Assembly (NCBI GenBank): GCA_017518255.1
Contig: JAFWVK010000040.1
Span: 62,001-126,000 of the forward strand
Reading direction: 5' to 3'
Length of the DNA stretch: 64,000 bases
DNA from: Oscillospiraceae bacterium
GTDB taxonomy: Bacteria; Bacillota; Clostridia; Oscillospirales; Ruminococcaceae
A model generated the notes under the pieces. It searched no databases and was not told where the DNA came from. It saw only the letters and a program-made list of their open reading frames with translations. Below, piece by piece: positions 1-64,000 of the stretch (position 1 is its first letter; each line of letters starts with the position of its first letter). Made by a program: the position numbers and the translations under genes.

Positions 1-156
1 ATTACCGCCGGAAGCAGCACCGCCTCTCAGGAAATCGGCGCTGCAATCGGAAGATATATCAAGCGGGTAGATGCTGCACTGAAAGATTACTTCGCTGCAC
101 TGCCCGATCATCAGCAGGCAAAGCAAGCAGTTCTGGCTTATTTCTCCCCGACATAG
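1..156 (+). CDS. C-terminal end of an unidentified protein (partial)
   Basis: An open frame runs from the first base to a TAG at 154-156, giving the last 51 residues of a protein that begins outside the window. The fragment is helical and mildly charged (it includes GRYIKRVDAALKDYF) and has no motif I recognise. It lies 53 bases upstream of clpB on the same strand with no terminator between, so the two could be cotranscribed. No function can be assigned. Confidence 0.6.
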   Translation: MTAGSSTASQEIGAAIGRYIKRVDAALKDYFAALPDHQQAKQAVLAYFSPT

Positions 157-209
157 ATACAGCCCGATTCCAAGAAAACCGAAGATAATACGATTGAGGA
201 GGTATCATT

Positions 210-2807
210 ATGAATGTGAACCGCATGACACAAAAAACACTGGAAGCCATGCAGAACGCGCAGTCGCTCAGCACAGGCTACCAGAATAATGCAGTAGAGC
301 CGATTCATGTTTTGACGGCACTGATGCAGCAGTCAGACGGTCTGATTCCACAGCTGATTCAGAGAATCGGAGCGGATGCAGACGGACTTGCAAAAGCTGC
401 GGAACAAGTCATTGCAGGACTTCCGCATGTTTCCGGAAGCGGCAGACAGCCCGGTATGGTTTATGTCTCCAATGACACGGAGCTGCTTTATAACAAAGCC
501 GAGGAAATCGCAAAGCAGATGCAGGATGAATATATTTCCGTTGAACATCTCCTGCTCGCTATGTTCAAGCTCAAGCAGACCGAAATTCAGAAGCTCTTTA
601 CCCGTTTTCATATTACGGAAGATGCCGTTCTGAAAGCGCTGAAAGAAATCCGCGGAAATACGCGCATTACCAACGAAACACCGGAAGCTACCTACGATGT
701 TCTGAAAAAATACGGTCAGGATCTGACCGAACGAGCCAAGAAGCATCAGCTTGATCCGGTCATCGGCAGAGATGCCGAAATCCGCAATGTCATCCGCATT
801 CTTTCCAGAAAGACCAAAAATAACCCTGTGCTGATCGGCGAACCGGGCGTCGGCAAAACTGCGATTGCAGAAGGTCTTGCACAGAGAATTGCACGCGGCG
901 ATGTTCCGGACAGTCTCCGTGACAGAACCATTTTCTCACTTGATCTGGGCGCACTGGTCGCAGGCGCAAAGTATCGCGGCGAATTTGAAGAGAGACTCAA
1001 AGCCGTTTTACAAGAGGTAAAAAAATCCGAGGGCAAAATTCTGCTGTTCATTGATGAACTTCATACCATTGTCGGCGCAGGCAAAACCGACGGCGCTATG
1101 GATGCCGGCAATCTGCTGAAACCGATGCTTGCCCGCGGCGAACTGCACTGCATCGGCGCGACAACCCTCGACGAATACCGCAAATATATTGAAAAGGATG
1201 CCGCGCTCGAACGGCGTTTCCAGCCGGTTCAGGTTGGAGAACCGACCGTTGAGGACACCATTTCGATTCTCAGAGGCTTAAAGGAACGCTATGAAGTCTT
1301 CCACGGCGTCAAGATTCACGATAACGCGCTGATCGCGGCAGCTACGCTCTCCAACCGCTATATTTCAGACCGGTTCCTGCCGGATAAGGCAATTGATCTG
1401 GTTGATGAAGCATGTGCCATGATCCGGACGGAAATGGATTCGATGCCGACTGAAATGGACGAAATTGCAAGAAAAATCATGCAGCTTGAAATCGAGGAAG
1501 CGGCACTGAAAAAGGAAAACGACGCTGTTTCGGCGGCGCATCTCGAAGAACTGCAAAAAGAACTGGCGGAATACCGCGACCGCTTCGCACAGATGAAGGC
1601 ACAGTGGGAAAACGAAAAAGGCGGTATCAGCAAGGTTCAGGAGCTCCGCGCACAGCTTGAACAGCTCAAAGCCGAGATTGACTCGGCAGAACGCGAATAT
1701 GACCTCAACAAAGCTGCCGAACTGAAATACGGCAAACTGCCCGAACTGCAAAAGCAGCTCATAGCAGCGGAGAGTGCAGCACACAGCAATGACAGCAAAC
1801 TGCTGCGCGATGCCGTTACGGAAGAAGAAATTGCGAGAATCGTCGCGCGCTGGACCGGCATCCCGGTCACAAAGCTGATGCAGGGCGACCGTGAAAAGCT
1901 GCTGCATCTCGGTGAAACGCTGCACAAGCGCGTGATCGGTCAGGATGAAGCCGTCGAAAAGGTCAGCGAAGCAATCCTCCGCTCCCGCGCCGGCATTCAG
2001 GATCCCGGCAGACCGATCGGCTCGTTCCTGTTCCTCGGTCCGACCGGTGTCGGCAAAACCGAGCTGGCAAAAACGCTTGCCGAAACTCTGTTTGACGATG
2101 AGCGCAATCTGATCCGGATTGACATGAGCGAATATATGGAAAAATTCAGTGTCAGCCGTCTGATCGGCGCGCCTCCCGGATATGTCGGCTATGAGGAGGG
2201 CGGTCAGCTCACCGAGGCTGTGCGCCGGAAACCGTATTCGGTCATACTGCTCGATGAAATTGAGAAAGCACATCCGGATGTATTCAATCTGCTGCTTCAG
2301 GTACTCGACGACGGCAGAATCACGGATTCTCAGGGAAGAACCGTTGACTTCAAAAATACGATTCTGATTCTGACCTCAAATCTCGGCGCAGATGCGCTGC
2401 TGGAGGGCATTCAGCCTGACGGCACGATTTCCGAAGCGGCAAGAGCCGAAACAGACCGGCTGCTGCATCAGAGATTCCGTCCGGAATTCCTCAACCGTCT
2501 CGATGAAATCATTTGCTATAAGCCGCTGACAAAGACGGAAATCAGTCAGATTGTCGATCTCCTGATTGCCAATCTGCAAAAGCGCGTCGCAGATCAGCAG
2601 ATTACAGTCAGACTGACCGATGCCGCAAAGGACGCTGTTGTGGAGCAGGGCTATGACCCGAATTTCGGCGCAAGACCGCTCAAGCGCCTGATTCAGCGGA
2701 AAATCGAAACGGCGCTGGCAAAGCTGCTCCTTGAAAAGCCGGTTCAGCCCGGTACGACTGTGACTGTGGATTACAGCGGCAATCAGTTCACATGCTACCC
2801 TGACTAA
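210..2807 (+). CDS. clpB: ATP-dependent disaggregase ClpB
   Basis: Hexameric AAA+ chaperone that pulls polypeptides out of aggregates together with DnaK in the cytosol. The 865 residues match the usual ClpB length. Visible in order: the Clp N-domain repeat (1-145), first AAA module with Walker A GEPGVGKT near 210 and Walker [10 protein letters not shown], a long coiled-coil middle domain (about 410-530) that separates ClpB from ClpA/ClpX, then the second AAA module with GPTGVGKTE near 612 and [12 protein letters not shown]. There is no IGF loop evident for ClpP docking. A strong GAGGAGGT ribosome site sits just upstream of the ATG. A rho-independent terminator follows. Heat-shock regulation is usual for the family, but I see no CIRCE or CtsR operator in the short upstream gap. 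Confidence 0.97.
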
Positions 2808-2838
2808 ACAGGAAAAGATGACCTGATCCTTCTAATGC

Positions 2839-2878
2839 GTCCCGCTTATATCAATTAGGCGGGACATTTTTTCTTTTT
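2839..2878 (+). terminator. Rho-independent terminator after clpB
   Basis: A perfect 7-bp stem GTCCCGC/GCGGGAC (2839-2845 with 2859-2865) is followed by a T-rich tail, ATTTTTTCTTTTT. It separates clpB from the sigma-factor gene. Confidence 0.85.
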
Positions 2879-2944
2879 GATGTAACCCAGCCTGACCTTT
2901 TCCTGTCTATTAAGGCAGAGATGCAGAAAGAGAGGTGATGCACC

Positions 2945-3502
2945 GTGCAGGATGCGCAAATATTGCAGCTGTTCACCGACCGGGATGAAAATGCGATTAA
3001 ACAGGCTGACAAACAGTACGGAAAAGGCTGCCGCAAAATCGCACTGGAAATTCTTGGAAATCCGGAAGATGCAGAAGAAGCAGTCAACGATATGTGGCTG
3101 CGCGTCTGGAATCACATCCCGCCGGCGCATCCGGAAAATCTCTTTGCGTTTCTCTCTGCAACCGTCCGGAACTGCGCACTGAACCGGCTTGAGACAAAGA
3201 ATGCAGGAAAACGCGGCAGCGGCGAAGTGCCTGCTGTTCTTGATGAGCTATCCTACTGCATCCCCTCCGGCGAATCCGTTGAGGAAGCACTGGACAGCCG
3301 GATGCTTCAGGAAAGCATCAACCGCTTTCTGGAAAGCCTTTCCTTTGATGCGCGTACTGTTTTTGTGGAGCGCTACACAAAACTGACGCCTATTGCGGAA
3401 ATCGCAGAGAAATTCTGTATCTCGGAAAGCAAGGTCAAAGTCACGTTGATGCGTGTCAGAAAGAAGCTGAAAGCCTATTTGCAAAAGGAGGGCTGGTTAT
3501 GA
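2945..3502 (+). CDS. RNA polymerase sigma factor, sigma-70/ECF type
   Basis: 185-residue sigma factor with only regions 2 and 4, the ECF layout. Region 2 includes the stretch around DAEEAVNDMWLRVWNHIPP (residues about 40-60). Region 4 has a helix-turn-helix near the C-terminus (TPIAEIAEKFCISESKVKV, then MRVRKKLKAYL). The start is GTG at 2945, preceded by GAGAGGTG; no in-frame ATG precedes it. The stop overlaps the next gene by ATGA, so translation of the two is coupled. The partner has a transmembrane helix, the usual arrangement of a sigma factor held by a membrane anti-sigma factor. The inducing signal is unknown. Confidence 0.9.
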   Translation: MQDAQILQLFTDRDENAIKQADKQYGKGCRKIALEILGNPEDAEEAVNDMWLRVWNHIPPAHPENLFAFLSATVRNCALNRLETKNAGKRGSGEVPAVLDELSYCIPSGESVEEALDSRMLQESINRFLESLSFDARTVFVERYTKLTPIAEIAEKFCISESKVKVTLMRVRKKLKAYLQKEGWL

Positions 3503-4788
3503 AAAGCACGGATCTGCTGCAGGCATTGCGCAATGCAGACGAAAAGTTTATTCTGGAAACAGAAGAGCGGGTAGCGGAAGCGATGCAGCCAAAGCGCCGG
3601 TATTGGAAACCGTTTCTGATCGGCGCAGCTGGAATTGCCGCCTGCTTCGGCATCGTATTCTTTATGCTGCACGGGAAATCCAATGACAGGGAATTGCTGA
3701 CCGTTGCCAACGACCCCTCGGAACAGATTGAAGAAGCGACTTTGCCGGTCAGTTCACAGACGGAGATTGCATACGAGCTCACTTCGACCGGCATCACACA
3801 GTTTACGACACCGGACGGCTCGGAGATTCAGACAATTTTGTTCACGACGACCGCCGATCCTGAAGCACCGCAGCAGTCGCAGGGTTCCGCACCGGATACC
3901 GTAACCGGTATTACCGGTGACCTCGTAAGCTATTCAACGTCAGCAAAAACCACTGCCGGCACGGAATCCGGTTCCAGTCAGGATGTGATCTGTTTTGCAC
4001 ATATCACCGAAGTCAACGGCAGCGAGCTGATTGTCAGACCGGATATCGGTGCGTTTGAATTGAGCAGCTCAAAAAGATTTTCGGTGGCAGCAAGCAATCT
4101 CCCCGCCGGTACTATTCCGACGGTCGGAATGTGGCTTGAAATCCATTATGACGGCATGATTCAGGAAGTATCCCCCGCACGGTTCAACAGAATCACTAAA
4201 ATCACAGTGCTCGAGGAATTAACAGAACCGATTACCGATCAGGTTCAAATCGGGAAAAATGAAGTCTTTGTCTGGCATGATCTGATTGAGGAACAGCTCA
4301 GACCGACCGATACCATCGGCGATACCGGTTCCTACCGTCTTTTCCTTGCAGCGATGCCGGATACCGAGATCATCTGGAAGCATTACGGCATCTATTTGAA
4401 GAAAAACAATACAGAAACGCTGATCTTCGGAAGCGGCAGCATGCAGCACTCGAATACAATTACGCCGTGGCAGGTGTATTTTACCGACCTGAGCGGTGAC
4501 GGCTGTCCGGAAATGATTGTCGGCTTCACGACGGGAGTAGATTATTACTGCTCGCAGCGTGTTATGGTATACGATTTCCGCACTCAGGAATCTGAATGGC
4601 TCGCCGGAAGAAAGAGTTATGATGTGGTACTGAGATACAGGGACGGGAAAATGTATGTTGAGGAAATCCCCTGGTCCGAACATCCGGTACTGGACTTCAA
4701 AAACATGAGCGGATTACTCGCAACGATTGAACCCGACATCGAAAAGAACAGCGGAAATTACTCTCTTAATTTTCTTCCGTTAGATTAA
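3499..4788 (+). CDS. Membrane-anchored protein coupled to the sigma factor, probable anti-sigma/sensor
   Basis: 429 residues: a charged cytoplasmic N-terminus (1-37), one transmembrane helix (about 38-58, FLIGAAGIAACFGIVFFML), a Thr/Ser-rich linker (about 70-150), then two extracytoplasmic parts. The first (about 155-235) resembles a small beta-barrel of the DUF3221 kind. The last (about 240-425) contains FTDLSGDGCPEMIVGF, reminiscent of FG-GAP/VCBS-type loops. The ATGA overlap with the upstream ECF sigma gene suggests it binds or regulates that sigma factor; the short N-terminus shows no clear zinc-binding anti-sigma motif, so this is inferred from context. It could instead be a target co-expressed with its regulator. 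Confidence 0.65.
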   Translation: MKSTDLLQALRNADEKFILETEERVAEAMQPKRRYWKPFLIGAAGIAACFGIVFFMLHGKSNDRELLTVANDPSEQIEEATLPVSSQTEIAYELTSTGITQFTTPDGSEIQTILFTTTADPEAPQQSQGSAPDTVTGITGDLVSYSTSAKTTAGTESGSSQDVICFAHITEVNGSELIVRPDIGAFELSSSKRFSVAASNLPAGTIPTVGMWLEIHYDGMIQEVSPARFNRITKITVLEELTEPITDQVQIGKNEVFVWHDLIEEQLRPTDTIGDTGSYRLFLAAMPDTEIIWKHYGIYLKKNNTETLIFGSGSMQHSNTITPWQVYFTDLSGDGCPEMIVGFTTGVDYYCSQRVMVYDFRTQESEWLAGRKSYDVVLRYRDGKMYVEEIPWSEHPVLDFKNMSGLLATIEPDIEKNSGNYSLNFLPLD

Positions 4789-4791
4789 ACA

Positions 4792-4829
4792 GCGAAGGCT
4801 GCCGCAAAAATTGCGGCAGCCTTCGCTTT
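4792..4829 (+). terminator. Strong hairpin terminator after the sigma/anti-sigma pair
   Basis: A perfect 16-bp stem (4792-4807 with 4811-4826) with an AAA loop and a short T run. The core GGCTGCCGCAA/TTGCGGCAGCC also appears in the hairpin at 61328-61357. Confidence 0.8.
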
Positions 4830-4899
4830 GTAGATATAATTGCTTATTCTGTATTTTACTCACGCCAAACCTGTTATGACAATTCCTCCCCGACAGACA

Positions 4900-4938
4900 A
4901 AAACCTGAATACAGCTTTCTGCTGTATTCGGGCTTTTT
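4900..4938. terminator. Bidirectional terminator between convergent genes
   Basis: Stem CCTGAATACAG/CTGTATTCGGG (4904-4914 with 4922-4932; core GAATACAG/CTGTATTC) is flanked by A-rich sequence on the left and CTTTTT on the right. It can serve the sigma operon and the convergent radical SAM gene. Confidence 0.7.
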
Positions 4939-5807
4939 CAGAACAGACGCAGCTGTTCCCCTTCAGTCCGGTCCTCAAATTCTGACAGATACCGGAAAAT
5001 CGCGTCGTTATCATGAACAATACGGTATTTTTCGCAGGTTTCGTGAAAAAGCTGCATCAGCTTTATATGATTCGGGCTGTTTACGATATATGCATTCCCG
5101 TATCTGCGGATATACTGCTGCTTCAAATCGGGAAAAAAGCGATCCAAAGCATCATAGAAATACTCCCGGTTCCCTTCACGAAGCGTCAACCCCATATCGA
5201 AGCACACAACCCCGTAAACACCTGCATCTGCACACATTTCCAGAATTGCAGAAATGTTCTCCGCTGTGTCATTGATGAACGGTAGAATCGGGCAAAGCCA
5301 GACTACCGTCGGTATTCCTGCATCACGAAAAATACGCAACACCTCAGCACGGCGGCTTGTCGGGCAGACATGCGGCTCCAGAATCCGGCAGAGGGAATCG
5401 TCTGCGGTTGTCAGCGTCATCTGAACCACACATTTGGTCTGTGTATGAATACGCTGCATCAGCTCGAAATCCCGCAGAATCAGGTCGGATTTAGTAATGA
5501 CCGTCCAGCCGAATCCGTATTGCGCAATCAGCGCAAGCGCTTTTCGCGTATACTGTAATTCCCGCTCCGCCGGCATATACGGGTCGCACATGGAACCCGT
5601 TGCAATCATGCACCGGCGCCGTTTTTTCTGCAAAGCCGATTCGAGCAAAGTCAAGGCATTTTCTTTCACGGCAATATCCGTAAAATCATGCTCCATGCCG
5701 TAACATTTGCTGCGGGAGTCGCAGTATATGCAGCCGTGTGTGCAGCCGCGGTAAAGATTGATTCCGTTTCCGGCAGAAAGAATCCCGCTGACTTTCTGAA
5801 AATGCAT
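4938..5807 (-). CDS. Radical SAM protein of the SPL family
   Basis: About 289 residues. Near the N-terminus is the radical SAM cluster motif in the form RGCTHGCIYCDSR (CxxxCxxC), which binds a 4Fe-4S cluster and S-adenosylmethionine. It is followed by GSMCDPYMPAE and TKSDLILRDFEL, the pattern of the spore-photoproduct-lyase-like (SPL) radical SAM subfamily of unknown substrate. I place the start at ATG 5807, which has a GGGGGTGA ribosome site; an upstream in-frame GTG at 5816 would lie on top of that site. It is monocistronic with its own promoter, divergent from rnpB. It is not a convincing true spore photoproduct lyase, and the substrate is unknown. Confidence 0.82.
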   Translation of the reverse strand: MHFQKVSGILSAGNGINLYRGCTHGCIYCDSRSKCYGMEHDFTDIAVKENALTLLESALQKKRRRCMIATGSMCDPYMPAERELQYTRKALALIAQYGFGWTVITKSDLILRDFELMQRIHTQTKCVVQMTLTTADDSLCRILEPHVCPTSRRAEVLRIFRDAGIPTVVWLCPILPFINDTAENISAILEMCADAGVYGVVCFDMGLTLREGNREYFYDALDRFFPDLKQQYIRRYGNAYIVNSPNHIKLMQLFHETCEKYRIVHDNDAIFRYLSEFEDRTEGEQLRLF

Positions 5808-5836
5808 TATGCTCACCCCCCGCTGCGTATAACCGT

Positions 5837-5866
5837 ATTATAACAGCCCGAATCCCTTTTTGTCAA
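5837..5866 (-). promoter_or_regulatory. Promoter of the radical SAM gene
   Basis: On the minus strand, TTGACA (5866-5861) and TATAAT (5842-5837) are separated by 18 bp and lie about 30 bp from the start codon. Confidence 0.7.
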
Positions 5867-5892
5867 GAATCCGGTAAGAGAAGTCCGATTTC

Positions 5893-5921
5893 TTGACAAA
5901 TCGCTGCGGATATGATACAAT
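5893..5921 (+). promoter_or_regulatory. rnpB promoter
   Basis: TTGACA (5893-5898), a 17-bp spacer, then TACAAT (5916-5921), ending 7 bp before the 5' end inferred for RNase P RNA. Confidence 0.85.
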
Positions 5922-5928
5922 ATGTTTC

Positions 5929-6299
5929 GTGAGCAGACTGCGCAGCCGCGGCAGCGACTTTAGCTGACGAGGAAAGTCCGGGCATCACAGAGCAGGGTAA
6001 CTGCTAACAGCAGCCGGGGGTGACCCCAGGGCAAGTGCAACAGAAATGAGACTGCATCGGCTGAAAAGCCGGTGTAACGGTGGAAAGGCGGGGTAAGAGC
6101 CCACCAGAGGATGCGAGAGCATCCTGCTGTGTAAACCCTACCCGATGCAACGCTGATTGGTGCAGGGCATCATAACGTCTGCTCGGCGGATGTTCTGCAA
6201 ATGCGGCTTGAGTGCTCCGGCGACAGAGCGCCTAGATAAATGGCTGTGCAATGTATCCTTCGGATACACGGACAGAACCCGGCTTACAGGTCTGGTCAC
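5929..6299 (+). ncRNA. rnpB: RNase P RNA, bacterial class A
   Basis: Catalytic RNA that removes 5' leaders from pre-tRNAs. Recognised by conserved blocks in the right order: GAGGAAAGTCCGGGC, the CAGGGTAAC region, AAGTGCAACAGAAA, GGTAAGAGCCCACC, the TAAACCC block, and near the 3' end CTAGATAAATG then ACAGAACCCGGCTTA. The ends are set by helix P1: GTGAGCAGACT (5929-5939) pairs with GGTCTGGTCAC (6289-6299) with one mismatch and one G-U pair. It has its own promoter and a terminator. Confidence 0.97.
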
Positions 6300-6302
6300 A
6301 TT

Positions 6303-6334
6303 GCCGATGCGTCATTCCGGCGCATCGGCTTTTC
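6303..6334 (+). terminator. rnpB terminator
   Basis: 9-bp stem GCCGATGCG/CGCATCGGC followed by TTTT. Confidence 0.8.
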
Positions 6335-6375
6335 CGCAGATAATCTGATGAATCCGGAACAGGGAGGATATTCCT

Positions 6376-7038
6376 ATGACCAAAAAAACAGTAATTGTGA
6401 TTTTAACGGCATTGCTGGCTTTTCTGATGATCGGCGCCCTTGCCGCATCCATCCGGAACAAACATAAAAAGCCGCAGAATTCCAGCTCTGTAACAGACGA
6501 GATGTTTCAGGATGTAATCATTCCTTCGGAAATGCCGGTAAATATCTCCGTTCCGATTCCGGCAGGCTTCCAGGAAACACAGTCGGAGCGCTATGATAAA
6601 TATTATATCCGCGAAGATGCTTCCATTATCATCACAGGTGAAGAGCTTGCCATTCACGGTCAGAAACTGGCAGACTATACAAACAATACTGTTTTGAGAC
6701 AGTACGAAAAATCTGCCGACGATTTTCACCTCATCAGCAACACCGATTACGCCTCCGGCGCACCTTGCAGAATACTGGAGTTCACCTATGCTCTGATCGG
6801 CGAAGATGTCAGGCAGGATTACCAGTGCATCACTGCGGTTCTGCTGAAGGATGATTATGTCTATATCGTAACCTGCAAGAGCAAAAAAGAGACTTTCTTT
6901 GCCTATCGCGGTGTCTTTCTTTCCATGATCGGCAAAATCAGCATTGCAGACCGCACTCCGCTGCCGGCAGAGAGCAATGCCGCTCAGCCTGCCGATTCCT
7001 CCGGATTTGGTGCAGAATTGTCAGGAACCGCACCGTAA
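6376..7038 (+). CDS. Membrane-anchored extracytoplasmic protein of unknown function
   Basis: 220 residues. One N-terminal hydrophobic helix (about 5-24, TVIVILTALLAFLMIGALAA) without a lipobox suggests an anchor or uncleaved signal. The soluble part (about 50-195) alternates strands and helices in the manner of PsbP/DcrB-like folds (INISVPIPAGFQE..., then ITAVLLKDDYVYIVTCKSKKETFFAYRGVFLSMIGKI), but I cannot confirm that. The last 20 residues are a low-complexity Ser/Ala/Pro tail. AGGGAGGA lies upstream of the ATG. It sits alone between rnpB and the MinD-type gene. No function is assigned. Confidence 0.75.
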   Translation: MTKKTVIVILTALLAFLMIGALAASIRNKHKKPQNSSSVTDEMFQDVIIPSEMPVNISVPIPAGFQETQSERYDKYYIREDASIIITGEELAIHGQKLADYTNNTVLRQYEKSADDFHLISNTDYASGAPCRILEFTYALIGEDVRQDYQCITAVLLKDDYVYIVTCKSKKETFFAYRGVFLSMIGKISIADRTPLPAESNAAQPADSSGFGAELSGTAP

Positions 7039-7154
7039 TATATGCCGATTGCTGACACATTCACTAAAAAGCGTCATTCAATCGTCAAATTGCACAAAGC
7101 CGCTGCACAAAATAGCACATTCTAAACAATCTTTTGATTTTTCCTAAAATGCGT

Positions 7155-7183
7155 TTGACAAATCCGGTTTTTTGAGTTATAAT
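7155..7183 (+). promoter_or_regulatory. Promoter for the MinD-type ATPase gene
   Basis: TTGACA (7155-7160), 17-bp spacer, TATAAT (7178-7183). The transcript would have a leader of roughly 130 bases with small hairpins (for example GTGTC...GACAC near 7199-7215); no known riboswitch is recognised in it. Confidence 0.8.
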
Positions 7184-7318
7184 ATATATGGTATTTTGTG
7201 TCTCCATTCAGACACATACTGATATTTTATTCAGATCTGTGCAGAATAAGGCAAAGGCTCTTCCCTGCACAGCTGCTGCCCGATTTGCTTTCCGGCAGCA
7301 CCGAAAGGAGTCCTGAAC

Positions 7319-8059
7319 ATGTCAAAAATGATAGCAGTTACGTCCGGAAAGGGCGGCACCGGTAAATCCTCAATCTGTGCAGGTCTCGGCTATACGCTCG
7401 CAAAACAGGGCAGCCGTACTCTGATTATCGAACTGGATTTCGGTCTTCGCTGCATTGACATCATCTTCGGTATGTCCGGTCAGATCAAGTATGACCTGAG
7501 TGATGTGCTGGAAGGCAAGGTTTCTGCACTTGATGCAGTCACCCGCGTACCGATGGCAAGCAATCTGTTTGTACTCTGCGCTCCGAAAAACCCGTTCCAG
7601 CAGGTAACCGTTGAACAGATTATTTCAATCTGCCGTTCTGTCCGTAAATACTATGACTATATCATTATTGACACCGGTGCCGGCATCAACAACCATGTTT
7701 TTGATATTGTTGAACAGGCAAACCTCATTCTTGTCGTTACAACACCCGACCCGATCTGTGTCCGTGATGCGCAGATGATGTCTGATGAGTTCTATGCACG
7801 CGGAAACCGCCGTCAGCGTCTGATTATCAATAAAGTCAGCAAAAAGGCAATCGGTGCGGAGCTTGTCCGTGACCTCGACGAAATCATTGACACCATCGGC
7901 GTACAGCTGATCGGTGTCATTCCCGAAGACTATCAGCTCGTAATTGCAACCGGTAAGGGTGAGCCGATTCCCTCAACTGCACCGAGCCTTGCGGCATTTG
8001 ACGCGATTTCCAAACGTCTGCGCGGTGAAAATGCACCTCTGACCGTTAAGATCGGATAA
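7319..8059 (+). CDS. MinD/ParA-family deviant Walker A ATPase
   Basis: 246 residues with the deviant Walker A motif GKGGTGKSS at residues 10-18, the following block ELDFGLRCIDIIFG (switch I region of MinD) and the Walker B-like strand YDYIIIDTGAGI. These ATPases dimerise on ATP binding and organise positioning of division or other cell machinery on the membrane. Fold and motif order fit MinD, and FDAISKRLRGE near the C-terminus is weakly amphipathic, but there is no MinC or MinE neighbour. I therefore do not name it minD; a FlhG-like or other positioning ATPase remains possible. GAAAGGAG precedes the ATG. Confidence 0.85.
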   Translation: MSKMIAVTSGKGGTGKSSICAGLGYTLAKQGSRTLIIELDFGLRCIDIIFGMSGQIKYDLSDVLEGKVSALDAVTRVPMASNLFVLCAPKNPFQQVTVEQIISICRSVRKYYDYIIIDTGAGINNHVFDIVEQANLILVVTTPDPICVRDAQMMSDEFYARGNRRQRLIINKVSKKAIGAELVRDLDEIIDTIGVQLIGVIPEDYQLVIATGKGEPIPSTAPSLAAFDAISKRLRGENAPLTVKIG

Positions 8060-8162
8060 TCACCCGCTGATTCCTTCTGGATACATCTCCCGCCGCTAAA
8101 GGCTTACCGTATACTGACAATCTACACAGAACTAAACAGAAACAGAAAGGAATGATCCTGCA

Positions 8163-8570
8163 ATGACGATCGCTTTGATTGCTCACGATGCCAAAAAGGA
8201 ACTGATGATCCAGTTCTGCACTGCATATTATGCCGTACTCAGCCGCCATCATCTCTGTGCAACCGGTACAACCGGTAAACAGGTCGCAGAAGCTACAGGC
8301 CTGCCGATTAAGCGCTTTTTAAGCGGCGCTCAGGGCGGCGGGCAGGAAATTTCTGCACGCATTTCATGCGATGAAATAGATGTACTGCTCTTCTTCCGCG
8401 ATCCGATCAATCCGAAGGCGACAGAACCGAATGATATGAATCTGCTTCGTCTTTGCGATGTGCATAATGTCCCGGTCGCTACCAATATCGCAACTGCCGA
8501 AGCACTGATTCTTGCGCTGGAGCGCGGTGACCTCGACTGGCGCGAAATCGGTAACCCGCCTGTCATGTAA
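8163..8570 (+). CDS. mgsA: Methylglyoxal synthase
   Basis: 135 residues. Converts dihydroxyacetone phosphate to methylglyoxal and phosphate, a bypass that relieves sugar-phosphate stress. Family hallmarks: ALIAHDAKK at the N-terminus, ATGTTG (phosphate loop), [12 protein letters not shown], then [17 protein letters not shown] and [11 protein letters not shown], which carry the catalytic Asp/His region. Length is typical for the homohexameric enzyme. It is followed by a terminator and then hisS. It lies 100 bases after the MinD-type gene with its own AGAAAGGA ribosome site. Confidence 0.95.
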
Positions 8571-8590
8571 CAGGGTCTTCGCAGATATAC

Positions 8591-8626
8591 TGCCCCTTTG
8601 TTTCGTACAAAAGGGGCATTTCCTGT
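8591..8626 (+). terminator. Terminator after mgsA
   Basis: Stem TGCCCCTTT/AAAGGGGCA (8591-8599 with 8610-8618), followed by TTTCCTGTTTTT. Confidence 0.75.
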
Positions 8627-8681
8627 TTTTATATTCTACCGCTGCCGTCACAATCCCAGCGGTTTCAGAAAGGATTTCAAT

Positions 8682-9968
8682 ATGGCAAATTACTTAAAGC
8701 GCCCCAACGGCACTGAAGATGTTACTCCCGCACTGATTCATAAATGGAATACGGTTGAAAAGGTCGTGAAGCAGACTGCGGAAAGCTTCGGCTTCTCAGA
8801 GATTCGTATTCCGACATTTGAAGTAACCGAGCTTTTTCAGCGTTCTGTCGGCGAAACAACGGATGTCGTACAGAAAGAAATGTATACAGTTGTCGCAAAG
8901 GAAACCCAGTATACGCTCCGTCCGGAAGGAACCGCCGGCACAATCAGAGCCATGCTGCAAAACGGTATGCTTGCCGAGGCTCTTCCGCAGAAAGTATTTT
9001 ATATTCTCTCGTGCTTCCGTCACGAAAGGCCGCAGGCGGGCAGACTGCGTGAATTTCACCAGTTCGGTGTGGAAATGGCAGGTTCCGCCTCTCCTTATGC
9101 AGATGCAGAGGTCATTCTGCTCGGCAAAACCGTGCTCGATACACTCGGACTCAAAGATATTGTACTGAACATCAACAGCATCGGCTGCCCGACCTGCCGC
9201 GCAAAGTATCAGGAAGCACTGAAAGCATATTTCGAACCGCATCGTGCAGAACTTTGCGAAACCTGTCAGGAGCGTCTTGTACGCAATCCCATGCGCCTCC
9301 TTGACTGCAAGAGTGCTGAAGATCAGGCAATTGCAAAAGATGCTCCCGTCATTCTGGATTATCTGTGCGAAGAATGCAAAGAGCATTTTGAAGCAGTCAA
9401 ATCTGCGCTGACCGACATGGGCGTTGATTACATCATCAATCCGAAAATCGTGCGCGGACTGGACTACTACACAAAAACAGTATTTGAATTCATTACAACC
9501 AGCATCGGAGCACAGGGAACTGTCTGTGCAGGCGGCAGATATGACGGGTTGATTGAACAGCTCGGCGGACAGCATATTCCCGCTCTCGGTTTCGGAATGG
9601 GGCTGGAACGCCTGATTCTGACAATGGAACAGCAGGGCTGCCTTTTCATGGAGCAAAATAAGTGTGAAGTATATCTTGCACCGATGGATGATTCCGCAAG
9701 ACCGGCTGCACTGCGGTTTGCAAGTGCTCTGCGCCAAATGGGTATCCGTGCAGAATTCGATCTGCTCGGCAGAACATTCAAAGCACAGATGAAATATGCA
9801 AATAAGATTCAAACAAAATACCTGATTGTACTCGGCTCCAATGAACTCGAACAGGGCTCCGGTATGCTGAAAAACATGCAGTCCGGCGAACAGAAAGCAA
9901 TCAGACTGGATTCTGTTGACCATTTCACCGAAGACTATACAAATATTTCCCTGAGTGAAATGCTCTGA
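8682..9968 (+). CDS. hisS: Histidyl-tRNA synthetase
   Basis: Class II synthetase charging tRNA-His. 428 residues from ATG 8682. That start is chosen because it gives the family N-terminus (RPNGTEDVTP) and has AGAAAGGA in front; an in-frame ATG 84 bases upstream lies inside the mgsA terminator. Motif 2 is FRHERPQAGRLREFHQFGVE (about 112-131), the HisRS signature VRGLDYYTKTVFE follows at about 260, then AGGRYDGL and motif 3 GFGMGLERL. The anticodon-binding domain is about 330-425. Two CxxC pairs in the insertion domain (CPTCR, CETCQ, then CEECK) may bind metal. No T-box is seen upstream. Confidence 0.97.
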   Translation: MANYLKRPNGTEDVTPALIHKWNTVEKVVKQTAESFGFSEIRIPTFEVTELFQRSVGETTDVVQKEMYTVVAKETQYTLRPEGTAGTIRAMLQNGMLAEALPQKVFYILSCFRHERPQAGRLREFHQFGVEMAGSASPYADAEVILLGKTVLDTLGLKDIVLNINSIGCPTCRAKYQEALKAYFEPHRAELCETCQERLVRNPMRLLDCKSAEDQAIAKDAPVILDYLCEECKEHFEAVKSALTDMGVDYIINPKIVRGLDYYTKTVFEFITTSIGAQGTVCAGGRYDGLIEQLGGQHIPALGFGMGLERLILTMEQQGCLFMEQNKCEVYLAPMDDSARPAALRFASALRQMGIRAEFDLLGRTFKAQMKYANKIQTKYLIVLGSNELEQGSGMLKNMQSGEQKAIRLDSVDHFTEDYTNISLSEML

Positions 9969-10034
9969 GCAGGTAAAGAATAAAAGAAAGAAAAGTCAGG
10001 AACAAAAAGTCCCTACCCGAAGGAGACAGCATTT

Positions 10035-12083
10035 ATGAAAGAATTATTGCGCCAGATTTCAGAATTTCTGCGCAGCAGCTTTCTGATTCTGCTGGTTTTG
10101 GTTTCGTCGGTATTTGCCGTATACCGTCTCCTGCATTTACAGATAATAGATGCAAATGAAACCGAAAAGCCAAATGAACATAAAATGGTTTATACGCAGG
10201 TCATTCCCGCTACCCGCGGAGAAATCGTGGATTGCAGCGGGGAACCGATTGTTTCCAATAAAATCGGTTATAACCTGATTATTGAAAAAGCATATTTCCC
10301 GAACGATAACCGTGAGGGAAATACCGTGATCTACCGGATTGTCAAATTATTGCAGGAGACAGGCTATGACTGGAACGACACCATTCCGGTCTCAAAAACG
10401 CTCCCCTATGCCTTTGAAAAGGACAGGGAAAATGACGTAAAAGAACTGAAAAACAATCTCAACCTCAATTTCTACGCAACCGCGGAAAACTGCATTGATA
10501 AGCTGATTTCCGACTATGAAATAGATGCAGAATATACCGATTCCGAAAAACGGATCATCGCCGGAATCCGGTATGAAATGCTGCTGCGGCATTTTTCCAT
10601 GTCTAATGTTTTTTATCTCTCCAATGATATCGACCTGAAAACCGTCACCCGCATCAAGGAACTCCGGCTGACTATGAACGGCGTCAATATCGTGGAAGAA
10701 GCCATCCGGACAATCGAAAACGGCGATGTGATACCGCATGAAATCGGATATGTCGGTCCGATTTATTCGCAGGAGGAATTTCAGAGGCTCCTGAACAACG
10801 GTCACGCAGACTACACACTTTCCGATACGGTCGGAAAAAGCGGTCTGGAACTTGCCTGTGAGCCGGAACTGCGCGGCAAAAACGGAAAAAAAGAAATTAC
10901 AGTTATCAACGGTGATGTCTCGTCTGTATCCGTAACCGAAGAAGCTGTCGGCGGACAAACCATTCAGCTGACCGTCAACAGCAAATTACAGGCTGATTTA
11001 CAGGAACTCCTGAGCAATCACTGCGACTGGCTCCGCGCAAACGAAAAAGAATGCAAAGAAGCAAACTGCGGTGCCATTGTCCTGCTGGATACGAAAAGCA
11101 ATGCTGTTCTGAGCATGGCAACGCTTCCGACTTACAATCTCGGAGATTTGCTGGACGACTACAACAGTGTTGCGGAACAGGAAAATTCCCCGCTTGTCAA
11201 CCGGGCAACCGACGGACTCTACCGTCCGGGCTCGACCTTCAAACCCATAACGGCGACCGCGGGACTGGACACAGGCGTCATCAACTATTCGACGAAATTC
11301 GACTGTGAACGGGATTTTCACTTTATCGACCATGTGTTCCACTGCACCGGCGCGCACCACGATATCAATGTCACACGCGCGCTGACCGTTTCCTGCAACA
11401 TCTTCTTCTATGAGCTGAGCACACGGCTCGGTCTCGACCGGCTGCTCGATTATGAGCGTATGTACGGTCTCGGCGCACCGCTCGGACTGGAATCCGGCGA
11501 CAGCGGCGGCTATCTCGCCTGCCCCGAAACATTCAAGCAGTTCAATGAGACATGGTATGTCGGCGAGCTGCTTCAGGCTGCGATCGGTCAGTCTGAGGTG
11601 CAGGTCACACCGCTGCAAATGGCAGTTGTCGCTTCCACAATTGCCAATGAGGGAAACCGTTTCCGCCCGCATCTGATTGATTCCTACTGGGACAATGCAC
11701 ACTCTCAGATGATTTCCCGGAAAGAACCGGAGCTCGTTCAGAAAGTTGCTCAGAACAATGCTTCTACCGTTTACCGCTATATCCGGGAGGGCATGATCGG
11801 TGCTGCGCAGACTCCGATGCCGCTCAAATATGATCTCAATTCGCTGGATATTGATGTGGCAATCAAAACCGGTACGCCGCAGAGAACCAAAACCAAAACG
11901 GATTCCTTTGTGATCGGTTTTGCACCTGCACAGAATCCGGAAGTTGCATTCTGTGCAATGGTTGAAAACGGAAAATATGCGAAATATATGGTAAAAGGGA
12001 TTCTCGAATCCTATGCCAAACAGTATCCTGATTCCGAAATCGGAAAGGCAATCCGTAAACAGGCAAGGAGCAATGCATCATGA
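10035..12083 (+). CDS. Penicillin-binding protein 2-type transpeptidase
   Basis: Class B PBP, 682 residues, that crosslinks peptidoglycan outside the membrane during elongation or division. One N-terminal transmembrane helix (about 15-35), then the PBP dimerisation domain starting at TRGEIVDCSGEPI (about 60), and the transpeptidase domain with the three catalytic motifs in order: STFK near 398-401, SCN near 453-455, KTG near 611-613. Between them is RATDGLYRPGSTF, typical of MrdA/PBP2. Its ribosome site is GAAGGAGA. The stop overlaps the next gene by ATGA. No FtsL or RodA neighbour is present, so the choice between elongation (MrdA) and division or sporulation (FtsI/SpoVD) is open; the absence of PASTA domains favours PBP2. 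Confidence 0.9.
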   Translation: MKELLRQISEFLRSSFLILLVLVSSVFAVYRLLHLQIIDANETEKPNEHKMVYTQVIPATRGEIVDCSGEPIVSNKIGYNLIIEKAYFPNDNREGNTVIYRIVKLLQETGYDWNDTIPVSKTLPYAFEKDRENDVKELKNNLNLNFYATAENCIDKLISDYEIDAEYTDSEKRIIAGIRYEMLLRHFSMSNVFYLSNDIDLKTVTRIKELRLTMNGVNIVEEAIRTIENGDVIPHEIGYVGPIYSQEEFQRLLNNGHADYTLSDTVGKSGLELACEPELRGKNGKKEITVINGDVSSVSVTEEAVGGQTIQLTVNSKLQADLQELLSNHCDWLRANEKECKEANCGAIVLLDTKSNAVLSMATLPTYNLGDLLDDYNSVAEQENSPLVNRATDGLYRPGSTFKPITATAGLDTGVINYSTKFDCERDFHFIDHVFHCTGAHHDINVTRALTVSCNIFFYELSTRLGLDRLLDYERMYGLGAPLGLESGDSGGYLACPETFKQFNETWYVGELLQAAIGQSEVQVTPLQMAVVASTIANEGNRFRPHLIDSYWDNAHSQMISRKEPELVQKVAQNNASTVYRYIREGMIGAAQTPMPLKYDLNSLDIDVAIKTGTPQRTKTKTDSFVIGFAPAQNPEVAFCAMVENGKYAKYMVKGILESYAKQYPDSEIGKAIRKQARSNAS

Positions 12084-12424
12084 ATATTCAGATTTTCGGC
12101 AAAAGCAAATGCTTTGACACAAAAAAAGCAGAACGCTTTTTCAAAGAGCGAAACATCCGCTGCCAGATCATTGATCTTCCCTCAAAAGGGATGAGCAAAC
12201 GGGAGCTGGAAAGCGTCATCCGCGCTGTCGGAGATATTGCACTGCTGGTCAACCCGAAGGATCAGGATTATCCGCTTTTTCAGCATTTGCTCCCTGACGC
12301 ACAATTTGAAATGCTGCTGGAAACTCCGGAAATGCTCCGGACACCGATTGTCCGGAACGGTCAGCATGCGACTGTCGGAGAAGCTGCTTCCGTCTGGAAA
12401 AAATGGATTGATTCCGAAAAATAA
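12080..12424 (+). CDS. ArsC/Spx-family thioredoxin-fold protein
   Basis: 114 residues, matching the ArsC/Spx/YffB family in length and pattern: an N-terminal beta strand followed by KCFDTKKAERFFKERNI (single Cys near residue 11, no CxxC), a central helix pair, and the cis-Pro segment LRTPIVRNG near 92-100. Such proteins are either arsenate reductases or redox-linked RNA polymerase regulators. The lone Cys and lack of an ars context leave the activity undecided. Translationally coupled by ATGA to the PBP gene; a terminator follows. Confidence 0.8.
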   Translation: MNIQIFGKSKCFDTKKAERFFKERNIRCQIIDLPSKGMSKRELESVIRAVGDIALLVNPKDQDYPLFQHLLPDAQFEMLLETPEMLRTPIVRNGQHATVGEAASVWKKWIDSEK

Positions 12425-12439
12425 AGCCGAACACACATA

Positions 12440-12480
12440 ACAAAAAGACTTCACAGTTCTTATCTGTGAAGTCTTTTTTA
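12440..12480. terminator. Bidirectional terminator
   Basis: Stem AAAAAGACTTCACAG/CTGTGAAGTCTTTTT around 12442-12477 with A and T runs on either side; serves the PBP operon and the convergent gene. Confidence 0.85.
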
Positions 12481-12488
12481 TAACAGAA

Positions 12489-12953
12489 TTATTCACTTTT
12501 AATCGCATAATACCAGTGTTCGTAACCGAGCGGTGTGTAACCCGGAATCGGAGTATCTTTGCAATAAAGAATCTCAGCATGTTCTTTATTCAGCATTCCG
12601 CCCGACGCCGGCAAAACAAAACAAACATTTTTTCCGTCAGACTGAATCTTTTCAATCCCGACCGAAATTAAATGATCCAGACCCTCTGCCATTTTCCGGA
12701 AATCTTCGCTGTCCTCGTAATCTATACCGTAATTGTTGTCAATTGTACGGAATCCCGTGACTTCGGTCACAATTTTCTTCTTCACAAAATACTTGGCTGT
12801 ATCTTCATAAGATTCCTGATGCTTTGTAAAACTGTTGATTGCCGTATCAGGCGTAATTCCTGACGCTCTGAACAAGAGCCAGAATCCCCCGAAACAAAGG
12901 AGCAGAAAGACCACAGCCGTAAAAATCCATTTCTTGATTTTTTTATTGCTCAT
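12489..12953 (-). CDS. Small membrane-anchored protein of unknown function
   Basis: 154 residues with a basic N-terminus (MSNKKIKKW) and one transmembrane helix (about 9-29), then a soluble extracytoplasmic part of about 120 residues with no motif I know. It ends with a Tyr/Trp-rich stretch (GYTPLGYEHWYYAIKSE). The ribosome site CCGGAGGGATAAA precedes the ATG, and a promoter lies 30 bases upstream. Monocistronic. Confidence 0.75.
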   Translation of the reverse strand: MSNKKIKKWIFTAVVFLLLCFGGFWLLFRASGITPDTAINSFTKHQESYEDTAKYFVKKKIVTEVTGFRTIDNNYGIDYEDSEDFRKMAEGLDHLISVGIEKIQSDGKNVCFVLPASGGMLNKEHAEILYCKDTPIPGYTPLGYEHWYYAIKSE

Positions 12954-12984
12954 TTTATCCCTCCGGAATCAATTCTTCTACTGT

Positions 12985-13013
12985 ATTTTAGCACACAATA
13001 CAGAAAAATGCAA
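12985..13013 (-). promoter_or_regulatory. Promoter of the small membrane protein gene
   Basis: Minus strand TTGCAT (13013-13008), 17-bp spacer, TAAAAT (12990-12985). Confidence 0.6.
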
Positions 13014-13058
13014 TAGGAATCGTGAGAAAATGCATGAAATGAAACCTGCTCCGGACTG

Positions 13059-13600
13059 TTACCGAAACCATTTATCAGCGATTGTCGGATTCGGATAACC
13101 CCAATCCTCCGGAACGGAAGAAGCGGTCATAAGAAAACCGTTTTTCTGCAAAACACGGGAAGATGCATGGTTCTCAATCATAGTACTGGCAGTGATAATT
13201 TCCGTATCGGTTTTGGTATACAAATAATCAACCATGAGAGAAACAGTTTCCGTAGCGATTCCGCGCCCCCAAAAACGATCCGAAAGGCGGTATCCGATGC
13301 AGGTTTTATGCAGCGAATCCTTAAACCCGTAGAATTCGGCAAGCCCGCAAAACTGCCTGTTCGCCGGCAGATACACACCTAAAATCAGAGATTCCTTCGA
13401 CAGAAAAATATCTCCGTATAAATTGCGGATAACCTCGTGCGGATCAGAATATTTCCGTTCAAACAGAAATGTCGGAAGATAGCGGTACACCAAATCATTT
13501 TGCACCATTTGCCGGAGTGCATCTGCATCCCTGTCAGAAATTTGTTCTAAGATGATTTTTCATTTTCCAGACGCGGAATCTCATCAAACAGTTTTATCAT
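13059..13600 (-). pseudogene. Frameshifted GNAT acetyltransferase
   Basis: From ATG 13600 (behind a GGAGGAG) the frame reads MIKLFDEIPRLENEK and then stops at a TAG (13549-13547). In the next frame the protein continues as IILEQISDRDADALRQM... to a stop at 13059, giving a complete RimJ/RimL-type N-acetyltransferase with the acetyl-CoA loop as RLSDRFWGRGIATE. The junction is a run of five A's; one extra A would restore the usual LENEKIIL... start of this family. Either a real one-base deletion or an assembly error in a homopolymer. Translation from the internal ATG at 13508 would lack the first strand and helix. Confidence 0.75.
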
Positions 13601-13664
13601 ATTGAGGTAAATTCTCCTCCCTGTATCATATTGTTATATCCATGATACAGGCGCCCGATCCATT

Positions 13665-14543
13665 TTACAACGCAGGCTTATTTACGTTTGCATAATCAAA
13701 ATAATACTGCATTGCAAGATCGTTATTGCCGATCATCTGCAGCATACCGCCTGTTTCCCAGCGGAGAATTTCATCCCGCAAATAAATATCGTTATCAATT
13801 TTGCAGGAACTGTTTGAAATGACATGAATCTCCGGCGTTTGCTTTTCGGATGCGGATTTCAGGAATGCAGCTTCAAACAGCAGCGAACCCCATGCAATAT
13901 GATAATCACTGCTGACCAGAGCAACGGAGTTCACCTGCGGGTAATCCCGAAGCAGAATTTCATAAGAATTAGTGGCATTTTCAGCGGTTGTATGGGACTG
14001 ATTCTCAATAATCAGACGGCTTTCGTCAAGCCCGTGTGCCAGCATCCATTCACCCATCAGCCCGCCCTCGGAAACATTGGGATTATTCCTTGCAGTGCCG
14101 CCGCCGGTACAGATTACATATGCATTCGGATACTGCTTAGAACATTCCAGCGCGACATTTAATCTGCTGACCAGTTCATCCTGCATTGTTCCGTCATCAT
14201 TCAGTTCAAAGCCCAGCACAGTGATTGCAAGCGTATTATCATTCGGCAGACCGTCCGGCAGTCTGTCAATATTCACGGGGAGCTCGGAATTTGCATAATC
14301 CCAGTATTCCATAATTTCTGTCCAGAGCTCACCCTGCCTGCTGTCCGTCTTTTTCAGTTCTGAAAGGAGGCTGTTTACCTTGTCATCTGCCTCTGAGCCG
14401 TAGCAGCCGTGATAGGTTATAATCTGTTCAATCAGTTCATCTGCAGACACTGATGAAGATGATGCGCTTGATTCTTTCTGACCGCATCCGTTCATTCCGC
14501 AAGCCAGAACAGCCGATAAAATCACACTTGTCATTTTTTTCAT
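13665..14543 (-). CDS. DUF218/YdcF-family lipoprotein
   Basis: 292 residues. Signal peptide with a lipobox-like end at Cys20 (AVLACGMNGC), followed by a Ser-rich linker, so probably a lipoprotein on the outer face of the membrane. The DUF218 domain spans about 100-235: AITVLGFELNDDG, VICTGGGTA, then GEWMLAHGLDESRLIIENQSHTTAENA and VSSDYHIAWG, the order seen in YdcF/SanA proteins, whose exact function is uncertain. AAGGAGAG precedes the ATG. The likely promoter lies in a repeated element about 150 bp upstream. Monocistronic. Confidence 0.85.
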   Translation of the reverse strand: MKKMTSVILSAVLACGMNGCGQKESSASSSSVSADELIEQIITYHGCYGSEADDKVNSLLSELKKTDSRQGELWTEIMEYWDYANSELPVNIDRLPDGLPNDNTLAITVLGFELNDDGTMQDELVSRLNVALECSKQYPNAYVICTGGGTARNNPNVSEGGLMGEWMLAHGLDESRLIIENQSHTTAENATNSYEILLRDYPQVNSVALVSSDYHIAWGSLLFEAAFLKSASEKQTPEIHVISNSSCKIDNDIYLRDEILRWETGGMLQMIGNNDLAMQYYFDYANVNKPAL

Positions 14544-14690
14544 ATAATACGCTCTCCTTATCCTTATTATAACAGCGGACTCATAATACCAGCGACATCA
14601 GGATCGGAAGAATATGATACCATATCTCCTGAACCAAAAAAATTTCACAGATAAACGCCGGCGGGAATGGAATAAATAACATCCGGTATC

Positions 14691-14719
14691 ATTATAACAT
14701 ATTATACAGGATAATTCAA
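14691..14719 (-). promoter_or_regulatory. Promoter inside repeat copy C
   Basis: Minus strand TTGAAT (14719-14714), 17-bp spacer, TATAAT (14696-14691), directed at the DUF218 lipoprotein gene. The same arrangement is found in repeat copy A. Confidence 0.6.
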
Positions 14720-14767
14720 TGGATAAAGTGAAAAAAATCCATCGGGAATCATATGGGGACTGTCTCG
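14693..14767. repeat. Intergenic promoter-bearing repeat, copy C
   Basis: Shares with 23051-23143 and 23144-23235 the series TATAACATAT, TCAATGGATAAAGT, an A run, GGAATCATAT and CTGTCTCG in the same order and nearly the same spacing. Beyond CTGTCTCG the copies diverge, and here the phage-derived fragment begins. Confidence 0.8.
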
Positions 14768-15313
14768 TTACTTCGGCAGGCTTGCCAGCGGGCCATCAAC
14801 ACGCTTGTCAAACGATATGCGGAGATCGCAAAGGCATCCGGAAACGCGGAGAAGCGCGAGAGGATGACCGTCGAGGGATTTAGAGCTGTGAAAGCTAAAT
14901 ACTCGGACGTCTTGACAAAGCTAGGCCCGGATGGTAAAATAGACTTAGACAGGTTCCGGAGAGACCTCGCGGCGGGGCGCATTAACACGACAATTGATAC
15001 AAAACAGCAGCCGAAACACATGCTGACACCAGAATGGAAGAATCAGGTCAAGCAGGCAATCAATAGCGGCGGAAAGCCAAAGAGTAGACTCGCAAAAGGA
15101 ATAGACCCGCAGGAAATAGTCGCGCGATACGCCGGGACGGGGGAACCGCGAGTCCATAATGGAAACCATTGTGTGGACGAGTTTTTAACCCTCCCACAAA
15201 TCGCAGGCGTTACGTTTGACGCAAAGGTGGGCAAATTCATTCCGACGCATCGAATCCAGATAAAGTACACAAATGCCGGAGTGCATATACTGCCCGTTTT
15301 AGAAAGGACGTGA
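14753..15313 (+). pseudogene. Remnant of a phage head protein with a toxin-type-50-like C-terminus
   Basis: The open frame gives up to 186 residues. The part from about 75 on (KQQPKHMLTPEW, QEIVARYAGTGEP, HRIQIKYTNAGVHILPV) matches my memory of the polymorphic toxin type 50 domain that often ends phage minor head (SPP1 gp7-like) proteins. The upstream part (VKRYAEIAKASGNAEKRERM) would be the tail of the head protein. The first ATG (14753) lies inside the intergenic repeat and has no ribosome site, so the N-terminal portion is lost. Base usage (CGC/CGG, GAC-rich) differs from neighbouring host genes, fitting phage origin. Whether the domain is a real toxin is unknown. Confidence 0.6.
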
Positions 15314-15318
15314 ATGGC

Positions 15319-15537
15319 ATGGATTGGCGAAATCGAAAAATTGAACAGCTCCAGTTCCACAGAGCGCGCATTCAACTGAAAGACGGGACAGTTCTCGTCG
15401 GAACAGCCGACTGCGTCTGCGACGCATCCGAAGGGGACGGCGCTGACATCGAGGGCCTCGCGTTTGATGCTGACGGCGAAAAATACGGCACAATCATCCT
15501 AGAGGACGACATCGCACAGTTTGAAATTTTAGACTAA
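15319..15537 (+). CDS. Small LSm-like protein next to the toxin-like remnant
   Basis: 72 residues from ATG 15319, chosen because AGAAAGGA lies 11 bases upstream; an in-frame GTG at 15310 is too close to it. Five-strand pattern with IQLKDGTVLVGTADCV and a DGEKYGTIILEDDIAQFEIL ending looks like a small Sm/LSm-type barrel common beside phage head genes. It follows the toxin-like fragment within a few bases, so it could be a cognate immunity or accessory protein; that is inference from position. A terminator follows directly. Confidence 0.55.
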   Translation: MDWRNRKIEQLQFHRARIQLKDGTVLVGTADCVCDASEGDGADIEGLAFDADGEKYGTIILEDDIAQFEILD

Positions 15538-15566
15538 CCGCCCTGAGTAATCAAGGCGGTTTTCTC
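15537..15566 (+). terminator. Terminator after the LSm-like gene
   Basis: Stem ACCGCC/GGCGGT (15537-15542 with 15555-15560) followed by TTTTCTC; it overlaps the stop codon. Confidence 0.65.
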
Positions 15567-15594
15567 ATACCTGAAACCGAAAGGAGTTTATCAC

Positions 15595-15642
15595 ATGGAA
15601 AGTGCAACCAGACTGGAGATCACATTCAAGAGCGGTTTATAA
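15595..15642 (+). pseudogene. Truncated phage gene start
   Basis: A well placed GAAAGGAG is followed by ATG and 15 codons (MESATRLEITFKSGL) to a TAA. The peptide reads like the beginning of a longer phage protein cut off at the right edge of the remnant, after which host sequence leading to whiA resumes. Confidence 0.4.
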
Positions 15643-15662
15643 TTCTTTTTCCTGAATCCCCA

Positions 15663-15691
15663 TTGCGTTTTCCGCGAGAATATGGTATCAT
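15663..15691 (+). promoter_or_regulatory. Probable whiA promoter
   Basis: TTGCGT (15663-15668), 17-bp spacer, TATCAT (15686-15691), 22 bp before the whiA start. Confidence 0.5.
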
Positions 15692-15713
15692 ATAAACGAA
15701 AGGATGTGAAATT

Positions 15714-16631
15714 ATGCCCGGTTCCTTTTCAAATCAGACAAAAACGGAAATTTGCGGAACAATCCGCAAACCGGAAGAAAAAAAAGCATTTTTATCCGGT
15801 ATTATACTTGCCGCACGGCGCATCACCGAATCTGAAATCGTTCTACAGACGGAATGTGAAGCATTTGCTGCGCTTTTCCCGCAGCTTCTGCATACAATCC
15901 GAACAAATTTCTGCTGTGATACCGAGTTCCGTTCCCGTTCCGGAAAACTGCCGGTCTGGTGTTTTACGGTTTCCGGAGAGAATGCTGCGGAGCTGCTGCG
16001 GGTACTGCATCTGAACCCGGAAAACCGAGCAGAATCAGAAGCATTCTGCATGAGCAGCGATAAAACGCTCCGTCTGATTGCTGCCGGCTGTTTTGTCATC
16101 TCCGGAAGCATTACGGATCCTGCACGCGCCTATCATCTCGAATTTGCGCTTCCTGATGCAGCGTTTGCCGCTGCCCTGCGCAGTAAGATTACAGATATTC
16201 AGCCGGAAATAGTTCTGAAACAAACCGTCCGCAAGCAGGATGCCCTTCTGTATCTCAAGCAAAATGAGCAGATTTGTGATATACTGACCTTTCTGGGTGC
16301 GCAGAATGCCTCGCTGATGCTTGCCGAACAGCAGATTTATAAAAGCTTCCGCAGCCAGACAAACCGAAGAACAAACTGCGATCTTGCCAATATCGACAAA
16401 ACAATTGCAGCGGGAGAACAGCAGGCGGAGGATATCCGGCTGATTCAGGACACCTGCGGGCTTGATTCCCTTCCGGAATCCTTGCAGGAAATTGCAAAAG
16501 TCAGGCTGGAAAATCCGGAAGCTAACCTGAGAGACCTTGCTGCCGCATGTAATCCTCCCCTCTCCCGCTCCGGTGTGCATCACCGTCTTGCACGCATTGC
16601 ACAGATTGCGGCAAAACTAAAAAACAACTGA
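15714..16631 (+). CDS. whiA: WhiA DNA-binding protein
   Basis: 305 residues. WhiA is a conserved Gram-positive protein with a LAGLIDADG-like N-terminal fold and a C-terminal helix-turn-helix; it affects division and sporulation genes and chromosome segregation. Recognised by FSNQTKTEICGTI at the N-terminus, GCFVISGSITDPARAYHLEF in the middle, and the C-terminal block NRRTNCDLANIDKTIAAGEQQ followed by LPESLQEIAKVRLENPEANLRDLA and SRSGVHHRL (the HTH). It is separated here from its usual yvcJ/yvcK neighbours. Ribosome site GAAAGGATG. Confidence 0.92.
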   Translation: MPGSFSNQTKTEICGTIRKPEEKKAFLSGIILAARRITESEIVLQTECEAFAALFPQLLHTIRTNFCCDTEFRSRSGKLPVWCFTVSGENAAELLRVLHLNPENRAESEAFCMSSDKTLRLIAAGCFVISGSITDPARAYHLEFALPDAAFAAALRSKITDIQPEIVLKQTVRKQDALLYLKQNEQICDILTFLGAQNASLMLAEQQIYKSFRSQTNRRTNCDLANIDKTIAAGEQQAEDIRLIQDTCGLDSLPESLQEIAKVRLENPEANLRDLAAACNPPLSRSGVHHRLARIAQIAAKLKNN

Positions 16632-16670
16632 GCAACCCGCAAAACCTATTCTCAATTTTTTCGATTATAC

Positions 16671-16699
16671 TTGACTTTTTGGTACGATTATGCTATAAT
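16671..16699 (+). promoter_or_regulatory. Promoter of the queuosine operon
   Basis: TTGACT (16671-16676), 17-bp spacer, TATAAT (16694-16699). It leaves a leader of about 175 bases before queD; the leader holds short complementary stretches, but I cannot match it to a known preQ1 riboswitch class. Confidence 0.8.
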
Positions 16700-16883
16700 G
16701 CACAAGGTAACCCCGCCGACAGTTCGTTTGCGCCATCCTGTCGTTAAACAAAACCAGGGCAGTCAACAGAATCACAAACAGCCTGACTGTGTGCTCCTGT
16801 CTGCCCGCCGGACCGGAGCATTTTCTTGCATTAAGCCAAACGGCTCTGTCAGGCTTCCGCAGAAAAACAGATCGGAGAAAAAC

Positions 16884-17303
16884 ATGTATCAGCTTAAAAC
16901 ATCTGCTGCTTTTGACAGCGCACATTTTCTTGCGGGATATCTCGGTAAATGTGCCAATCTGCACGGTCACCGCTGGGTGATTGAGGTTGCCGCCGGCGCG
17001 GAAACACTTCAGTCTTCCGGCGAAAAACGCGGTATGGTCATTGATTTCGGTGACCTGAAAAAAGCAGTCCGTTCGCTCGCAGAATCTTATGACCACGCGC
17101 TGATCTATGAAGAAGGCTCTCTGCGCCCCGAAACAGTTCAGGCTCTTCTGTCAGAGCAGTTCCGGCTGATTGCCGTCCCCTACCGCCCGACCGCAGAAAA
17201 TTTTGCAAAAGCTTTCTATGAAATTCTGGAAAAACAGCAAATTCCGGTGCAGAGAGTTACAGTCTATGAAACGCCGGAAAACTGTGCATCTTATGAGGTG
17301 TAG
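16884..17303 (+). CDS. queD: 6-carboxytetrahydropterin synthase QueD
   Basis: 139 residues from ATG 16884, which is where similarity begins (YQLKTSAAFDSAHFL). QueD converts dihydroneopterin triphosphate to 6-carboxy-tetrahydropterin, the second step of the 7-deazaguanine pathway. Zinc ligands are His in FDSAHFL and in NLHGHRW; the catalytic Cys lies just before (GKCANLHGH). The later elements GMVIDFGDLKK, YDHALIYEE, RPTAENFAKAFYE and VTVYETPENCASYEV are all typical. queE starts one base after the stop. First gene of the operon, downstream of a strong promoter. Confidence 0.94.
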   Translation: MYQLKTSAAFDSAHFLAGYLGKCANLHGHRWVIEVAAGAETLQSSGEKRGMVIDFGDLKKAVRSLAESYDHALIYEEGSLRPETVQALLSEQFRLIAVPYRPTAENFAKAFYEILEKQQIPVQRVTVYETPENCASYEV

Positions 17304-17304
17304 T

Positions 17305-17964
17305 ATGGATACCTTCTCACTTGCGGAATCCTTTGTCAGCATTAACGGCGAAGGGCAGAAAGCCGGAGAGCTTGCGTTGTTTCTTCGTTTTACCGGCTGC
17401 AATCTGCACTGTTCTTGGTGCGATACAAAATGGGCGAATGAACCGGATGTACCTTATGAATCAAAAACAACAGCGGAGCTGCTCGGTATTGCAGCAGAAT
17501 CCGGTGTAAACAATATCACGCTGACAGGCGGCGAGCCGCTGCTTCAGCCGGGAATTACCGGACTTGTCGCAGCGCTGCTCCGTGAAGGCTATGCCGTCGA
17601 AATCGAGACAAACGGCAGTGTGCCGCTTCCCGCTGATATGAGCCCGCGCCCGTCCTTTACGATGGACTATAAACTGCCGGGCAGCGGTATGGAGCAGCAA
17701 ATGTGCCTTGATAATCTCTCCCTGCTGACAGAATGTGACACGCTGAAATTTGTCTGCGGTTCAAAAACCGATCTGGAACGCGCCGCAGAAATCATCAAAC
17801 TGTTTCATCTGACAGCGAAATGCAAAATCTATCTCAGTCCGGTCTTCGGGCAGATTGACCCGGCAGATATGGTGGAATTTATGAAACAGAACCGGATGAA
17901 CGGCGTGCGTCTGCAATTGCAGCTTCACAAGCTGATCTGGCATCCCGATGCACGCGGCGTTTGA
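17305..17964 (+). CDS. queE: 7-carboxy-7-deazaguanine synthase QueE
   Basis: 219 residues from ATG 17305, which overlaps nothing and has GAGGTG in the end of queD; further in-frame codons upstream lie inside queD. Radical SAM enzyme converting 6-carboxytetrahydropterin to 7-carboxy-7-deazaguanine. Shows the N-terminal FVSINGEGQKAGELALFLRFTGCNLHCSWCDTKW with the CxxxCxxC-type cluster motif, then NITLTGGEPLLQPG and VEIETNGSVPL. The ending LQLQLHKLIWHPDARGV is the usual family C-terminus. Confidence 0.94.
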   Translation: MDTFSLAESFVSINGEGQKAGELALFLRFTGCNLHCSWCDTKWANEPDVPYESKTTAELLGIAAESGVNNITLTGGEPLLQPGITGLVAALLREGYAVEIETNGSVPLPADMSPRPSFTMDYKLPGSGMEQQMCLDNLSLLTECDTLKFVCGSKTDLERAAEIIKLFHLTAKCKIYLSPVFGQIDPADMVEFMKQNRMNGVRLQLQLHKLIWHPDARGV

Positions 17965-17980
17965 GAGAAAGGGAGACTGT

Positions 17981-18487
17981 ATGTTTTTACGTACATTTCA
18001 GAAAGAGGATTCTGAGATTATCTGCAAATGGCTCAGAAACGAAAAGGAGCTGTATCAGTGGTCGGCAGACCGATTCAACAAATTTCCGCTGACGTCGCAG
18101 GACATCGAAGCAAGCTATACCCCGCAGACCGCATCCCGCCTTTTTTTCCCATTGACAGCAGTCAGTGAAGACGGCGAAATATTGGGGCATTTCATTATCC
18201 GGTATCCGCGTGAGGACGACCAAACCTCCGTACGGTTTGGTTTTGTGATTGTCGATCCGACGCACAGAGGAAAGGGAATCGGCAGAGAAATGCTCCGCCT
18301 CGGCATCTCATATGCGGAAAAGGAACTGCATGCGCGCCGGATTGACCTCGGTGTGTTTGAAAACAATCCCGATGCAAGGCACTGCTATGAAGCCCTCGGC
18401 TTTCGGGAATACCAAAGGCGAAGCTGTGCGCTTCCTGTCGGGGAATGGGAATGCATAGACATGGAGTTTTACACAGCGAATGAATGA
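17981..18487 (+). CDS. GNAT N-acetyltransferase in the queuosine operon
   Basis: 168 residues from ATG 17981 (ribosome site AAAGGGAG). RimJ/RimL-like GNAT fold: [17 protein letters not shown] at the start, acetyl-CoA pyrophosphate loop [15 protein letters not shown] (about 93-107), and [31 protein letters not shown]. The substrate is unknown. It lies between queE and folE with short gaps, so it is cotranscribed with the pathway; a role in queuosine synthesis is not known for this family. Confidence 0.88.
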
Positions 18488-18509
18488 GAACAGCAAAAGG
18501 AGAGATAGC

Positions 18510-19079
18510 ATGATCGACCGAAAGGCAATCGAAGAGCATATCCGCGGCATTCTGCTGGCGCTCGGTGAAAACCCGGACAGAGAAGGGCTTGCCGAAACCC
18601 CGGCGCGTGTTGCGAGAATGTACGAGGAAGTATTCGGCGGCATTCAATATACCAATCACGAAATCGCAGAAATGTTCGGGAAAACCTTTTCGGCGCCCAA
18701 GAATGCAGGGCCGGTTGTCGTCCGCGACATTGAAGTTTTTTCCTTCTGCGAGCACCATATGGCGCTGATGTATGACATGTCCGTACATGTTGCGTATGTG
18801 CCGCACGGCAAAGTGATCGGACTGAGCAAGATCGCACGGATCTGTGATATGGCAGCAAAGCGGCTCCAGCTTCAGGAACGGCTCGGATCGGATATCACAG
18901 AAATTCTCTCGGAAGCGGCAGATACGCCCGATGTCGGTGTTGTGATCGCCGGCACACACAGCTGCATGACTGCCCGCGGCATCCGGAATGCATCCGCGAG
19001 AACCGTCACACAGACCTTCTGCGGGAGATTCCTCGAAGATGCGAATTTGCAAAGACTGATTACGGAGGGCGTCAGATGA
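18510..19079 (+). CDS. folE: GTP cyclohydrolase I
   Basis: 189 residues from ATG 18510 (AAAGGAGA upstream). Opens GTP to 7,8-dihydroneopterin triphosphate, the entry step for folate and for the 7-deazaguanine branch. Zinc ligands are visible as Cys and His in [12 protein letters not shown] and a later Cys in [11 protein letters not shown]; also [22 protein letters not shown]. Present between queE and queC, so here it feeds queuosine precursor synthesis. The stop overlaps queC by ATGA. Confidence 0.96.
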
Positions 19080-19756
19080 ATGCACTGGTCTTATTCAGCG
19101 GCGGACTGGACAGCACAACCTGTCTGGCTCTGGCAATCGAACGGTACGGCGCTGCGGAAGTACTGGCTCTGTCCGTCTCCTATGGGCAGAAGCATACCAA
19201 AGAGCTTGAAGCAGCAGAGCAGATTGCCGCATATTACGGCGTAATGCTGAAAACACTCAATCTCTCGCAAATCTTCGCAGATTCGGACTGCTCCCTCCTG
19301 AAGGGCAGCGCAGCGGAGATACCGAAGGAATCCTATGCCGAACAGCTTTCCGGAACGGACGGAAAACCTGTCTCAACCTATGTTCCGTTCCGAAACGGGC
19401 TGTTTCTGTCGTCGGCGGCAAGCATTGCGCTTTCACACGGCTGTGAACGCATTTACTACGGCGCACATGCCGATGATGCGGCAGGCAATGCCTACCCCGA
19501 TTGCAGCCGGGATTTCAATGATGCGATGAACCGCGCAATTTATCTCGGCAGCGGAAAGCAGCTTGCCGTGGAAGCCCCCTTTATCGGTAAAACAAAAGCG
19601 GATGTTGTTGCAGAGGGACTGCGTCTGCACGCACCCTATCATCTGACATGGAGCTGCTACGAGGGCGGAGAGCAGCCCTGCGGACTGTGCGGAACCTGCC
19701 GCGACCGCGCTGCCGCCTTTGCTGCAAACGGGATCGCTGATCCTGCTCTATTATAA
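19076..19756 (+). CDS. queC: 7-cyano-7-deazaguanine synthase QueC
   Basis: 226 residues. ATP-dependent conversion of 7-carboxy-7-deazaguanine to preQ0. PP-loop SGGLDSTT at residues 8-15, then [49 protein letters not shown], and the zinc-binding C-terminus [18 protein letters not shown]. Translationally coupled to folE. Confidence 0.96.
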
Positions 19757-19766
19757 AAAACCGAAT

Positions 19767-20267
19767 ATGAAAAAAATAATTGTAGTCGGCTGCCCCGGAA
19801 GCAGAAAAAGCACTTTTTCCAGAGCTTTACACACAAAAACAGAAATTCCGCTTTATCATCTGGATCTGTTGTACTGGAATCCGGACAGAACGAAAGCCGA
19901 TCCGTCTGTTTTTCAGGAAAGGCTTGCATCAGTGATCCGGAGAAGCGAATGAATTCTTGACGGGAATTATGCATCTACAATGGAGTTCAGATTGCAGGCA
20001 TGTGATACGGTTTTCTTTCTGGATTATTCTTTGGAGGTCTGTCTGAGCGGCATCAGGGAAAGGCGCGGAAAAAAACGGCCGGATATGCCGTGGACAGAAG
20101 CAGCGGAAGAAGAAGATACCGAATTTCTGCACTTCATTCAAAATTTTTAATTGCAGAACAAACCGCAAATTCTGAATCTGCTCAGCAAATACTCCGATAA
20201 AAATATACATATCTTTTCATGCCGAAGCGAAGCAGATGCTTTTTTATCAGGATACAAAGGAGGATAA
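19767..20267 (+). pseudogene. Decayed P-loop kinase (adenylate kinase/topology modulation type)
   Basis: Starting at ATG 19767 one frame reads as a single family member across two in-frame stops: TGA at 19950 (where the family has Trp before ILDGNY) and TAA at 20148. Full length would be 166 codons to the TAA at 20265. The Walker A reads GCPGSRKST, with Arg replacing the third glycine, so the nucleotide site is damaged too. Later motifs (MEFRLQACDTVFFLDY, RRGKKRPDMPW) are intact. Three separate lesions argue for decay rather than sequencing error or recoding. It sits between queC and queF. Confidence 0.8.
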
Positions 20268-20269
20268 AC

Positions 20270-20764
20270 ATGGAACAACGGAATAAAGAGCAGGAGGGCA
20301 TGACACTCCTCGGCAATCAACAAACAAAATACCCGCAGAACTATGACCCGAATGTGCTGGAAACCTTTGAAAACAAGCATCCGGAGCGTGATTATTTCGT
20401 CAAGTTCAACTGTCCGGAATTTACAAGTCTCTGCCCGATCACCGGTCAGCCTGATTTCGCGACAATCTATATTTCCTATGTTCCGCGCATGAGAATGGTC
20501 GAGAGCAAATCACTCAAGCTGTATCTGTTCAGTTTCCGCAATCACGGCGATTTTCATGAGGACTGCGTCAATATCATCATGAACGACCTCATCAAGCTTA
20601 TGGAACCGGCGTATATCGAAGTCTGGGGCAAATTCCTGCCGCGCGGGGGCATCTCGATTGATCCTTACTGCAATTACGGAATGCCCGGCACCAAATGGGA
20701 GCAGGTTGCATGGGATCGTCTGACGCACCATGACCTTTACCCGGAAGAAGTCAATAACCGCTGA
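20270..20764 (+). CDS. queF: NADPH-dependent preQ0 reductase QueF
   Basis: 164 residues from ATG 20270 behind AAGGAGG; the longer open frame upstream lies in the kinase pseudogene. Reduces the nitrile of preQ0 to preQ1. Type I (short) QueF: catalytic Cys in [14 protein letters not shown] (about 56), the QueF motif [21 protein letters not shown] (NADPH site, about 80-100), and the C-terminal RGGISIDPY. Completes the GTP-to-preQ1 set folE-queD-queE-queC-queF in one locus. Confidence 0.96.
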
Positions 20765-20766
20765 AA

Positions 20767-20797
20767 AAAGCCGCAGATGAAATGCATCTGCGGCTTT
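20767..20797. terminator. Bidirectional terminator queF / GH53
   Basis: 13-bp stem AAAGCCGCAGATG/CATCTGCGGCTTT. The same AAAGCCGCAGA stem recurs at 35427, 35716 and 36005. Confidence 0.85.
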
Positions 20798-20802
20798 GCT
20801 GT

Positions 20803-22983
20803 TCAGTTCTGAAAAATCTCCCGTTTCAGGAGCGTCAGGTCAATCGCATTGAGAATTCCGTTTTCATCGAAATCAGCCTGTTCCGCCGCATCCGCCGAAA
20901 GGTTACTTTCGGTGCGGAGATATGCCGCGAGCAGCACTGCATCCGGTGCATCCGATACGCCGTCGGCATTGAGATCGCCTTTCAGAAGCCGGACAGTCAC
21001 CGAAATCTGCCCGACCTCTTTTCCGTTCAGGAATCCGGTTATCACGGCTTTTCCGGTTTTATGAGCAAAGACCTCGCCGCTGTCGGAAACCTCTGCGATT
21101 TCCGGGTCGCTGCTGCGATAGGTGATGCCCTCTCGGTCGGCATGAATCTGCCTTTTGTGATTGGGCTTCACGAACAGATCGGTCTCCTCGAAGTGAACGT
21201 CCGGATTTGTCTGCTGATTCGTGATTTTTCGCACAGAGCAGTCATCGACGGAGCCGTAGCATCCCGCATCTCCGGACACGGTCAGCGTGACGGTAACGGT
21301 TTCGCCTGCCTGTAAGTCAATATCTGCTTCGGTCGTCTGCCATACTGCCCATCCGCTTCCGCTGCCGGTCACGCGCTCTGTTCTGCCGCCGGAAGAGGTC
21401 ACAGTCATTTCATAACGGCTGGATTCATCGCCCTGTATGTGAATCTGAACCCGGTATGTTCCTGCTTCCGGAATCTTTACCGAAGCAGCGGCACTGCTGC
21501 CGGAGAACGCGGATTCTGAGTACCAGTGGAGGGCATAGTCCCCGCTGCGGGGATCCTCCGCCCGAACGTCAAAATGGCCGCCGGAGGTCGAACGAAGGGT
21601 CCAGCCGGAAGGGGATGCAGTCCAGCCGCCGTCCGATTCAAAGCCCGGATTTGACAGTATATTTTTTCCCAGAATTACATTTTCATTGCCGTCACCGTGA
21701 ACACTGCCGAAGGAATAAAGCGAATCCAGCGGAACTCCGTCATAACTAAACAGAGATTCATTATCCACACAGCTTCCGCCGTAATACGAAACAGCAGAGT
21801 CGTCATATTCTCCTGCCGCCTTGGAAGCCCAGCCGGAACCGAATGTCTCCCAAAGATTCAGATTTGATTGATACGACGAACCGACCGGAAGCCATGCCGG
21901 CTCCCAGTAAAATACACCGATTCCTTTTCCGTCCGGAATCGCTGCAACTGTTGAGAACAGGTCATGCAGATATGCAGTCTGCCCTGCCGGACTGACTTCA
22001 TATGAAACATAATTCCCGATATCAGATTCTTTGCTGATCGTATTTCCGAAGAAATCGCCGTCATTGAGCGTGCGCAGCCATGAAGTCTCCGCAACCAGAA
22101 CCTGCTTGTCATATGTCTGCGATACTGAAGTCAGAACTGTTTTCAGATTATCCAGCGTGCCGTGCCAGTACGGATAGTAAGAGGTTGCAAATACATCATA
22201 ATCAACATTTGTCTGATGCAGCATCTTTGCCAGATAATTCATATTGGAAGTCTTTTCCGGATTGGTAAAATGGAGCGCAACCAGCGTATTCTGACTGAAT
22301 TCACGCACCGCACGAGCACCTGCATTGAATAAAGAAGCCAGATTGCGCCAGCCCTCATCACTCCAGTCATAATCATTCAGAAGAACGCCGCACATGCCGG
22401 TTGTTGTTTCATTTCCGACCTGTACCATTGCAATTTCAGCACCGGCTGCACCGATTTTCTTCAAAGAATCCAACGTAAACTGATAGATTGCATCAGCTTT
22501 CTGACTGACAGAATAACCGTTCCATGCCTTCGGTGCTTTCTGTTTTCCCGGATCTGCCCAAAAATCCGAATAATGAAAATCAACCAGAAGCTTCAGTCCG
22601 GCGTTTGCACAGCGTTCTGCAATCTTTACGGCACAGTTCACATCGCAGATTCCGCCGCCGTAATTTGCACCGGAGGATGAATGGAACGGATCGTTCCAGA
22701 CACGAATACGCACACAATTCACTCCGGCGTCTGCAAGAGTCAGAAAAATATCCTGCGGATTCCCGTTCCTGTCACGGAAAACAACGCCGCTCTGTTCCAG
22801 TGAAATGACGGACGAAATATCGACGCCCTTGAAAGGGTCTCCGCCCGGAAAAGGCAGTCCGGTTATTCCGGAAAACGAAACATCCTCCGCAGCCGATACC
22901 GCAGCAGGCAATCCATTCGGAAATGAGCCAAAAATCATTCCGGCAGCACAAACAAGCGCTGTGAGTTTACTGATGATTTTCAT
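20803..22983 (-). CDS. Dockerin-bearing GH53 endo-beta-1,4-galactanase
   Basis: 726 residues, secreted (signal peptide 1-31, cleavage near AVSAAED). GH53 catalytic domain about 45-410: KGVDISSVISLEQSG at the start, WNDPFH, acid/base Glu192 in VQVGNE, and nucleophile Glu299 in VAETSW. It hydrolyses beta-1,4-galactan side chains of pectin. Then a carbohydrate-binding-like beta-sandwich (about 448-595, starting NILSNPGFESDGGW), a short bacterial Ig-like domain (about 605-665), and a C-terminal type I dockerin with two calcium loops (DLNADGVSDAPDAV and DFDENGILNAIDLT), which would dock it into a cellulosome. Promoter in repeat copy A. Confidence 0.93.
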   Translation of the reverse strand: MKIISKLTALVCAAGMIFGSFPNGLPAAVSAAEDVSFSGITGLPFPGGDPFKGVDISSVISLEQSGVVFRDRNGNPQDIFLTLADAGVNCVRIRVWNDPFHSSSGANYGGGICDVNCAVKIAERCANAGLKLLVDFHYSDFWADPGKQKAPKAWNGYSVSQKADAIYQFTLDSLKKIGAAGAEIAMVQVGNETTTGMCGVLLNDYDWSDEGWRNLASLFNAGARAVREFSQNTLVALHFTNPEKTSNMNYLAKMLHQTNVDYDVFATSYYPYWHGTLDNLKTVLTSVSQTYDKQVLVAETSWLRTLNDGDFFGNTISKESDIGNYVSYEVSPAGQTAYLHDLFSTVAAIPDGKGIGVFYWEPAWLPVGSSYQSNLNLWETFGSGWASKAAGEYDDSAVSYYGGSCVDNESLFSYDGVPLDSLYSFGSVHGDGNENVILGKNILSNPGFESDGGWTASPSGWTLRSTSGGHFDVRAEDPRSGDYALHWYSESAFSGSSAAASVKIPEAGTYRVQIHIQGDESSRYEMTVTSSGGRTERVTGSGSGWAVWQTTEADIDLQAGETVTVTLTVSGDAGCYGSVDDCSVRKITNQQTNPDVHFEETDLFVKPNHKRQIHADREGITYRSSDPEIAEVSDSGEVFAHKTGKAVITGFLNGKEVGQISVTVRLLKGDLNADGVSDAPDAVLLAAYLRTESNLSADAAEQADFDENGILNAIDLTLLKREIFQN

Positions 22984-23048
22984 ATTTATCCCCTTTTCCC
23001 CGAAAACATAATCCTGACCGTTTCTGAAAAATTCTATAATATATTTTC

Positions 23049-23077
23049 ATTATAACATATAATGCGGGAATAATCAA
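23049..23077 (-). promoter_or_regulatory. GH53 promoter inside repeat copy A
   Basis: Minus strand TTGATT (23077-23072), 17-bp spacer, TATAAT (23054-23049), about 65 bp from the GH53 start codon. Confidence 0.65.
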
Positions 23078-23143
23078 TGGATAAAGTAAAAAAGATTCTG
23101 AAGGAATCATATAGATTCTGTCTCGGCGCCGGGCACTGCCCGG
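23051..23143. repeat. Intergenic promoter-bearing repeat, copy A (tandem)
   Basis: About 93 bp, ending in a CCGGGC-ACT-GCCCGG hairpin. Directly followed by copy B with roughly 90% identity. It reads as a 23-codon ATG frame on the plus strand, but the stop is supplied by the next copy and copy B breaks the frame, so I do not call a peptide. Confidence 0.85.
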
Positions 23144-23235
23144 TATAACATATAATGCGGGAATATTCAATGGATAAAGTAAAAAAAATCTGAGGGAATC
23201 ATATGGATTCTGTCTCGGCGCCGGGCATTGCCTGA
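23144..23235. repeat. Intergenic promoter-bearing repeat, copy B (tandem)
   Basis: Tandem partner of copy A. On the minus strand the -10 position reads TATACC instead of TATAAT because the unit abuts copy A, so this copy probably is not an active promoter. Confidence 0.85.
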
Positions 23236-23306
23236 CGATTTATCTTACCGAAACCATTGCGTTTTTTGCCATAATGTGATAAAATATAGAAAAACGGGGG
23301 TGCGTT

Positions 23307-23876
23307 ATGGAACAGAAAAAACTTGCGGTGATTTTTCCCGGAATCGGCTATCATAAAGATAAACCTCTGCTCTACTATGCAGCAAGGATTGCTCAGAATT
23401 GCGGATATGAAACTATTTCCGTTGAATACTGCAATATGCCGGAAAAAATCCGCGGTAATACCGAAATGATGCGAATTGCCGCCGAACTTGCCTGTCAGCA
23501 GGCATCGGAACAGCTTCAGTCGGTAAATATCTGCGATTATAACCGGATTCTGCTGATCGGGAAAAGCATCGGTACCATTGCTGCTGCGAAATTTGCGGCA
23601 GAGCATCCGGATCATATCAAAGAGATACGCTATACACCGCTGGAATCAACATTTTCTTTTGTGCCCTCAGTCACCGGCTCATGCATCGCATTTCTCGGAA
23701 CCGATGACCCGTGGTCAGATAAAAACCGGATTACAAAAGAAGCTGCAAAACAGAATATTCCGCTTTATCTGTATCCGGACTGCAATCATTCTCTGGAATG
23801 TCACGATGTTATCCGGAATATTGAATATTTAAGGGAAATCATGCAAATCACATCAGATTTTATCAGAAAGGCGTAA
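23307..23876 (+). CDS. Small alpha/beta-hydrolase
   Basis: 189 residues. Alpha/beta-hydrolase pattern: first strand LAVIFPGIGYH, nucleophile elbow GKSIG (Ser near 93), an acidic residue in LGTDDPWSD and His in DCNHSLE near the C-terminus, consistent with a Ser-Asp-His triad. No signal peptide, so cytosolic; the substrate is unknown. Four bases separate it from the carbonic anhydrase gene. Confidence 0.82.
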   Translation: MEQKKLAVIFPGIGYHKDKPLLYYAARIAQNCGYETISVEYCNMPEKIRGNTEMMRIAAELACQQASEQLQSVNICDYNRILLIGKSIGTIAAAKFAAEHPDHIKEIRYTPLESTFSFVPSVTGSCIAFLGTDDPWSDKNRITKEAAKQNIPLYLYPDCNHSLECHDVIRNIEYLREIMQITSDFIRKA

Positions 23877-23879
23877 AAC

Positions 23880-24461
23880 ATGAACACTGAAACTATAATA
23901 TCCGCAGAAAAAGCACTGAACATTCTCAAAGACGGAAACGAACTGTATCTTCACGCAAAGATCGGATGCGGAAACATTTCTCAGGAAAGGCGTCAAATCA
24001 CAACGGAACAAGGGCAGCACCCGTATGCGGTCATCGTGACCTGCTCTGATTCCCGCGTCATTCCGGAATATATTTTCAGTTCGGGAATCGGCGATCTGTT
24101 CGTCATACGAGTCGCGGGAAACGTCATTGACAGTCATCAGCTCGGTTCAATCGAATATGCAGCCGATCACCTCGGCATTCGGCTGATCGTCGTACTGGGG
24201 CATGACTGCTGCGGTGCAGTCGGTGCCGCAATTCATCATGATCCGGACGGATATATCAAATTCATAACCGATGAGATTAAACTGGCAATCGGCAATGAAA
24301 CGGACGATTACAAGGCATGCTGCATGAATGTCCGCCGCAGCGTTTCCCGCATTGAAAGCAGCTTGCAGATTCAGCATGAGGAAGCGAACGGACTGAAAGT
24401 CATCGGCGCACTTTACCGCCTTGAAACAGGAAAAGTAGAATTTTTCCCTGCGAATTCATAA
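23880..24461 (+). CDS. Beta-class carbonic anhydrase
   Basis: 193 residues. Interconverts CO2 and bicarbonate. Zinc ligands by family pattern: Cys in VTCSDSRV (near 55), then His and Cys in LGHDCCGAV (near 108-111); the Asp-Arg dyad is in CSDSR. Other family blocks: GIGDLFVIRVAGNVID and GSIEYAADHLG. AGAAAGGCG precedes the ATG. Likely cotranscribed with the upstream hydrolase. Confidence 0.94.
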   Translation: MNTETIISAEKALNILKDGNELYLHAKIGCGNISQERRQITTEQGQHPYAVIVTCSDSRVIPEYIFSSGIGDLFVIRVAGNVIDSHQLGSIEYAADHLGIRLIVVLGHDCCGAVGAAIHHDPDGYIKFITDEIKLAIGNETDDYKACCMNVRRSVSRIESSLQIQHEEANGLKVIGALYRLETGKVEFFPANS

Positions 24462-24487
24462 TCTTTATCCGGAACAACCATTCACAC

Positions 24488-24527
24488 AAACCGGCCTCTA
24501 TGCATTTCATAAGGTCGGTTTCTCTGT
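24488..24527 (+). terminator. Weak terminator-like hairpin
   Basis: 10-bp stem AAACCGGCCT/AGGTCGGTTT (24488-24497 with 24512-24521, one G-U pair) followed by TCTCTG; the T tail is poor. Confidence 0.4.
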
Positions 24528-24590
24528 AAAAACCTCGCTGTTCGGGCATGTTTTCGCGCCTAACACGAAAGATGCGACAGCGAAAAAAGT

Positions 24591-24619
24591 TTGACAAACA
24601 ACATATATCATGATATAAT
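24591..24619 (+). promoter_or_regulatory. Promoter of the DUF2156 gene
   Basis: TTGACA (24591-24596), 17-bp spacer, TATAAT (24614-24619). Confidence 0.85.
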
Positions 24620-24657
24620 ATTTATAGTATGATTTACCTTGAAAGGCGGATTATTTA

Positions 24658-25578
24658 ATGCAGATTCCATTTCGCCCACCTTCGCTTACGGACCGCAGTG
24701 CCGTTCTGGAGGCTGCCAATGCAGCCGGCGCAAAGGAAAACGATGCTGCTTTTGCAAATCTCTATCTTTTGCGAAACAAATACGGAACTGAGATCGCCTT
24801 TTACGACCGCTTGCTGCTTCGCCGCTACCGCTCCGGAATCCGTGCGGGAAGCTACGGTTTTCCGATCGGAACCGGCGATTTGCGCTGTGCATTCTCCGGT
24901 ATGTATGCAGATTCTGTCTATGCAAATCTTCCGCTCCGGCTGTCGCTGCTCACCAAAGAACAATGTCAGATTACTGAACAGCTTTATCCGGGCGGATTTG
25001 AATTTATTCCTGCGGAAGATTACACGGAATATCTCTATCTCAGACAGGATCTGTCAGAACTGAAAGGGAGCAAATACCACGGAAAGAGAAACCATATTGC
25101 ACAATTCTGGCGTTCCAATCCCGAAGCCATGATTCAGCCGCTGGTTGCCGAAAATGCAGATTTGGCTGTAACCATTGCAGAAAAGTGGCTTTCCGCACGC
25201 GAGGACCCTTCACTGCCGTCCTTACAGGCGGAAAAGCATTGTATTCACGAAGCTGCTGCAAACTGGGATGCACTCGGACTGACCGGTTTACTGCTCTATG
25301 CCGAACCGGATAAGGAACCGATCGGCATGACGGTACTGTCCCCTGTTTCTGACGGTGTATTTGATGTTCATTTTGAAAAAGTTGTACCCGGATATCCGCA
25401 CGCATGGGCAGTCGTGACAAACGAAGCAGCAAAATGCATGAAACAGGCTGTCTACCTTAACCGCGAGGAAGACCTCGGAGAATCCGGTATGCGAATATCC
25501 AAAAGTTCTTATCATCCGGATATCCGGAATGAAAAATTCACCGCAGTCTGGCATGGAAGAGAGGCACTCATATGCTGA
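24658..25578 (+). CDS. DUF2156-family protein (aminoacyl-transferase fold)
   Basis: 306 residues in the DUF2156 family, related to the soluble domain of phosphatidylglycerol lysyltransferases with two GNAT-like folds. Visible: FANLYLLRNKYGTEIAFYD near the N-terminus, YLYLRQDLSELKGSKYHGKRNHIAQF in the middle, and the diagnostic ending NREEDLGESGMRISKSSYHPDIRNEKFTAVW. No membrane segments, so not a full MprF. The reaction is not established for stand-alone members. Overlaps the next gene by 7 bases. Confidence 0.85.
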   Translation: MQIPFRPPSLTDRSAVLEAANAAGAKENDAAFANLYLLRNKYGTEIAFYDRLLLRRYRSGIRAGSYGFPIGTGDLRCAFSGMYADSVYANLPLRLSLLTKEQCQITEQLYPGGFEFIPAEDYTEYLYLRQDLSELKGSKYHGKRNHIAQFWRSNPEAMIQPLVAENADLAVTIAEKWLSAREDPSLPSLQAEKHCIHEAAANWDALGLTGLLLYAEPDKEPIGMTVLSPVSDGVFDVHFEKVVPGYPHAWAVVTNEAAKCMKQAVYLNREEDLGESGMRISKSSYHPDIRNEKFTAVWHGREALIC

Positions 25579-26042
25579 AAACACTTCTTTCTCCCGATAC
25601 ATGCGCCGAATGCAGGAACTGCTGCATCTTTGAAGAAAAAAGCGCATGGGAAGTTCCGGCTTTTCCGGAATCCGCTGTCCGAAAGCTGAAGGATAAACCG
25701 GAATATAAAATCCGCAAAGACGGCACAAAATTCCGAATTGAACTTCCCTACGGCGAGACGCATTCCGCACAACCCTGCCCGTTTCTGAATTCTCAGACAG
25801 GATGCACGCTTTCTCCGGAAGAAAAGCCCTTTGCCTGCTCCGTGTGGCCGATCCGAATTATGACGGACAGCTGCGGCAGACCTGCATTGACCTTATATAA
25901 CGGATGTCCCGGCATAACCTCTGACATGATTCCGGAACTGAAAAAACTGCTTGACAGCGGTCTGCGGGAAAGAATCTTCTCCGAATTGAAGCGGGATCCG
26001 ACCCTGCTGCTGCCCTATCATCCGAATTACATCTTCCTATAA
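25572..26042 (+). CDS. YkgJ-type cysteine-cluster protein
   Basis: 156 residues. Cysteines are arranged as CAECRNCCIFEEKSAW near the N-terminus, then CPFL, GCTLSPEEKPFACSVWP and NGCPG, as in the YkgJ (UPF0153) family thought to bind zinc or an iron-sulfur cluster. Function is not known. Start overlaps the DUF2156 stop, so translation is coupled. Confidence 0.8.
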   Translation: MLKTLLSPDTCAECRNCCIFEEKSAWEVPAFPESAVRKLKDKPEYKIRKDGTKFRIELPYGETHSAQPCPFLNSQTGCTLSPEEKPFACSVWPIRIMTDSCGRPALTLYNGCPGITSDMIPELKKLLDSGLRERIFSELKRDPTLLLPYHPNYIFL

Positions 26043-26064
26043 ACACATTTGGAGTGTGATCAAT

Positions 26065-27489
26065 ATGGCTTTTCCTTATCCGGAAGCTGTTTTCCGTTAT
26101 TTTTCAGAGCTTTCTGCAATCCCGCACGGTTCGGGCAATACAGCACGTATCCGGAAATGGGCGCTGGATACAGCAAGAAATCTTTCTCTTGATGCTCATG
26201 ACGACAGCGCAGGAAATGTCATCATCCGCAAAATTGCATCAAAAGGATACGAACAGCATTCATCTGTGATTTTACAGGGACATCTCGATATGGTTTGTGC
26301 CATGCTCCCATCCTGCAGCAAAGATATGAGTCAGGAAGGTCTGGATTTAATCTGGGGCGATGAGTATCTCTCCGCAGACGGCACAACACTCGGCGGCGAT
26401 GACGGCATTGCAGTTGCATATGCATTTGCATTACTCGAATCTCAGACTATTCCGCACCCTCCGCTCACGGTTATCCTGACAGCAGATGAAGAAACCGGAA
26501 TGGACGGCGCAGCCGGTCTCTCTCCCGAAGAACTTGACGGAGACTGCCTCATCAATCTGGACTCGGAAGAAGAAGGTATTCTGACAGTCGGCTGTGCCGG
26601 AGGAATCCGTTCACATCTGATATTTCCCGCCCGTCAGTTCCCCTGTTCCGGCACATGGCTAAAGCTTTGTATCTCCGGATTAACCGGCGGTCATTCCGGA
26701 ACAGAGATTCACAAACCCCTGCTGAATGCGAACACAGCAATGCTGAATCTGCTGAATGCAATTTCCTGTCCGTTCAGACTCAGTTCGTGGGAAGGCGGAA
26801 TCCGCGATAATGTCATCCCGACAGAATGCAAGGTGATCATCTGCTTCCCGCCAGCATATCTGCAAACGATTGCCGAGGAACTCAGAATACAGGCAGAACA
26901 ACTCCGGTCAGACTATCCGGAAGAAACCGGATTCCGCTTTGAAACAGAACATGCAGCTGTGCCGGAGCGCAAAGCAGTTTCCGCCGCTGACTCTCTGTCC
27001 CTGATTCAAGCCCTGTCCGCACTCCCGAACGGTGTGCAGGAAATGAATCCGAAGCTGAATATGCCGGAAACCTCCCTCAATCTCGGCATCTTTTCGCTCA
27101 AAACGGACGGAATGCACATTGATGCATTGATTCGCAGCGGAAACAACGCGAAAAAATCACAGCTTGCCGCCGCGCTTGCGGAAAAAGCTGTCAAAGCAGG
27201 CGGAACCGCAGCAGAATCCGGTAATTATCCTGCATGGGAGTATCAGCCGGATACAAAACTCGAACAGATTGCAGTCCGGACATTTCAGTCTCTTTACGGA
27301 AAAAAGCCGGTTGTCCGAACCATTCATGCCGGACTGGAATGCGGTATTCTTTCATCCAAAAATCCTCTGCTGCAATGTATCTCAATCGGCCCTGACATTC
27401 TGGATATACACACACCGAGAGAACGTCTTTCCGTTTCCTCGGCAGCAAGAACATGGAATTATTTATGTGAAATGCTCAAAGAACTGTAA
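26065..27489 (+). CDS. pepD: PepD-type aminoacyl-histidine dipeptidase (M20)
   Basis: 474 residues from ATG 26065, favoured over GTG 26056 because TTGGAG is 10 bases upstream. Cytosolic zinc dipeptidase. Metal and catalytic motifs: LQGHLDMVC, GGDDGIAVAYA (bridging Asp), ADEETGMDGA (catalytic Glu), LINLDSEEEG, and a His near the C-terminus in IHAGLECGILSSKNP. The lid region has the family block GLTGGHSGTEIHK. Length and order match PepD rather than PepT or PepV. Confidence 0.93.
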   Translation: MAFPYPEAVFRYFSELSAIPHGSGNTARIRKWALDTARNLSLDAHDDSAGNVIIRKIASKGYEQHSSVILQGHLDMVCAMLPSCSKDMSQEGLDLIWGDEYLSADGTTLGGDDGIAVAYAFALLESQTIPHPPLTVILTADEETGMDGAAGLSPEELDGDCLINLDSEEEGILTVGCAGGIRSHLIFPARQFPCSGTWLKLCISGLTGGHSGTEIHKPLLNANTAMLNLLNAISCPFRLSSWEGGIRDNVIPTECKVIICFPPAYLQTIAEELRIQAEQLRSDYPEETGFRFETEHAAVPERKAVSAADSLSLIQALSALPNGVQEMNPKLNMPETSLNLGIFSLKTDGMHIDALIRSGNNAKKSQLAAALAEKAVKAGGTAAESGNYPAWEYQPDTKLEQIAVRTFQSLYGKKPVVRTIHAGLECGILSSKNPLLQCISIGPDILDIHTPRERLSVSSAARTWNYLCEMLKEL

Positions 27490-27509
27490 AACAAGAAGGG
27501 AGACGTCAG

Positions 27510-28646
27510 ATGCGTTTTCTGCACATTGCCGATCTTCATATCGGAAAAGTATTGCACAGGCACAGTCTGCTGCCTGACCAGAAATACATTTTACAGCAAA
27601 TTCTGCAAATTGCAAAGGAACAAAAAGCCGATGCCGTTCTGATTGCCGGCGATGTCTATCAGAGAAATTCACCGTCCCCGGAGGCAATGACACTGTTCAG
27701 TAATTTTCTGACAGAGCTCGCTTCCCTTTCCTGTCCATGCTATATCATCAGCGGCAATCACGATTCCCCCGAACGCATTGCATATCTCTCTCCGCTTGCA
27801 GAACAGTCAGGCATTCACATTGCCGGAATAAATGCAGGAACGGTCTACACCTATCCTGTAAAAGATATATACGGGGAATTGAACATTCATCTGCTTTCAT
27901 ACTGCACACCGGCACATGTCCGGCAGAAATATCCGGAATATGCAGATCAGATTCGCAGCTATGAAGATGCCGTCCGTATTGTGCTTCGGGAACATCCGGT
28001 TGACAATTCTGTGCGCAATGTGCTGGTGTGTCATCAGTTCCTGACCGGTGCGCAGACCTGCGACTCGGAAGAACTGGCAATCGGCGGGCTGGACAATATC
28101 TCCGCTTCTCTCTTTCATGATTATGACTATGTTGCGCTTGGCCATCTGCACGGCAGACAGTTTGTTTCACGTGAAACGATCCGGTATGCAGGCTCACCGC
28201 TGAAATATTCCTTTTCTGAACTGACACAGAAAAAAACCGTAACACTTGTTGATTGTTGCGAAAAGGGACATATCGAAATCAATGAAATTCCCCTGCTGCC
28301 GATGCACGGAATGCAGGAACTGACCGGTACACTTTCCGGGCTTTTGCAGCATGATAAAACCGAGGATTATATTCATGCTCTGCTGACAGATGAAGAACCG
28401 CCGGCAGATGCCGTCAGGCAGCTGAGAACCGTTTTTCCGAATCTGTTGCAAACAACTGTCCGGAACAGCAAAATCAGAGAAGACCGGACAGTCACAACAG
28501 ATACACTTCCGGAGCAGACTGACTTTTTGAAGCTGTTTTCTGAATTCTATGCATTTCAGAACAACGGTGCCGAACCGAACGGCAGACAGAAGCAGATTAT
28601 TTCAGCGCTGCTGGAGCAGATTGACCGGGAGGTGATTTCTGAATGA
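27510..28646 (+). CDS. sbcD: Nuclease subunit SbcD
   Basis: 378 residues. Mre11-type metallophosphoesterase; with SbcC it cleaves hairpins and processes double-strand ends. Metal ligands in FLHIADLHIGK, LIAGDVYQR, IISGNHDSPER, VLVCHQF and LGHLHGRQ, in the canonical order. The stop overlaps sbcC by ATGA, giving coupled synthesis of the two subunits. Confidence 0.96.
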   Translation: MRFLHIADLHIGKVLHRHSLLPDQKYILQQILQIAKEQKADAVLIAGDVYQRNSPSPEAMTLFSNFLTELASLSCPCYIISGNHDSPERIAYLSPLAEQSGIHIAGINAGTVYTYPVKDIYGELNIHLLSYCTPAHVRQKYPEYADQIRSYEDAVRIVLREHPVDNSVRNVLVCHQFLTGAQTCDSEELAIGGLDNISASLFHDYDYVALGHLHGRQFVSRETIRYAGSPLKYSFSELTQKKTVTLVDCCEKGHIEINEIPLLPMHGMQELTGTLSGLLQHDKTEDYIHALLTDEEPPADAVRQLRTVFPNLLQTTVRNSKIREDRTVTTDTLPEQTDFLKLFSEFYAFQNNGAEPNGRQKQIISALLEQIDREVISE

Positions 28647-31267
28647 AGCCGGAGAAACTGACTATGCAGGCATTCGGTCCGTATGCCGGTCTCGTCACTG
28701 TCGATTTCACATTATTCGATCAGAACGGTCTGTTTCTGATTACGGGTGATACCGGCGCCGGAAAAACAACGGTTTTTGACGGGATTTCCTTTGCTCTTTA
28801 CGGAGAAGCAAGCGGAGGAAAGGACAGGCGCTCCTCTAAAAGTTTTAGATCGGATTATGCAGATCCGGAAACGGAAACATTTGTGGAACTGACCTTTTCT
28901 CACCGCGGCGAACGGTTTACGGTACGCCGGAATCCCGAATACCTGCGTGCAAAACGCAGAGGTACCGGTGTTGTAAAAGAAGGAAGCGCCGTTATGCTCA
29001 AGCGCCACAGCGACGGTGCTGTGCAGGATTCTCAGGAACCGGCAAACGCTGCAATCCGTGAACTGATCGGACTTGACCGCGAACAGTTTGCACAAACCGT
29101 GATGATTGCACAGGGGGATTTTCTGAAAATTCTGAACGCAAAGTCAAAAGATCGCAGAGAGCTGTTTCAAAGGCTGTTTTCGACTGCAAAATATGCAAGA
29201 TTTCAGGAATTACTGAAAGATTCATATACAGAAACCCGCCGCAGACTGGATGAGACCGATCACCAGATTATGCAGACAGCCGCTGCAATTCAGATTCAGC
29301 CGGAAACAGAAGGAGCCGAATGGATTATAGCGCTGCGGGATGAACCCTCTCTGATTGAAAAGGCGCTCACGCCCCTCCGCTTTCTTTGTACCGAAGAAGC
29401 ACAGTATCTTTCCGGACTGGAGGAACAGATTTCGGAAACTGACGCCGTTCTTCAGGCAAAAATCAAAGAGACGGAATACGGGAAGCAGCAGAATCAGCTT
29501 TTGAATTCGCTTCATCAGACACAACAGCAAAAAGAAGAACTTCTCAGCAAAGAATCGGAAATCGAAGAACGCAAAATGATTCTTTCAACTGCTGAGTCTG
29601 CGGCAGAGCTTTATGCTCTTTATTCCGCTTTGAAGACTGCCGAAAAACGCGAAACAGATGCCGAAACCGTTCTTACGGAACACCGGGAAGCACTTCCGGA
29701 GCTGAAAAAATACGCCGACACGGCTTCTGACCTCTGCACGGCTGCCGAACTGGCAGCCGCAGAAATTCCGGAACTGACCAAGCAGCAGCAAAGTGCCGAA
29801 CAGGCAAGTACGTTGATTCAGAAATCCCTGAAACTCAGAACTGCTCATACACAGGCAGCCGATCAGGAAAAAGCAGCGCTCCTTGCATTACAGCAGGCAA
29901 ACAAAGAACAGGAACAATGCATCCGGGCATATCTGACCGGACAGGCAGGCAAACTTGCTGCGGAACTGCAAGAAAACCAGCCCTGCCCTGTCTGCGGTTC
30001 CGTGAATCACCCGTCCCCTGCCGTCATGCCGAAAGAAATGCCTTCCGATGAGGCGCTTGATTCCGCAAACAGAAAACAAACCGAAGCAATCGCAGAATAC
30101 GGAAAACGAAAACAGATTACGGCAGAGCGTGAGAATGAACTGAAACAAACGCTGAATGAACTCACGCAGATAACCGGCGCCCGTGTTCCCGCTGCAAGTG
30201 AGCTGCTGGAAAAAGCAAAAGCAGCAGAAAAAGAGATTGCCGCCCGCCGGGAATCGCTTCATGCATCACAGGAACAGCTCCGGAAAGCAGAAACAGCTTA
30301 TGCCGCCAAACAGGCTGCCTGCACCGAGGCTGAAAAACAGGTTCAACGCTGTGAAGCCGAGACATACAGGCTGACAGAACAATATACAGCAGCGCTTGCA
30401 TCTTCGGATTTTCCGGATGAAAATACATTTCTTGCAGCATTGCTCCCGCAGGAAAAACGTGCAATGCTTCGCAGTGAAATACAGAATTATGAACAGAAAA
30501 TGCATTCTGTCAGCGACAGACTGAACCATCTTGCAGAGCAGTGCGAAATAACCGAAGAAATATCCGTAAAAGAACTGGAACAGTCTGTACTGGAAATACG
30601 AACAAAACTGCAAAGCCTTCGGCAAAACGCTCAGGAAAAGATGCTGCGCCATGACCGCAATTTCCGGGCACTGTCAAAGCTTGAACCGCTGTGCGGAGAA
30701 CGGGAAAAAGCTTCACTCGAATGTGCCGATCTGCGGGATTTATACCAGACCGTCGGCGGTCAGCAGACAGGTCAGGTCAAGCTGAGCTTTGAAGCCTATG
30801 TGCAGCAGTTCTATTTCAAGCAGATCGTAGCTTCCGCAAACAAAAGGCTTCGGATTCTGACAAATGATCTTTATGCACTGCGCTGCCGCAAAGAAGCAGG
30901 TTCCCTGCGCGGTCAGAGCGGACTGGATCTGGAAGTCTATGACAGCAGCACCGGTCAGTGGAGGGATGTCTCCACGCTTTCCGGCGGAGAATCCTTCCTC
31001 GCATCGCTCGCGCTCGCACTCGGTTTATCCGATACCGTTCAGGCACAAAGCGGCGGCGTCGCACTGGATGCCATGTTCATCGACGAAGGCTTCGGCTCAC
31101 TGGACGAACAGACACTCCGTCAGGTAATCCGGATGCTGTCAAAGCTTGCAGACGGAACCAGACTGATCGGCATTATCTCACATGTCAAAGACCTGAAGGA
31201 TGCCATTCCTTCACAGATACAAATTACAAAGGATATCGCCGGAAGCACTTTGAAACTCAGTCTCTGA
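28643..31267 (+). CDS. sbcC: Nuclease ATPase subunit SbcC
   Basis: 874 residues, Rad50-like. Walker A GDTGAGKTT at 35-43, long coiled coils on either side (about 180-440 and 470-730), a zinc-hook CPVCGSVNHPSP near 447 at the coil apex, the ABC signature TLSGGESFLASLALALGLS near 776, and Walker B DAMFIDEGFGSLDEQTL near 805. Somewhat shorter than E. coli SbcC (about 1050). Partner of SbcD directly upstream. Confidence 0.96.
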   Translation: MKPEKLTMQAFGPYAGLVTVDFTLFDQNGLFLITGDTGAGKTTVFDGISFALYGEASGGKDRRSSKSFRSDYADPETETFVELTFSHRGERFTVRRNPEYLRAKRRGTGVVKEGSAVMLKRHSDGAVQDSQEPANAAIRELIGLDREQFAQTVMIAQGDFLKILNAKSKDRRELFQRLFSTAKYARFQELLKDSYTETRRRLDETDHQIMQTAAAIQIQPETEGAEWIIALRDEPSLIEKALTPLRFLCTEEAQYLSGLEEQISETDAVLQAKIKETEYGKQQNQLLNSLHQTQQQKEELLSKESEIEERKMILSTAESAAELYALYSALKTAEKRETDAETVLTEHREALPELKKYADTASDLCTAAELAAAEIPELTKQQQSAEQASTLIQKSLKLRTAHTQAADQEKAALLALQQANKEQEQCIRAYLTGQAGKLAAELQENQPCPVCGSVNHPSPAVMPKEMPSDEALDSANRKQTEAIAEYGKRKQITAERENELKQTLNELTQITGARVPAASELLEKAKAAEKEIAARRESLHASQEQLRKAETAYAAKQAACTEAEKQVQRCEAETYRLTEQYTAALASSDFPDENTFLAALLPQEKRAMLRSEIQNYEQKMHSVSDRLNHLAEQCEITEEISVKELEQSVLEIRTKLQSLRQNAQEKMLRHDRNFRALSKLEPLCGEREKASLECADLRDLYQTVGGQQTGQVKLSFEAYVQQFYFKQIVASANKRLRILTNDLYALRCRKEAGSLRGQSGLDLEVYDSSTGQWRDVSTLSGGESFLASLALALGLSDTVQAQSGGVALDAMFIDEGFGSLDEQTLRQVIRMLSKLADGTRLIGIISHVKDLKDAIPSQIQITKDIAGSTLKLSL

Positions 31268-31299
31268 GTCCGCTTCTGCGAACCGGAAAGGAGTGTTAT

Positions 31300-32724
31300 A
31301 TGAAAAAGCGACATGGATTGATCCTGAAACTCCTGTGTGCTTCTGCTGCGGCTTGTCTCATTCCGGGGTATTTCCTGCTCTCCGGACAATCATCCGGAAC
31401 TGCAAATGCAGCCGATGTATCAGCAAATCAAACCGTTTCAGGCGACTGTGACGGAAACGGAATCTGTAATCTTGCAGATGCTGAATATTTACAGGGCTAT
31501 CTGCTGACCGATTGTCAGACTGTCTCTGAATCTGCCGATCTTGACGGAAATCAGATCATCAATGCAGCAGACCTTACCATTCTGAAAAGAATGCTTATGC
31601 AGCCGGAAAGCCGTGAAAAAGTCACACTGATGGTTTATTTTTCAGGCGCAAATCTCGAAAGCGATTATGCCGAAGTATCCGGCGATATCCAAGAAATGAT
31701 GTCTGCGGAATACACGGATTCGCTGCAAATTGTTGCAATGACCGGCGGCGCCAAAAAGTGGCACACACATCTGGCGGACTCCGATGCCAATTACCGGATT
31801 ACACTGAACAAAGACGGAATACAGTCTGAGAAAATGGACGGAGAGCCAAAAGATATGGCGGATTATCATACATTACAGAGTTTCATAACGGAAACGGCTG
31901 CCGAATACCCCGCAGACCGCTATGCGCTCGTCATCTGGGGACACGGTGCCGGTCCGCTGTACGGTCTGTGTTATGATGAAATCACGGAAAAAACGATGTA
32001 TCTGCCGGATCTGCATGATGCACTCGCCGGTGCAGATGTTCATTTTGACTGGATCGGCTTTGACTGCTGTATCATGGGCAATCTGGAAACCGCGCTTGCA
32101 GTTTATGAATACGCAGATTATATGGTCGCCTGTCCTTCGGTCATGAGCAGTCTCGGCTGGGCATATGAACCGTTCATTACAAAATGGTCAAAAGACCCGG
32201 AATGCCCGTCAGAAGAAATCGGTGCATATATTGCAGATACCTCGATTGATGCAAACCTCGGAACCGAAAACTCCGCTGCAATGGCGTGCTATGATTTACA
32301 GTATATTGAGGAACTGACGCATGCGGTTCACGTTTATATAAATGATCTCTACGCAGCCTTTTTGAAAGCGGGGATTGAAGATATTTATGAAGCAAGAACA
32401 ATGATGCTGGATTCGGAAGCAATCGGATTCAGTACCTATGATACGGTTGACATTGTATCACTGGTTACGCTGCTGCCTGCGGCTTCACATTCAGAAGATA
32501 TAATCAATCTGGTATCACATACCGTGACACACCGCGCTCTGCTGAAAGCCGGCGATCTTTGCGGAATTATGATGTGGTTCCCGGAAAAATATCCGCCGGA
32601 CGGATTCACATTGATGCCGTCTGTCTATCAGGATCTCGGAATCAGCGAAGAATATATTTCACAGATGTCTGAAATGAGCTTTGCAATGTACCGTTTCTTA
32701 GAAGAAAAATCTGCGGAGACTTGA
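31300..32724 (+). CDS. Secreted clostripain-family (C11) peptidase with N-terminal dockerin
   Basis: 474 residues from ATG 31300 (ribosome site GGAAAGGAG); an upstream open extension lies inside sbcC and is rejected. Signal peptide about 1-37. A type I dockerin follows at about 48-100 with two calcium loops (DCDGNGICNLADA and DLDGNQIINAADLT). The C11 domain starts at VTLMVYFSGANLESD; catalytic His is in IWGHGAGP (near 213) and Cys in GFDCCIMG (near 255). C11 enzymes cleave after Arg or Lys. A dockerin on a protease would place proteolysis on a cellulosome. The next gene is a second C11 protein with its own promoter. Confidence 0.88.
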   Translation: MKKRHGLILKLLCASAAACLIPGYFLLSGQSSGTANAADVSANQTVSGDCDGNGICNLADAEYLQGYLLTDCQTVSESADLDGNQIINAADLTILKRMLMQPESREKVTLMVYFSGANLESDYAEVSGDIQEMMSAEYTDSLQIVAMTGGAKKWHTHLADSDANYRITLNKDGIQSEKMDGEPKDMADYHTLQSFITETAAEYPADRYALVIWGHGAGPLYGLCYDEITEKTMYLPDLHDALAGADVHFDWIGFDCCIMGNLETALAVYEYADYMVACPSVMSSLGWAYEPFITKWSKDPECPSEEIGAYIADTSIDANLGTENSAAMACYDLQYIEELTHAVHVYINDLYAAFLKAGIEDIYEARTMMLDSEAIGFSTYDTVDIVSLVTLLPAASHSEDIINLVSHTVTHRALLKAGDLCGIMMWFPEKYPPDGFTLMPSVYQDLGISEEYISQMSEMSFAMYRFLEEKSAET

Positions 32725-32749
32725 CAAAGCTGCTCGATTCATGTAAAAT
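32721..32749 (+). promoter_or_regulatory. Promoter of the second C11 peptidase gene
   Basis: TTGACA (32721-32726, overlapping the previous stop codon), 17-bp spacer, TAAAAT (32744-32749). Confidence 0.8.
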
Positions 32750-32795
32750 AAGAATGATAATTCAGCAATGAATTTATTATGAGGAGGAAAAAACT

Positions 32796-35129
32796 ATGGA
32801 TCCGAAGCGACCGAAAAGCAGGGAAAAACAGGTAACCTCCGGCGGTTCCGGTGCCTATCGCCGCGGAAGCGGACTCGGAACCGGTCCGGTCGGTTCACAG
32901 AACGGATATGCCGGCAGAAAAACGGAAGGCGGCGGAGGCGGCGGAAAACGCGCTGCGATCGGAGGCGGCGGTACCATTGCCCTTGCAGCAGCCGCGCTCA
33001 TGCTGTTCAAAGGCTGTAATCTCGGCGGACTGTCGAATCAGGCAGGCGGTGGCGGCGGAAACAATCTCCCCGGACAGAGCATTTCCGGAGATCAGTTTAC
33101 TGCCGATCAGGCCGGTGCTGCAAACATGACTGTTGCCGAAGGCTCCCGCGCAAAGTATACAACCGTCAAAGGAAACAATCAGGATACAGTTACCATCATG
33201 GTCTATGTCTGCGGAACCGATCTGGAATCCAAAAACGGCATGGCAACCAGAGATATCCGGGAAATGCTGAACGCGAACTACGGTGACAATGTCAATATCA
33301 TTGTCTATACCGGCGGCTGCAAACAGTGGCAGGAAAACGGAATCGGCGCGAGAATCAGTAACAGCACCAATCAAATCTATCAGGTGAAAAACGGTCAGCT
33401 TAACCCGCTGGAGCTCAATGTCGGCAATAAAGTCATGACAGATCCGGCTACACTCACGGAATTCATCAATTACTGCAAAACAAACTTCCCGGCTAACCGC
33501 AATAACCTGATCTTTTGGGATCACGGCGGCGGCTCTGTCAGCGGATACGGCTATGATGAGAAAGCAGCTAAAAAAGGTTCCATGAATCTTGCCGGAATCA
33601 ATCAGGCACTGCAAAACAGCGGAATGAAATTTGATTTCATCGGTTTTGATGCCTGTCTGATGGCAACTGCCGAAACAGCACTGATGCTGAACAACTACGC
33701 AGACTATCTCATTGCCTCTGAGGAAACAGAACCCGGCATCGGCTGGTATTACACCAACTGGCTCACCAAACTCGGAAGCAACACCTCCATGCCGACTGTC
33801 GAAATCGGAAAGAATATCGTCGATGATTTTGTAACGCAGTGTGCAAAACAGTGCCCCGGTCAGAAGACGACACTTTCCGTCATTGATTTAGCGGAATTCT
33901 CCAAGACAATTCCCGACAGCCTCAGCGGTTTCGCAAATTCCGTCAGCACCCTGATGACAAACGAAGAATACCAGACTGTATCAAAAGCACGCAACAACAC
34001 CAGAGAATTTGCAACCAGTTCCAAAATTGACCAGGTGGACCTCGTGGATCTGGCACTGAACATGAACACGGAAGAAGGCAAAAAGCTTGCCGACACCATC
34101 AAAAGTGCCGTTAAATACAACCGAACCTCTACCAATATGACCAATGCGCACGGTGTGTCCATCTTCTTCCCGTATAAGCGCACGTCTTATGTTGACAGCG
34201 CATGCAGCACTTATAACCAGATTCAGATGGACGATTCCTATACCAAGTGCATCCGGCAGTTTGCAAGCCTCGAAACCAGCGGTCAGATTGCCGGCGGCGG
34301 AAGCAGCTCCTCCCCGCTTTCATCTCTCTTCGGTTCGTTTACAGGCGGATCAGCCGGCGGCGCAGATGTAATCGGTTCTTTGCTCAGCGGCTTCCTCGGC
34401 GGCGGCGGTGACCGAAGCATTGCCGGTCTTGATTCGACCAACACCGATTTCATGAATGAGACGGATGTCAACACGGCAGCACAGTATGTCGCCAAAAATC
34501 AGTTTGATTCGAGTGTCCTCAAATGGACAGAAAAAGACGGCAAATATCAGGTTGACCTCTCTGACGCTCAATGGGATCTGATTAACCTCGTTGACAAGAA
34601 TATCTTCCTGGATGACGGCGAAGGCTATATTGATCTTGGAATGGATAACCTGTTCTCCATTAACGGAAACACATTGACTGCTGATTCTGACAGAGACTGG
34701 CTAGCAGTCAACGGACAGACGGTTGCCTACTATCACACCGATACGCTTGAATATAACGGCGAAGATGTTATGACCGGTTATATTCCGGCATTCCTGAACG
34801 GTGACCGCGTCAAGCTGATCGTCCGCTTTGATAACGCCCATAAAGGCGGATATATCGTCGGTGCAGAAACTGATTATCGCAACAACGAAACCGATACCGT
34901 TGCAAAGAGCCTGACCGAAATCCAGAACGGCGACAAAATTGACTTCGTATGCGATTATTACACTTATGACGGAGACTATCAGGACAGCTATATGCTCGGT
35001 GAACAGTTGACCGTAAACGGTGATCTGACTCTGAGCAACACTGATGTCGGTTCCGGAACCGTAAAGATCACATACTGCTTCACGGATATTTACAACCAGC
35101 AATACTGGTCCGAAGCAATTATCAAGTAA
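32796..35129 (+). CDS. Membrane-anchored clostripain-family (C11) peptidase
   Basis: 777 residues. The N-terminus (1-52) is a basic, Gly-rich cytoplasmic tail, followed by one transmembrane helix (about 54-72), so it is N-in, C-out and not a secreted enzyme. C11 domain about 130-490: VTIMVYVCGTDLESKNGMA, catalytic His in FWDHGGGSVSGYGYD (near 243) and Cys in FDACLMATAE (near 286). A Gly/Ser-rich linker (about 500-560) leads to a C-terminal beta-rich region (about 575-777) of unknown function. The Gly-rich basic tail and linker are unusual. AGGAGG precedes the ATG. Confidence 0.87.
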   Translation: MDPKRPKSREKQVTSGGSGAYRRGSGLGTGPVGSQNGYAGRKTEGGGGGGKRAAIGGGGTIALAAAALMLFKGCNLGGLSNQAGGGGGNNLPGQSISGDQFTADQAGAANMTVAEGSRAKYTTVKGNNQDTVTIMVYVCGTDLESKNGMATRDIREMLNANYGDNVNIIVYTGGCKQWQENGIGARISNSTNQIYQVKNGQLNPLELNVGNKVMTDPATLTEFINYCKTNFPANRNNLIFWDHGGGSVSGYGYDEKAAKKGSMNLAGINQALQNSGMKFDFIGFDACLMATAETALMLNNYADYLIASEETEPGIGWYYTNWLTKLGSNTSMPTVEIGKNIVDDFVTQCAKQCPGQKTTLSVIDLAEFSKTIPDSLSGFANSVSTLMTNEEYQTVSKARNNTREFATSSKIDQVDLVDLALNMNTEEGKKLADTIKSAVKYNRTSTNMTNAHGVSIFFPYKRTSYVDSACSTYNQIQMDDSYTKCIRQFASLETSGQIAGGGSSSSPLSSLFGSFTGGSAGGADVIGSLLSGFLGGGGDRSIAGLDSTNTDFMNETDVNTAAQYVAKNQFDSSVLKWTEKDGKYQVDLSDAQWDLINLVDKNIFLDDGEGYIDLGMDNLFSINGNTLTADSDRDWLAVNGQTVAYYHTDTLEYNGEDVMTGYIPAFLNGDRVKLIVRFDNAHKGGYIVGAETDYRNNETDTVAKSLTEIQNGDKIDFVCDYYTYDGDYQDSYMLGEQLTVNGDLTLSNTDVGSGTVKITYCFTDIYNQQYWSEAIIK

Positions 35130-35140
35130 GGAAAAAGCCT

Positions 35141-35422
35141 ATGCAATTTATCAAGCCTCTATTATATCCGTTTCTGGTAACAGGAATCAGCGTCATAACA
35201 GCTTTTTTCTATGCAGCAGACAAACTTCGCGCAAAACAAAGAAAGCGCAGGTATTCCGAGCGGTTTCTGCTTACACTCGGCGTCTTGTTCGGAGCACCGG
35301 GCGCATTGATTGCAATGGCAGGCTGCCGGCATAAAACCAGAAAACGGTATTTCTGGTTTGTCAATCTGATCGGTCTTGCCGGTCAGATCGGGCTGGGATG
35401 GTATATCTACACGCACAGATAA
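35141..35422 (+). CDS. DUF1294 small membrane protein
   Basis: 93 residues with three probable transmembrane helices and the family features FFYAADKLRAKQRKRRYSERFLLTLGVLFGAPGALIAM and the RHKTRKRYFWFVN block. Function unknown. Eleven bases after the C11 peptidase gene, so likely cotranscribed. Confidence 0.82.
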   Translation: MQFIKPLLYPFLVTGISVITAFFYAADKLRAKQRKRRYSERFLLTLGVLFGAPGALIAMAGCRHKTRKRYFWFVNLIGLAGQIGLGWYIYTHR

Positions 35423-35426
35423 TGAT

Positions 35427-36004
35427 AAAGCCGCAGAATCTTATGATCTGCGGCTTTCAGTCTGTCGAGAGAGGTATCTGCGATGCATCCATAATGGGGC
35501 TCCGCCCCAAACCCCGCCAAAGGGACAAAGTCCCTTTGGAATCCCATTATATATAAAATGAAGATAATACATTCATTTTATATACGATGGAGTCTGGGAA
35601 CAATGTCCCCAGCGAAGGGTATTGAGGCTCGATGTTTGCAAAGCAAACTCGACATAGCGCAGCGCGGGAGCAGCCCCTATTTTGAATCCGTCGAAGACAC
35701 TTTATCTACATGCTGAAAGCCGCAGAATCTTATGATCTGCGGCTTTCAATCTGTCGAAAGAGGTATCTGCGATGCATCCATAATGGGGCTCCGCCCCAAA
35801 CCCCGCCAAAGGGACAAAGTCCCTTTGGAATCCCATTATATATAAAATGAAGATAATACATTCATTTTCTATACGATGGAGTCTGAGAACAATGTCCCCA
35901 GCGAAGGGTATTGAGGCTCGATGTTTGCAAAGCAAACTCGACATAGCGCAGTGCGGGAGCAGCCCCCATTTTGAATCCGTCGAAGACACTTTATCTACAT
36001 GCTG
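35427..36004. repeat. 289-bp tandem intergenic repeat, two copies
   Basis: Copies at 35427-35715 and 35716-36004 differ at only a handful of positions. Each starts with the hairpin AAAGCCGCAGA...TCTGCGGCTTT and holds further hairpins: GGGGC/GCCCC, CCAAAGGGA/TCCCTTTGG, a 13-bp A/T stem TATATAAAATGAA/TTCATTTTATATA, CTGGG/CCCAG and GTTTGC/GCAAAC. I find no reading frame worth calling. It fills the gap between the DUF1294 gene and the ACT-protein gene. Confidence 0.9.
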
Positions 36005-36042
36005 AAAGCCGCAGACTCTTATAATCTGCGGCTTTTTTTTGA
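36005..36042 (+). terminator. Terminator hairpin, third partial copy of the repeat
   Basis: AAAGCCGCAGACTCTTATAATCTGCGGCTTTTTTTT-type hairpin: the first segment of the repeat unit, here followed by a true T run. Confidence 0.8.
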
Positions 36043-36068
36043 TTATGGTAAAAAAACCGGAACACTGC

Positions 36069-36097
36069 TTGACAAATTCAAGATAATGTGGTATAAT
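36069..36097 (+). promoter_or_regulatory. Promoter of the ACT protein-hom operon
   Basis: TTGACA (36069-36074), 17-bp spacer, TATAAT (36092-36097). Confidence 0.9.
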
Positions 36098-36161
36098 GAA
36101 TGCATATCAAAAACAACTGTCCGTCCAGCGCGGATTATCATACAGGAAGGAGTTGAGCTTT

Positions 36162-36605
36162 ATGTCCGAAAAACAAAGAAACTGGGTTGTTGTTGACACC
36201 TCCGTTCTGCCGGAAGTAATTATGAAAACCCTGACTGTGAAACGGATGCTCGCGAACCGCGAAGAAAAAAGTTCATCTGCTGCCTGCCGTGCCGTCGGTA
36301 TCTCCCGGAGTGCATTTTATAAATACCGGGATTCGGTTTTTGTATACGAGGAACAAATGCGGGAGCATATTTTCACAGTTTATATGAGGCTGCATGATGT
36401 TTCAGGCGTTCTCTCCGGTGTTCTGCATATTTTGACAGATGCAAAGGCAAATATTCTGACACTGAATCAAAGCATTCCGGTTGACGGTGCAGCAACTGTT
36501 ACCGTATCATTCCGGCTTCAGGATTCCGCCATGATCTCTGCTCTTTGCAGTACACTGACAGAACAAAAAGGCGTAGTTGAAGTTCGCCTGCTCTCCGGTT
36601 CATAA
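36162..36605 (+). CDS. ACT-domain protein, PheB/UPF0735 type
   Basis: 147 residues from ATG 36162 (AGGAAGGAG upstream). Helix-turn-helix-like N-terminal half (VKRMLANREEKSSSAACRAVGISRSAFYKYRDSVF) and a C-terminal ACT domain (about 75-145, VYMRLHDVSGVLSGVLHILTDAKANILTLNQSIP). This pair defines the PheB/UPF0735 family, usually next to homoserine or aromatic amino-acid genes. The adjacent hom supports a role in sensing an amino acid and regulating the pathway; the ligand is not known. Confidence 0.9.
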   Translation: MSEKQRNWVVVDTSVLPEVIMKTLTVKRMLANREEKSSSAACRAVGISRSAFYKYRDSVFVYEEQMREHIFTVYMRLHDVSGVLSGVLHILTDAKANILTLNQSIPVDGAATVTVSFRLQDSAMISALCSTLTEQKGVVEVRLLSGS

Positions 36606-36651
36606 AATTTATAAGGAAATGAGGGAAAGGCTTCCGCAGAAGCCAAGAATT

Positions 36652-37902
36652 ATGAAAAAATTTGCAGTTTTAGGTTACGGAACAGTCGGCTCCGGTGTTG
36701 TTCAGCTGTTCCACAAAAACAGAGCACAGATTGAGGAAAAAGCAGGCTCAAAAATGGAGCTTGCGTATATACTGGATCTCAGAGAATTCCCGGACTCCCC
36801 TTATGCGGATAAGTTCGTCAAATCCATTGATGCGATACTTGCAGATAAGGAAATCACTGTGGTTGCAGAATGCATGGGCGGCATTGAACCTGCATTTTCA
36901 TATCTGAAACAGTGCCTTCAGCATGAAATCAGCGTTGTAACCTCTAACAAAGAACTGATTGCCCAAAAAGGTGCGGAACTGCTTGCAGAAGCAAAAGCAC
37001 ATTCCTGCAACTGCTTCTTTGAGGCGTCTGTCGGCGGTGCAATCCCGATCATTCGCCCGCTGCACCGATGCCTTGCCGCAAACAACATTTCCGCAATTTA
37101 CGGCATTCTGAACGGAACAACCAACTATATTCTCAATAAAATGCTGACAGACGGTATGCGCTTTGAGGAAGCTCTGGAAAAAGCACAGAAGCACGGTTAT
37201 GCGGAACGCGAACCGAGCGCAGATGTTGACGGACATGATGCCTGCCGTAAAATCTGCATTCTTTCCTCGCTTGCTTTCGGAAAGCATGTATATCCTGAGA
37301 GCGTCTATACGGAAGGAATCCGGAATATTTCACTGGAGGATGCTGCTGCTGCCGATGAGCTGGACGGCGCAGTGAAACTGATTGCATCTGTCACCAAACT
37401 GGAAAACGGAAAAATTCTTCCCGCTGTTATGCCGATGTTTGTCCCGCACGAGAACCTGATTTCCCGTGTTGACGGCGTATTTAACTGCGTAGAAGTCTGC
37501 GGCGATGCGATTGACCGTGCATACTTCACAGGAAGAGGCGCCGGTAAAATGCCGACTGCAAGCGCCGTTATGGGCGATGTCATTGAAGCGGCAAAACATC
37601 ATAAAACAGTATTCTCACAATTCTGGGTGGATGCCGGCACACAGGATTTCATTGCAGGAATTGATGAGCTGGAAAGCGGATTATTTATCCGATTTGAAGC
37701 CGCACAGGATGTCGAAACACTGCAAGCAAAGCTCTCAGAGATTCTGAATGAAATCGGTCATGAAAATGCTGCACTGGATGTGATCGAAAACGCTTGTGTG
37801 ATTCCGGACAAACTGAACAGCCAGGAACGTAAAGAGATTCTTGAAAAACTCAACAGCATTGGCATAAAACCTGCACACTGGATGCCGGTTATGGATGCAT
37901 AA
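36652..37902 (+). CDS. hom: Homoserine dehydrogenase
   Basis: 416 residues from ATG 36652, where the family N-terminus begins (KKFAVLGYGTVGSGVV, NAD(P)-binding GxGxxG). Reduces aspartate semialdehyde to homoserine for Thr and Met. Other blocks: VTSNKELIAQKG, FFEASVGGAIPIIRPL, ILNGTTNYILNKM, ADVDGHDACRKICILS, and a C-terminal ACT-like region (about 335-410). Between GAGGGAAAGG and the ATG lies a small hairpin GGCTT-CCGCAG-AAGCC, which would bring the ribosome site closer when folded. Second gene after the ACT protein. Confidence 0.95.
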   Translation: MKKFAVLGYGTVGSGVVQLFHKNRAQIEEKAGSKMELAYILDLREFPDSPYADKFVKSIDAILADKEITVVAECMGGIEPAFSYLKQCLQHEISVVTSNKELIAQKGAELLAEAKAHSCNCFFEASVGGAIPIIRPLHRCLAANNISAIYGILNGTTNYILNKMLTDGMRFEEALEKAQKHGYAEREPSADVDGHDACRKICILSSLAFGKHVYPESVYTEGIRNISLEDAAAADELDGAVKLIASVTKLENGKILPAVMPMFVPHENLISRVDGVFNCVEVCGDAIDRAYFTGRGAGKMPTASAVMGDVIEAAKHHKTVFSQFWVDAGTQDFIAGIDELESGLFIRFEAAQDVETLQAKLSEILNEIGHENAALDVIENACVIPDKLNSQERKEILEKLNSIGIKPAHWMPVMDA

Positions 37903-37908
37903 AATCAG

Positions 37909-37940
37909 CCCCCGTAAGCAGACTCAAATGCTTACGGGGG
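37909..37940 (+). terminator. GC-rich hairpin after hom
   Basis: 12-bp stem CCCCCGTAAGCA/TGCTTACGGGGG without a T tail; it precedes the stronger terminator at 37965. Confidence 0.5.
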
Positions 37941-37964
37941 TCAATAATATAATACAGCAAACGC

Positions 37965-37998
37965 AAAAAATCCCGTGCATAAAAGCACGGGATTTTTT
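37965..37998. terminator. Bidirectional terminator
   Basis: Stem AAAAAATCCCGTGC/GCACGGGATTTTTT between hom and the convergent SpoIID-like gene. Confidence 0.85.
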
Positions 37999-38084
37999 CT
38001 CATCTTCAAAAAAACAACGGTTAAAGATATCTGAAACCAAGCCGTAAAACATGTTAATCAACAAGTTCATTCAAAAGATCAGTT

Positions 38085-39368
38085 TCAGTATACAAATTCA
38101 AACTTCGGGGATTTCAGACCAAGAACAGTACGCAGTTCATTGCCCTTCACACGAACTTGCCCGCCGATCACGGCATTGGCTACATAGCCGCCGTCACCGT
38201 ACTCAAGTTTAATCCAATCATATGGGTTGCCTGTCAACTGAACATGGTAAGCATTCTGAAGCTTGGATTTGAGCGTGGAAACTGAATATTCTTTGGAACA
38301 ACGGTAATTCGGATCAGATGTTTCATCATGCGCAACGGGGACACTGACCAGGTAAGGAATACTTCCGTAGAAAATATCTTCGCAGGAAGCGGTCGCGCCG
38401 CCGCTGGATGCATAAAACGTGGTTAGAGCCGGTGCATTATCATAATAAACTGCAATACCAAGCACCGACCGAACGGCATCTACAACTCTCTTTGGCGGGT
38501 TCGCTTTACAGATCATTCCGGCACCTTTTCCGTTATAGAGGTAGAAGGTATAAGCTGCGACTGCCTGTGCTTTAATTGCTTCGATTGAAAAGTTTGAACC
38601 CATCTCGTTATAACAAATCTGCGAAATAATAGAAACGACTGTGTCCGTTTTTCCGCCGACTGTCATATAATCATTTTCAGATACATTGCGCTTTACAAGC
38701 GTAGTACCCGGATAATAAAAACTAAGGATCCGGTCGTACGTCCAGCCATCATACATAGCATAAAAATTTGCGCCGTTCTGACTCATACCAACGCCGTGTC
38801 CGTATCCGGACGAATAAAACACGACGCTGTCGGAATCCGCTTTAACACTTTTGGCAGTTGTTGCAGCAGGTTCCGATACAGTTGTAGTTACAGTCGTAGT
38901 GACTGTTTCAACACTACTGGTTACTGTATTTATATTAATTCTATTTTCAATATGCTCATCAAACTCAATACTATCATTGAATTCAACAATATCATTCTGA
39001 GAAATAGTGGTATCTGTTGTCACTGCAGTGGTCATCGTAAGCGGGTCGTCCGGCTCCGTGTACGCTGCCTCGTAACTGATCAGCGACAGGCTTCCTTCGT
39101 ATTCACTTTTCTCTGCCTTCGACCAATCAGCAACATGATATTCGTCTGCACCCGATAATTCAGGGTTGCTATTTTCAGAGAGGGTTTCGGAAGCGGCGTG
39201 TAAATCCGAATCCTCCGCCGGAACTCCGATCATAGCGGCATACGCAATATTGGCAGCTCTTGAGCGCTGCGAAGCAATTCTGTCGCCCTGCATCTCACAT
39301 GTACTGGTGAGACACAGTGCCATTGAAACCAGAATCGCAACGCGGTTTCTTCGCGTTCGAGCTTGCAT
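38085..39368 (-). CDS. SpoIID/LytB-domain protein with permuted motif order
   Basis: 427 residues from ATG 39368 (TTGGAGAG upstream); a frame start 27 bases earlier lacks a ribosome site. Signal or anchor helix about 9-24, then a Thr/Ser/Asp-rich linker to about 180. SpoIID proteins are lytic transglycosylases acting on stripped peptidoglycan. Here YGHGVGMSQNGA and ILSFYYPGT (190-222), which normally end the domain, come before the catalytic block YNEMGSNFSIEAIKAQAVAAYTF (253-275, Glu255) and the ASSGGATASCEDIF segment near 318. Last gene after the sortase on the minus strand, with a 385-base gap. Confidence 0.8.
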   Translation of the reverse strand: MQARTRRNRVAILVSMALCLTSTCEMQGDRIASQRSRAANIAYAAMIGVPAEDSDLHAASETLSENSNPELSGADEYHVADWSKAEKSEYEGSLSLISYEAAYTEPDDPLTMTTAVTTDTTISQNDIVEFNDSIEFDEHIENRININTVTSSVETVTTTVTTTVSEPAATTAKSVKADSDSVVFYSSGYGHGVGMSQNGANFYAMYDGWTYDRILSFYYPGTTLVKRNVSENDYMTVGGKTDTVVSIISQICYNEMGSNFSIEAIKAQAVAAYTFYLYNGKGAGMICKANPPKRVVDAVRSVLGIAVYYDNAPALTTFYASSGGATASCEDIFYGSIPYLVSVPVAHDETSDPNYRCSKEYSVSTLKSKLQNAYHVQLTGNPYDWIKLEYGDGGYVANAVIGGQVRVKGNELRTVLGLKSPKFEFVY

Positions 39369-39753
39369 AGTTTCTCTCCAATTATTCAATCTCACCGGTG
39401 AAAACCGGCTTTATTTCCCCAAGATTGGTGTGGGGATTCTGTCTAATCGTTTATGTCGCTCCTTTCGACGGAATATGAATACCCGTTTCATATAACCGTG
39501 CGCACCCATATCCTTATGAGTAACTTGATCAGATTCAGATGAATCTGTTAAAATTTTTATCTCTCGCTGCCTATATTCATATTGCGGATTCGTGCGCCGC
39601 AGGGAGTTCTGCGTTCCGGCCGGGCTGTTCGCTCACAGCCGAAAAACAATATGATGCAGCTGTAACGTCAGCAAAATCATCCTTCGGCAAAGAAAACAAG
39701 TCCGTTTTAACATTGCCGATATCCGGTTAAGCTTCCGTAATAAATCTGAAAAA
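39369..39753 (-). other. Long untranslated gap/leader before the SpoIID-like gene
   Basis: 385 bases between the sortase stop and the SpoIID-like start. On the minus strand it holds several hairpins (TCGGCAA...TTGCCGA near 39720-39680, GGCTGT-GAGCGA-ACAGCC, CGCAG-AACTCC-CTGCG). A short frame of about 32 codons lies near 39510-39410 without a good ribosome site. I cannot match the leader to ydaO, cobalamin or another known riboswitch. Confidence 0.4.
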
Positions 39754-41313
39754 TTATTCCGAGTCCGGTCCGTATGGAACGAACTTTGAGGAATCAAAAT
39801 TAAACGGATGACCGTATCTGTTATAATACTGGTTGGTATACAGAATATTGTCATTCAATGTGGCATTATCTGTACCCTCGTTAAGGTCTTCGCCGGCACG
39901 GACACGTCTGCACATCAGTATCAGTTTGGCATTGGCATGCAATCCGTGGCAAGTGTAAAGCGTCAGGATCGGATCCCCATACTTCACGTCAACATTTGTG
40001 TTTATGCTCGTGCGTTTTTTTGCATTATTTACATACTCATAGAACTGGTCTTCATTCTCAAAGTCCAGTGTATTCCAGCAGTCAAAGGCGTATTCGGATG
40101 AAAAGTCTTCTCCGTCAACGACAAAAATCGCAAAGATTTTATATTCGTATGAATTATAAAGAGAGTGGAGTTCAACGATCGGATGTTTCATATAATAAGA
40201 AGGATTTTTATAATAATTCCGAAGACTTCCGAACATCGTCTGGTTATTCATATTATGCCCGTAGATCAGAAGATTGTCCGAGTTGTCTACGACGCGGCGG
40301 TGATCAGACACCTCGTCGAAATGGCATCTGTAATCCATAAAGATACAGCCTGACTTGGAGCTCTCCTGATGGAACGTGCGATAAAGATAATAATTATTCA
40401 TATTGATATTGATGTCTTTAGATTTTTTCTGAACGACCGGATAACTGACCATAGTATCCTTGATACGGATATAGCCGACCAGATCCGGGTTCTGGCTGTA
40501 GAACTGATTATAAATTTCGTTATAATCCAGATACTCTACCGGTTCGTGCGTGACAGGATCGTCAACATAAGTCGGAGCAGTAAAGCCTCTGTTGTTCATG
40601 GTTTCTTCAAACCGTGTCTGCATTGCGGCATACTCCTTTTTTGCCTGATACAGATCAATATAGTAACTGCTGATCAGGAAAGTGCATACGCCCACAACAA
40701 CGACGGCGGCAGAAAAAATGATTTTCCGCAGCCCCTCAAAGATTGAATCACCACGCCATGGTATAAAAATCTTCAGAACATCTGTAACCGTATATCGCTT
40801 GCGTTTCTTCTTTTTACTCTTCTTCGGCTTTTGTTTTGATCCGGATTCCGCCTTCCCCGCCGACTTAGTGTCCGTCTCCGGGTTCAGCTTTCTCTTTCTC
40901 GCCGCATTCGCCTTCGGCACAGCCTCTTGCCGCTCCGAACGATTTGTCCGTGCGGTTGAATCCGAGTTTTCCGAAGAATGCACTGCACGCAGCTTTTCCG
41001 GATGAAGCCGACGCTGTTCCGCCTCGATTTCTTCCAGCACTGCTGCTACACCGGTCCGATCGGTGCTTTCTGACCCGTTTTTCGTCCGGATTTCCAGATC
41101 GGCTATCTCACGTTTCGCTTCCGTTTCCGCATGTCCTGCGGTGCCCTTCAGCAATTTTCGCGATGCATACGACCTTTGTCCTCCGGCGTTTCCGGAATTC
41201 GACCGTGCATTTGCACGCTCAGCACTTGTTTCGGTTTTTCTGTTCCGATTGCGGCTGCCGTCAAGCATACCGTTCTCATCCCAGCCGGTTTCTCGGTTAT
41301 GATACTGATTCAT
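39754..41313 (-). CDS. Class B sortase with long cytoplasmic N-terminal extension
   Basis: 519 residues. The first 190 are hydrophilic, highly charged and probably disordered, ending in a Lys-rich stretch (KQKPKKSKKKKRKR); a transmembrane helix follows (about 197-217), then the sortase domain. Catalytic residues: His353 in IYGHNM, Cys455 in LTLYTCHG, Arg469/470 in LILMCRRVR. The class B features include the long helix insertion before the Cys. Typical SrtB is about 250 residues, so the extension is the odd part. Start ATG 41313 has TGGAGG. Sortases attach proteins covalently to the wall; in ruminococci SrtB-type enzymes anchor cellulosome scaffoldins, which is suggestive here. Confidence 0.9.
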   Translation of the reverse strand: MNQYHNRETGWDENGMLDGSRNRNRKTETSAERANARSNSGNAGGQRSYASRKLLKGTAGHAETEAKREIADLEIRTKNGSESTDRTGVAAVLEEIEAEQRRLHPEKLRAVHSSENSDSTARTNRSERQEAVPKANAARKRKLNPETDTKSAGKAESGSKQKPKKSKKKKRKRYTVTDVLKIFIPWRGDSIFEGLRKIIFSAAVVVVGVCTFLISSYYIDLYQAKKEYAAMQTRFEETMNNRGFTAPTYVDDPVTHEPVEYLDYNEIYNQFYSQNPDLVGYIRIKDTMVSYPVVQKKSKDININMNNYYLYRTFHQESSKSGCIFMDYRCHFDEVSDHRRVVDNSDNLLIYGHNMNNQTMFGSLRNYYKNPSYYMKHPIVELHSLYNSYEYKIFAIFVVDGEDFSSEYAFDCWNTLDFENEDQFYEYVNNAKKRTSINTNVDVKYGDPILTLYTCHGLHANAKLILMCRRVRAGEDLNEGTDNATLNDNILYTNQYYNRYGHPFNFDSSKFVPYGPDSE

Positions 41314-41419
41314 TAGAACGCCTCCATCAACTGCAAATTCTTTCTGTTTCCGGACGGTACAGAAGACGCACGGTCCTTCACAGTGTATTTGCGCAGATTA
41401 TCCGCTCAGTCGGATATGT

Positions 41420-41974
41420 TCACCCGTTCGAGCGCAATAATTGTTCCGCAATCTGAAACACGCATAACGCAGTCATGTAACGGATCATGCTGCGATCCGA
41501 ACCGGGAATCTCAAAGAGTCTCAGTCGGGCAGCAGTCACCTGACCCTGATAAGCGAAGCCGGCATATACAGTTCCAACGGGAGTATCCGCGGAACCGCCG
41601 CCGGGTCCGGCGAGTCCGGTTACTGATAAACAGAGATCTGCACCGGAGCGATGCATCAAGCCCTCTGCCATTGCATAGGCAGTCTGTCGGCTCACAGCAC
41701 CGTACTGTGCAAGAACACCGGACGGAACATGAAGCAAGTCTTGCTTCATCCGATCAGAGTAGGTGCAAACACCCAGTTCAAAAACCTGTGATGCGCCTGG
41801 CACTGATGTAATACGTTCAGAGAGCAGGCCTCCCGTGAGGCTTTCGCCTGTAGCCACAGTTTTCCTATTCTCCATTAGATATTGTACTACATTCAGGACT
41901 GCTTTGTCAAGTTCACCGCGCATAATTTCGTCATCATGCCCATATTCAGCTTTTACAACGTCGGTAATATTCAT
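41420..41974 (-). CDS. pncC: CinA C-terminal-type nicotinamide-nucleotide amidase
   Basis: 184 residues comprising only the CinA C-terminal (PncC) domain: VATGESLTGGLLSERITSVPGAS, YSDRMKQDLLHV, LAQYGAVSRQTAYAMAEG, SVTGLAGPGGGSADTPVGTVYAGFA. PncC deamidates NMN to nicotinate mononucleotide for NAD recycling. The first 25 residues are not part of the domain. 35 bases downstream of thiI on the same strand. Confidence 0.9.
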   Translation of the reverse strand: MNITDVVKAEYGHDDEIMRGELDKAVLNVVQYLMENRKTVATGESLTGGLLSERITSVPGASQVFELGVCTYSDRMKQDLLHVPSGVLAQYGAVSRQTAYAMAEGLMHRSGADLCLSVTGLAGPGGGSADTPVGTVYAGFAYQGQVTAARLRLFEIPGSDRSMIRYMTALCVFQIAEQLLRSNG

Positions 41975-42009
41975 GTTTTCACCAACTTTTCAACGGATTG
42001 TAAAAAATG

Positions 42010-43221
42010 TTAAAACCCGTTTGCTTCCGATATATGCTGCGCAAATATTTTCTTCTCGGCATGCAGCACTGCCTCATCGACAAGCGGTGCAAAATCGAAT
42101 TCCGCCTGTGCTGCCGCGACATCCTCCGGGTGCGGTCTGAGCTTCGGATGACGCGGCGTAAAGACGGTACAGCAGTCCTCATAGGGCTGTATCGAAATAT
42201 CAAATGTATCAATCTTCCGTGCAAGATCAACGATCTCCACCTTGTCCATACCGATCAGCGGCCGAAGAACCGGCATCGTTGCAACAGCATCCGTACAGGC
42301 AAGCGCAGGAAGTGTCTGACTTGCGACCTGACCGAGGCTTTCACCGGTGACAATTGCACCGCAGTCATCGCGTTCGGCAAGCCGGCAGGCAATCTCCATC
42401 ATCAGCCTGCGCATAATAATTGTAAAATATTCCTCAGGGCAGTTTCTCTGAATCTGCTCCTGAATTTCGGTAAACGGCACACAGTAAAAGGCGATGCTTC
42501 CGCACCAGGGAGTCAGCTTTTCACAGAGCTGCTCCACCTTCAGGCGCGCACGCTCTGACGTATAGGGCGGGCTGGCAAAGTGGCACGCCGTGATGCGCAG
42601 ACCGCGCTTCGCCATCATGTATGCTGCAACCGGGCTGTCAATTCCGCCCGAAAGCAGAAGCATTGCATTACCTGCCGTTCCGACCGGCAGACCTCCCGCG
42701 CCCTTTTCCCGCGCAGCATGAACATATGCATTTGTATCCCGGATTTCGACCGTTACCGTCACATCCGGTTCATTGACATTGACGCTCAGATGCGGATAAT
42801 GTTCAAGCAGAATTCCGCCGAGTTCTGCACAGATCTGCGGCGATTTCATTGGGAAAGCTTTATCCGAACGCTTCGCCTCGACCTTAAAGGTCTTTGCATG
42901 TGAAAGTGCGTCTTCGAGATACGGGACCGCACGCTCTGTAATATCGGCAAAATCTTTTTCACAGGTCAGCGCTTTGCTGAGCGCGGCAATACCGAAAATC
43001 TTTTTCAGGCGCGGCATTGCTGCATCCAGCAGCTCTCCGGCAGACTCATCGCTGCCTGATTCCGGCGTAATATATATAGTTGACTGCGCCTTCGCATACG
43101 AAAATTTTCCGATCTGCTTTAACCGGTAACGGATATTCCGCAGCAGAACATCCTCAAACGTGCTGCGGTTCTGCCCTTTCAGCGCCATTTCACCGTATTT
43201 TACAAGAATAATTTCTCTCAT
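42010..43221 (-). CDS. thiI: tRNA 4-thiouridine synthase ThiI
   Basis: 403 residues. Adenylates U8 of tRNA and transfers sulfur to it; may also feed thiamine synthesis. N-terminal ferredoxin-like region and THUMP domain (about 1-165), then PP-loop LLLSGGIDSPVAAYMMAKRG (about 185-205), then GESLGQVASQTL and PVLRPLIGMDKVEI. There is no C-terminal rhodanese domain, as in most Firmicutes, where a dedicated cysteine desulfurase supplies sulfur. Such a desulfurase lies upstream in the same gene run. Confidence 0.96.
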   Translation of the reverse strand: MREIILVKYGEMALKGQNRSTFEDVLLRNIRYRLKQIGKFSYAKAQSTIYITPESGSDESAGELLDAAMPRLKKIFGIAALSKALTCEKDFADITERAVPYLEDALSHAKTFKVEAKRSDKAFPMKSPQICAELGGILLEHYPHLSVNVNEPDVTVTVEIRDTNAYVHAAREKGAGGLPVGTAGNAMLLLSGGIDSPVAAYMMAKRGLRITACHFASPPYTSERARLKVEQLCEKLTPWCGSIAFYCVPFTEIQEQIQRNCPEEYFTIIMRRLMMEIACRLAERDDCGAIVTGESLGQVASQTLPALACTDAVATMPVLRPLIGMDKVEIVDLARKIDTFDISIQPYEDCCTVFTPRHPKLRPHPEDVAAAQAEFDFAPLVDEAVLHAEKKIFAQHISEANGF

Positions 43222-43254
43222 TTCGCCATCCTCAACTTTATATAAAATATCTGT

Positions 43255-43692
43255 TCACGGAAGCGGTTTCTGCATAAAGATCATGCCCGCTTCCTGTTGG
43301 AATCCGTTTTTCAGATAGAATTTCTCGCTCGGAAAGCCCTTTGTCGTCAGCAGAACAATCCTGACGATTCCCTCTGCGGAAAGCTCAGTGATTATGTGAT
43401 GCAGCATTTTGCTGCCGATACCGGTCCGCTGCATCTCCGGCGATACACAGAATTCGTCAATCATGAATTCTGCACCTGTCAGATAGGTCAATCTTCTGCC
43501 GATCAGAAGAGCGGTCATTTTGCCGTCCTGTTCACTGACCCATCCCGCAGAATTCGGCGTGCCTGTCAGCTCTGCAATGCGGGTCTCCGCGAGGCGAAGG
43601 CTCCATTCCTCATTCCAAGGCTCTGCTGCAAATGCCGCACGGAACAGCTCTGCACATCCGCGAAGGTCGTGCAGCGTGTATTGTCTGAACAA
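43255..43692 (-). CDS. GNAT N-acetyltransferase
   Basis: 145 residues. GNAT fold with FRQYTLHDLRGCAELFRAAFAAEPWNEEW at the start, VSPEMQRTGIGSKMLHHII as acetyl-CoA loop (about 88-106), and FYLKNGFQQEAGMIFM at the end. Substrate unknown. 33 bases before thiI in the minus-strand run. Confidence 0.88.
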   Translation of the reverse strand: MFRQYTLHDLRGCAELFRAAFAAEPWNEEWSLRLAETRIAELTGTPNSAGWVSEQDGKMTALLIGRRLTYLTGAEFMIDEFCVSPEMQRTGIGSKMLHHIITELSAEGIVRIVLLTTKGFPSEKFYLKNGFQQEAGMIFMQKPLP

Positions 43693-43706
43693 TCTGTCAT
43701 CCTCCG

Positions 43707-44201
43707 TTAATCATAGTAATATTCGACAAGAAGCAAAGCGACCGAAAGCGCAGTAATGAACAAAGAGAAAAGTGCAAGCGTAAAATAGCTGCATCTGACC
43801 TTCCGCGGCTCTCCGGAAACCTCCGGCACTGCATAGCGCGGATCGGTAAAATAAAACACGCCGCGGTGCTTCCGTTCATACCGAATCTGCACCTTCGTCC
43901 CCTTTTGCATCAGCTCCGGCGCATACATATCGAGCTGCTTCCTGATCGGATAAGTTGCAAGCTGTCCGGTATATTTTTTTCCGGATTCTAAGGAATAGTT
44001 CGCATAGATTGTCGCTTTTGCTTCTTCCTTCGGAGACCAAAGCCACTTCTTTTTGAATTGCACAAAAGCAATCTCCGCCTCAGTTTCAACCGTATCCTTC
44101 AGAATACGCGGATGCTCCGACTGCCATTTCAGCTTCCAGATATAAACCAGCATTCCGATTGTAACCGCAAGCCGGATATAAGCCTCAATCAGATCTTTCA
44201 T
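43707..44201 (-). CDS. Two-helix membrane protein of unknown function
   Basis: 164 residues with a transmembrane helix at each end (about 8-24 and 138-160) and a soluble middle (about 30-125) that may be a small beta-barrel (RILKDTVETEAEIAFVQF, ...GTKVQIRYERKHRGVFYF), like the DUF3592 style of fold, though I cannot assign it firmly. Placed between the cysteine desulfurase and the acetyltransferase genes with gaps of under 30 bases. Confidence 0.7.
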   Translation of the reverse strand: MKDLIEAYIRLAVTIGMLVYIWKLKWQSEHPRILKDTVETEAEIAFVQFKKKWLWSPKEEAKATIYANYSLESGKKYTGQLATYPIRKQLDMYAPELMQKGTKVQIRYERKHRGVFYFTDPRYAVPEVSGEPRKVRCSYFTLALFSLFITALSVALLLVEYYYD

Positions 44202-44228
44202 ATCTCCGCTCTCCGCATTTCATCAAGA

Positions 44229-45365
44229 TCAGCGTTTATGTACCAGCCGTTCCTGCGCTTCTTTCAGCGCCTCGCAAAGGGCTGTCACGTCCTCCGGCGT
44301 ATTTTCCGCGCAGAAGCTGACCCGGATTGTACTGTCCGCCAGATCGGGCTTGACGCCGAACTGCTCCAGAACGCCGCTCTGTTTTCCTTTTGAACAGGCA
44401 GAACCGCTCGAAACAGAAATTCCTTTCTCCGATAAGAAATGCAGAACAGTTTCCGAACGCAGTCCGCGTACTGCAAAGCTCAGAATATAAGGGGAACCGT
44501 CTGACGGAGAATTCACGGATATACCGCCGGCTTTCTCCAGACCTGCAATCAGTTCCGAGCGCAGATTTCCGACATATTCAGCACGCGCGGTTACTGTTTC
44601 AGACAACTCTGCCGCCGCTGCACCGAACCCGGCAATCAGCGGAACGGACTCCGTACCCGGACGGATACTCCCCTCCTGCTCGCCGCCCTTCATCAGCGGA
44701 AACAGACGGATTCTTTTTTTCCGGTAAAGCGCTCCGACGCCTTTGCATGCATGAACCTTGTGGCCGCTGACTGTCAGAAGATCGGCATGCAGCTTTTCCG
44801 GACTGACCGGCAGTTTCAGGAATCCCTGTACCGCATCACAGTGCTTTATGATATGCGGATATTCCCGTGCGATCATCGCAAAAGTCTGCTGCACCGGAAG
44901 AACTGCGCCGGTTTCATTATTCACCAGCATCATGCTGACAAGGCAGGTATTCTCATCGGCTGCGGCTGCAATATCTTCTGCACGCAGGATGCCGTCCGCA
45001 TCCGGTGCAATCCGCACAACCTCAAAGCCCTGTTCCTCCAGCATATCAAATGCGCCGCGGACGGACGCATGTTCAACGGTTGTCGTAATAACCTTCTTTT
45101 TCCGTTTTCCGTAGGCGCCGGCAGCACCCCGGACTGCAAGATGATTGCTCTCCGTTGCACCGGATGTAAAAATCAGTGCCGATGGTTCACATCCGAGCGC
45201 AGCTGCAAGCTGCCCTCTTGCACACTCCATTCTGAGCTGTGCTTCCAGACCGACCCGATGTAACGAAGAAGGATTTCCCCAGCTGATCCGCATAGCTTCC
45301 GTCATCGCCGCAATACATGCTTCTCCCGGACGAGTCGTAGCTGCGGAATCCAGATAAATTGACAT
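44229..45365 (-). CDS. Cysteine desulfurase (NifS/IscS family)
   Basis: 378 residues. PLP enzyme that takes sulfur from cysteine as a persulfide. Start MSIYLDSAATTRP; IFTSGATESNHLAV; PLP lysine in VSGHKVHACKGVG; acceptor Cys in SSGSACSKGKQSG near 327; IRPGTESVPLIAGFG. In Firmicutes a NifS-type enzyme paired with ThiI (NifZ-ThiI) supplies tRNA thiolation, which fits this gene run. First gene of the run, with a promoter just upstream. Confidence 0.94.
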   Translation of the reverse strand: MSIYLDSAATTRPGEACIAAMTEAMRISWGNPSSLHRVGLEAQLRMECARGQLAAALGCEPSALIFTSGATESNHLAVRGAAGAYGKRKKKVITTTVEHASVRGAFDMLEEQGFEVVRIAPDADGILRAEDIAAAADENTCLVSMMLVNNETGAVLPVQQTFAMIAREYPHIIKHCDAVQGFLKLPVSPEKLHADLLTVSGHKVHACKGVGALYRKKRIRLFPLMKGGEQEGSIRPGTESVPLIAGFGAAAAELSETVTARAEYVGNLRSELIAGLEKAGGISVNSPSDGSPYILSFAVRGLRSETVLHFLSEKGISVSSGSACSKGKQSGVLEQFGVKPDLADSTIRVSFCAENTPEDVTALCEALKEAQERLVHKR

Positions 45366-45404
45366 ATCAGCGTTTTCTCACTCCTGTTTTCCGAATTTGA
45401 TTCT

Positions 45405-45433
45405 ATTATAACACACTTTTCCGAAAATTGCAA
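45405..45433 (-). promoter_or_regulatory. Promoter of the cysteine desulfurase-thiI gene run
   Basis: Minus strand TTGCAA (45433-45428), 17-bp spacer, TATAAT (45410-45405). Confidence 0.65.
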
Positions 45434-45464
45434 AAAAACTTTTTGAAAAATTCGCGAAAAGGGG

Positions 45465-45493
45465 TTGACAAACCTTCGAGAATATGATATAAT
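45465..45493 (+). promoter_or_regulatory. tRNA promoter
   Basis: TTGACA (45465-45470), 17-bp spacer, TATAAT (45488-45493), 40 bp before tRNA-Leu. Confidence 0.9.
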
Positions 45494-45533
45494 CATAAAG
45501 TCGCAAGGGAGAAACCTGAGCGATTGTTCATAT

Positions 45534-45617
45534 GCGGATATGGCGGAATTGGCAGACGCGCATGGTTCAGGTCCATGTGATAGCAATATCATGGAGGTTC
45601 AAGTCCTCTTATCCGCA
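45534..45617 (+). tRNA. tRNA-Leu (CAG)
   Basis: 84-nt class II tRNA with a long variable arm. Acceptor GCGGATA/TATCCGC, anticodon loop TTCAGGT giving CAG, T arm GGTTCAAGTCC. The 3' CCA is not encoded. Confidence 0.95.
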
Positions 45618-45624
45618 TCCTAAC

Positions 45625-45653
45625 CCCTCATACATCGTATGAGGGCGTTTTAT
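45625..45653 (+). terminator. Hairpin between the two tRNAs
   Basis: 9-bp stem CCCTCATAC/GTATGAGGG followed by CGTTTTATT; may be a terminator or a processing hairpin. Confidence 0.5.
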
Positions 45654-45657
45654 TATT

Positions 45658-45728
45658 GCAGGCGTAGTTTAATGGTAAAACATCAGCTTCCCAAGCTGAG
45701 GTCGGGGGTTCGATTCCCCTCGCCTGCT
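45658..45728 (+). tRNA. tRNA-Gly (CCC), integration site
   Basis: 71-nt tRNA: acceptor GCAGGCG/CGCCTGC, anticodon stem TCAGC/GCTGA with loop TTCCCAA giving CCC, T arm GGGGGTTCGATTCCCC. Its last 23 bases lie within the att core repeated at 58289-58314, so the gene stays intact after integration. Confidence 0.95.
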
Positions 45729-45731
45729 GAT
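45706..45731. other. attL
   Basis: 26 bp beginning GGGTTCGATTCCCC and ending CGCCTGCTGAT, identical to 58289-58314. Confidence 0.93.
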
Positions 45732-45738
45732 ATGTAGT

Positions 45739-45786
45739 AGTCACGTATTTTCGCGGTTTTCGCGCATTTACGTGACTTTTCTTTTG
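45739..45786 (+). terminator. Element-supplied terminator for tRNA-Gly
   Basis: Stem AGTCACGTA/TACGTGACT with an inner CGCG hairpin and a TTTTCTTTT tail, just inside attL. It replaces the original tRNA terminator, which now lies beyond attR at 58321. Confidence 0.75.
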
Positions 45787-45844
45787 CCAAATCGTATGGC
45801 AAAATCACCAAATCAGGTGATAAATCACCACATATAGTGATAAT

Positions 45845-45866
45845 ATATGACTCAAAATATGACTCA
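45845..45866. promoter_or_regulatory. Left integrase arm-type sites
   Basis: Two copies of ATATGACTCA separated by AA. The same 22 bases occur at 58221-58242 near the other end. Just left of it (45806-45842) are several AATCACC/GGTGAT motifs that may be further binding sites. Confidence 0.65.
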
Positions 45867-45910
45867 AATTTCCAACTGCGATAAAAAAGTAGTCTAAAAA
45901 AGTAAGTTGT

Positions 45911-46945
45911 TCAGGCCGTTGTTTCCGGCTCTTCAAGATCTTCCATCATCTTGCTATAGTATTCTTGAATAACATCTTCGGCATGATCTCTGTCCGACGA
46001 GAACGAATGTTGGTATACATTACGCATCGTTGCGGTCGTAGACCATCCGCCTCTGTCTGCGGCTACTCTGTCCGTAATGCCAAGCCGGTTCATGTCAGAC
46101 GCAGCGATATGTCTGAGGTCGTGGAATCGAACATGGGGGTATCCGGCTTTCGCAAGCAATCTCGTAAACCGCGAATATATTGCCTTGCCGCTTAGTGTGG
46201 TGACGTACTCACCTTCTTGATCCAGTATCATCTTCTTCAATTTGTTTGGTAGGCGAACAATTCGTCTGGACGAATCTGTTTTTGCGATTTCTTTTTCAAC
46301 ATTCTCTTTGCCGACTGTGACTATCACGTTTTCGATATACAGCATGTCTCCGTGTATCGCGGACTTCTTTATGCCTCTGACCTCAGAGAGTCTTAGACAA
46401 AGCCATAACGAAAGCAGCACGGGGAGCTCTATCGGAGTCCCTCTCACAGCCTTTATGACCACATCAGATGTAGGTAAATCACGTTTAAGTTGCTTGACCT
46501 TGCGTGGCAGTCTAATATTGATTATGAAGTCTGGCCGGTACATTGTGACGGTGGCGTTGAGCAAGCCGTATATATTCGCAACAGTCTTTGGGCTAACAAT
46601 CGAAGCCTCTTGGTTTACCCACTTCTGTACGATCTCTCTCGTTAAGTCGTCAAGCCGGATTCGTTCTATACGTTTGATGTGATTGCGTCTTATCTTCTTG
46701 TAGCCGTCAAGAGTGGATGGCGATAGGATATTCGACTTACTATTTATATATCGGTCGACAGCCTCGCCAACTGACATACTCGACGCATTAACACTGTTTT
46801 GCATCAGAAAAGTTGCGGCGCTATATTCCGCTTCGCGCTTAGTATCTGCTGTTATAGATTTATACACTGGACTCCCATATTCATCGTTGCCTACATATAC
46901 TCTGATTCTCCACCGTCCGGATGGCATCTTCTTTGCTGTTGCCAT
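45911..46945 (-). CDS. int: Tyrosine-recombinase integrase
   Basis: 344 residues. N-terminal AP2-like arm-binding domain (GRWRIRVYVGNDEYGSPVYKS), SAM-like core-binding domain (about 60-165), and catalytic domain: Arg in LCLRLSEVRGI (near 185), HDLRHIAAS (near 277), GGWST (near 304), tyrosine nucleophile in NVYQHSF (near 314). Adjacent to attL and oriented towards it, as expected for tRNA-integrating phages. Ribosome site AGGAGG directly before ATG 46945. Confidence 0.95.
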   Translation of the reverse strand: MATAKKMPSGRWRIRVYVGNDEYGSPVYKSITADTKREAEYSAATFLMQNSVNASSMSVGEAVDRYINSKSNILSPSTLDGYKKIRRNHIKRIERIRLDDLTREIVQKWVNQEASIVSPKTVANIYGLLNATVTMYRPDFIINIRLPRKVKQLKRDLPTSDVVIKAVRGTPIELPVLLSLWLCLRLSEVRGIKKSAIHGDMLYIENVIVTVGKENVEKEIAKTDSSRRIVRLPNKLKKMILDQEGEYVTTLSGKAIYSRFTRLLAKAGYPHVRFHDLRHIAASDMNRLGITDRVAADRGGWSTTATMRNVYQHSFSSDRDHAEDVIQEYYSKMMEDLEEPETTA

Positions 46946-46983
46946 ATAACCTCCTGTCTGGCGCAGGTTACAATTGTAGGTTA

Positions 46984-47217
46984 CTACTGTAACGCCACAG
47001 CGCCTAATGATTTTAGGATCTCATCATTTTGTAATCCAAGGACAGATAAATACAGACACAACCTGCCTAATGGGATCCTGTCTGGTTCCTTTGCGTCCCT
47101 CGAAATGGTATTTGCATGGACTCCTGTGAGGCGCGATAGCTCTTTCTTTGTGACCTTGCTCTTATATAGAGCTAATTCTATCTCGCCCCATATTTCTTTG
47201 CTCGGCGACGGCCTCAT
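46984..47217 (-). CDS. Small Cro/CI-type helix-turn-helix protein
   Basis: 77 residues with one helix-turn-helix (VTKKELSRLTGVHANTISRDAKEPDRIPLGRLCLYLSVLG). Probably an element repressor or excisionase-type regulator, 38 bases upstream of the integrase on the same strand. GGGGGTGATAAA precedes the ATG. Confidence 0.8.
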   Translation of the reverse strand: MRPSPSKEIWGEIELALYKSKVTKKELSRLTGVHANTISRDAKEPDRIPLGRLCLYLSVLGLQNDEILKSLGAVALQ

Positions 47218-47257
47218 TTTATCACCCCCTATCTTCCCCTAATTCTGAACATACAAA

Positions 47258-47431
47258 TCACCACCTTACATATAAGTGTTCAATAGGAATTCTATTCTCC
47301 CAACCGTTTGTATTGTTTTCAACACACTTCAATATAGACTCTAAAGCCTTGAGTACTGTATCAGTGTTTCCCCAACCATTCTCCGGCTCAAGATCTTTAT
47401 ACTCGTCAGCGTTGAATCGCATCTCGCGCAT
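47258..47431 (-). pseudogene. 5'-truncated phage gene at the left deletion junction
   Basis: A minus-strand frame of about 57 codons ending at TGA 47260-47258. It reads MRFNADEYKDLEPENGWG..., then ILKCVENNTNGWENRIPIEHLYVRW at the end, the look of a conserved phage protein C-terminus. Upstream of 47431 the frame is closed and no ribosome site is present, so its beginning is lost. Function unknown. Confidence 0.5.
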
Positions 47432-49014
47432 CTGTATACAACATCAAGGAAGTTAATTCTTCATTCGCAACTGCTTCTCTCGATATTATGTATACCGGCG
47501 AAAATCGGAACGGGTCGAATTTGAGCCATACTGTTGTAGATAATGCTATTCCTACCCTGTATAATGTTCCGATTGTTTGTAATTGGGATCCTGATAAGCG
47601 AGAAATCGGCGGTCACGATTTTGATGTCGTCACAGATGAGGAAGGTAAAATTCATCTTCGCACGCTTACAGAGCCGTGTGGTGTTATTACAGACCATACG
47701 AAAATTTCGTTCCAGATCAAGGAAGACGAGGATGGTGTTGAACATGAGTATCTCGTCGCAGATGGGGTTGTTTTGTGGAAAAGACAGGATGTTTACGATT
47801 ACATCGTGAATGACTGCGAAGGAATCATCCCGCACTCTATGGAAATCAATGTGTTGGACGGCGAGATGAACAAGAAAACAAGCTGCTACGACGTGAAATC
47901 TTTTGAGTTCACTGCACTATGTCTTCTAGGGAATGCATCTCCGTGCTTCGAATCAAGCAAGCTTGAGATGTATTCAAAGCAGAGCATTAAGGATTCTGTC
48001 GCAGAGATGATGGCAGAACTCCAAGAGTGCTATTCACTGATTGCAACCGCAGAGGCGGAAGGCAATACAACAAACTCAACGGAAGGAGGAGATAAAATGT
48101 CGGATGAAATCAAGCAGATTGTCGAAAGCTTTGGCTACGACGTTGATAATCTGGACTTCTCTATCGAAGGAATGACAGCAGATGAAGTTCGTGCGAAGTT
48201 CGAAGCTATGAAGTCTAATAACAGCGAAGATGCCAAAGCAGATGACACTACTGACGCCGGTCAAATGGCAACACCCGAATCTGGCGATCCTGAGAATTTT
48301 GAGCTTAACAGCAATCTGAGAGACAGAATTCGAGAGGCAATCGCACAAGAAAAGATAGTATACGAATGGGGTGGATCCGATGCTCGGTACTATCTTTGTG
48401 ACTACGACACAGACAAGGCTGAGATTTATGTCGAAGACAGAAAGGAGTCGTATCATCTATACAGCGTAAAGTACACTGTTGACAATGATACAATCTCTAT
48501 TGACTGGTCGACAAAGACACGGAAGAAGTATGCTATCGTAGACTTCGTTGAGGGCGATGAGGTATTTGCTTCTAACGCCGCTGCAATATTCGAGTTCATG
48601 AGCGATGCTATCAGTTCTATTGCCGCTGAAAAGAGCGAAATCGAAGCAAAGCTATCCGATATCACTGATAAGTTTAGTGAGGCGACGAGCGAACTTGATA
48701 CCCTGAGACAGTTTAAGGCGGACACAGAGGCGGCAAAGCTCTCTGAGAAGATTGAAGCTGTTTTCGGCGCGTTCTCCGATCTTTCTGGAAATGAAATGTT
48801 CGAAAATCTGCGCACCCAAATTAGCGAAGGCAAACTCACTGTTGACCCCGACGCTCTTGAAGAAAAGTGTTTTGCAATCAAAGGCAGACTTGGTGCTCGT
48901 GCTAATTTCTCTGAAGTCACAAAGACTACAAAGATTGGCGTAGAGCACAACACAAATGACGATATTGACGACAAGCCTTATGGCGGCATCGTCGAAAAGT
49001 ATCAAAACATGTAA
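47420..49014 (+). pseudogene. N-terminally truncated head protease/scaffold protein
   Basis: A phage head-maturation type protein that has lost its start. The frame is open from 47419 but has no ATG, GTG or TTG until 47488, which lacks a ribosome site, while similarity-like sequence begins earlier (VNSSFATASLDIMYTGENRNG). The N-terminal half (NLSHTVVDNAIPTLYNVPIVCN, GGHDFDVV, EITV-like NVLDGEM, FEFTALCLLGNASPCFESS) fits a protease fold common in clostridial phages. The C-terminal half is acidic with a coiled coil (about 370-430) and looks like scaffold. An internal start gives the scaffold part alone. Confidence 0.65.
48097..49014 (+). CDS. Nested capsid scaffold protein
   Basis: In-frame internal start: GGAAGGAGGAG sits 6 bases before ATG 48097, a far better signal than any at the beginning of the longer frame. 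The product, 305 residues (MSDEIKQIVESFGYDV...), is acidic with a central coiled coil (AEKSEIEAKLSDITDKFSEATSELDTLRQF). Nested protease-scaffold genes of this kind are known from lambda (C and Nu3). Directly followed by the decoration and major capsid genes. Confidence 0.6.
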   Translation: MSDEIKQIVESFGYDVDNLDFSIEGMTADEVRAKFEAMKSNNSEDAKADDTTDAGQMATPESGDPENFELNSNLRDRIREAIAQEKIVYEWGGSDARYYLCDYDTDKAEIYVEDRKESYHLYSVKYTVDNDTISIDWSTKTRKKYAIVDFVEGDEVFASNAAAIFEFMSDAISSIAAEKSEIEAKLSDITDKFSEATSELDTLRQFKADTEAAKLSEKIEAVFGAFSDLSGNEMFENLRTQISEGKLTVDPDALEEKCFAIKGRLGARANFSEVTKTTKIGVEHNTNDDIDDKPYGGIVEKYQNM

Positions 49015-49034
49015 TTACAAAAGGAGGATTTAAT

Positions 49035-49535
49035 ATGGCACATGGTGTTGTTCGTACCGACAAAATGTTCGGTACTGATAATCGTACCGGTCTTTGCTCT
49101 GTGAAGTATTTCGTGAGCACGACCCCGACCGCAATTGACAATGGAAATGTTGTTCTTGTCGGCGATCTTATTACTGGCGAGCGCGAGATTTACAGCGCTA
49201 CGACCCCGGCTGCTAATTCTGATCTGAAGGATATCGGTCTGATTGCTACTCCGGAAATGAAGTACTGCCAGTGCGATTATGCACTCGACAAGTTTGAAAA
49301 CGAAGCAGGCGCTCCGGCTCGTGCATACCGCCTGACCCCTGGCTGCATCTTCAGTGTCACCGCTGATGCTCTGTCTAGCGCCTCTACTCCGGCTGTCGGC
49401 AACCTCGTTGAGCTTGCTGCGGGCACAAAGCTGAAGGTTGTTTCTTCTGCTACATCTGGTTCGACTCAGGTTGGCAAGATCATCGACATCAATACCGTTG
49501 GCGGACTCACATTCTACGTAATTCAGGTCGGCTAA
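49035..49535 (+). CDS. Capsid decoration/accessory protein
   Basis: 166 residues, beta-rich (VVLVGDLITGEREIYSATTP, GNLVELAAGTKLKVVSS, VGKIIDINTVGGLTFYVIQVG), lacking cysteines except near YCQCDY. Placed between scaffold and major capsid protein, the usual position of head-decoration proteins. Ribosome site AAAGGAGG. The assignment rests on position and fold impression. Confidence 0.6.
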   Translation: MAHGVVRTDKMFGTDNRTGLCSVKYFVSTTPTAIDNGNVVLVGDLITGEREIYSATTPAANSDLKDIGLIATPEMKYCQCDYALDKFENEAGAPARAYRLTPGCIFSVTADALSSASTPAVGNLVELAAGTKLKVVSSATSGSTQVGKIIDINTVGGLTFYVIQVG

Positions 49536-49565
49536 TTTGATTAAAAGTGAAAGGTGGTATAAATA

Positions 49566-50588
49566 ATGGATGATATCAAGAACATTGTCAAGATTGGCAT
49601 CGACGCCTATAAGGGCAAACTCGAAATGTACTCTAACGATAAGGCACAGGATACACTCCGTAAGGCACTTATCGAGGCAAACGGCGGCTCGACTAAGCTC
49701 GATCCCCGCGCAATGCGTGACGGCAAGTGTGCTGGCGTGTTCAGTATCGTCGAGCAGATTCTTGCAGGTACTGTCGTCGACGCACTGACAAGCAATGACT
49801 TCTTCAACGCTCTGGTTGACTATCGTAACGTCGCAGACGGCGACCAGGCTATCTTCAGAGTTCAGGATGCAAATCTGTTTGAGGTTGCTGAGGTCGCAGA
49901 GGGTACTCAGGCAATTCGTCGTCAGCGTCTTGTTGGCGAGCAGGATGTCGCTATTACTCCTACTATGCACATGGTTCGCATCTACGAGGAACTGAACCGT
50001 GTTCTGGCTGGTCGCGTTGACTTCAATCATATGATCGACCTCGTCGCTCGTTCCTTCACTCAGAAGACTCTGAATGACGCATATGATCTGTGGGATAATG
50101 CTACTCAGGCTGACCTCGGCGGCGCAAACTACTTCCCGGCTGCTGGTAATGCATTCAGCGAGGCAACCCTCCTGACTGTTATCGAGCACGTCGAGGCTGC
50201 TGCTGGCGGCGCAACTGCTACCGTTATCGGTACTAAGATGGCTCTCCGCTCCCTCATCCCGAGCATCGTCGGCGCAGACCAGAAGAATGTTGTTGACGCT
50301 CAGGGTTATCTCGGTAAGTTCTACGGTTCCCCTGTCGTTGCTATCCCGCAGCGTCATAAGGTCGGCACTACGAGCTTCGTCTATGACGACAAGACTATCA
50401 CCGTCATCGCCGGTGCTGGTGCAGACTCTAAGCCGATCAAGTTCGTCTACGAGGGCGACCCGATCGTCATCGCACGCGAGCCGAAGGAGAACATGGATCT
50501 CACATACGAGTACCTGTATGGCGAGAGATACGGCCTTGGCCTCGTGACCGCAGGCAACGCAGGTATCGGCAAGTACAAGTTCATCTAA
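49566..50588 (+). CDS. Major capsid protein (HK97-type)
   Basis: 340 residues. Organisation of an HK97-fold capsid subunit without its own delta domain: an N-terminal helical arm (1-50), then DALTSNDFFNALVDYRNVADGDQAIFRV, a long spine helix region (VDFNHMIDLVARSFTQKTLNDAYDLWDNA), and a C-terminal A-domain (VIGTKMALRSLIPSIVGA..., YGSPVVAIPQRHKV). It is the longest gene of the head module and is intact. A strong hairpin follows (50600-50629). Confidence 0.85.
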   Translation: MDDIKNIVKIGIDAYKGKLEMYSNDKAQDTLRKALIEANGGSTKLDPRAMRDGKCAGVFSIVEQILAGTVVDALTSNDFFNALVDYRNVADGDQAIFRVQDANLFEVAEVAEGTQAIRRQRLVGEQDVAITPTMHMVRIYEELNRVLAGRVDFNHMIDLVARSFTQKTLNDAYDLWDNATQADLGGANYFPAAGNAFSEATLLTVIEHVEAAAGGATATVIGTKMALRSLIPSIVGADQKNVVDAQGYLGKFYGSPVVAIPQRHKVGTTSFVYDDKTITVIAGAGADSKPIKFVYEGDPIVIAREPKENMDLTYEYLYGERYGLGLVTAGNAGIGKYKFI

Positions 50589-50599
50589 TCCATAATACT

Positions 50600-50629
50600 A
50601 CGAGTCGGCGTGATTCTACGCCGACTCGT
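50600..50629 (+). terminator. Hairpin after the major capsid gene
   Basis: Perfect 12-bp stem ACGAGTCGGCGT/ACGCCGACTCGT with a 6-base loop, no long T run. Such hairpins often limit readthrough so that capsid mRNA is in excess of downstream connector genes. Confidence 0.65.
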
Positions 50630-50650
50630 TCTGAATGAAAGGAAGATTTT

Positions 50651-51226
50651 ATGGCAACTACACGCAGAGCAAACACTAAGAGTGCAGCTAAAAAGGAACC
50701 TGAAGCAAGCAAAGCAGTCGAAGAAGCAGCCGTGCAGGAGGATACTAAGATTGAATCTGGTGTGCAGCAGTTCGACCGTGTCGACCCGCATACTATCGTT
50801 CTTGTCCGTAGTGGATTCCACGGTCTGCTCGTATACACATCTCCGCATACCGGAGCGGTGTTTACGTGGGGTCAATTCGGCGACACGCTGGAAATGGAGA
50901 TCGGAGAGCTGAGACACGCAAAGAACTCTTCCGCAAAGGCTTTCTTCGAAAATAACTGGTTTATGTTCGATGAAGAATATCGTTGGGTAATTGATTACCT
51001 TGGCGTGCGACAGTTCTACAAGTACAGCATGACGATTGATGACATCGGTTCTCTGGCTACGATGACTCCGGATGAAATCGAATCTGCGCTTTCTAATGTT
51101 CCTGAAGGCCAGAAAGAGGCGATTATTGCGCACGTAAGAGAAATGGTACGTTGCAAGGCTATCGACTCCCTCAAGGTGATTGCAGCGTTAGAGAGGACGC
51201 TAGGCATCCAACTGATCGGACTGTGA
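50651..51226 (+). CDS. Phage structural protein downstream of capsid, unknown role
   Basis: 191 residues. Lys/Ala-rich N-terminal tail (1-40), then a conserved-looking core (FHGLLVYTSPHTGAVFTWGQFGDTLEMEIGELRHAKNSS, FFENNWFMFDEEYRWVIDYLGV) and a helical C-terminus ending in ALERTLGIQLIGL. I recall similar proteins directly after capsid genes of clostridial phages, with no defined function. Likely a head-completion or assembly protein. Ribosome site GAAAGGAAG. Confidence 0.6.
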   Translation: MATTRRANTKSAAKKEPEASKAVEEAAVQEDTKIESGVQQFDRVDPHTIVLVRSGFHGLLVYTSPHTGAVFTWGQFGDTLEMEIGELRHAKNSSAKAFFENNWFMFDEEYRWVIDYLGVRQFYKYSMTIDDIGSLATMTPDEIESALSNVPEGQKEAIIAHVREMVRCKAIDSLKVIAALERTLGIQLIGL

Positions 51227-51231
51227 TGTGA

Positions 51232-51684
51232 ATGATAATTTCATACGATATCTTTACCGGAGCTTTTCTGTCGAAGATAACTGAGTATGACATTCTCTCT
51301 ATCGAAGAAGAGGCAAGAACGGTAATTATTGATGGTTATATGAAGCGGGCTATTAGCCAGTTTCAGCATATCTGTCACTGTGATCTAATCAAGTCAGCAG
51401 ATGATGAAAATCGAGAGTTCGATATCGAACTAACCGAGGACGATGATTTGACAGAGATTGTCGATATAGTCTCCGAAGGAATGGTTGTAAACTGGATGAA
51501 GCCGTATGTTTATAAGCAAGAGATTCTTGAAATGACTTTGAACACAAAGGATTTCACGACATACTCTCCTGCTGAAATGATCCATAGACTTGGCGAAGCA
51601 TATGAAAAGGCACAGTCGGATTTCACTCAAATGATGCGGGAGTACTCATTTAATCACGGTGATCTGACAACTTTGCATCTATGA
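51232..51684 (+). CDS. Putative head-tail connector protein 1
   Basis: 150 residues, mostly helical and acidic (FDIELTEDDDLTEIVDIVSEGMVVNWMKPYVYKQEILEM), size and position of head-tail adaptor proteins. The block GMVVNWMKPYVYKQE resembles connectors in other clostridial phages. Overlaps the next gene by ATGA. Confidence 0.5.
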   Translation: MIISYDIFTGAFLSKITEYDILSIEEEARTVIIDGYMKRAISQFQHICHCDLIKSADDENREFDIELTEDDDLTEIVDIVSEGMVVNWMKPYVYKQEILEMTLNTKDFTTYSPAEMIHRLGEAYEKAQSDFTQMMREYSFNHGDLTTLHL

Positions 51685-52007
51685 TCGGTGCATCCGTTTC
51701 AAATCCGGTTTACAGGCAGACACTCCGCAATTATTTTCAATATCTTGTCGATCACTTCTTCAAGATACTCCCTATGAAGGAGCAACAAGATAGCGGCCTG
51801 CCGATATATCTATCAAGTCTAAAGTTTGAGATACTTGGATTCGAAGGATTATTCGTCCAAACAGACTATAACGCATCCGTCATTACATTACTGTCTATTT
51901 TGCAATCGATGATCGACGACGAACAAATTGACGTCTCTGTTGTCCGCAGAGAAGTTTTCCACGCGATCTCGATATGCAATAAACTCAAAGACCTATACAG
52001 CAAATGA
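51681..52007 (+). CDS. Putative head-tail connector protein 2
   Basis: 108 residues, mixed helix and strand, no motif recognised. Translationally coupled to the preceding connector-like gene and 10 bases before the next gene; its assignment comes from the head-tail position. Confidence 0.45.
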   Translation: MIGASVSNPVYRQTLRNYFQYLVDHFFKILPMKEQQDSGLPIYLSSLKFEILGFEGLFVQTDYNASVITLLSILQSMIDDEQIDVSVVRREVFHAISICNKLKDLYSK

Positions 52008-52017
52008 GGTGAACGGA

Positions 52018-52665
52018 ATGGGCGTTTGGGATTACTATACTGCTCGGATCAACGCAAAGGGAACAAATAAGAGAGGGGCAGCCCTTCAACGCGAACAAAG
52101 ATATATTCGTTCTCACCTCAAAGATAATTTGTCGTATCAGCAGTGCATTATTGACGGTGAGGACAGAGAAGTTGCAATCATCAACTCAGACAACCTTGAT
52201 GAAAAGTCTATCATTTCGTTGCCGGGAGAAGATTTACTCCACGGCGCTCTTGTGGAATGGATGGATAACAAGTGGCTGATTGTTGAAAGAGATGCTAACA
52301 CGACTGTTTATGCCAAGTGTAAGATGAAGCAGTGCAACCATTTCTTACAGTGGATAGACAGTAATGGCAAGATTTGCGGTCAATGGGCGATTGTTAGCGA
52401 CGGTACAAAGTATCTGACCGGTGAATTTGAGGATAGAAACTTCATCACAAGCCGAGGAGATACGAGACTATCCGTGACGATTTCTCGTACAGAAGACGCG
52501 CTCAATCTCGACCGAACAAATCGTTTCCTTATCGACGACCCTGACTGTCACGAGCATCTAGCATACGTATTGACGAAACCTCTACGTATGGGGTCTGTAT
52601 ATAACGGCAATTCCTATCGTCGGAATCCGTGGCAGCAACGATTATTTTACGACCTTACTGATTAG
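52018..52665 (+). CDS. Phage connector-region protein, probably C-terminally truncated
   Basis: 215 residues from ATG 52018 (GAGGTGAACGG upstream). Contains EDREVAIINSDNLDEKSIISLPGEDLLHGALVEWMDNKWLIVE and FLQWIDSNGKICGQWAIVSDGTKYLTGEF. I recall longer proteins of this type in related phages. The frame ends at TAG 52663 just before a 160-base stretch without genes where the tail genes should start, so a deletion probably removed its end. Confidence 0.5.
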   Translation: MGVWDYYTARINAKGTNKRGAALQREQRYIRSHLKDNLSYQQCIIDGEDREVAIINSDNLDEKSIISLPGEDLLHGALVEWMDNKWLIVERDANTTVYAKCKMKQCNHFLQWIDSNGKICGQWAIVSDGTKYLTGEFEDRNFITSRGDTRLSVTISRTEDALNLDRTNRFLIDDPDCHEHLAYVLTKPLRMGSVYNGNSYRRNPWQQRLFYDLTD

Positions 52666-52829
52666 ATCAACACTACAATATATCGAAACGGGAGAACAAA
52701 TAATTGCTGGTAAGAGGTACGGATGTATGGATCTGTTCGCAATTCTGGATGAGTGAAATGCGATAAGTGTATATATAGTGGATATCATGCCTGTAATATA
52801 CATGCTTTAATATCCTGGAGGTGAGAATT
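52666..52829. other. Gap at the right deletion junction
   Basis: About 160 bases without a supported gene between the connector and lysis genes. All tail genes expected here are missing. No terminator or promoter is evident; the ribosome site of the next gene (CTGGAGGTG) is at the right edge. Confidence 0.5.
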
Positions 52830-53159
52830 ATGAAGAATATTGTTGTTACGATCATTCTGTCCTTAATGGCTCAGACAGGTGTTATCGGGATTCTGATAAG
52901 ACGCATTTCCTCGAAGCAAAAGGGAGAAAAAGAAAAGAATGCTGCTCTATGCAAGGGCGTTCAGGCAATCCTGAGACACTACCTGTATGAGCAGCATTCA
53001 CTGTATTGTGAGAACAAAAAGTATGCTCCGGCGCATGTTAAAGAAGATTTCGATAATATGTATAAGCAGTACCATGCGTTAGGGCAGAATGGCGTTATGG
53101 ATGGGATCTATAACGAGTTCATGCGACTGCCAACACAAGAGGGCGATGGAAATGAATGA
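52830..53159 (+). CDS. Small phage membrane protein of the lysis region
   Basis: 109 residues from ATG 52830 (GGAGGTGAGAATT upstream). One N-terminal transmembrane helix (about 3-22) and a soluble, charged C-terminal part (KQKGEKEKNAALCKGVQAILRHYLYEQH). This type precedes the holin in many clostridial phages; possibly a second lysis-membrane component. Overlaps the next start by 8 bases. Confidence 0.6.
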   Translation: MKNIVVTIILSLMAQTGVIGILIRRISSKQKGEKEKNAALCKGVQAILRHYLYEQHSLYCENKKYAPAHVKEDFDNMYKQYHALGQNGVMDGIYNEFMRLPTQEGDGNE

Positions 53160-53352
53160 AATCAGAAAAAGAATTGCAAAACTGATTGATGTAAAGTCGA
53201 TCATCACGATCTCACTTACACTCGTATTCTGTGCGCTTGCCGCAATCGGCTCTATCTCAGAAGAAAAATTTATGACCGTATACACTGTTGTAATTTCGTT
53301 CTTCTTCGGAGTTAAAAGCGGCAGGGATAACGGGAACGATCAGGCAAAATAA
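53152..53352 (+). CDS. Probable holin
   Basis: 66 residues from ATG 53152 (an ATG six bases earlier is in frame). Two hydrophobic segments (about 16-38 and 43-58, IITISLTLVFCALAAIG and YTVVISFFFGVKSG) with a charged C-terminus, directly before the endolysin: the layout of a phi-LC3-type holin that opens the membrane for lysin release. Confidence 0.65.
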   Translation: MNEIRKRIAKLIDVKSIITISLTLVFCALAAIGSISEEKFMTVYTVVISFFFGVKSGRDNGNDQAK

Positions 53353-53371
53353 GAACGGAAGGAGGAAACGT

Positions 53372-54640
53372 ATGGTAAAGACATACGCATACGACGATCA
53401 AACTCAGATCACAGCTCATTTTAACGCCAAAGAGTTTCGTTGTAAATGCGGAAAACCGCATGACTTTAATGTGTCCGACGAGCTTGTTGAAAAACTAGAA
53501 AATATCAGAGACGTATTAAACTGCCGTAATATTCATATCTCCAGCGGCTACCGTTGCTCCGATCATGATAAGGAAGTCGGAGGTAGTGGCAGCGGAAAGC
53601 ATACTCAAGGCTTGGCAGCGGACGTCTGCTGCTATGACCAAGATGGAAAGCCGATCTCCAGCAAAATCGTTTCCTGTAAAGCTCAGGATATCGGGTTTGG
53701 CGGGATTGCAAACATCAATACATCGTACACATACACGCACTTAGATGTACGCACCGGTAAAAAATGGTATGGCGACGAAACAAAAGGTACGAGCTGGGGA
53801 TGCAACGATTTGTATGAATACTACGGCATTCCGAGAGATGATGGAAAGGATGATGAGCCCGTGGGAACCACTAAGCAGGGTGTCGACATTTCGTACTGCC
53901 AGAACAAGGTTGACTGGGCGAAAGTTTCTGGAATCGATTTCGCAATCTTGAGAGCCGGTTTCGGCAAATATACAAAGCAAAAGGATGCAATGTTTGAGTC
54001 TCATTATGCAGGGGCGAAGAAGATCGGATTGCCGATTGGAGCTTACTGGTATAGCTATGCCACGAACGCTGATGAGGCGAGAATGGAAGCCGATGCTTGT
54101 ATCGAAATTTTGAAAGGCAAGCAATTTGAGTATCCTATTTACTACGATGTCGAAGAGGAGAAGCAGCTTTCGACCGGAAAGCAGAACGTCTCCGAAATCA
54201 TCAAGGCATTTCTGGAGCGTGTTGAAGCCGCAGGGTACTGGGTCGGATTATATATGAGTGCAAGCCCGATGAGTAGTCTTGTAACAGACGACATCCTCAA
54301 GAGATATGCGATTTGGGTCGCTCATGTAGGTGTGAAGAAGCCGTCCTATTCCGGAAGCTACGGCGCGTGGCAGTATTCTTGGAAGGGCAAGGTTAGTGGA
54401 ATCACGGGCGATGTCGACATGGACTACTGCTACGTAGACTATCCGACGCAGATTAAGGCTAAGGGTCTGAACGGGTTCAGCAAGAATAATACCGCAGATG
54501 ATCCGAAGGATTCTGATACATCTACAAACCCTCCGGCGTCAAGTGAAACACCTTCCGATCCGCCACAGAACGATAATACAATCTCTGTTGAGGTCACACT
54601 GAATGGAGAGAAGTATACCGGAACGCTGACGAAGAAATAA
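53372..54640 (+). CDS. Bifunctional endolysin: M15 peptidase plus GH25 lysozyme
   Basis: 422 residues. N-terminal peptidase M15 domain (about 12-140) with FNAKEFRCKCG, SGYRCSDHDKEVGGSGSGKHTQGLAADV (zinc His/Asp), and the second His in YTYTHLDV. Then a GH25 muramidase domain (about 165-360): GVDISYCQNKVDWAKV (catalytic Asp), FAILRAGFG, YYDVEEEKQL (catalytic Glu). A Pro/Ser/Asp-rich linker (370-400) ends in a short beta segment. Two wall-cutting activities in one lysin. Ribosome site GGAAGGAGG. Confidence 0.92.
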   Translation: MVKTYAYDDQTQITAHFNAKEFRCKCGKPHDFNVSDELVEKLENIRDVLNCRNIHISSGYRCSDHDKEVGGSGSGKHTQGLAADVCCYDQDGKPISSKIVSCKAQDIGFGGIANINTSYTYTHLDVRTGKKWYGDETKGTSWGCNDLYEYYGIPRDDGKDDEPVGTTKQGVDISYCQNKVDWAKVSGIDFAILRAGFGKYTKQKDAMFESHYAGAKKIGLPIGAYWYSYATNADEARMEADACIEILKGKQFEYPIYYDVEEEKQLSTGKQNVSEIIKAFLERVEAAGYWVGLYMSASPMSSLVTDDILKRYAIWVAHVGVKKPSYSGSYGAWQYSWKGKVSGITGDVDMDYCYVDYPTQIKAKGLNGFSKNNTADDPKDSDTSTNPPASSETPSDPPQNDNTISVEVTLNGEKYTGTLTKK

Positions 54641-54652
54641 AGAGGTGAGAAC

Positions 54653-54877
54653 ATGGTACAAATCACACAAAAGCCCACAATGATTAAGTATGTTGATGAC
54701 AAGCTCGTTGCAATTCTCGACCTACAGGTGAGCACCGTAAGTGAACTGCCGAGCCTTGGAGATGTTATCGACGGTTATGCTGTCGGCATCGGCAGTCATG
54801 CGGAGATTATTCAGGCAGACAGCCCGACAATTGTCACCATTGATGAAGACGATACGTGGTACCCAGAGCAGAGCTGA
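54653..54877 (+). CDS. Small phage protein, unknown
   Basis: 74 residues, acidic, beta-strand pattern (MVQITQKPTMIKYVDDKLVAILDLQVSTVSELP). No motif recognised. AGAGGTGAGA precedes the ATG. Between endolysin and the receptor-type protein, so perhaps a tail-tip or fibre accessory. Confidence 0.55.
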   Translation: MVQITQKPTMIKYVDDKLVAILDLQVSTVSELPSLGDVIDGYAVGIGSHAEIIQADSPTIVTIDEDDTWYPEQS

Positions 54878-54894
54878 GAAGGAGGAAATGAAAT

Positions 54895-55125
54895 ATGAAG
54901 CATTTTGTTACAACTATTCAGAATGACACGACTTGTTCGTGTTTTGCGTATGATGATCGCACGAGTGCTATGGCAAAGTTCCATCATGAGATGGAATATG
55001 CCTGCAGTGCAGGCATTACAACACTTTGTATCGTAGCGAACAGCAGCGGCAGCATCGTCGCCTCGGAGAAGTATACCGCTCCTCAGCCGGAACAACCAGA
55101 AGAAGAGGTCAGTGAGGAGCAGTGA
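54895..55125 (+). CDS. Small phage protein upstream of the DGR-like target
   Basis: 76 residues with a folded part (1-60) and an acidic Pro/Glu-rich tail (QPEQPEEEVSEEQ). AGAAGGAGG ribosome site. The stop overlaps the GTG of the next gene by four bases, so the two are translated together; it may be an assembly partner of that protein. Confidence 0.55.
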   Translation: MKHFVTTIQNDTTCSCFAYDDRTSAMAKFHHEMEYACSAGITTLCIVANSSGSIVASEKYTAPQPEQPEEEVSEEQ

Positions 55126-56129
55126 GCGCGACTTTCTACGATCTGCTGAAGTACGCCAAGACAGGCATCACGTCTCAGAACATGACGGGCTTCGAAAAGA
55201 GAAAGGCGCTCGCGTATTTTGGGAACAACTCAGGAAAACCAGCAATGAATGACTATGAAGCAATCGCTGAAATCGTTCGATCTGGTAATGCACAGCAGGT
55301 TTTCAATATTGGCGATCAAATACTCTGCACATATACTGACACCGGCGGCCACCTGTATGATTGTCCATTTGATATTGTTGACTTCCGCAATGTAACACTT
55401 GCTGACAGCTCGGTTGTTCCCGGAATGATTATACAGATGCACTATGCTACAAAAGAGGAAATACAGTTTGATGCAAAAGAGCCTGATCGACCTGCATCCG
55501 CTGATTACAACGGGCAAATCGCAAAGTACGGCTGGAATCGCTACAGCATGAGTGCAATGCGTCAGTGGATTAACAGCGAGGAGACAGCAGGCAACTGGTG
55601 GACAGCGCAGCATGAGTATGACGCCGCGCCGTCACAGGCAGGCACCTTCAACGGATTTATGCACGGACTGCCGTCTGAATTTTTGGCGATGCTGAAACCG
55701 GTCAAGGTGGAAACCGTGCGGAATTATTGTGATCCTGATACAGCGCAAGAATCCGGCACATATGAGTACGACACGACATACGATACGTTTTGGCTGCCGT
55801 CCAGAGAGGAAGAGTACATCAAAGTAAATGAGCCGAATCATCGCGAGGGCAGAGCATGGCAATACTGGATCGACCGGCTGACGCCGGAAGCAACAGAAAA
55901 AGGCGAATCTTTGCCGCAGCAGACGTATTCGACCGCGGATAATACTCACGCACTTGCGTCTCACATACACTATCGTTTGGATGCGCACTCCAGCGGCGAT
56001 ATCACTCGGTTGCGTTCGGCGTTTCGTAGCAACTCTTACATCGAGTGTTACGTCAATTCTACGGGTTACGTCAACTACAACACCGCGTACAGCAGTTATC
56101 GTTGCGCCCCGGCTTGCGCAATCTGTTAA
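55122..56129 (+). CDS. DUF6273-like protein resembling a DGR target (C-type-lectin-like end)
   Basis: 335 residues from GTG 55122 (GAGGAG upstream). Helical start, then a DUF6273-like region (ILCTYTDTGGHLYDCPFDIVDFRNV..., WNRYSMSAMRQWINSEE, DTTYDTFWLPSREEEY). The last 45 residues (RLRSAFRSNSYIECYVNSTG..., then YRCAPACAIC) have the Ser/Tyr/Asn-rich variable segment followed by a conserved RCAPAC end that I associate with phage proteins diversified by retroelements. No reverse transcriptase or template repeat is in the window. Probably a tail-tip or receptor-binding protein. Confidence 0.6.
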   Translation: MSATFYDLLKYAKTGITSQNMTGFEKRKALAYFGNNSGKPAMNDYEAIAEIVRSGNAQQVFNIGDQILCTYTDTGGHLYDCPFDIVDFRNVTLADSSVVPGMIIQMHYATKEEIQFDAKEPDRPASADYNGQIAKYGWNRYSMSAMRQWINSEETAGNWWTAQHEYDAAPSQAGTFNGFMHGLPSEFLAMLKPVKVETVRNYCDPDTAQESGTYEYDTTYDTFWLPSREEEYIKVNEPNHREGRAWQYWIDRLTPEATEKGESLPQQTYSTADNTHALASHIHYRLDAHSSGDITRLRSAFRSNSYIECYVNSTGYVNYNTAYSSYRCAPACAIC

Positions 56130-56202
56130 TGATTCTTTCTTGATACCAACTTCATCATAACACGGGAGTCTTTTCTCTCCATAGCTAAAGCTTTAGACCA
56201 CC

Positions 56203-56226
56203 GGCTGGGCCGGTAGTTTTCTTGCC
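56203..56226 (+). terminator. Small hairpin after the DGR-like gene
   Basis: ACCGGC-TGG-GCCGGT followed by AGTTTTCTT; possible terminator of the structural operon. Confidence 0.5.
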
Positions 56227-56232
56227 AACAAT

Positions 56233-56266
56233 AGCCCGCGATGACTATTCGCGGGCTTTATTTTAC
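56233..56266 (+). terminator. Terminator of the phage late operon
   Basis: Stem AGCCCGCGA/TCGCGGGCT (56233-56241 with 56249-56257) followed by TTATTTTACT. Confidence 0.8.
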
Positions 56267-56268
56267 TA

Positions 56269-56297
56269 TTGACATTAGGCATAGTTTGTGGTATAAT
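56269..56297 (+). promoter_or_regulatory. Promoter of the cargo operon
   Basis: TTGACA (56269-56274), 17-bp spacer, TATAAT (56292-56297), host-like and strong, overlapping the end of the late-operon terminator. The leader to the first gene is about 160 bases and includes the hairpin CCCATTC-GTT-GAATGGG. Confidence 0.9.
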
Positions 56298-56464
56298 AAT
56301 TATGGAGCAGTATTACCACTCAAATAATTGTCGTTTCTCAGTACACGATTAACAAAGGCTGAGTTCAAAGTTTTATCCCCATTCGTTGAATGGGCTTTCA
56401 ATTAGTATTAAAAAGATCACAGTGAATGAATAACATTTTGAAAATGAAAGCAAAGAGGTTTGTT

Positions 56465-56902
56465 ATGACAAAAGAGCTGTACCTTAAATTTCCGCGCACA
56501 CTTAGAGAAGCTCTCGTAAACGGAATTGTATCATTTCATGGCGTGTGTGTCGAGGTTGCTTTTAGTCCAATCCCGGTGTTATTCAGGGTAGTGCAACGCG
56601 ATGGCGGAGATCTTACACCAATCAATGAGAGTGACTTTATGTCATACGCAGAACTCGGCAAACAAATAAAAGGTGTGTCTGGAGACAGTATTGATCGTTA
56701 CAGTTGTTCAATGTATCTGAATAAAGACGAATTATCCAGAGCGCTTCATCTACCTCGAAAGAAAAAGTATATTATAGTCGGTGATGTTAATAATACTAAC
56801 GGAGTTATTCACAGAAGCCAAAATAGCAGTCATGTCGATGTTTGGTTGTACGATGGATCTAACATCCAGCATCAGTTTAGATTTGAAGGTGATAGCAAAT
56901 GA
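56465..56902 (+). CDS. Cargo operon gene A, unknown
   Basis: 145 residues from ATG 56465, chosen for its AAAGAGGT site; an in-frame ATG at 56426 lacks one. Mixed alpha/beta protein starting TKELYLKFPRTLREALVNG and ending with SSHVDVWLYDGSNIQHQFRFEGD. No membrane helix, no signal peptide and no motif I know. Overlaps gene B by ATGA, and B overlaps C the same way, so the three are made together, possibly as a complex. Expressed from a constitutive-type promoter at the attR end of the element, a common place for defence or lysogenic-conversion cargo. Confidence 0.7.
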   Translation: MTKELYLKFPRTLREALVNGIVSFHGVCVEVAFSPIPVLFRVVQRDGGDLTPINESDFMSYAELGKQIKGVSGDSIDRYSCSMYLNKDELSRALHLPRKKKYIIVGDVNNTNGVIHRSQNSSHVDVWLYDGSNIQHQFRFEGDSK

Positions 56903-57507
56903 ATAGTGTGGTATGGTATATTATCGATGGAAAGCATCTGTATATCGAACAAATCTTAGCAGAGATTGACTATCCGATTTTGTATGTATGTATTGATGAC
57001 AACAATCAGCGCTACCTTACTATGTGTGTTGATCCAATGGATGGGTATTATCTTGTCGCAGAGACTGATATAGAAACAATCATTCTGATGTTGGAAGATA
57101 AAATTACAATGAAAGACGCGTTTAGGCGAACACATCCTATCTGGGAAGTTTATTCTGTTGACGAAGATCCGCATCATGATGAAGTAAGTCAAATTAAGTT
57201 TGCAGATCTTTCTGACGATAATTTGCCAGACAGTGGTGCTTTCTTTCACTTAAAAGAGAACGAAGACGAACTAATACATTATCTTGAAAAATTAAAGCGC
57301 ACGCGAGTTCAAGCAAATGACATTCTAGTAAAGATCAAAGAACAAGAAGGCGTATGGACGAATCTCTCGCCTAAATCAGCGCAACAAAAGCACCGCCTCA
57401 TCCCATGTTTGTTTTCATTTATTGATATGGCAGTGCCTAATATTCTCCCTCCACTGCGTCAAAGGGACTGCCGAGAAATCACAAAAGAGTGGGTGGTTAA
57501 TGTATGA
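56899..57507 (+). CDS. Cargo operon gene B, DUF6575-like
   Basis: 202 residues. The first 75 (LYVCIDDNNQRYLTMCVDP, YYLVAETDIETIILMLEDKITMKDAFRR) remind me of DUF6575 proteins, which have no assigned function. The second half is helical (ENEDELIHYLEKLKRTRVQANDILVKIKEQ) and ends with VPNILPPLRQRDCREITKEWVVNV. No catalytic motif recognised. Middle gene of the ATGA-coupled trio. Confidence 0.65.
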   Translation: MNSVVWYIIDGKHLYIEQILAEIDYPILYVCIDDNNQRYLTMCVDPMDGYYLVAETDIETIILMLEDKITMKDAFRRTHPIWEVYSVDEDPHHDEVSQIKFADLSDDNLPDSGAFFHLKENEDELIHYLEKLKRTRVQANDILVKIKEQEGVWTNLSPKSAQQKHRLIPCLFSFIDMAVPNILPPLRQRDCREITKEWVVNV

Positions 57508-57881
57508 TGAAAAATTTTAAGTTTAATAATTATCAGATACCACAAATAGTGCTTTCATTAGATTCCATCAATGGCGATCATGCTAAGGTCAGACTAAATA
57601 TTCGGTCTGACATTAGTGTCGCTGACAGCAGAGATATGATCGGAATTGCATTTCAAATCAAAATCATAAACACTGACTCAGACGATGTCGTATTTCAAAC
57701 AATGACAGTTTCGACATACTCATTCGATGGAGATTATAATGCATCCACGGCAGAAGAGGAAATACCTGTGGAGATAATAAAGGAGTCTTACGAAAGAGCC
57801 AGAAATCACACCCTAGAAATTACGAAAGCCGCAAATATTGGCACTCCAAAAATTCCTTCTTTTGAAGATTTCTATAGCTAA
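57504..57881 (+). CDS. Cargo operon gene C, possible SecB-like chaperone
   Basis: 125 residues. An N-terminal strand pair (FKFNNYQIPQIVLSLDS), three long strands (AKVRLNIRSDIS, IGIAFQIKIINT, VVFQTMTVSTYSFDG), then a helix and a Pro-rich end (IPVEIIKESYERARNHTLEITKAANIGTPKIPSFEDF). This order, ending in a helix followed by P-x-IP-x-F, is how SecB-like proteins look. SecB relatives act as general chaperones or as the chaperone arm of toxin-antitoxin-chaperone systems. The identification is by pattern only. Confidence 0.5.
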   Translation: MMKNFKFNNYQIPQIVLSLDSINGDHAKVRLNIRSDISVADSRDMIGIAFQIKIINTDSDDVVFQTMTVSTYSFDGDYNASTAEEEIPVEIIKESYERARNHTLEITKAANIGTPKIPSFEDFYS

Positions 57882-57913
57882 TCGATTTTTCACACATACC
57901 AGCGGATTGTGCG

Positions 57914-58075
57914 TTGTCAGTCAGAAAACTAAGTGAAGTTGTATTTCTTGAATGCGAAGAAAAAGAAAAACTGTTAAAGTTCTATCAGAACGATAATAAC
58001 CGCTTTAAGAGATATGGAGAGCATCTGTCAAAAGCGGAGGATAAAAAACACCTTCAACTGCTTATATTCATTTGA
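57914..58075 (+). pseudogene. Gene remnant after the cargo operon
   Basis: An open frame with plausible protein character (VRKLSEVVFLECEEKEKLLKFYQ..., then RYGEHLSKAEDKKHLQ) starts at TTG 57914 at best and ends at TGA 58073-58075. It has no ribosome site. Probably the leftover of a deleted cargo gene; it cannot be assigned. Confidence 0.3.
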
Positions 58076-58288
58076 CATTAGATAAGGCAGAAAACAAAAG
58101 TCAGAAGACTGAGTGCAGGAGTAGCACTATATGACATCTAATAATCGTTACAACTTTGGTTACTACTCCGCTTCACAGAAATTATATACAATCGCACATG
58201 CCTGTGTTTGTACAAAACTCATATGACTCAAAATATGACTCATATTTTCAAACACACGTATCTACGTTTGTTTAAGTGGTTTGCGGGT
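58076..58288. other. Right end of the element without genes
   Basis: About 210 bases between the last remnant and attR. Holds the right arm-type sites and otherwise no supported feature. Confidence 0.6.
58221..58242. promoter_or_regulatory. Right integrase arm-type sites
   Basis: Two copies of ATATGACTCA separated by AA, identical over 22 bases to 45845-45866 and in the same orientation, 46 bp from attR. Confidence 0.65.
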
Positions 58289-58314
58289 GGGTTCGATTCC
58301 CCTCGCCTGCTGAT
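58289..58314. other. attR
   Basis: 26 bp identical to 45706-45731. It copies the T arm and acceptor 3' strand of tRNA-Gly; the flanking sequence upstream (TTTGCGGGT) does not continue the tRNA. Confidence 0.93.
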
Positions 58315-58320
58315 CGGAAC

Positions 58321-58367
58321 GCACCGTATTTGCACGATTTCCGTGCAGATACGGTGCTCGTTTTTTC
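58321..58367 (+). terminator. Original tRNA-Gly terminator, displaced by the element
   Basis: Stem GCACCGTATTTGCAC.../...GTGCAGATACGGTGC followed by TCGTTTTTT, immediately after attR where the tRNA-Gly terminator would lie before integration. Confidence 0.8.
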
Positions 58368-58560
58368 GGCGGTTATCACGCCGGACACCCTGCGGAATCC
58401 TTTATGTGTAAGAAAAACACTGCCAGCGAGCGATTTGAAAGAGTGCAAACACCAGCATACTGCCGAATCAAAATCTTTTACAATACGTCAGATTAGGTTT
58501 CTCAAAACGGTGATGCCCTCTCATTGGTTTTGTCTTTTTCTGACGATTTCGGTCTATTTC

Positions 58561-58587
58561 TGACGAATAATGTCGAATGATGTCGAA
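58561..58587. promoter_or_regulatory. Three phased TGNCGAA boxes (Spo0A-box-like)
   Basis: TGACGAA (58561-58567), TGTCGAA (58571-58577) and TGTCGAA (58581-58587) repeat at exactly 10 bp. A related TGACGAT lies at 58541. TGNCGAA is the Spo0A box. They lie just upstream of the promoter at 58615. Confidence 0.55.
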
Positions 58588-58614
58588 TGTGCAGAAAAAA
58601 GATTGCTGATATCG

Positions 58615-58643
58615 TTGACATATACTTTTTGACATGATATGAT
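58615..58643 (+). promoter_or_regulatory. Promoter of the receiver-like gene
   Basis: TTGACA (58615-58620), 17-bp spacer, TATGAT (58638-58643). Confidence 0.8.
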
Positions 58644-58670
58644 AGAAAAAAATCAAAGGCGGCGCAGGAA

Positions 58671-58997
58671 ATGGCTGGTATTATTGTTCAAGACGACAAC
58701 ACATTTTCTACAACATTCATCACAGAGATACTGCGGCGTGAAGGATACACGGTCCGTACCGCAAGCCGGATCACAAAAGAACTCTCAGCCGAATCTCCGG
58801 ATCTGATTATTATGTACGATGACGGAGAAATCCTGCCGGACATCAGGCAGCTCGCAATTATGAAGCGCAGATTTACCTTCAAAGAATCCGAACTCCGCCG
58901 CGCAGGTGTCTGCTGCATCCTGAATACGGATGTGACCGAAATTGTCTGCATTATCCGAGATTATCTTCTTATACTGCCGAATCCGCCCGCGGAATAA
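58671..58997 (+). CDS. Small receiver-like protein, degenerate
   Basis: 108 residues with the strand/helix rhythm of a response-regulator receiver domain and nothing else: GIIVQDDNTFSTTFITEILRREGYTVRTA, DLIIMYDDGE, GVCCILNTDVTEIVCIIRDYL. The acidic pair in the first strand and an Asp in MYDD are present, but the usual phosphoacceptor context and the conserved Thr and Lys are not evident, so it may not be phosphorylated. No DNA-binding domain. GGCGGCGCAGGAA precedes the ATG. Confidence 0.6.
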   Translation: MAGIIVQDDNTFSTTFITEILRREGYTVRTASRITKELSAESPDLIIMYDDGEILPDIRQLAIMKRRFTFKESELRRAGVCCILNTDVTEIVCIIRDYLLILPNPPAE

Positions 58998-59136
58998 CCG
59001 CAGGCGTTTTTTGCATTCCGCTGAACAGCCTTCAACGAACCGCTTCCGTGTATTTTTTGAAAAGCACTTGATATTCCTGTTCAAAAGCGCTATAATAACC
59101 TTAGAAATCTCTTTTCGGAATTCCGGGGGTGATACC

Positions 59137-60690
59137 GTGAAAAAAAGATATTCGGCACTGCTGTCCGCTGCCGTCCTGACAGGCTGCCTGCTTTCCCCGG
59201 TCTGTCCTGCTGCATCAGCTGCCGGAGCAACGATTCTTGTCACAAACAGTACTGAGCTTCAAAACGCACTGAAATCTGTCAGAGCCGGCGATGAAATCAT
59301 TCTGCGCGAGGGGATATATCAGCCTGACCCGTCAAGCGGAACATGGAAAGCTTTTCAGGCAACCGCAGACGGAACAGCGGACAACCGCATTATCATACGC
59401 AGCGAGGACCCGGAGCATCCTGCTTCCATATGCGGAAACTCAACACAAAGCAAATGCGCGCTTTATATTACCGGATCTTACTGGGAGATACGGAATCTGA
59501 AAATCAGCACAGCCTGCAAGGGCATTTTTCTGGCAAAATCGGAACACAGCATCATTTCAGACTGCGAAGTATTTAATATCGGTGACGAAGCAATTCATAT
59601 TATTGATAACAGCAGCTATAATCTTGTTGAGAACTGTTCCGTTCATGACACGGGATTATTAAACCCGAAATACGGTGAGGGCGTTTACATCGGAAGCGCA
59701 AAAAATGCGACGGATTACGGATTTGACTGCCATTACAATACCGTTCGCAGCTGCAAATTCGGTCCGAACATTACTGCCGATCATGTTGATATTAAAGAAT
59801 ACACGCTCGGAAACCTTGTTGAATACTGTACCTTTGACGGAACCGGTATGCTCGGTGAAAACGGCGGTGACAGTTTTGTTGAAATCAAAGGAAATAATGC
59901 AATTGTACGGTATAATACCGGATACCGGAATCACTGTGAGAAGCAGCTTTACGGCTTTGATATGAACGTTCAGATTGAAGGCTGGGGTCAGAACAATAAA
60001 ATCTATGACAACACACTCTTTCTTGATTCAGAAGAATGCTATATAGCAAAGGGCTGGAAGTGCTACACAGAAGTTTTCAGAAATCATTCGGAACCGGTCG
60101 GATGCACCTATAACGGCAACCGTGTTTTGCAGGTTGAGCATTACCGGATGAGCGGTGATGTCAACGAAGACGGACAGATTGATTCTACCGATTTACGCTT
60201 TTTGCAGGATTCACTCATGGCGCAGTCAGTTCCGCATATCTCCGGAGAAAACGCGGATATGAATCAGGATTCCGTATTAAATGCAGCCGACCTGACGATT
60301 CTGAAACGAAAAATGCTGCTGCATCAGACGGAGGATAAACCGGAAATCCTTGTATCCTTTATCAAAGAGGAAGCCGGTAAATGGCGCATGACAGACGGGC
60401 TGGGCGAAAAAACAGTCACATTCCGCATCAGTGCGGATGCCGGTTCCGTGCTGAATCTCGGATGGGGATACTGGGATCCGTATACCGTAAACGAAACAAC
60501 GGGAAAAGAAGGAAAATGGATACAAAAATCACTCGGTGAATACACTTCGGATCGGGACGGAATCACAGAAATCTCCGTCAGCCTTCCGGCAGATGCGACA
60601 CGCGTCGCTCTTGAGGTTTACAATTATCAGGATCAAAACGGGAAACGTGATATAAACGATGTTGTTTTATCTCAGGTCCGGGCTGACTGA
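59137..60690 (+). CDS. Secreted right-handed beta-helix protein with internal dockerin
   Basis: 517 residues from GTG 59137, the codon that begins a good signal peptide (KKRYSALLSAAVLTGCLLSPVCPAASA). Beta-helix domain about 30-340: ATILVTNSTELQNALKSVRAGDEIILREGIYQ is the typical opening of polysaccharide lyase-like helices, followed by repeating N/S-rich rungs (NLVENCSVHD, NTVRSCKFG, NLVEYCTFDG). A type I dockerin lies inside the chain (about 344-402: DVNEDGQIDSTDLR, DMNQDSVLNAADLT) and is followed by another beta-rich module (about 405-517, VSFIKEEAGKWRMTDGLG...). A polysaccharide lyase or related enzyme on a cellulosome is likely; the family and substrate are unproven. Confidence 0.8.
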   Translation: MKKRYSALLSAAVLTGCLLSPVCPAASAAGATILVTNSTELQNALKSVRAGDEIILREGIYQPDPSSGTWKAFQATADGTADNRIIIRSEDPEHPASICGNSTQSKCALYITGSYWEIRNLKISTACKGIFLAKSEHSIISDCEVFNIGDEAIHIIDNSSYNLVENCSVHDTGLLNPKYGEGVYIGSAKNATDYGFDCHYNTVRSCKFGPNITADHVDIKEYTLGNLVEYCTFDGTGMLGENGGDSFVEIKGNNAIVRYNTGYRNHCEKQLYGFDMNVQIEGWGQNNKIYDNTLFLDSEECYIAKGWKCYTEVFRNHSEPVGCTYNGNRVLQVEHYRMSGDVNEDGQIDSTDLRFLQDSLMAQSVPHISGENADMNQDSVLNAADLTILKRKMLLHQTEDKPEILVSFIKEEAGKWRMTDGLGEKTVTFRISADAGSVLNLGWGYWDPYTVNETTGKEGKWIQKSLGEYTSDRDGITEISVSLPADATRVALEVYNYQDQNGKRDINDVVLSQVRAD

Positions 60691-60711
60691 TACAAAAAAG
60701 GAGGAAATACT

Positions 60712-61197
60712 ATGAAAAACCTGATTGTTTATTATTCGCTGGAGGGCAACACGGCATATATCGCAAAGTTAATTGCAAAAGTTCTCGGCGCAGATTTACT
60801 CCGCTTAGAGCCTGTGAAAGCTTATCCGACCGGCAAAGTCAGCAAGTTTATCTGGGGCGGAAAGAGCGCAGTGATGTCGGAGACTCCGGAGCTTCAGCCG
60901 TATCAGTTTGATGCAGAAGCCTATGACCGGATTATTTTCGGTTTCCCGGTCTGGGCAAGTACGATTGCGCCGCCGCTCCGCACTTTTATCCGCAGCAACC
61001 GCAAGCAGCTGAAAGGGAAAAAATTTGCAGCATTTGCCTGTCAGACTGCAAAAGGCGCCGAAAAAGCATTTCCGAAGCTGAAAAATGAACTCGGAATCGA
61101 AAAACTGGAGGCGGAAATGTCGTTGCTTGACCCGAAAACAAAACCGAATCCGGCAAACAAGCAAATAATCAAAACATTCTGTGAAGCACTGAAATAA
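60712..61197 (+). CDS. Flavodoxin-family protein
   Basis: 161 residues. Phosphate-binding loop YYSLEGNTAYIA (residues 7-18), then FGFPVWASTIAPPLRTFI, FAAFACQTAKGAEKAFPKL, typical of FMN-binding flavodoxin-like proteins. Electron carrier or NAD(P)H-linked oxidoreductase; partner unknown. AAGGAGG precedes the ATG, 21 bases after the beta-helix gene. Confidence 0.88.
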   Translation: MKNLIVYYSLEGNTAYIAKLIAKVLGADLLRLEPVKAYPTGKVSKFIWGGKSAVMSETPELQPYQFDAEAYDRIIFGFPVWASTIAPPLRTFIRSNRKQLKGKKFAAFACQTAKGAEKAFPKLKNELGIEKLEAEMSLLDPKTKPNPANKQIIKTFCEALK

Positions 61198-61202
61198 TAT
61201 GA

Positions 61203-61236
61203 AGAAAAAACGCAGGCGATTCTTAATCGTCTGCGT
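61203..61236 (-). terminator. Terminator on the minus strand
   Basis: Stem ACGCAGGCGATT/AATCGTCTGCGT (one G-U pair); read on the minus strand it is followed by TTTTTTCTTC. Fits the GH141-like gene. Confidence 0.65.
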
Positions 61237-61327
61237 CAGTCTGTCGAAAAAGCATCTTCCGCATCAATGAGCTTCCGAAACAGATGTACGAAAGATTGAT
61301 AATCGGGAGCGGGTTTCTTGACAAGCT

Positions 61328-61357
61328 GAGGCTGCCGCAATCAATTGCGGCAGCCTC
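61328..61357. terminator. Hairpin downstream of the GH141-like gene
   Basis: Perfect 13-bp stem GAGGCTGCCGCAA/TTGCGGCAGCCTC with a TCAA loop; no T run. Shares its core with the terminator at 4792. Confidence 0.55.
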
Positions 61358-61377
61358 TTAATCTGTGATAAATTCTG

Positions 61378-64000
61378 TTATTCCTGTGCAGGGAATTTCG
61401 TAATCTGACCGAGCAGATACTCCTGATGCAGACGGATATCCTCGCCGTCCAGCTCAAGATCGCCGTTCAGATCGGCAGGATCGAAACTGTCAATCTCCCC
61501 TGTCATGACCGCACGCTTCAGCAGTGTGAGATCGCGTGCATCGACGCTCTGATCTCCGTTGAGATCGCCGTAAATAAATTCGTTGACATCTGTACCTTCC
61601 GGGAAAATGAGCTTCCAGGACTGAATATTGAACAGGTAGCCTTCTCCGCCCCGGAAAACCAGATAGAGATCATGCTTGCCGGTTGCTTTATTCAGTTCGG
61701 TCCGGACTGTTTTCCAATCCTGCCAGCCGCCGGTTTCCGGAACACTGCATGTGCCAATCAGCGTACCGTCCGGAGCATCCAGACGTACTTCAACCGAAGC
61801 ACCGCCGTAAGGAGAACCGACCGTCAGATCAATCGCATCCGCACCGCTGAAGAAATCAACATCGCTGAATCCGATGTAATCACCGTCTTCAATATAGCCG
61901 ACATCCTGCGAACCGTCATCGAGATTCTCAACCACAACGCCGGACTGATCGGAGAACAACGCTGCATCCACACCGGATGCGATTCCGCTGAGACGCAGGA
62001 GATGCTTGGATTTGCTGAGAATCTTTCCGCTTCCGTCAAGAACATAGAAATAGTACTCGCCTGCTTCGGAAGGTGTCTTAATCTTGTTTGCCGTTCCGCT
62101 GCATTTGGTCATCGTACTGCCGGCTTTGAAGGATGTGGTATTATCCGGTGCAATCCAGACAACCTTGCCGGTTCCGGCTTTGCGGATCGGGAGAACGGTT
62201 TCGCCCTTGGTTGCACAGCTTGCCGGGAAAATGTAGTTCGCATCGCTGACCATATTCTCCGGCATGATGCTCTTGAACTCATCCTGCAAGCCGGAATGCA
62301 GACAGATTTCATACTGTCTCTGCGGCCAGACTGCATCGGAAACGACAATCGGTGCATCAATATCGCTGTACGGCGGATTTGCGCCCATTTTATTAACAGT
62401 CGCATACGTTCTCTTTATAGTCAGATGATGTTTCTGACCGTAGTCTTCGCAGTTGATTGTATAGGTAACATTCTTGTCGATATCGAGAACATTGTCCATT
62501 TCCTCGATGTATGTCGTACCCTCGTCATTGTGCAGACCGTAGGTCGGTGCGCCCATTCTTCCGGCAGGGATGCCGTCCACATAGTTTTCGTTGATAACGG
62601 TACCGGGCATCTGACCGATCGTATAGATGCCGCCGCTGTCGTGCAGGCGGTTCAGGCAGTTAATCACACGGTTATAGCAGATCATATTATCGCGGCAGGT
62701 AGTGGAATCCTGGAAATTACACCAGCCCCAGCCGAGATGAATTCCGTTATATGCGGTCTTCTCAACCTGATTGCGAAGCACCTTGACGGAATCTGCAAAG
62801 TACACCGTGACGGCAGCACAGCCGCCGAAACCGGGAACCACGCTGATATCATAAAGCAGATTATCGCTGACGGTATCGTTCTTGCAGACGCCCTCCACAC
62901 CGACAGGGAATTTCTCACGCGGAGAATTTGCTGCATCACCGATATAAATGTGCTGAGGATGTCCGATTGTGATACCGGATGATGTGATATCTGTAATATA
63001 GTTGCCGGAAATATTGCTGTTCACAACATCGTTAGTCATCGAAATGCCGTCGGCACCGGTATGCTTGATGACATTTCCGGTGAAGTTGATGGAATCACTG
63101 CTCGTCACATGAATCATTGCGGGCAGCGTATCAACCATCTCATATTTCTTGGTGTGCCAGTTGGAATCTGCAAACGCAGTATAAGTCTGTGCAGCCTGAC
63201 AGGTTGTTTTGCCGTGTGAGCCTGCAACATCGGTCAGATTATAATCAGTATGTGCAAAGGTCAGACCGCTGAAGGTCAGATTTCTGACGCGGTTTGAAGT
63301 CGATTCGCCGGCGATCACGACAAGCTGATCCGCAACCGGCGCTTCTACATCGGCATCAGACATATTCTCCCAGTCGAAAGGATAATAATACAGCTTATGT
63401 TCTGTCTTATCAAAGAAGAACTCGCCGGGAGAATCCACAAAGCTGAATGCATTAAAGACTGTATGCCAGCCGCTGCATGAAAAGCCTGCGCCCCAGCCCG
63501 GCGTCTGTGCAATCGCACCGTATGGCTGCTGGAACAAGACAACCAGAGTACCGTTCTCGTAGCGCACATCACGCGAGCATACAATATTTTCATTCCATGT
63601 TGTGCCGTTGACAATTTCGAGATCATCCGTATTGGAGGTAATCTTCGGTACATCTCCGGCATTGTATTTTACACCGTCGTCTTTTTTGCCGGAATCCCAT
63701 GCCCAGCTTGCCTGTCCGGCAGTAATAGAGTAAGAACCGTAACCGCCCTGCGCACCGACGCCGACACTGCCCATATTGGCACGGTGATCGTTGACGTAAA
63801 GGTTGCGCAGCTTGTAATCACGGTCGAGCGAAGCAACATAGAGCCTGTCGTTATACTTTGACCAGCCGGTCACCTGCTTTGCACCGGAGAAAACCGGTTT
63901 CTCATCTTCATATGCCTGATAGACAATCCGGCAGCCGTCCGGCGCGGAATCGCGCGTATCAAATGTGACTGCCTCTGTCATCCGGTAGGTTCCGCCGCGG
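61378..64000 (-). CDS. Secreted GH141-like beta-helix protein with CBM6-like module and dockerin (5' partial)
   Basis: At least 873 residues; the frame is open to the window edge, reading GGTYRMTEAVTFDTRDSAPDG, so the N-terminus is outside. The large N-terminal part (about 1-600 of the visible chain) is a right-handed beta-helix opening with IVYQAYEDEKPVFSGAKQVTGW and ...LRNLYVNDHRANMG, as I know from GH141 (xylanase/fucosidase) relatives, with NNITGN-style rungs such as GNVIKHTGADGISMTND. Then a linker domain, a CBM6-like module (about 675-795, AIDLTVGSPYGGASVEVRLD, GWQDWKTV) and a C-terminal type I dockerin (DLNGDQSVDARDLT, DLNGDLELDGEDIR). The exact substrate is unknown. Confidence 0.8.
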   Translation of the reverse strand, partial: RGGTYRMTEAVTFDTRDSAPDGCRIVYQAYEDEKPVFSGAKQVTGWSKYNDRLYVASLDRDYKLRNLYVNDHRANMGSVGVGAQGGYGSYSITAGQASWAWDSGKKDDGVKYNAGDVPKITSNTDDLEIVNGTTWNENIVCSRDVRYENGTLVVLFQQPYGAIAQTPGWGAGFSCSGWHTVFNAFSFVDSPGEFFFDKTEHKLYYYPFDWENMSDADVEAPVADQLVVIAGESTSNRVRNLTFSGLTFAHTDYNLTDVAGSHGKTTCQAAQTYTAFADSNWHTKKYEMVDTLPAMIHVTSSDSINFTGNVIKHTGADGISMTNDVVNSNISGNYITDITSSGITIGHPQHIYIGDAANSPREKFPVGVEGVCKNDTVSDNLLYDISVVPGFGGCAAVTVYFADSVKVLRNQVEKTAYNGIHLGWGWCNFQDSTTCRDNMICYNRVINCLNRLHDSGGIYTIGQMPGTVINENYVDGIPAGRMGAPTYGLHNDEGTTYIEEMDNVLDIDKNVTYTINCEDYGQKHHLTIKRTYATVNKMGANPPYSDIDAPIVVSDAVWPQRQYEICLHSGLQDEFKSIMPENMVSDANYIFPASCATKGETVLPIRKAGTGKVVWIAPDNTTSFKAGSTMTKCSGTANKIKTPSEAGEYYFYVLDGSGKILSKSKHLLRLSGIASGVDAALFSDQSGVVVENLDDGSQDVGYIEDGDYIGFSDVDFFSGADAIDLTVGSPYGGASVEVRLDAPDGTLIGTCSVPETGGWQDWKTVRTELNKATGKHDLYLVFRGGEGYLFNIQSWKLIFPEGTDVNEFIYGDLNGDQSVDARDLTLLKRAVMTGEIDSFDPADLNGDLELDGEDIRLHQEYLLGQITKFPAQE

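Follow-up and report, generated by a model that had tools for sequence, protein, structure and literature searches.

A PD-T4-10-like gene pair with a probable SecB-like partner: a candidate chaperone-gated toxin-antitoxin operon in an integrated element of an Oscillospiraceae bacterium

Analyzing a 64,000-nucleotide stretch of an Oscillospiraceae genome (hereafter the window), we found a three-gene operon, A-B-C, whose first two genes are, by profile comparison, a divergent and shortened version of the PD-T4-10 pair and whose last gene probably encodes a SecB-like protein of the CmdC/PD-T4-9_C type. We read the operon, tentatively and with somewhat less than even confidence, as a chaperone-gated toxin-antitoxin (TA) cargo of the toxin-antitoxin-chaperone (TAC) type that would act against phages, with A as the effector and B as the antitoxin. 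The sequence-only reading had proposed a chaperone-controlled toxin or a phage-exclusion module, and it is the chaperone-linked toxin module that now makes the best reading.

Anatomy and control signals of the operon

The operon (Table 1) is read from a promoter that matches the TTGACA-17-TATAAT consensus at all 12 positions and carries an extended TG. Eleven TTGACA-N17-TATAAT sites with at most one mismatch occur in the window, compared to 0.3 expected, which marks this promoter as one in the host's own style. The leader that follows (56298-56464, about 160 nt) holds a hairpin and then a T-rich stretch, which together are possibly an attenuator, and an Rfam search of this leader gave no match. 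For gene A, 56465 is the best choice of start, with an AGAGG ribosome site ahead of it, while starting from the in-frame ATG at 56426 would yield 158 aa. Both joints, A/B and B/C, are ATGA overlaps within which B and C start. The cargo is AT-rich, with a GC fraction of 0.385 versus 0.464 in the remainder of the element that carries it. Three chained genes of 145, 202, and 125 residues, a strong host-style promoter, and a position between terminator and attR had all been described earlier, and all are seen in the sequence.

Table 1. Features of the operon and of the integrated element in window coordinates
Feature	Position	Strand	Remark
attL, 3' end of tRNA-Gly (45658-45728)	45704..45729	+	1 mismatch to attR
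Tyrosine integrase of the element	45911..46945	-	PF00589 1.3e-11; phrog_1 1.5e-47
Endolysin (peptidase M15 + GH25) of the element	53372..54640	+	
DUF6273 protein, last gene ahead of the cargo operon	55122..56129	+	
Two terminator-like hairpins closing the upstream phage operon	56200-56214 and 56233-56257	+	
Operon promoter, TTGACA-17-TATAAT with extended TG	56269..56297	+	Same style as other perfect window sites
Leader hairpin between promoter and gene A	56378..56394	+	
Gene A, 145 aa	56465..56902	+	
Gene B, 202 aa	56899..57507	+	
Gene C, 125 aa, last in the operon	57504..57881	+	
attR, 26 bp	58287..58312	+	

Family relationships of A, B, and C

Scanned directly, the three proteins have no significant match in Pfam, NCBIfam, or PHROGs and none among PDB sequences. 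No relative turned up in phages or plasmids by tblastn, and pattern scans with the window proteins across collections of viruses and genomes revealed no close one. We inspected the weak genome matches L002 and L004 and put them down to chance, along with further marginal ones including L005, L006, L009, and L010. PADLOC provided two leads, both weak, from B to PD-T4-10_B (0.0013, residues 19-128) and from C to PD-T4-9_C (0.014). Searching the genomes of the class with PD-T4-10_B recovered a locus, L008, that carries a 147-aa match to A (3.9e-5) and, immediately behind it, a 379-aa match to B (6.2e-6). The B profile alone fetched this locus, so its match to A counts as independent evidence. Searching plasmids, first from L008 and next from L067, brought up DUF6575 proteins of Arthrobacter, Rhodococcus, Oscillatoria, Mycobacteroides, Rahnella, and Pantoea, and a DUF6575 profile search returned eight genome loci and one viral contig. 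We found no E. coli counterpart of the Pantoea pair, PF20215 gave no match above its cut-off across 245 genomes of the order, and in a set of 30 genomes of the genus, the A-family profile recovered the window copy only.

With the window sequences left out of the profiles, window A (4.8e-10) and window B (2.1e-11) still rank first, and by wide margins, among the 97 ORFs of the window, and none of 20,000 shuffles of A and B come near these scores. The link to PADLOC PD-T4-10_A (5e-9, for L075) and PD-T4-10_B (1.8e-12) runs through relatives: PD-T4-10_A is matched by the A proteins of L075, L073, and L067, and PD-T4-10_B is matched at L074, L076, L067, L066, and L075. The A-B pair is conserved across Clostridia, Actinomycetes, Cyanobacteria, Acidobacteria, and Enterobacterales, and at 14 of the 16 DUF6575 loci outside the window, the gene directly before B is A-like. 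The two exceptions, L074 (2444-2848) and L085 (3131-3610), encode short lone DUF6575 proteins with no A partner, one of them with a C-terminal transmembrane-like stretch. Two loci have defence genes as neighbors. In a Nostoc locus (L078, 469-5209), the A-DUF6575 pair stands directly after DruE of Druantia (5.7e-219), and in an Acidobacteria locus (L083, 3606-6421), an A gene is followed by DUF6575 fused to a helicase-like protein, this pair adjoining a type IIG restriction-modification enzyme (1.5e-281).

Window B consists of an N-terminal DUF6575 domain (residues 13-138) and a unique 64-aa tail that contains the protein's most hydrophobic segment, at about 166-187. The earlier suggestion that B is DUF6575-like is supported by the non-window profiles, which match it at 36-37 bits, and by its relatives, which pass PF20215 at up to 1e-24, although window B itself falls below Pfam detection. 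These relatives have a common DUF6575 N-terminus and differing C-terminal parts, and their extra domains sit in the C-terminal half that window B has lost; family homology stops at residue 138 and the protein at 202. A profile search detected no remnant of this half in any downstream frame, so C is rejected as the missing part of B. Thus, the operon shares with PD-T4-10 the A and B families, gene order, overlapping ORFs, and the N-terminal DUF6575 region of B. It differs in three respects: its B lacks the C-terminal half of a protein that usually has about 350-430 aa, it adds a third gene that is probably SecB-like, and its A is too divergent for a direct PADLOC match to PD-T4-10_A, being linked via intermediates. 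Because a full-length B of about 350 aa is missing, we do not file the operon under PD-T4-10, despite the homology of A and of the DUF6575 region of B.

Thirteen A proteins share P10, R41, S82, G113, H123, and W127 (window numbering), and window A keeps all six. The homologue L080 A, modelled by AlphaFold2 with six relatives including window A, reached a pLDDT of 89.6 and a pTM of 0.82. Among the 50 structures that match this model best, nearly all are ADP-ribosyltransferase (ART)-fold proteins, led by Tpt1/KptA (Z 6.8, rmsd 3.3, 91 aligned) and including pertussis S1, VPA0770, TreTu, DarT, RES, ParT, and Arr, and the absence of other fold families from this list is not evidence against them. 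Individually these matches are of moderate strength (all Z below 8; Foldseek E at best 0.23), and it is the consistency of the list that argues for the fold. The A family is predicted to adopt an ART fold, with window A included by homology to the modelled relative. The reported alignment ranges (model 26..135 on S1 2..146, and 28..135 on cholera A1 2..129) presumably place the invariant arginine of A on the NAD-binding arginine of S1 and cholera A1, if the start of the alignment is ungapped. The family invariants include an R-S-H pattern but not the usual ART glutamate. NAD+-dependent catalysis is thus not assured, and A could be an enzyme of variant type, a sensor of NAD+, or a catalytically inactive ART. 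The former statement that neither A nor B shows a known toxin motif needs revising, given that A belongs to the PD-T4-10 A family and has a predicted ART fold.

For gene C, an initial profile of five SecB sequences gave no significant match, its score being reached by 97 of 20,000 shuffles. Against a 28-protein SecB-like profile drawn from the same phylum, C scores 14.6 bits, with the next non-family ORF among 1,176 ORFs at 8.0, and none of 20,000 shuffles reach this score (best 13.9). The N-terminal half matches best, and Pfam SecB does not match C. A single-sequence fold prediction (pLDDT 45) gives four long strands and a later helix, in an order that would suit SecB, and Foldseek with this low-confidence model returned no informative match. 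The proposal that C is SecB-like is therefore carried by the sequence statistics and not by the predicted fold.

TAC systems, a candidate mechanism, and its alternatives

SecB-like genes elsewhere in the phylum close several kinds of small operon, including ART-X (L086-L092, L096, L098, L099), MqsRA (L014, L093), and HigBA-like operons (L102, L111, L113, L115). At L015 (473-1821) and L016 (1492-2952), a GNAT-like gene, a small gene, and a SecB-like gene stand in a row, apparently a TAC type with an acetyltransferase-like first gene. The labels ART-X, MqsRA, HigBA-like, and GNAT-X are our presumptive ones, assigned from recognised sequence motifs. In the recognisable TACs of this set, the gene just before SecB occupies the antitoxin position. 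The window operon resembles the MqsRAC, HigBA-like-SecB, and GNAT-X-SecB operons in that a SecB-like gene, in the window a probable one, comes last in a small TA-type operon, but the toxin and antitoxin families of those operons are unrelated to its own.

With CmdTAC/PD-T4-9 the operon has in common a three-gene order that opens with an ART-fold protein (in the window, by homology), continues with a gene that varies, and closes with a SecB-like gene (in the window, a probable one); window C scores weakly on PD-T4-9_C. In contrast, the middle gene is CmdA in CmdTAC and DUF6575 in the window, and no relation between A and CmdT-like ARTs is detectable in sequence: hhalign between the A family and these ARTs gives nothing, and PADLOC PD-T4-9_A does not match window A. 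On sequence grounds we therefore do not accept A as a CmdT homologue, and we do not file the operon under CmdTAC. Conserved co-occurrence of A, B, and C, which had been set as a test of the module, is seen in parts, since A-B recurs at most DUF6575 loci and SecB-like genes cap other TA pairs, whereas a second A-B-C operon was not found in any other genome searched. Nor did we find a SecB-like gene joined to a PD-T4-10-like pair described in the papers searched, of which PMC9519451 alone names DUF6575 or PD-T4-10. The operon is a variant of the TAC/PD-T4-10 kind and so far a single instance.

In our preferred reading, SecB-like C would keep an unstable antitoxin folded in the resting cell, where the antitoxin would silence the effector. 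When a competing phage infects, a newly made phage protein would titrate C, as the T4 capsid titrates the SecB-like chaperone CmdC to activate CmdTAC (PMC11618068). The antitoxin would then be lost, and the effector would arrest growth ahead of phage release, so that the element could use the module to exclude other phages. Toxicity, roles, trigger, and defence are what we infer for A-B-C on this basis. A, of the ART-fold family, would be the effector, and B, with its DUF6575 domain and hydrophobic tail, the chaperone-dependent antitoxin, because B stands in the antitoxin position beside C and has lost its C-terminal half. Antitoxins of TAC systems carry a chaperone-addiction extension, of which the B tail may be a counterpart.

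Experiments on the E. coli homologue point the other way. As a TA system, PD-T4-10 protects through abortive infection, and in E. coli its B is toxic alone, A neutralises B, and loss of B abolishes defence (Vassallo et al. 2022, PMC9519451), the reverse of our preferred roles. The same chaperone-gated module could thus operate with B as the toxin, A as an ART-fold antitoxin that binds or modifies DUF6575, and C stabilising A, an assignment we consider somewhat unlikely. The near-constant presence of A beside DUF6575, whatever the C-terminal domain, is as expected if A acts on DUF6575, and the missing ART glutamate also favors a non-effector A. However, window B has no C-terminal effector domain (its match ends at 138 of 202 residues), the lone DUF6575 proteins suggest that this domain alone need not be toxic, and the place of B before the SecB-like gene is where other TACs here have their antitoxin.

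It is less probable still that A and B form a PD-T4-10-like two-gene system to which C is an unrelated small, beta-rich third component or a hitchhiker with no chaperone function. A SecB-like gene is absent from every other DUF6575 locus, and both the mainly N-terminal SecB match and the low-confidence fold would suit this possibility, but C overlaps B by ATGA, occupies the chaperone position of TACs, and is the sole non-family ORF of those scanned to stand out on the SecB profile. The least probable of these readings, and quite an improbable one, is a decaying or inert operon in which B is a functionless, truncated remnant of PD-T4-10_B. B is half the usual length, and pseudogenised copies of the pair occur at L077 and L079; against decay stand three intact frames with tight overlaps, a perfect promoter, the lack of any detectable remnant of the B C-terminus downstream, and the retention by window A of every invariant residue.

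A bolder view would make the PD-T4-10 A family a previously unrecognised branch of the ART fold and the operon a TAC lineage of a new kind, its ART-fold effector held by a DUF6575 antitoxin that depends for stability on a SecB-like phage sensor, thereby linking PD-T4-10 and CmdTAC; we regard this view as doubtful. More generally, the operon suggests that SecB-like phage-sensing chaperones serve as a plug-in for further TA types, here the PD-T4-10 kind. The fold prediction for A also gives a testable handle on PD-T4-10, namely, whether A binds NAD+ and whether it modifies B, RNA, or nothing. Moreover, the near-constant combination of A and DUF6575 with exchangeable C-terminal domains, the helicase fusion among them, suggests a modular sensor-effector design.

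The integrated element carrying the operon

The operon lies at the right end of an integrated element bounded by an att pair, for which 0 is expected by chance at one mismatch. The att core falls within tRNA-Gly, which makes the element 12.6 kb long, small for a tailed phage. Genes in the middle of the element (45730-58312) match PHROGs whose function is unknown (3313, 4088, 5329, 3853, 5523), and no terminase, portal, or major capsid protein was recognised among the element proteins scanned. The element could be either a satellite or a non-tailed phage of small size. The closest relative of its right end is the L025 locus, with 66% identity in the DUF6273 protein. None of A, B, and C is present at that locus, indicating that the operon is accessory cargo. 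To the right of attR (58942-60690, 61378-63981), the window encodes beta-helix type proteins ending in dockerin-like repeats, as in cellulosome-forming ruminococci.
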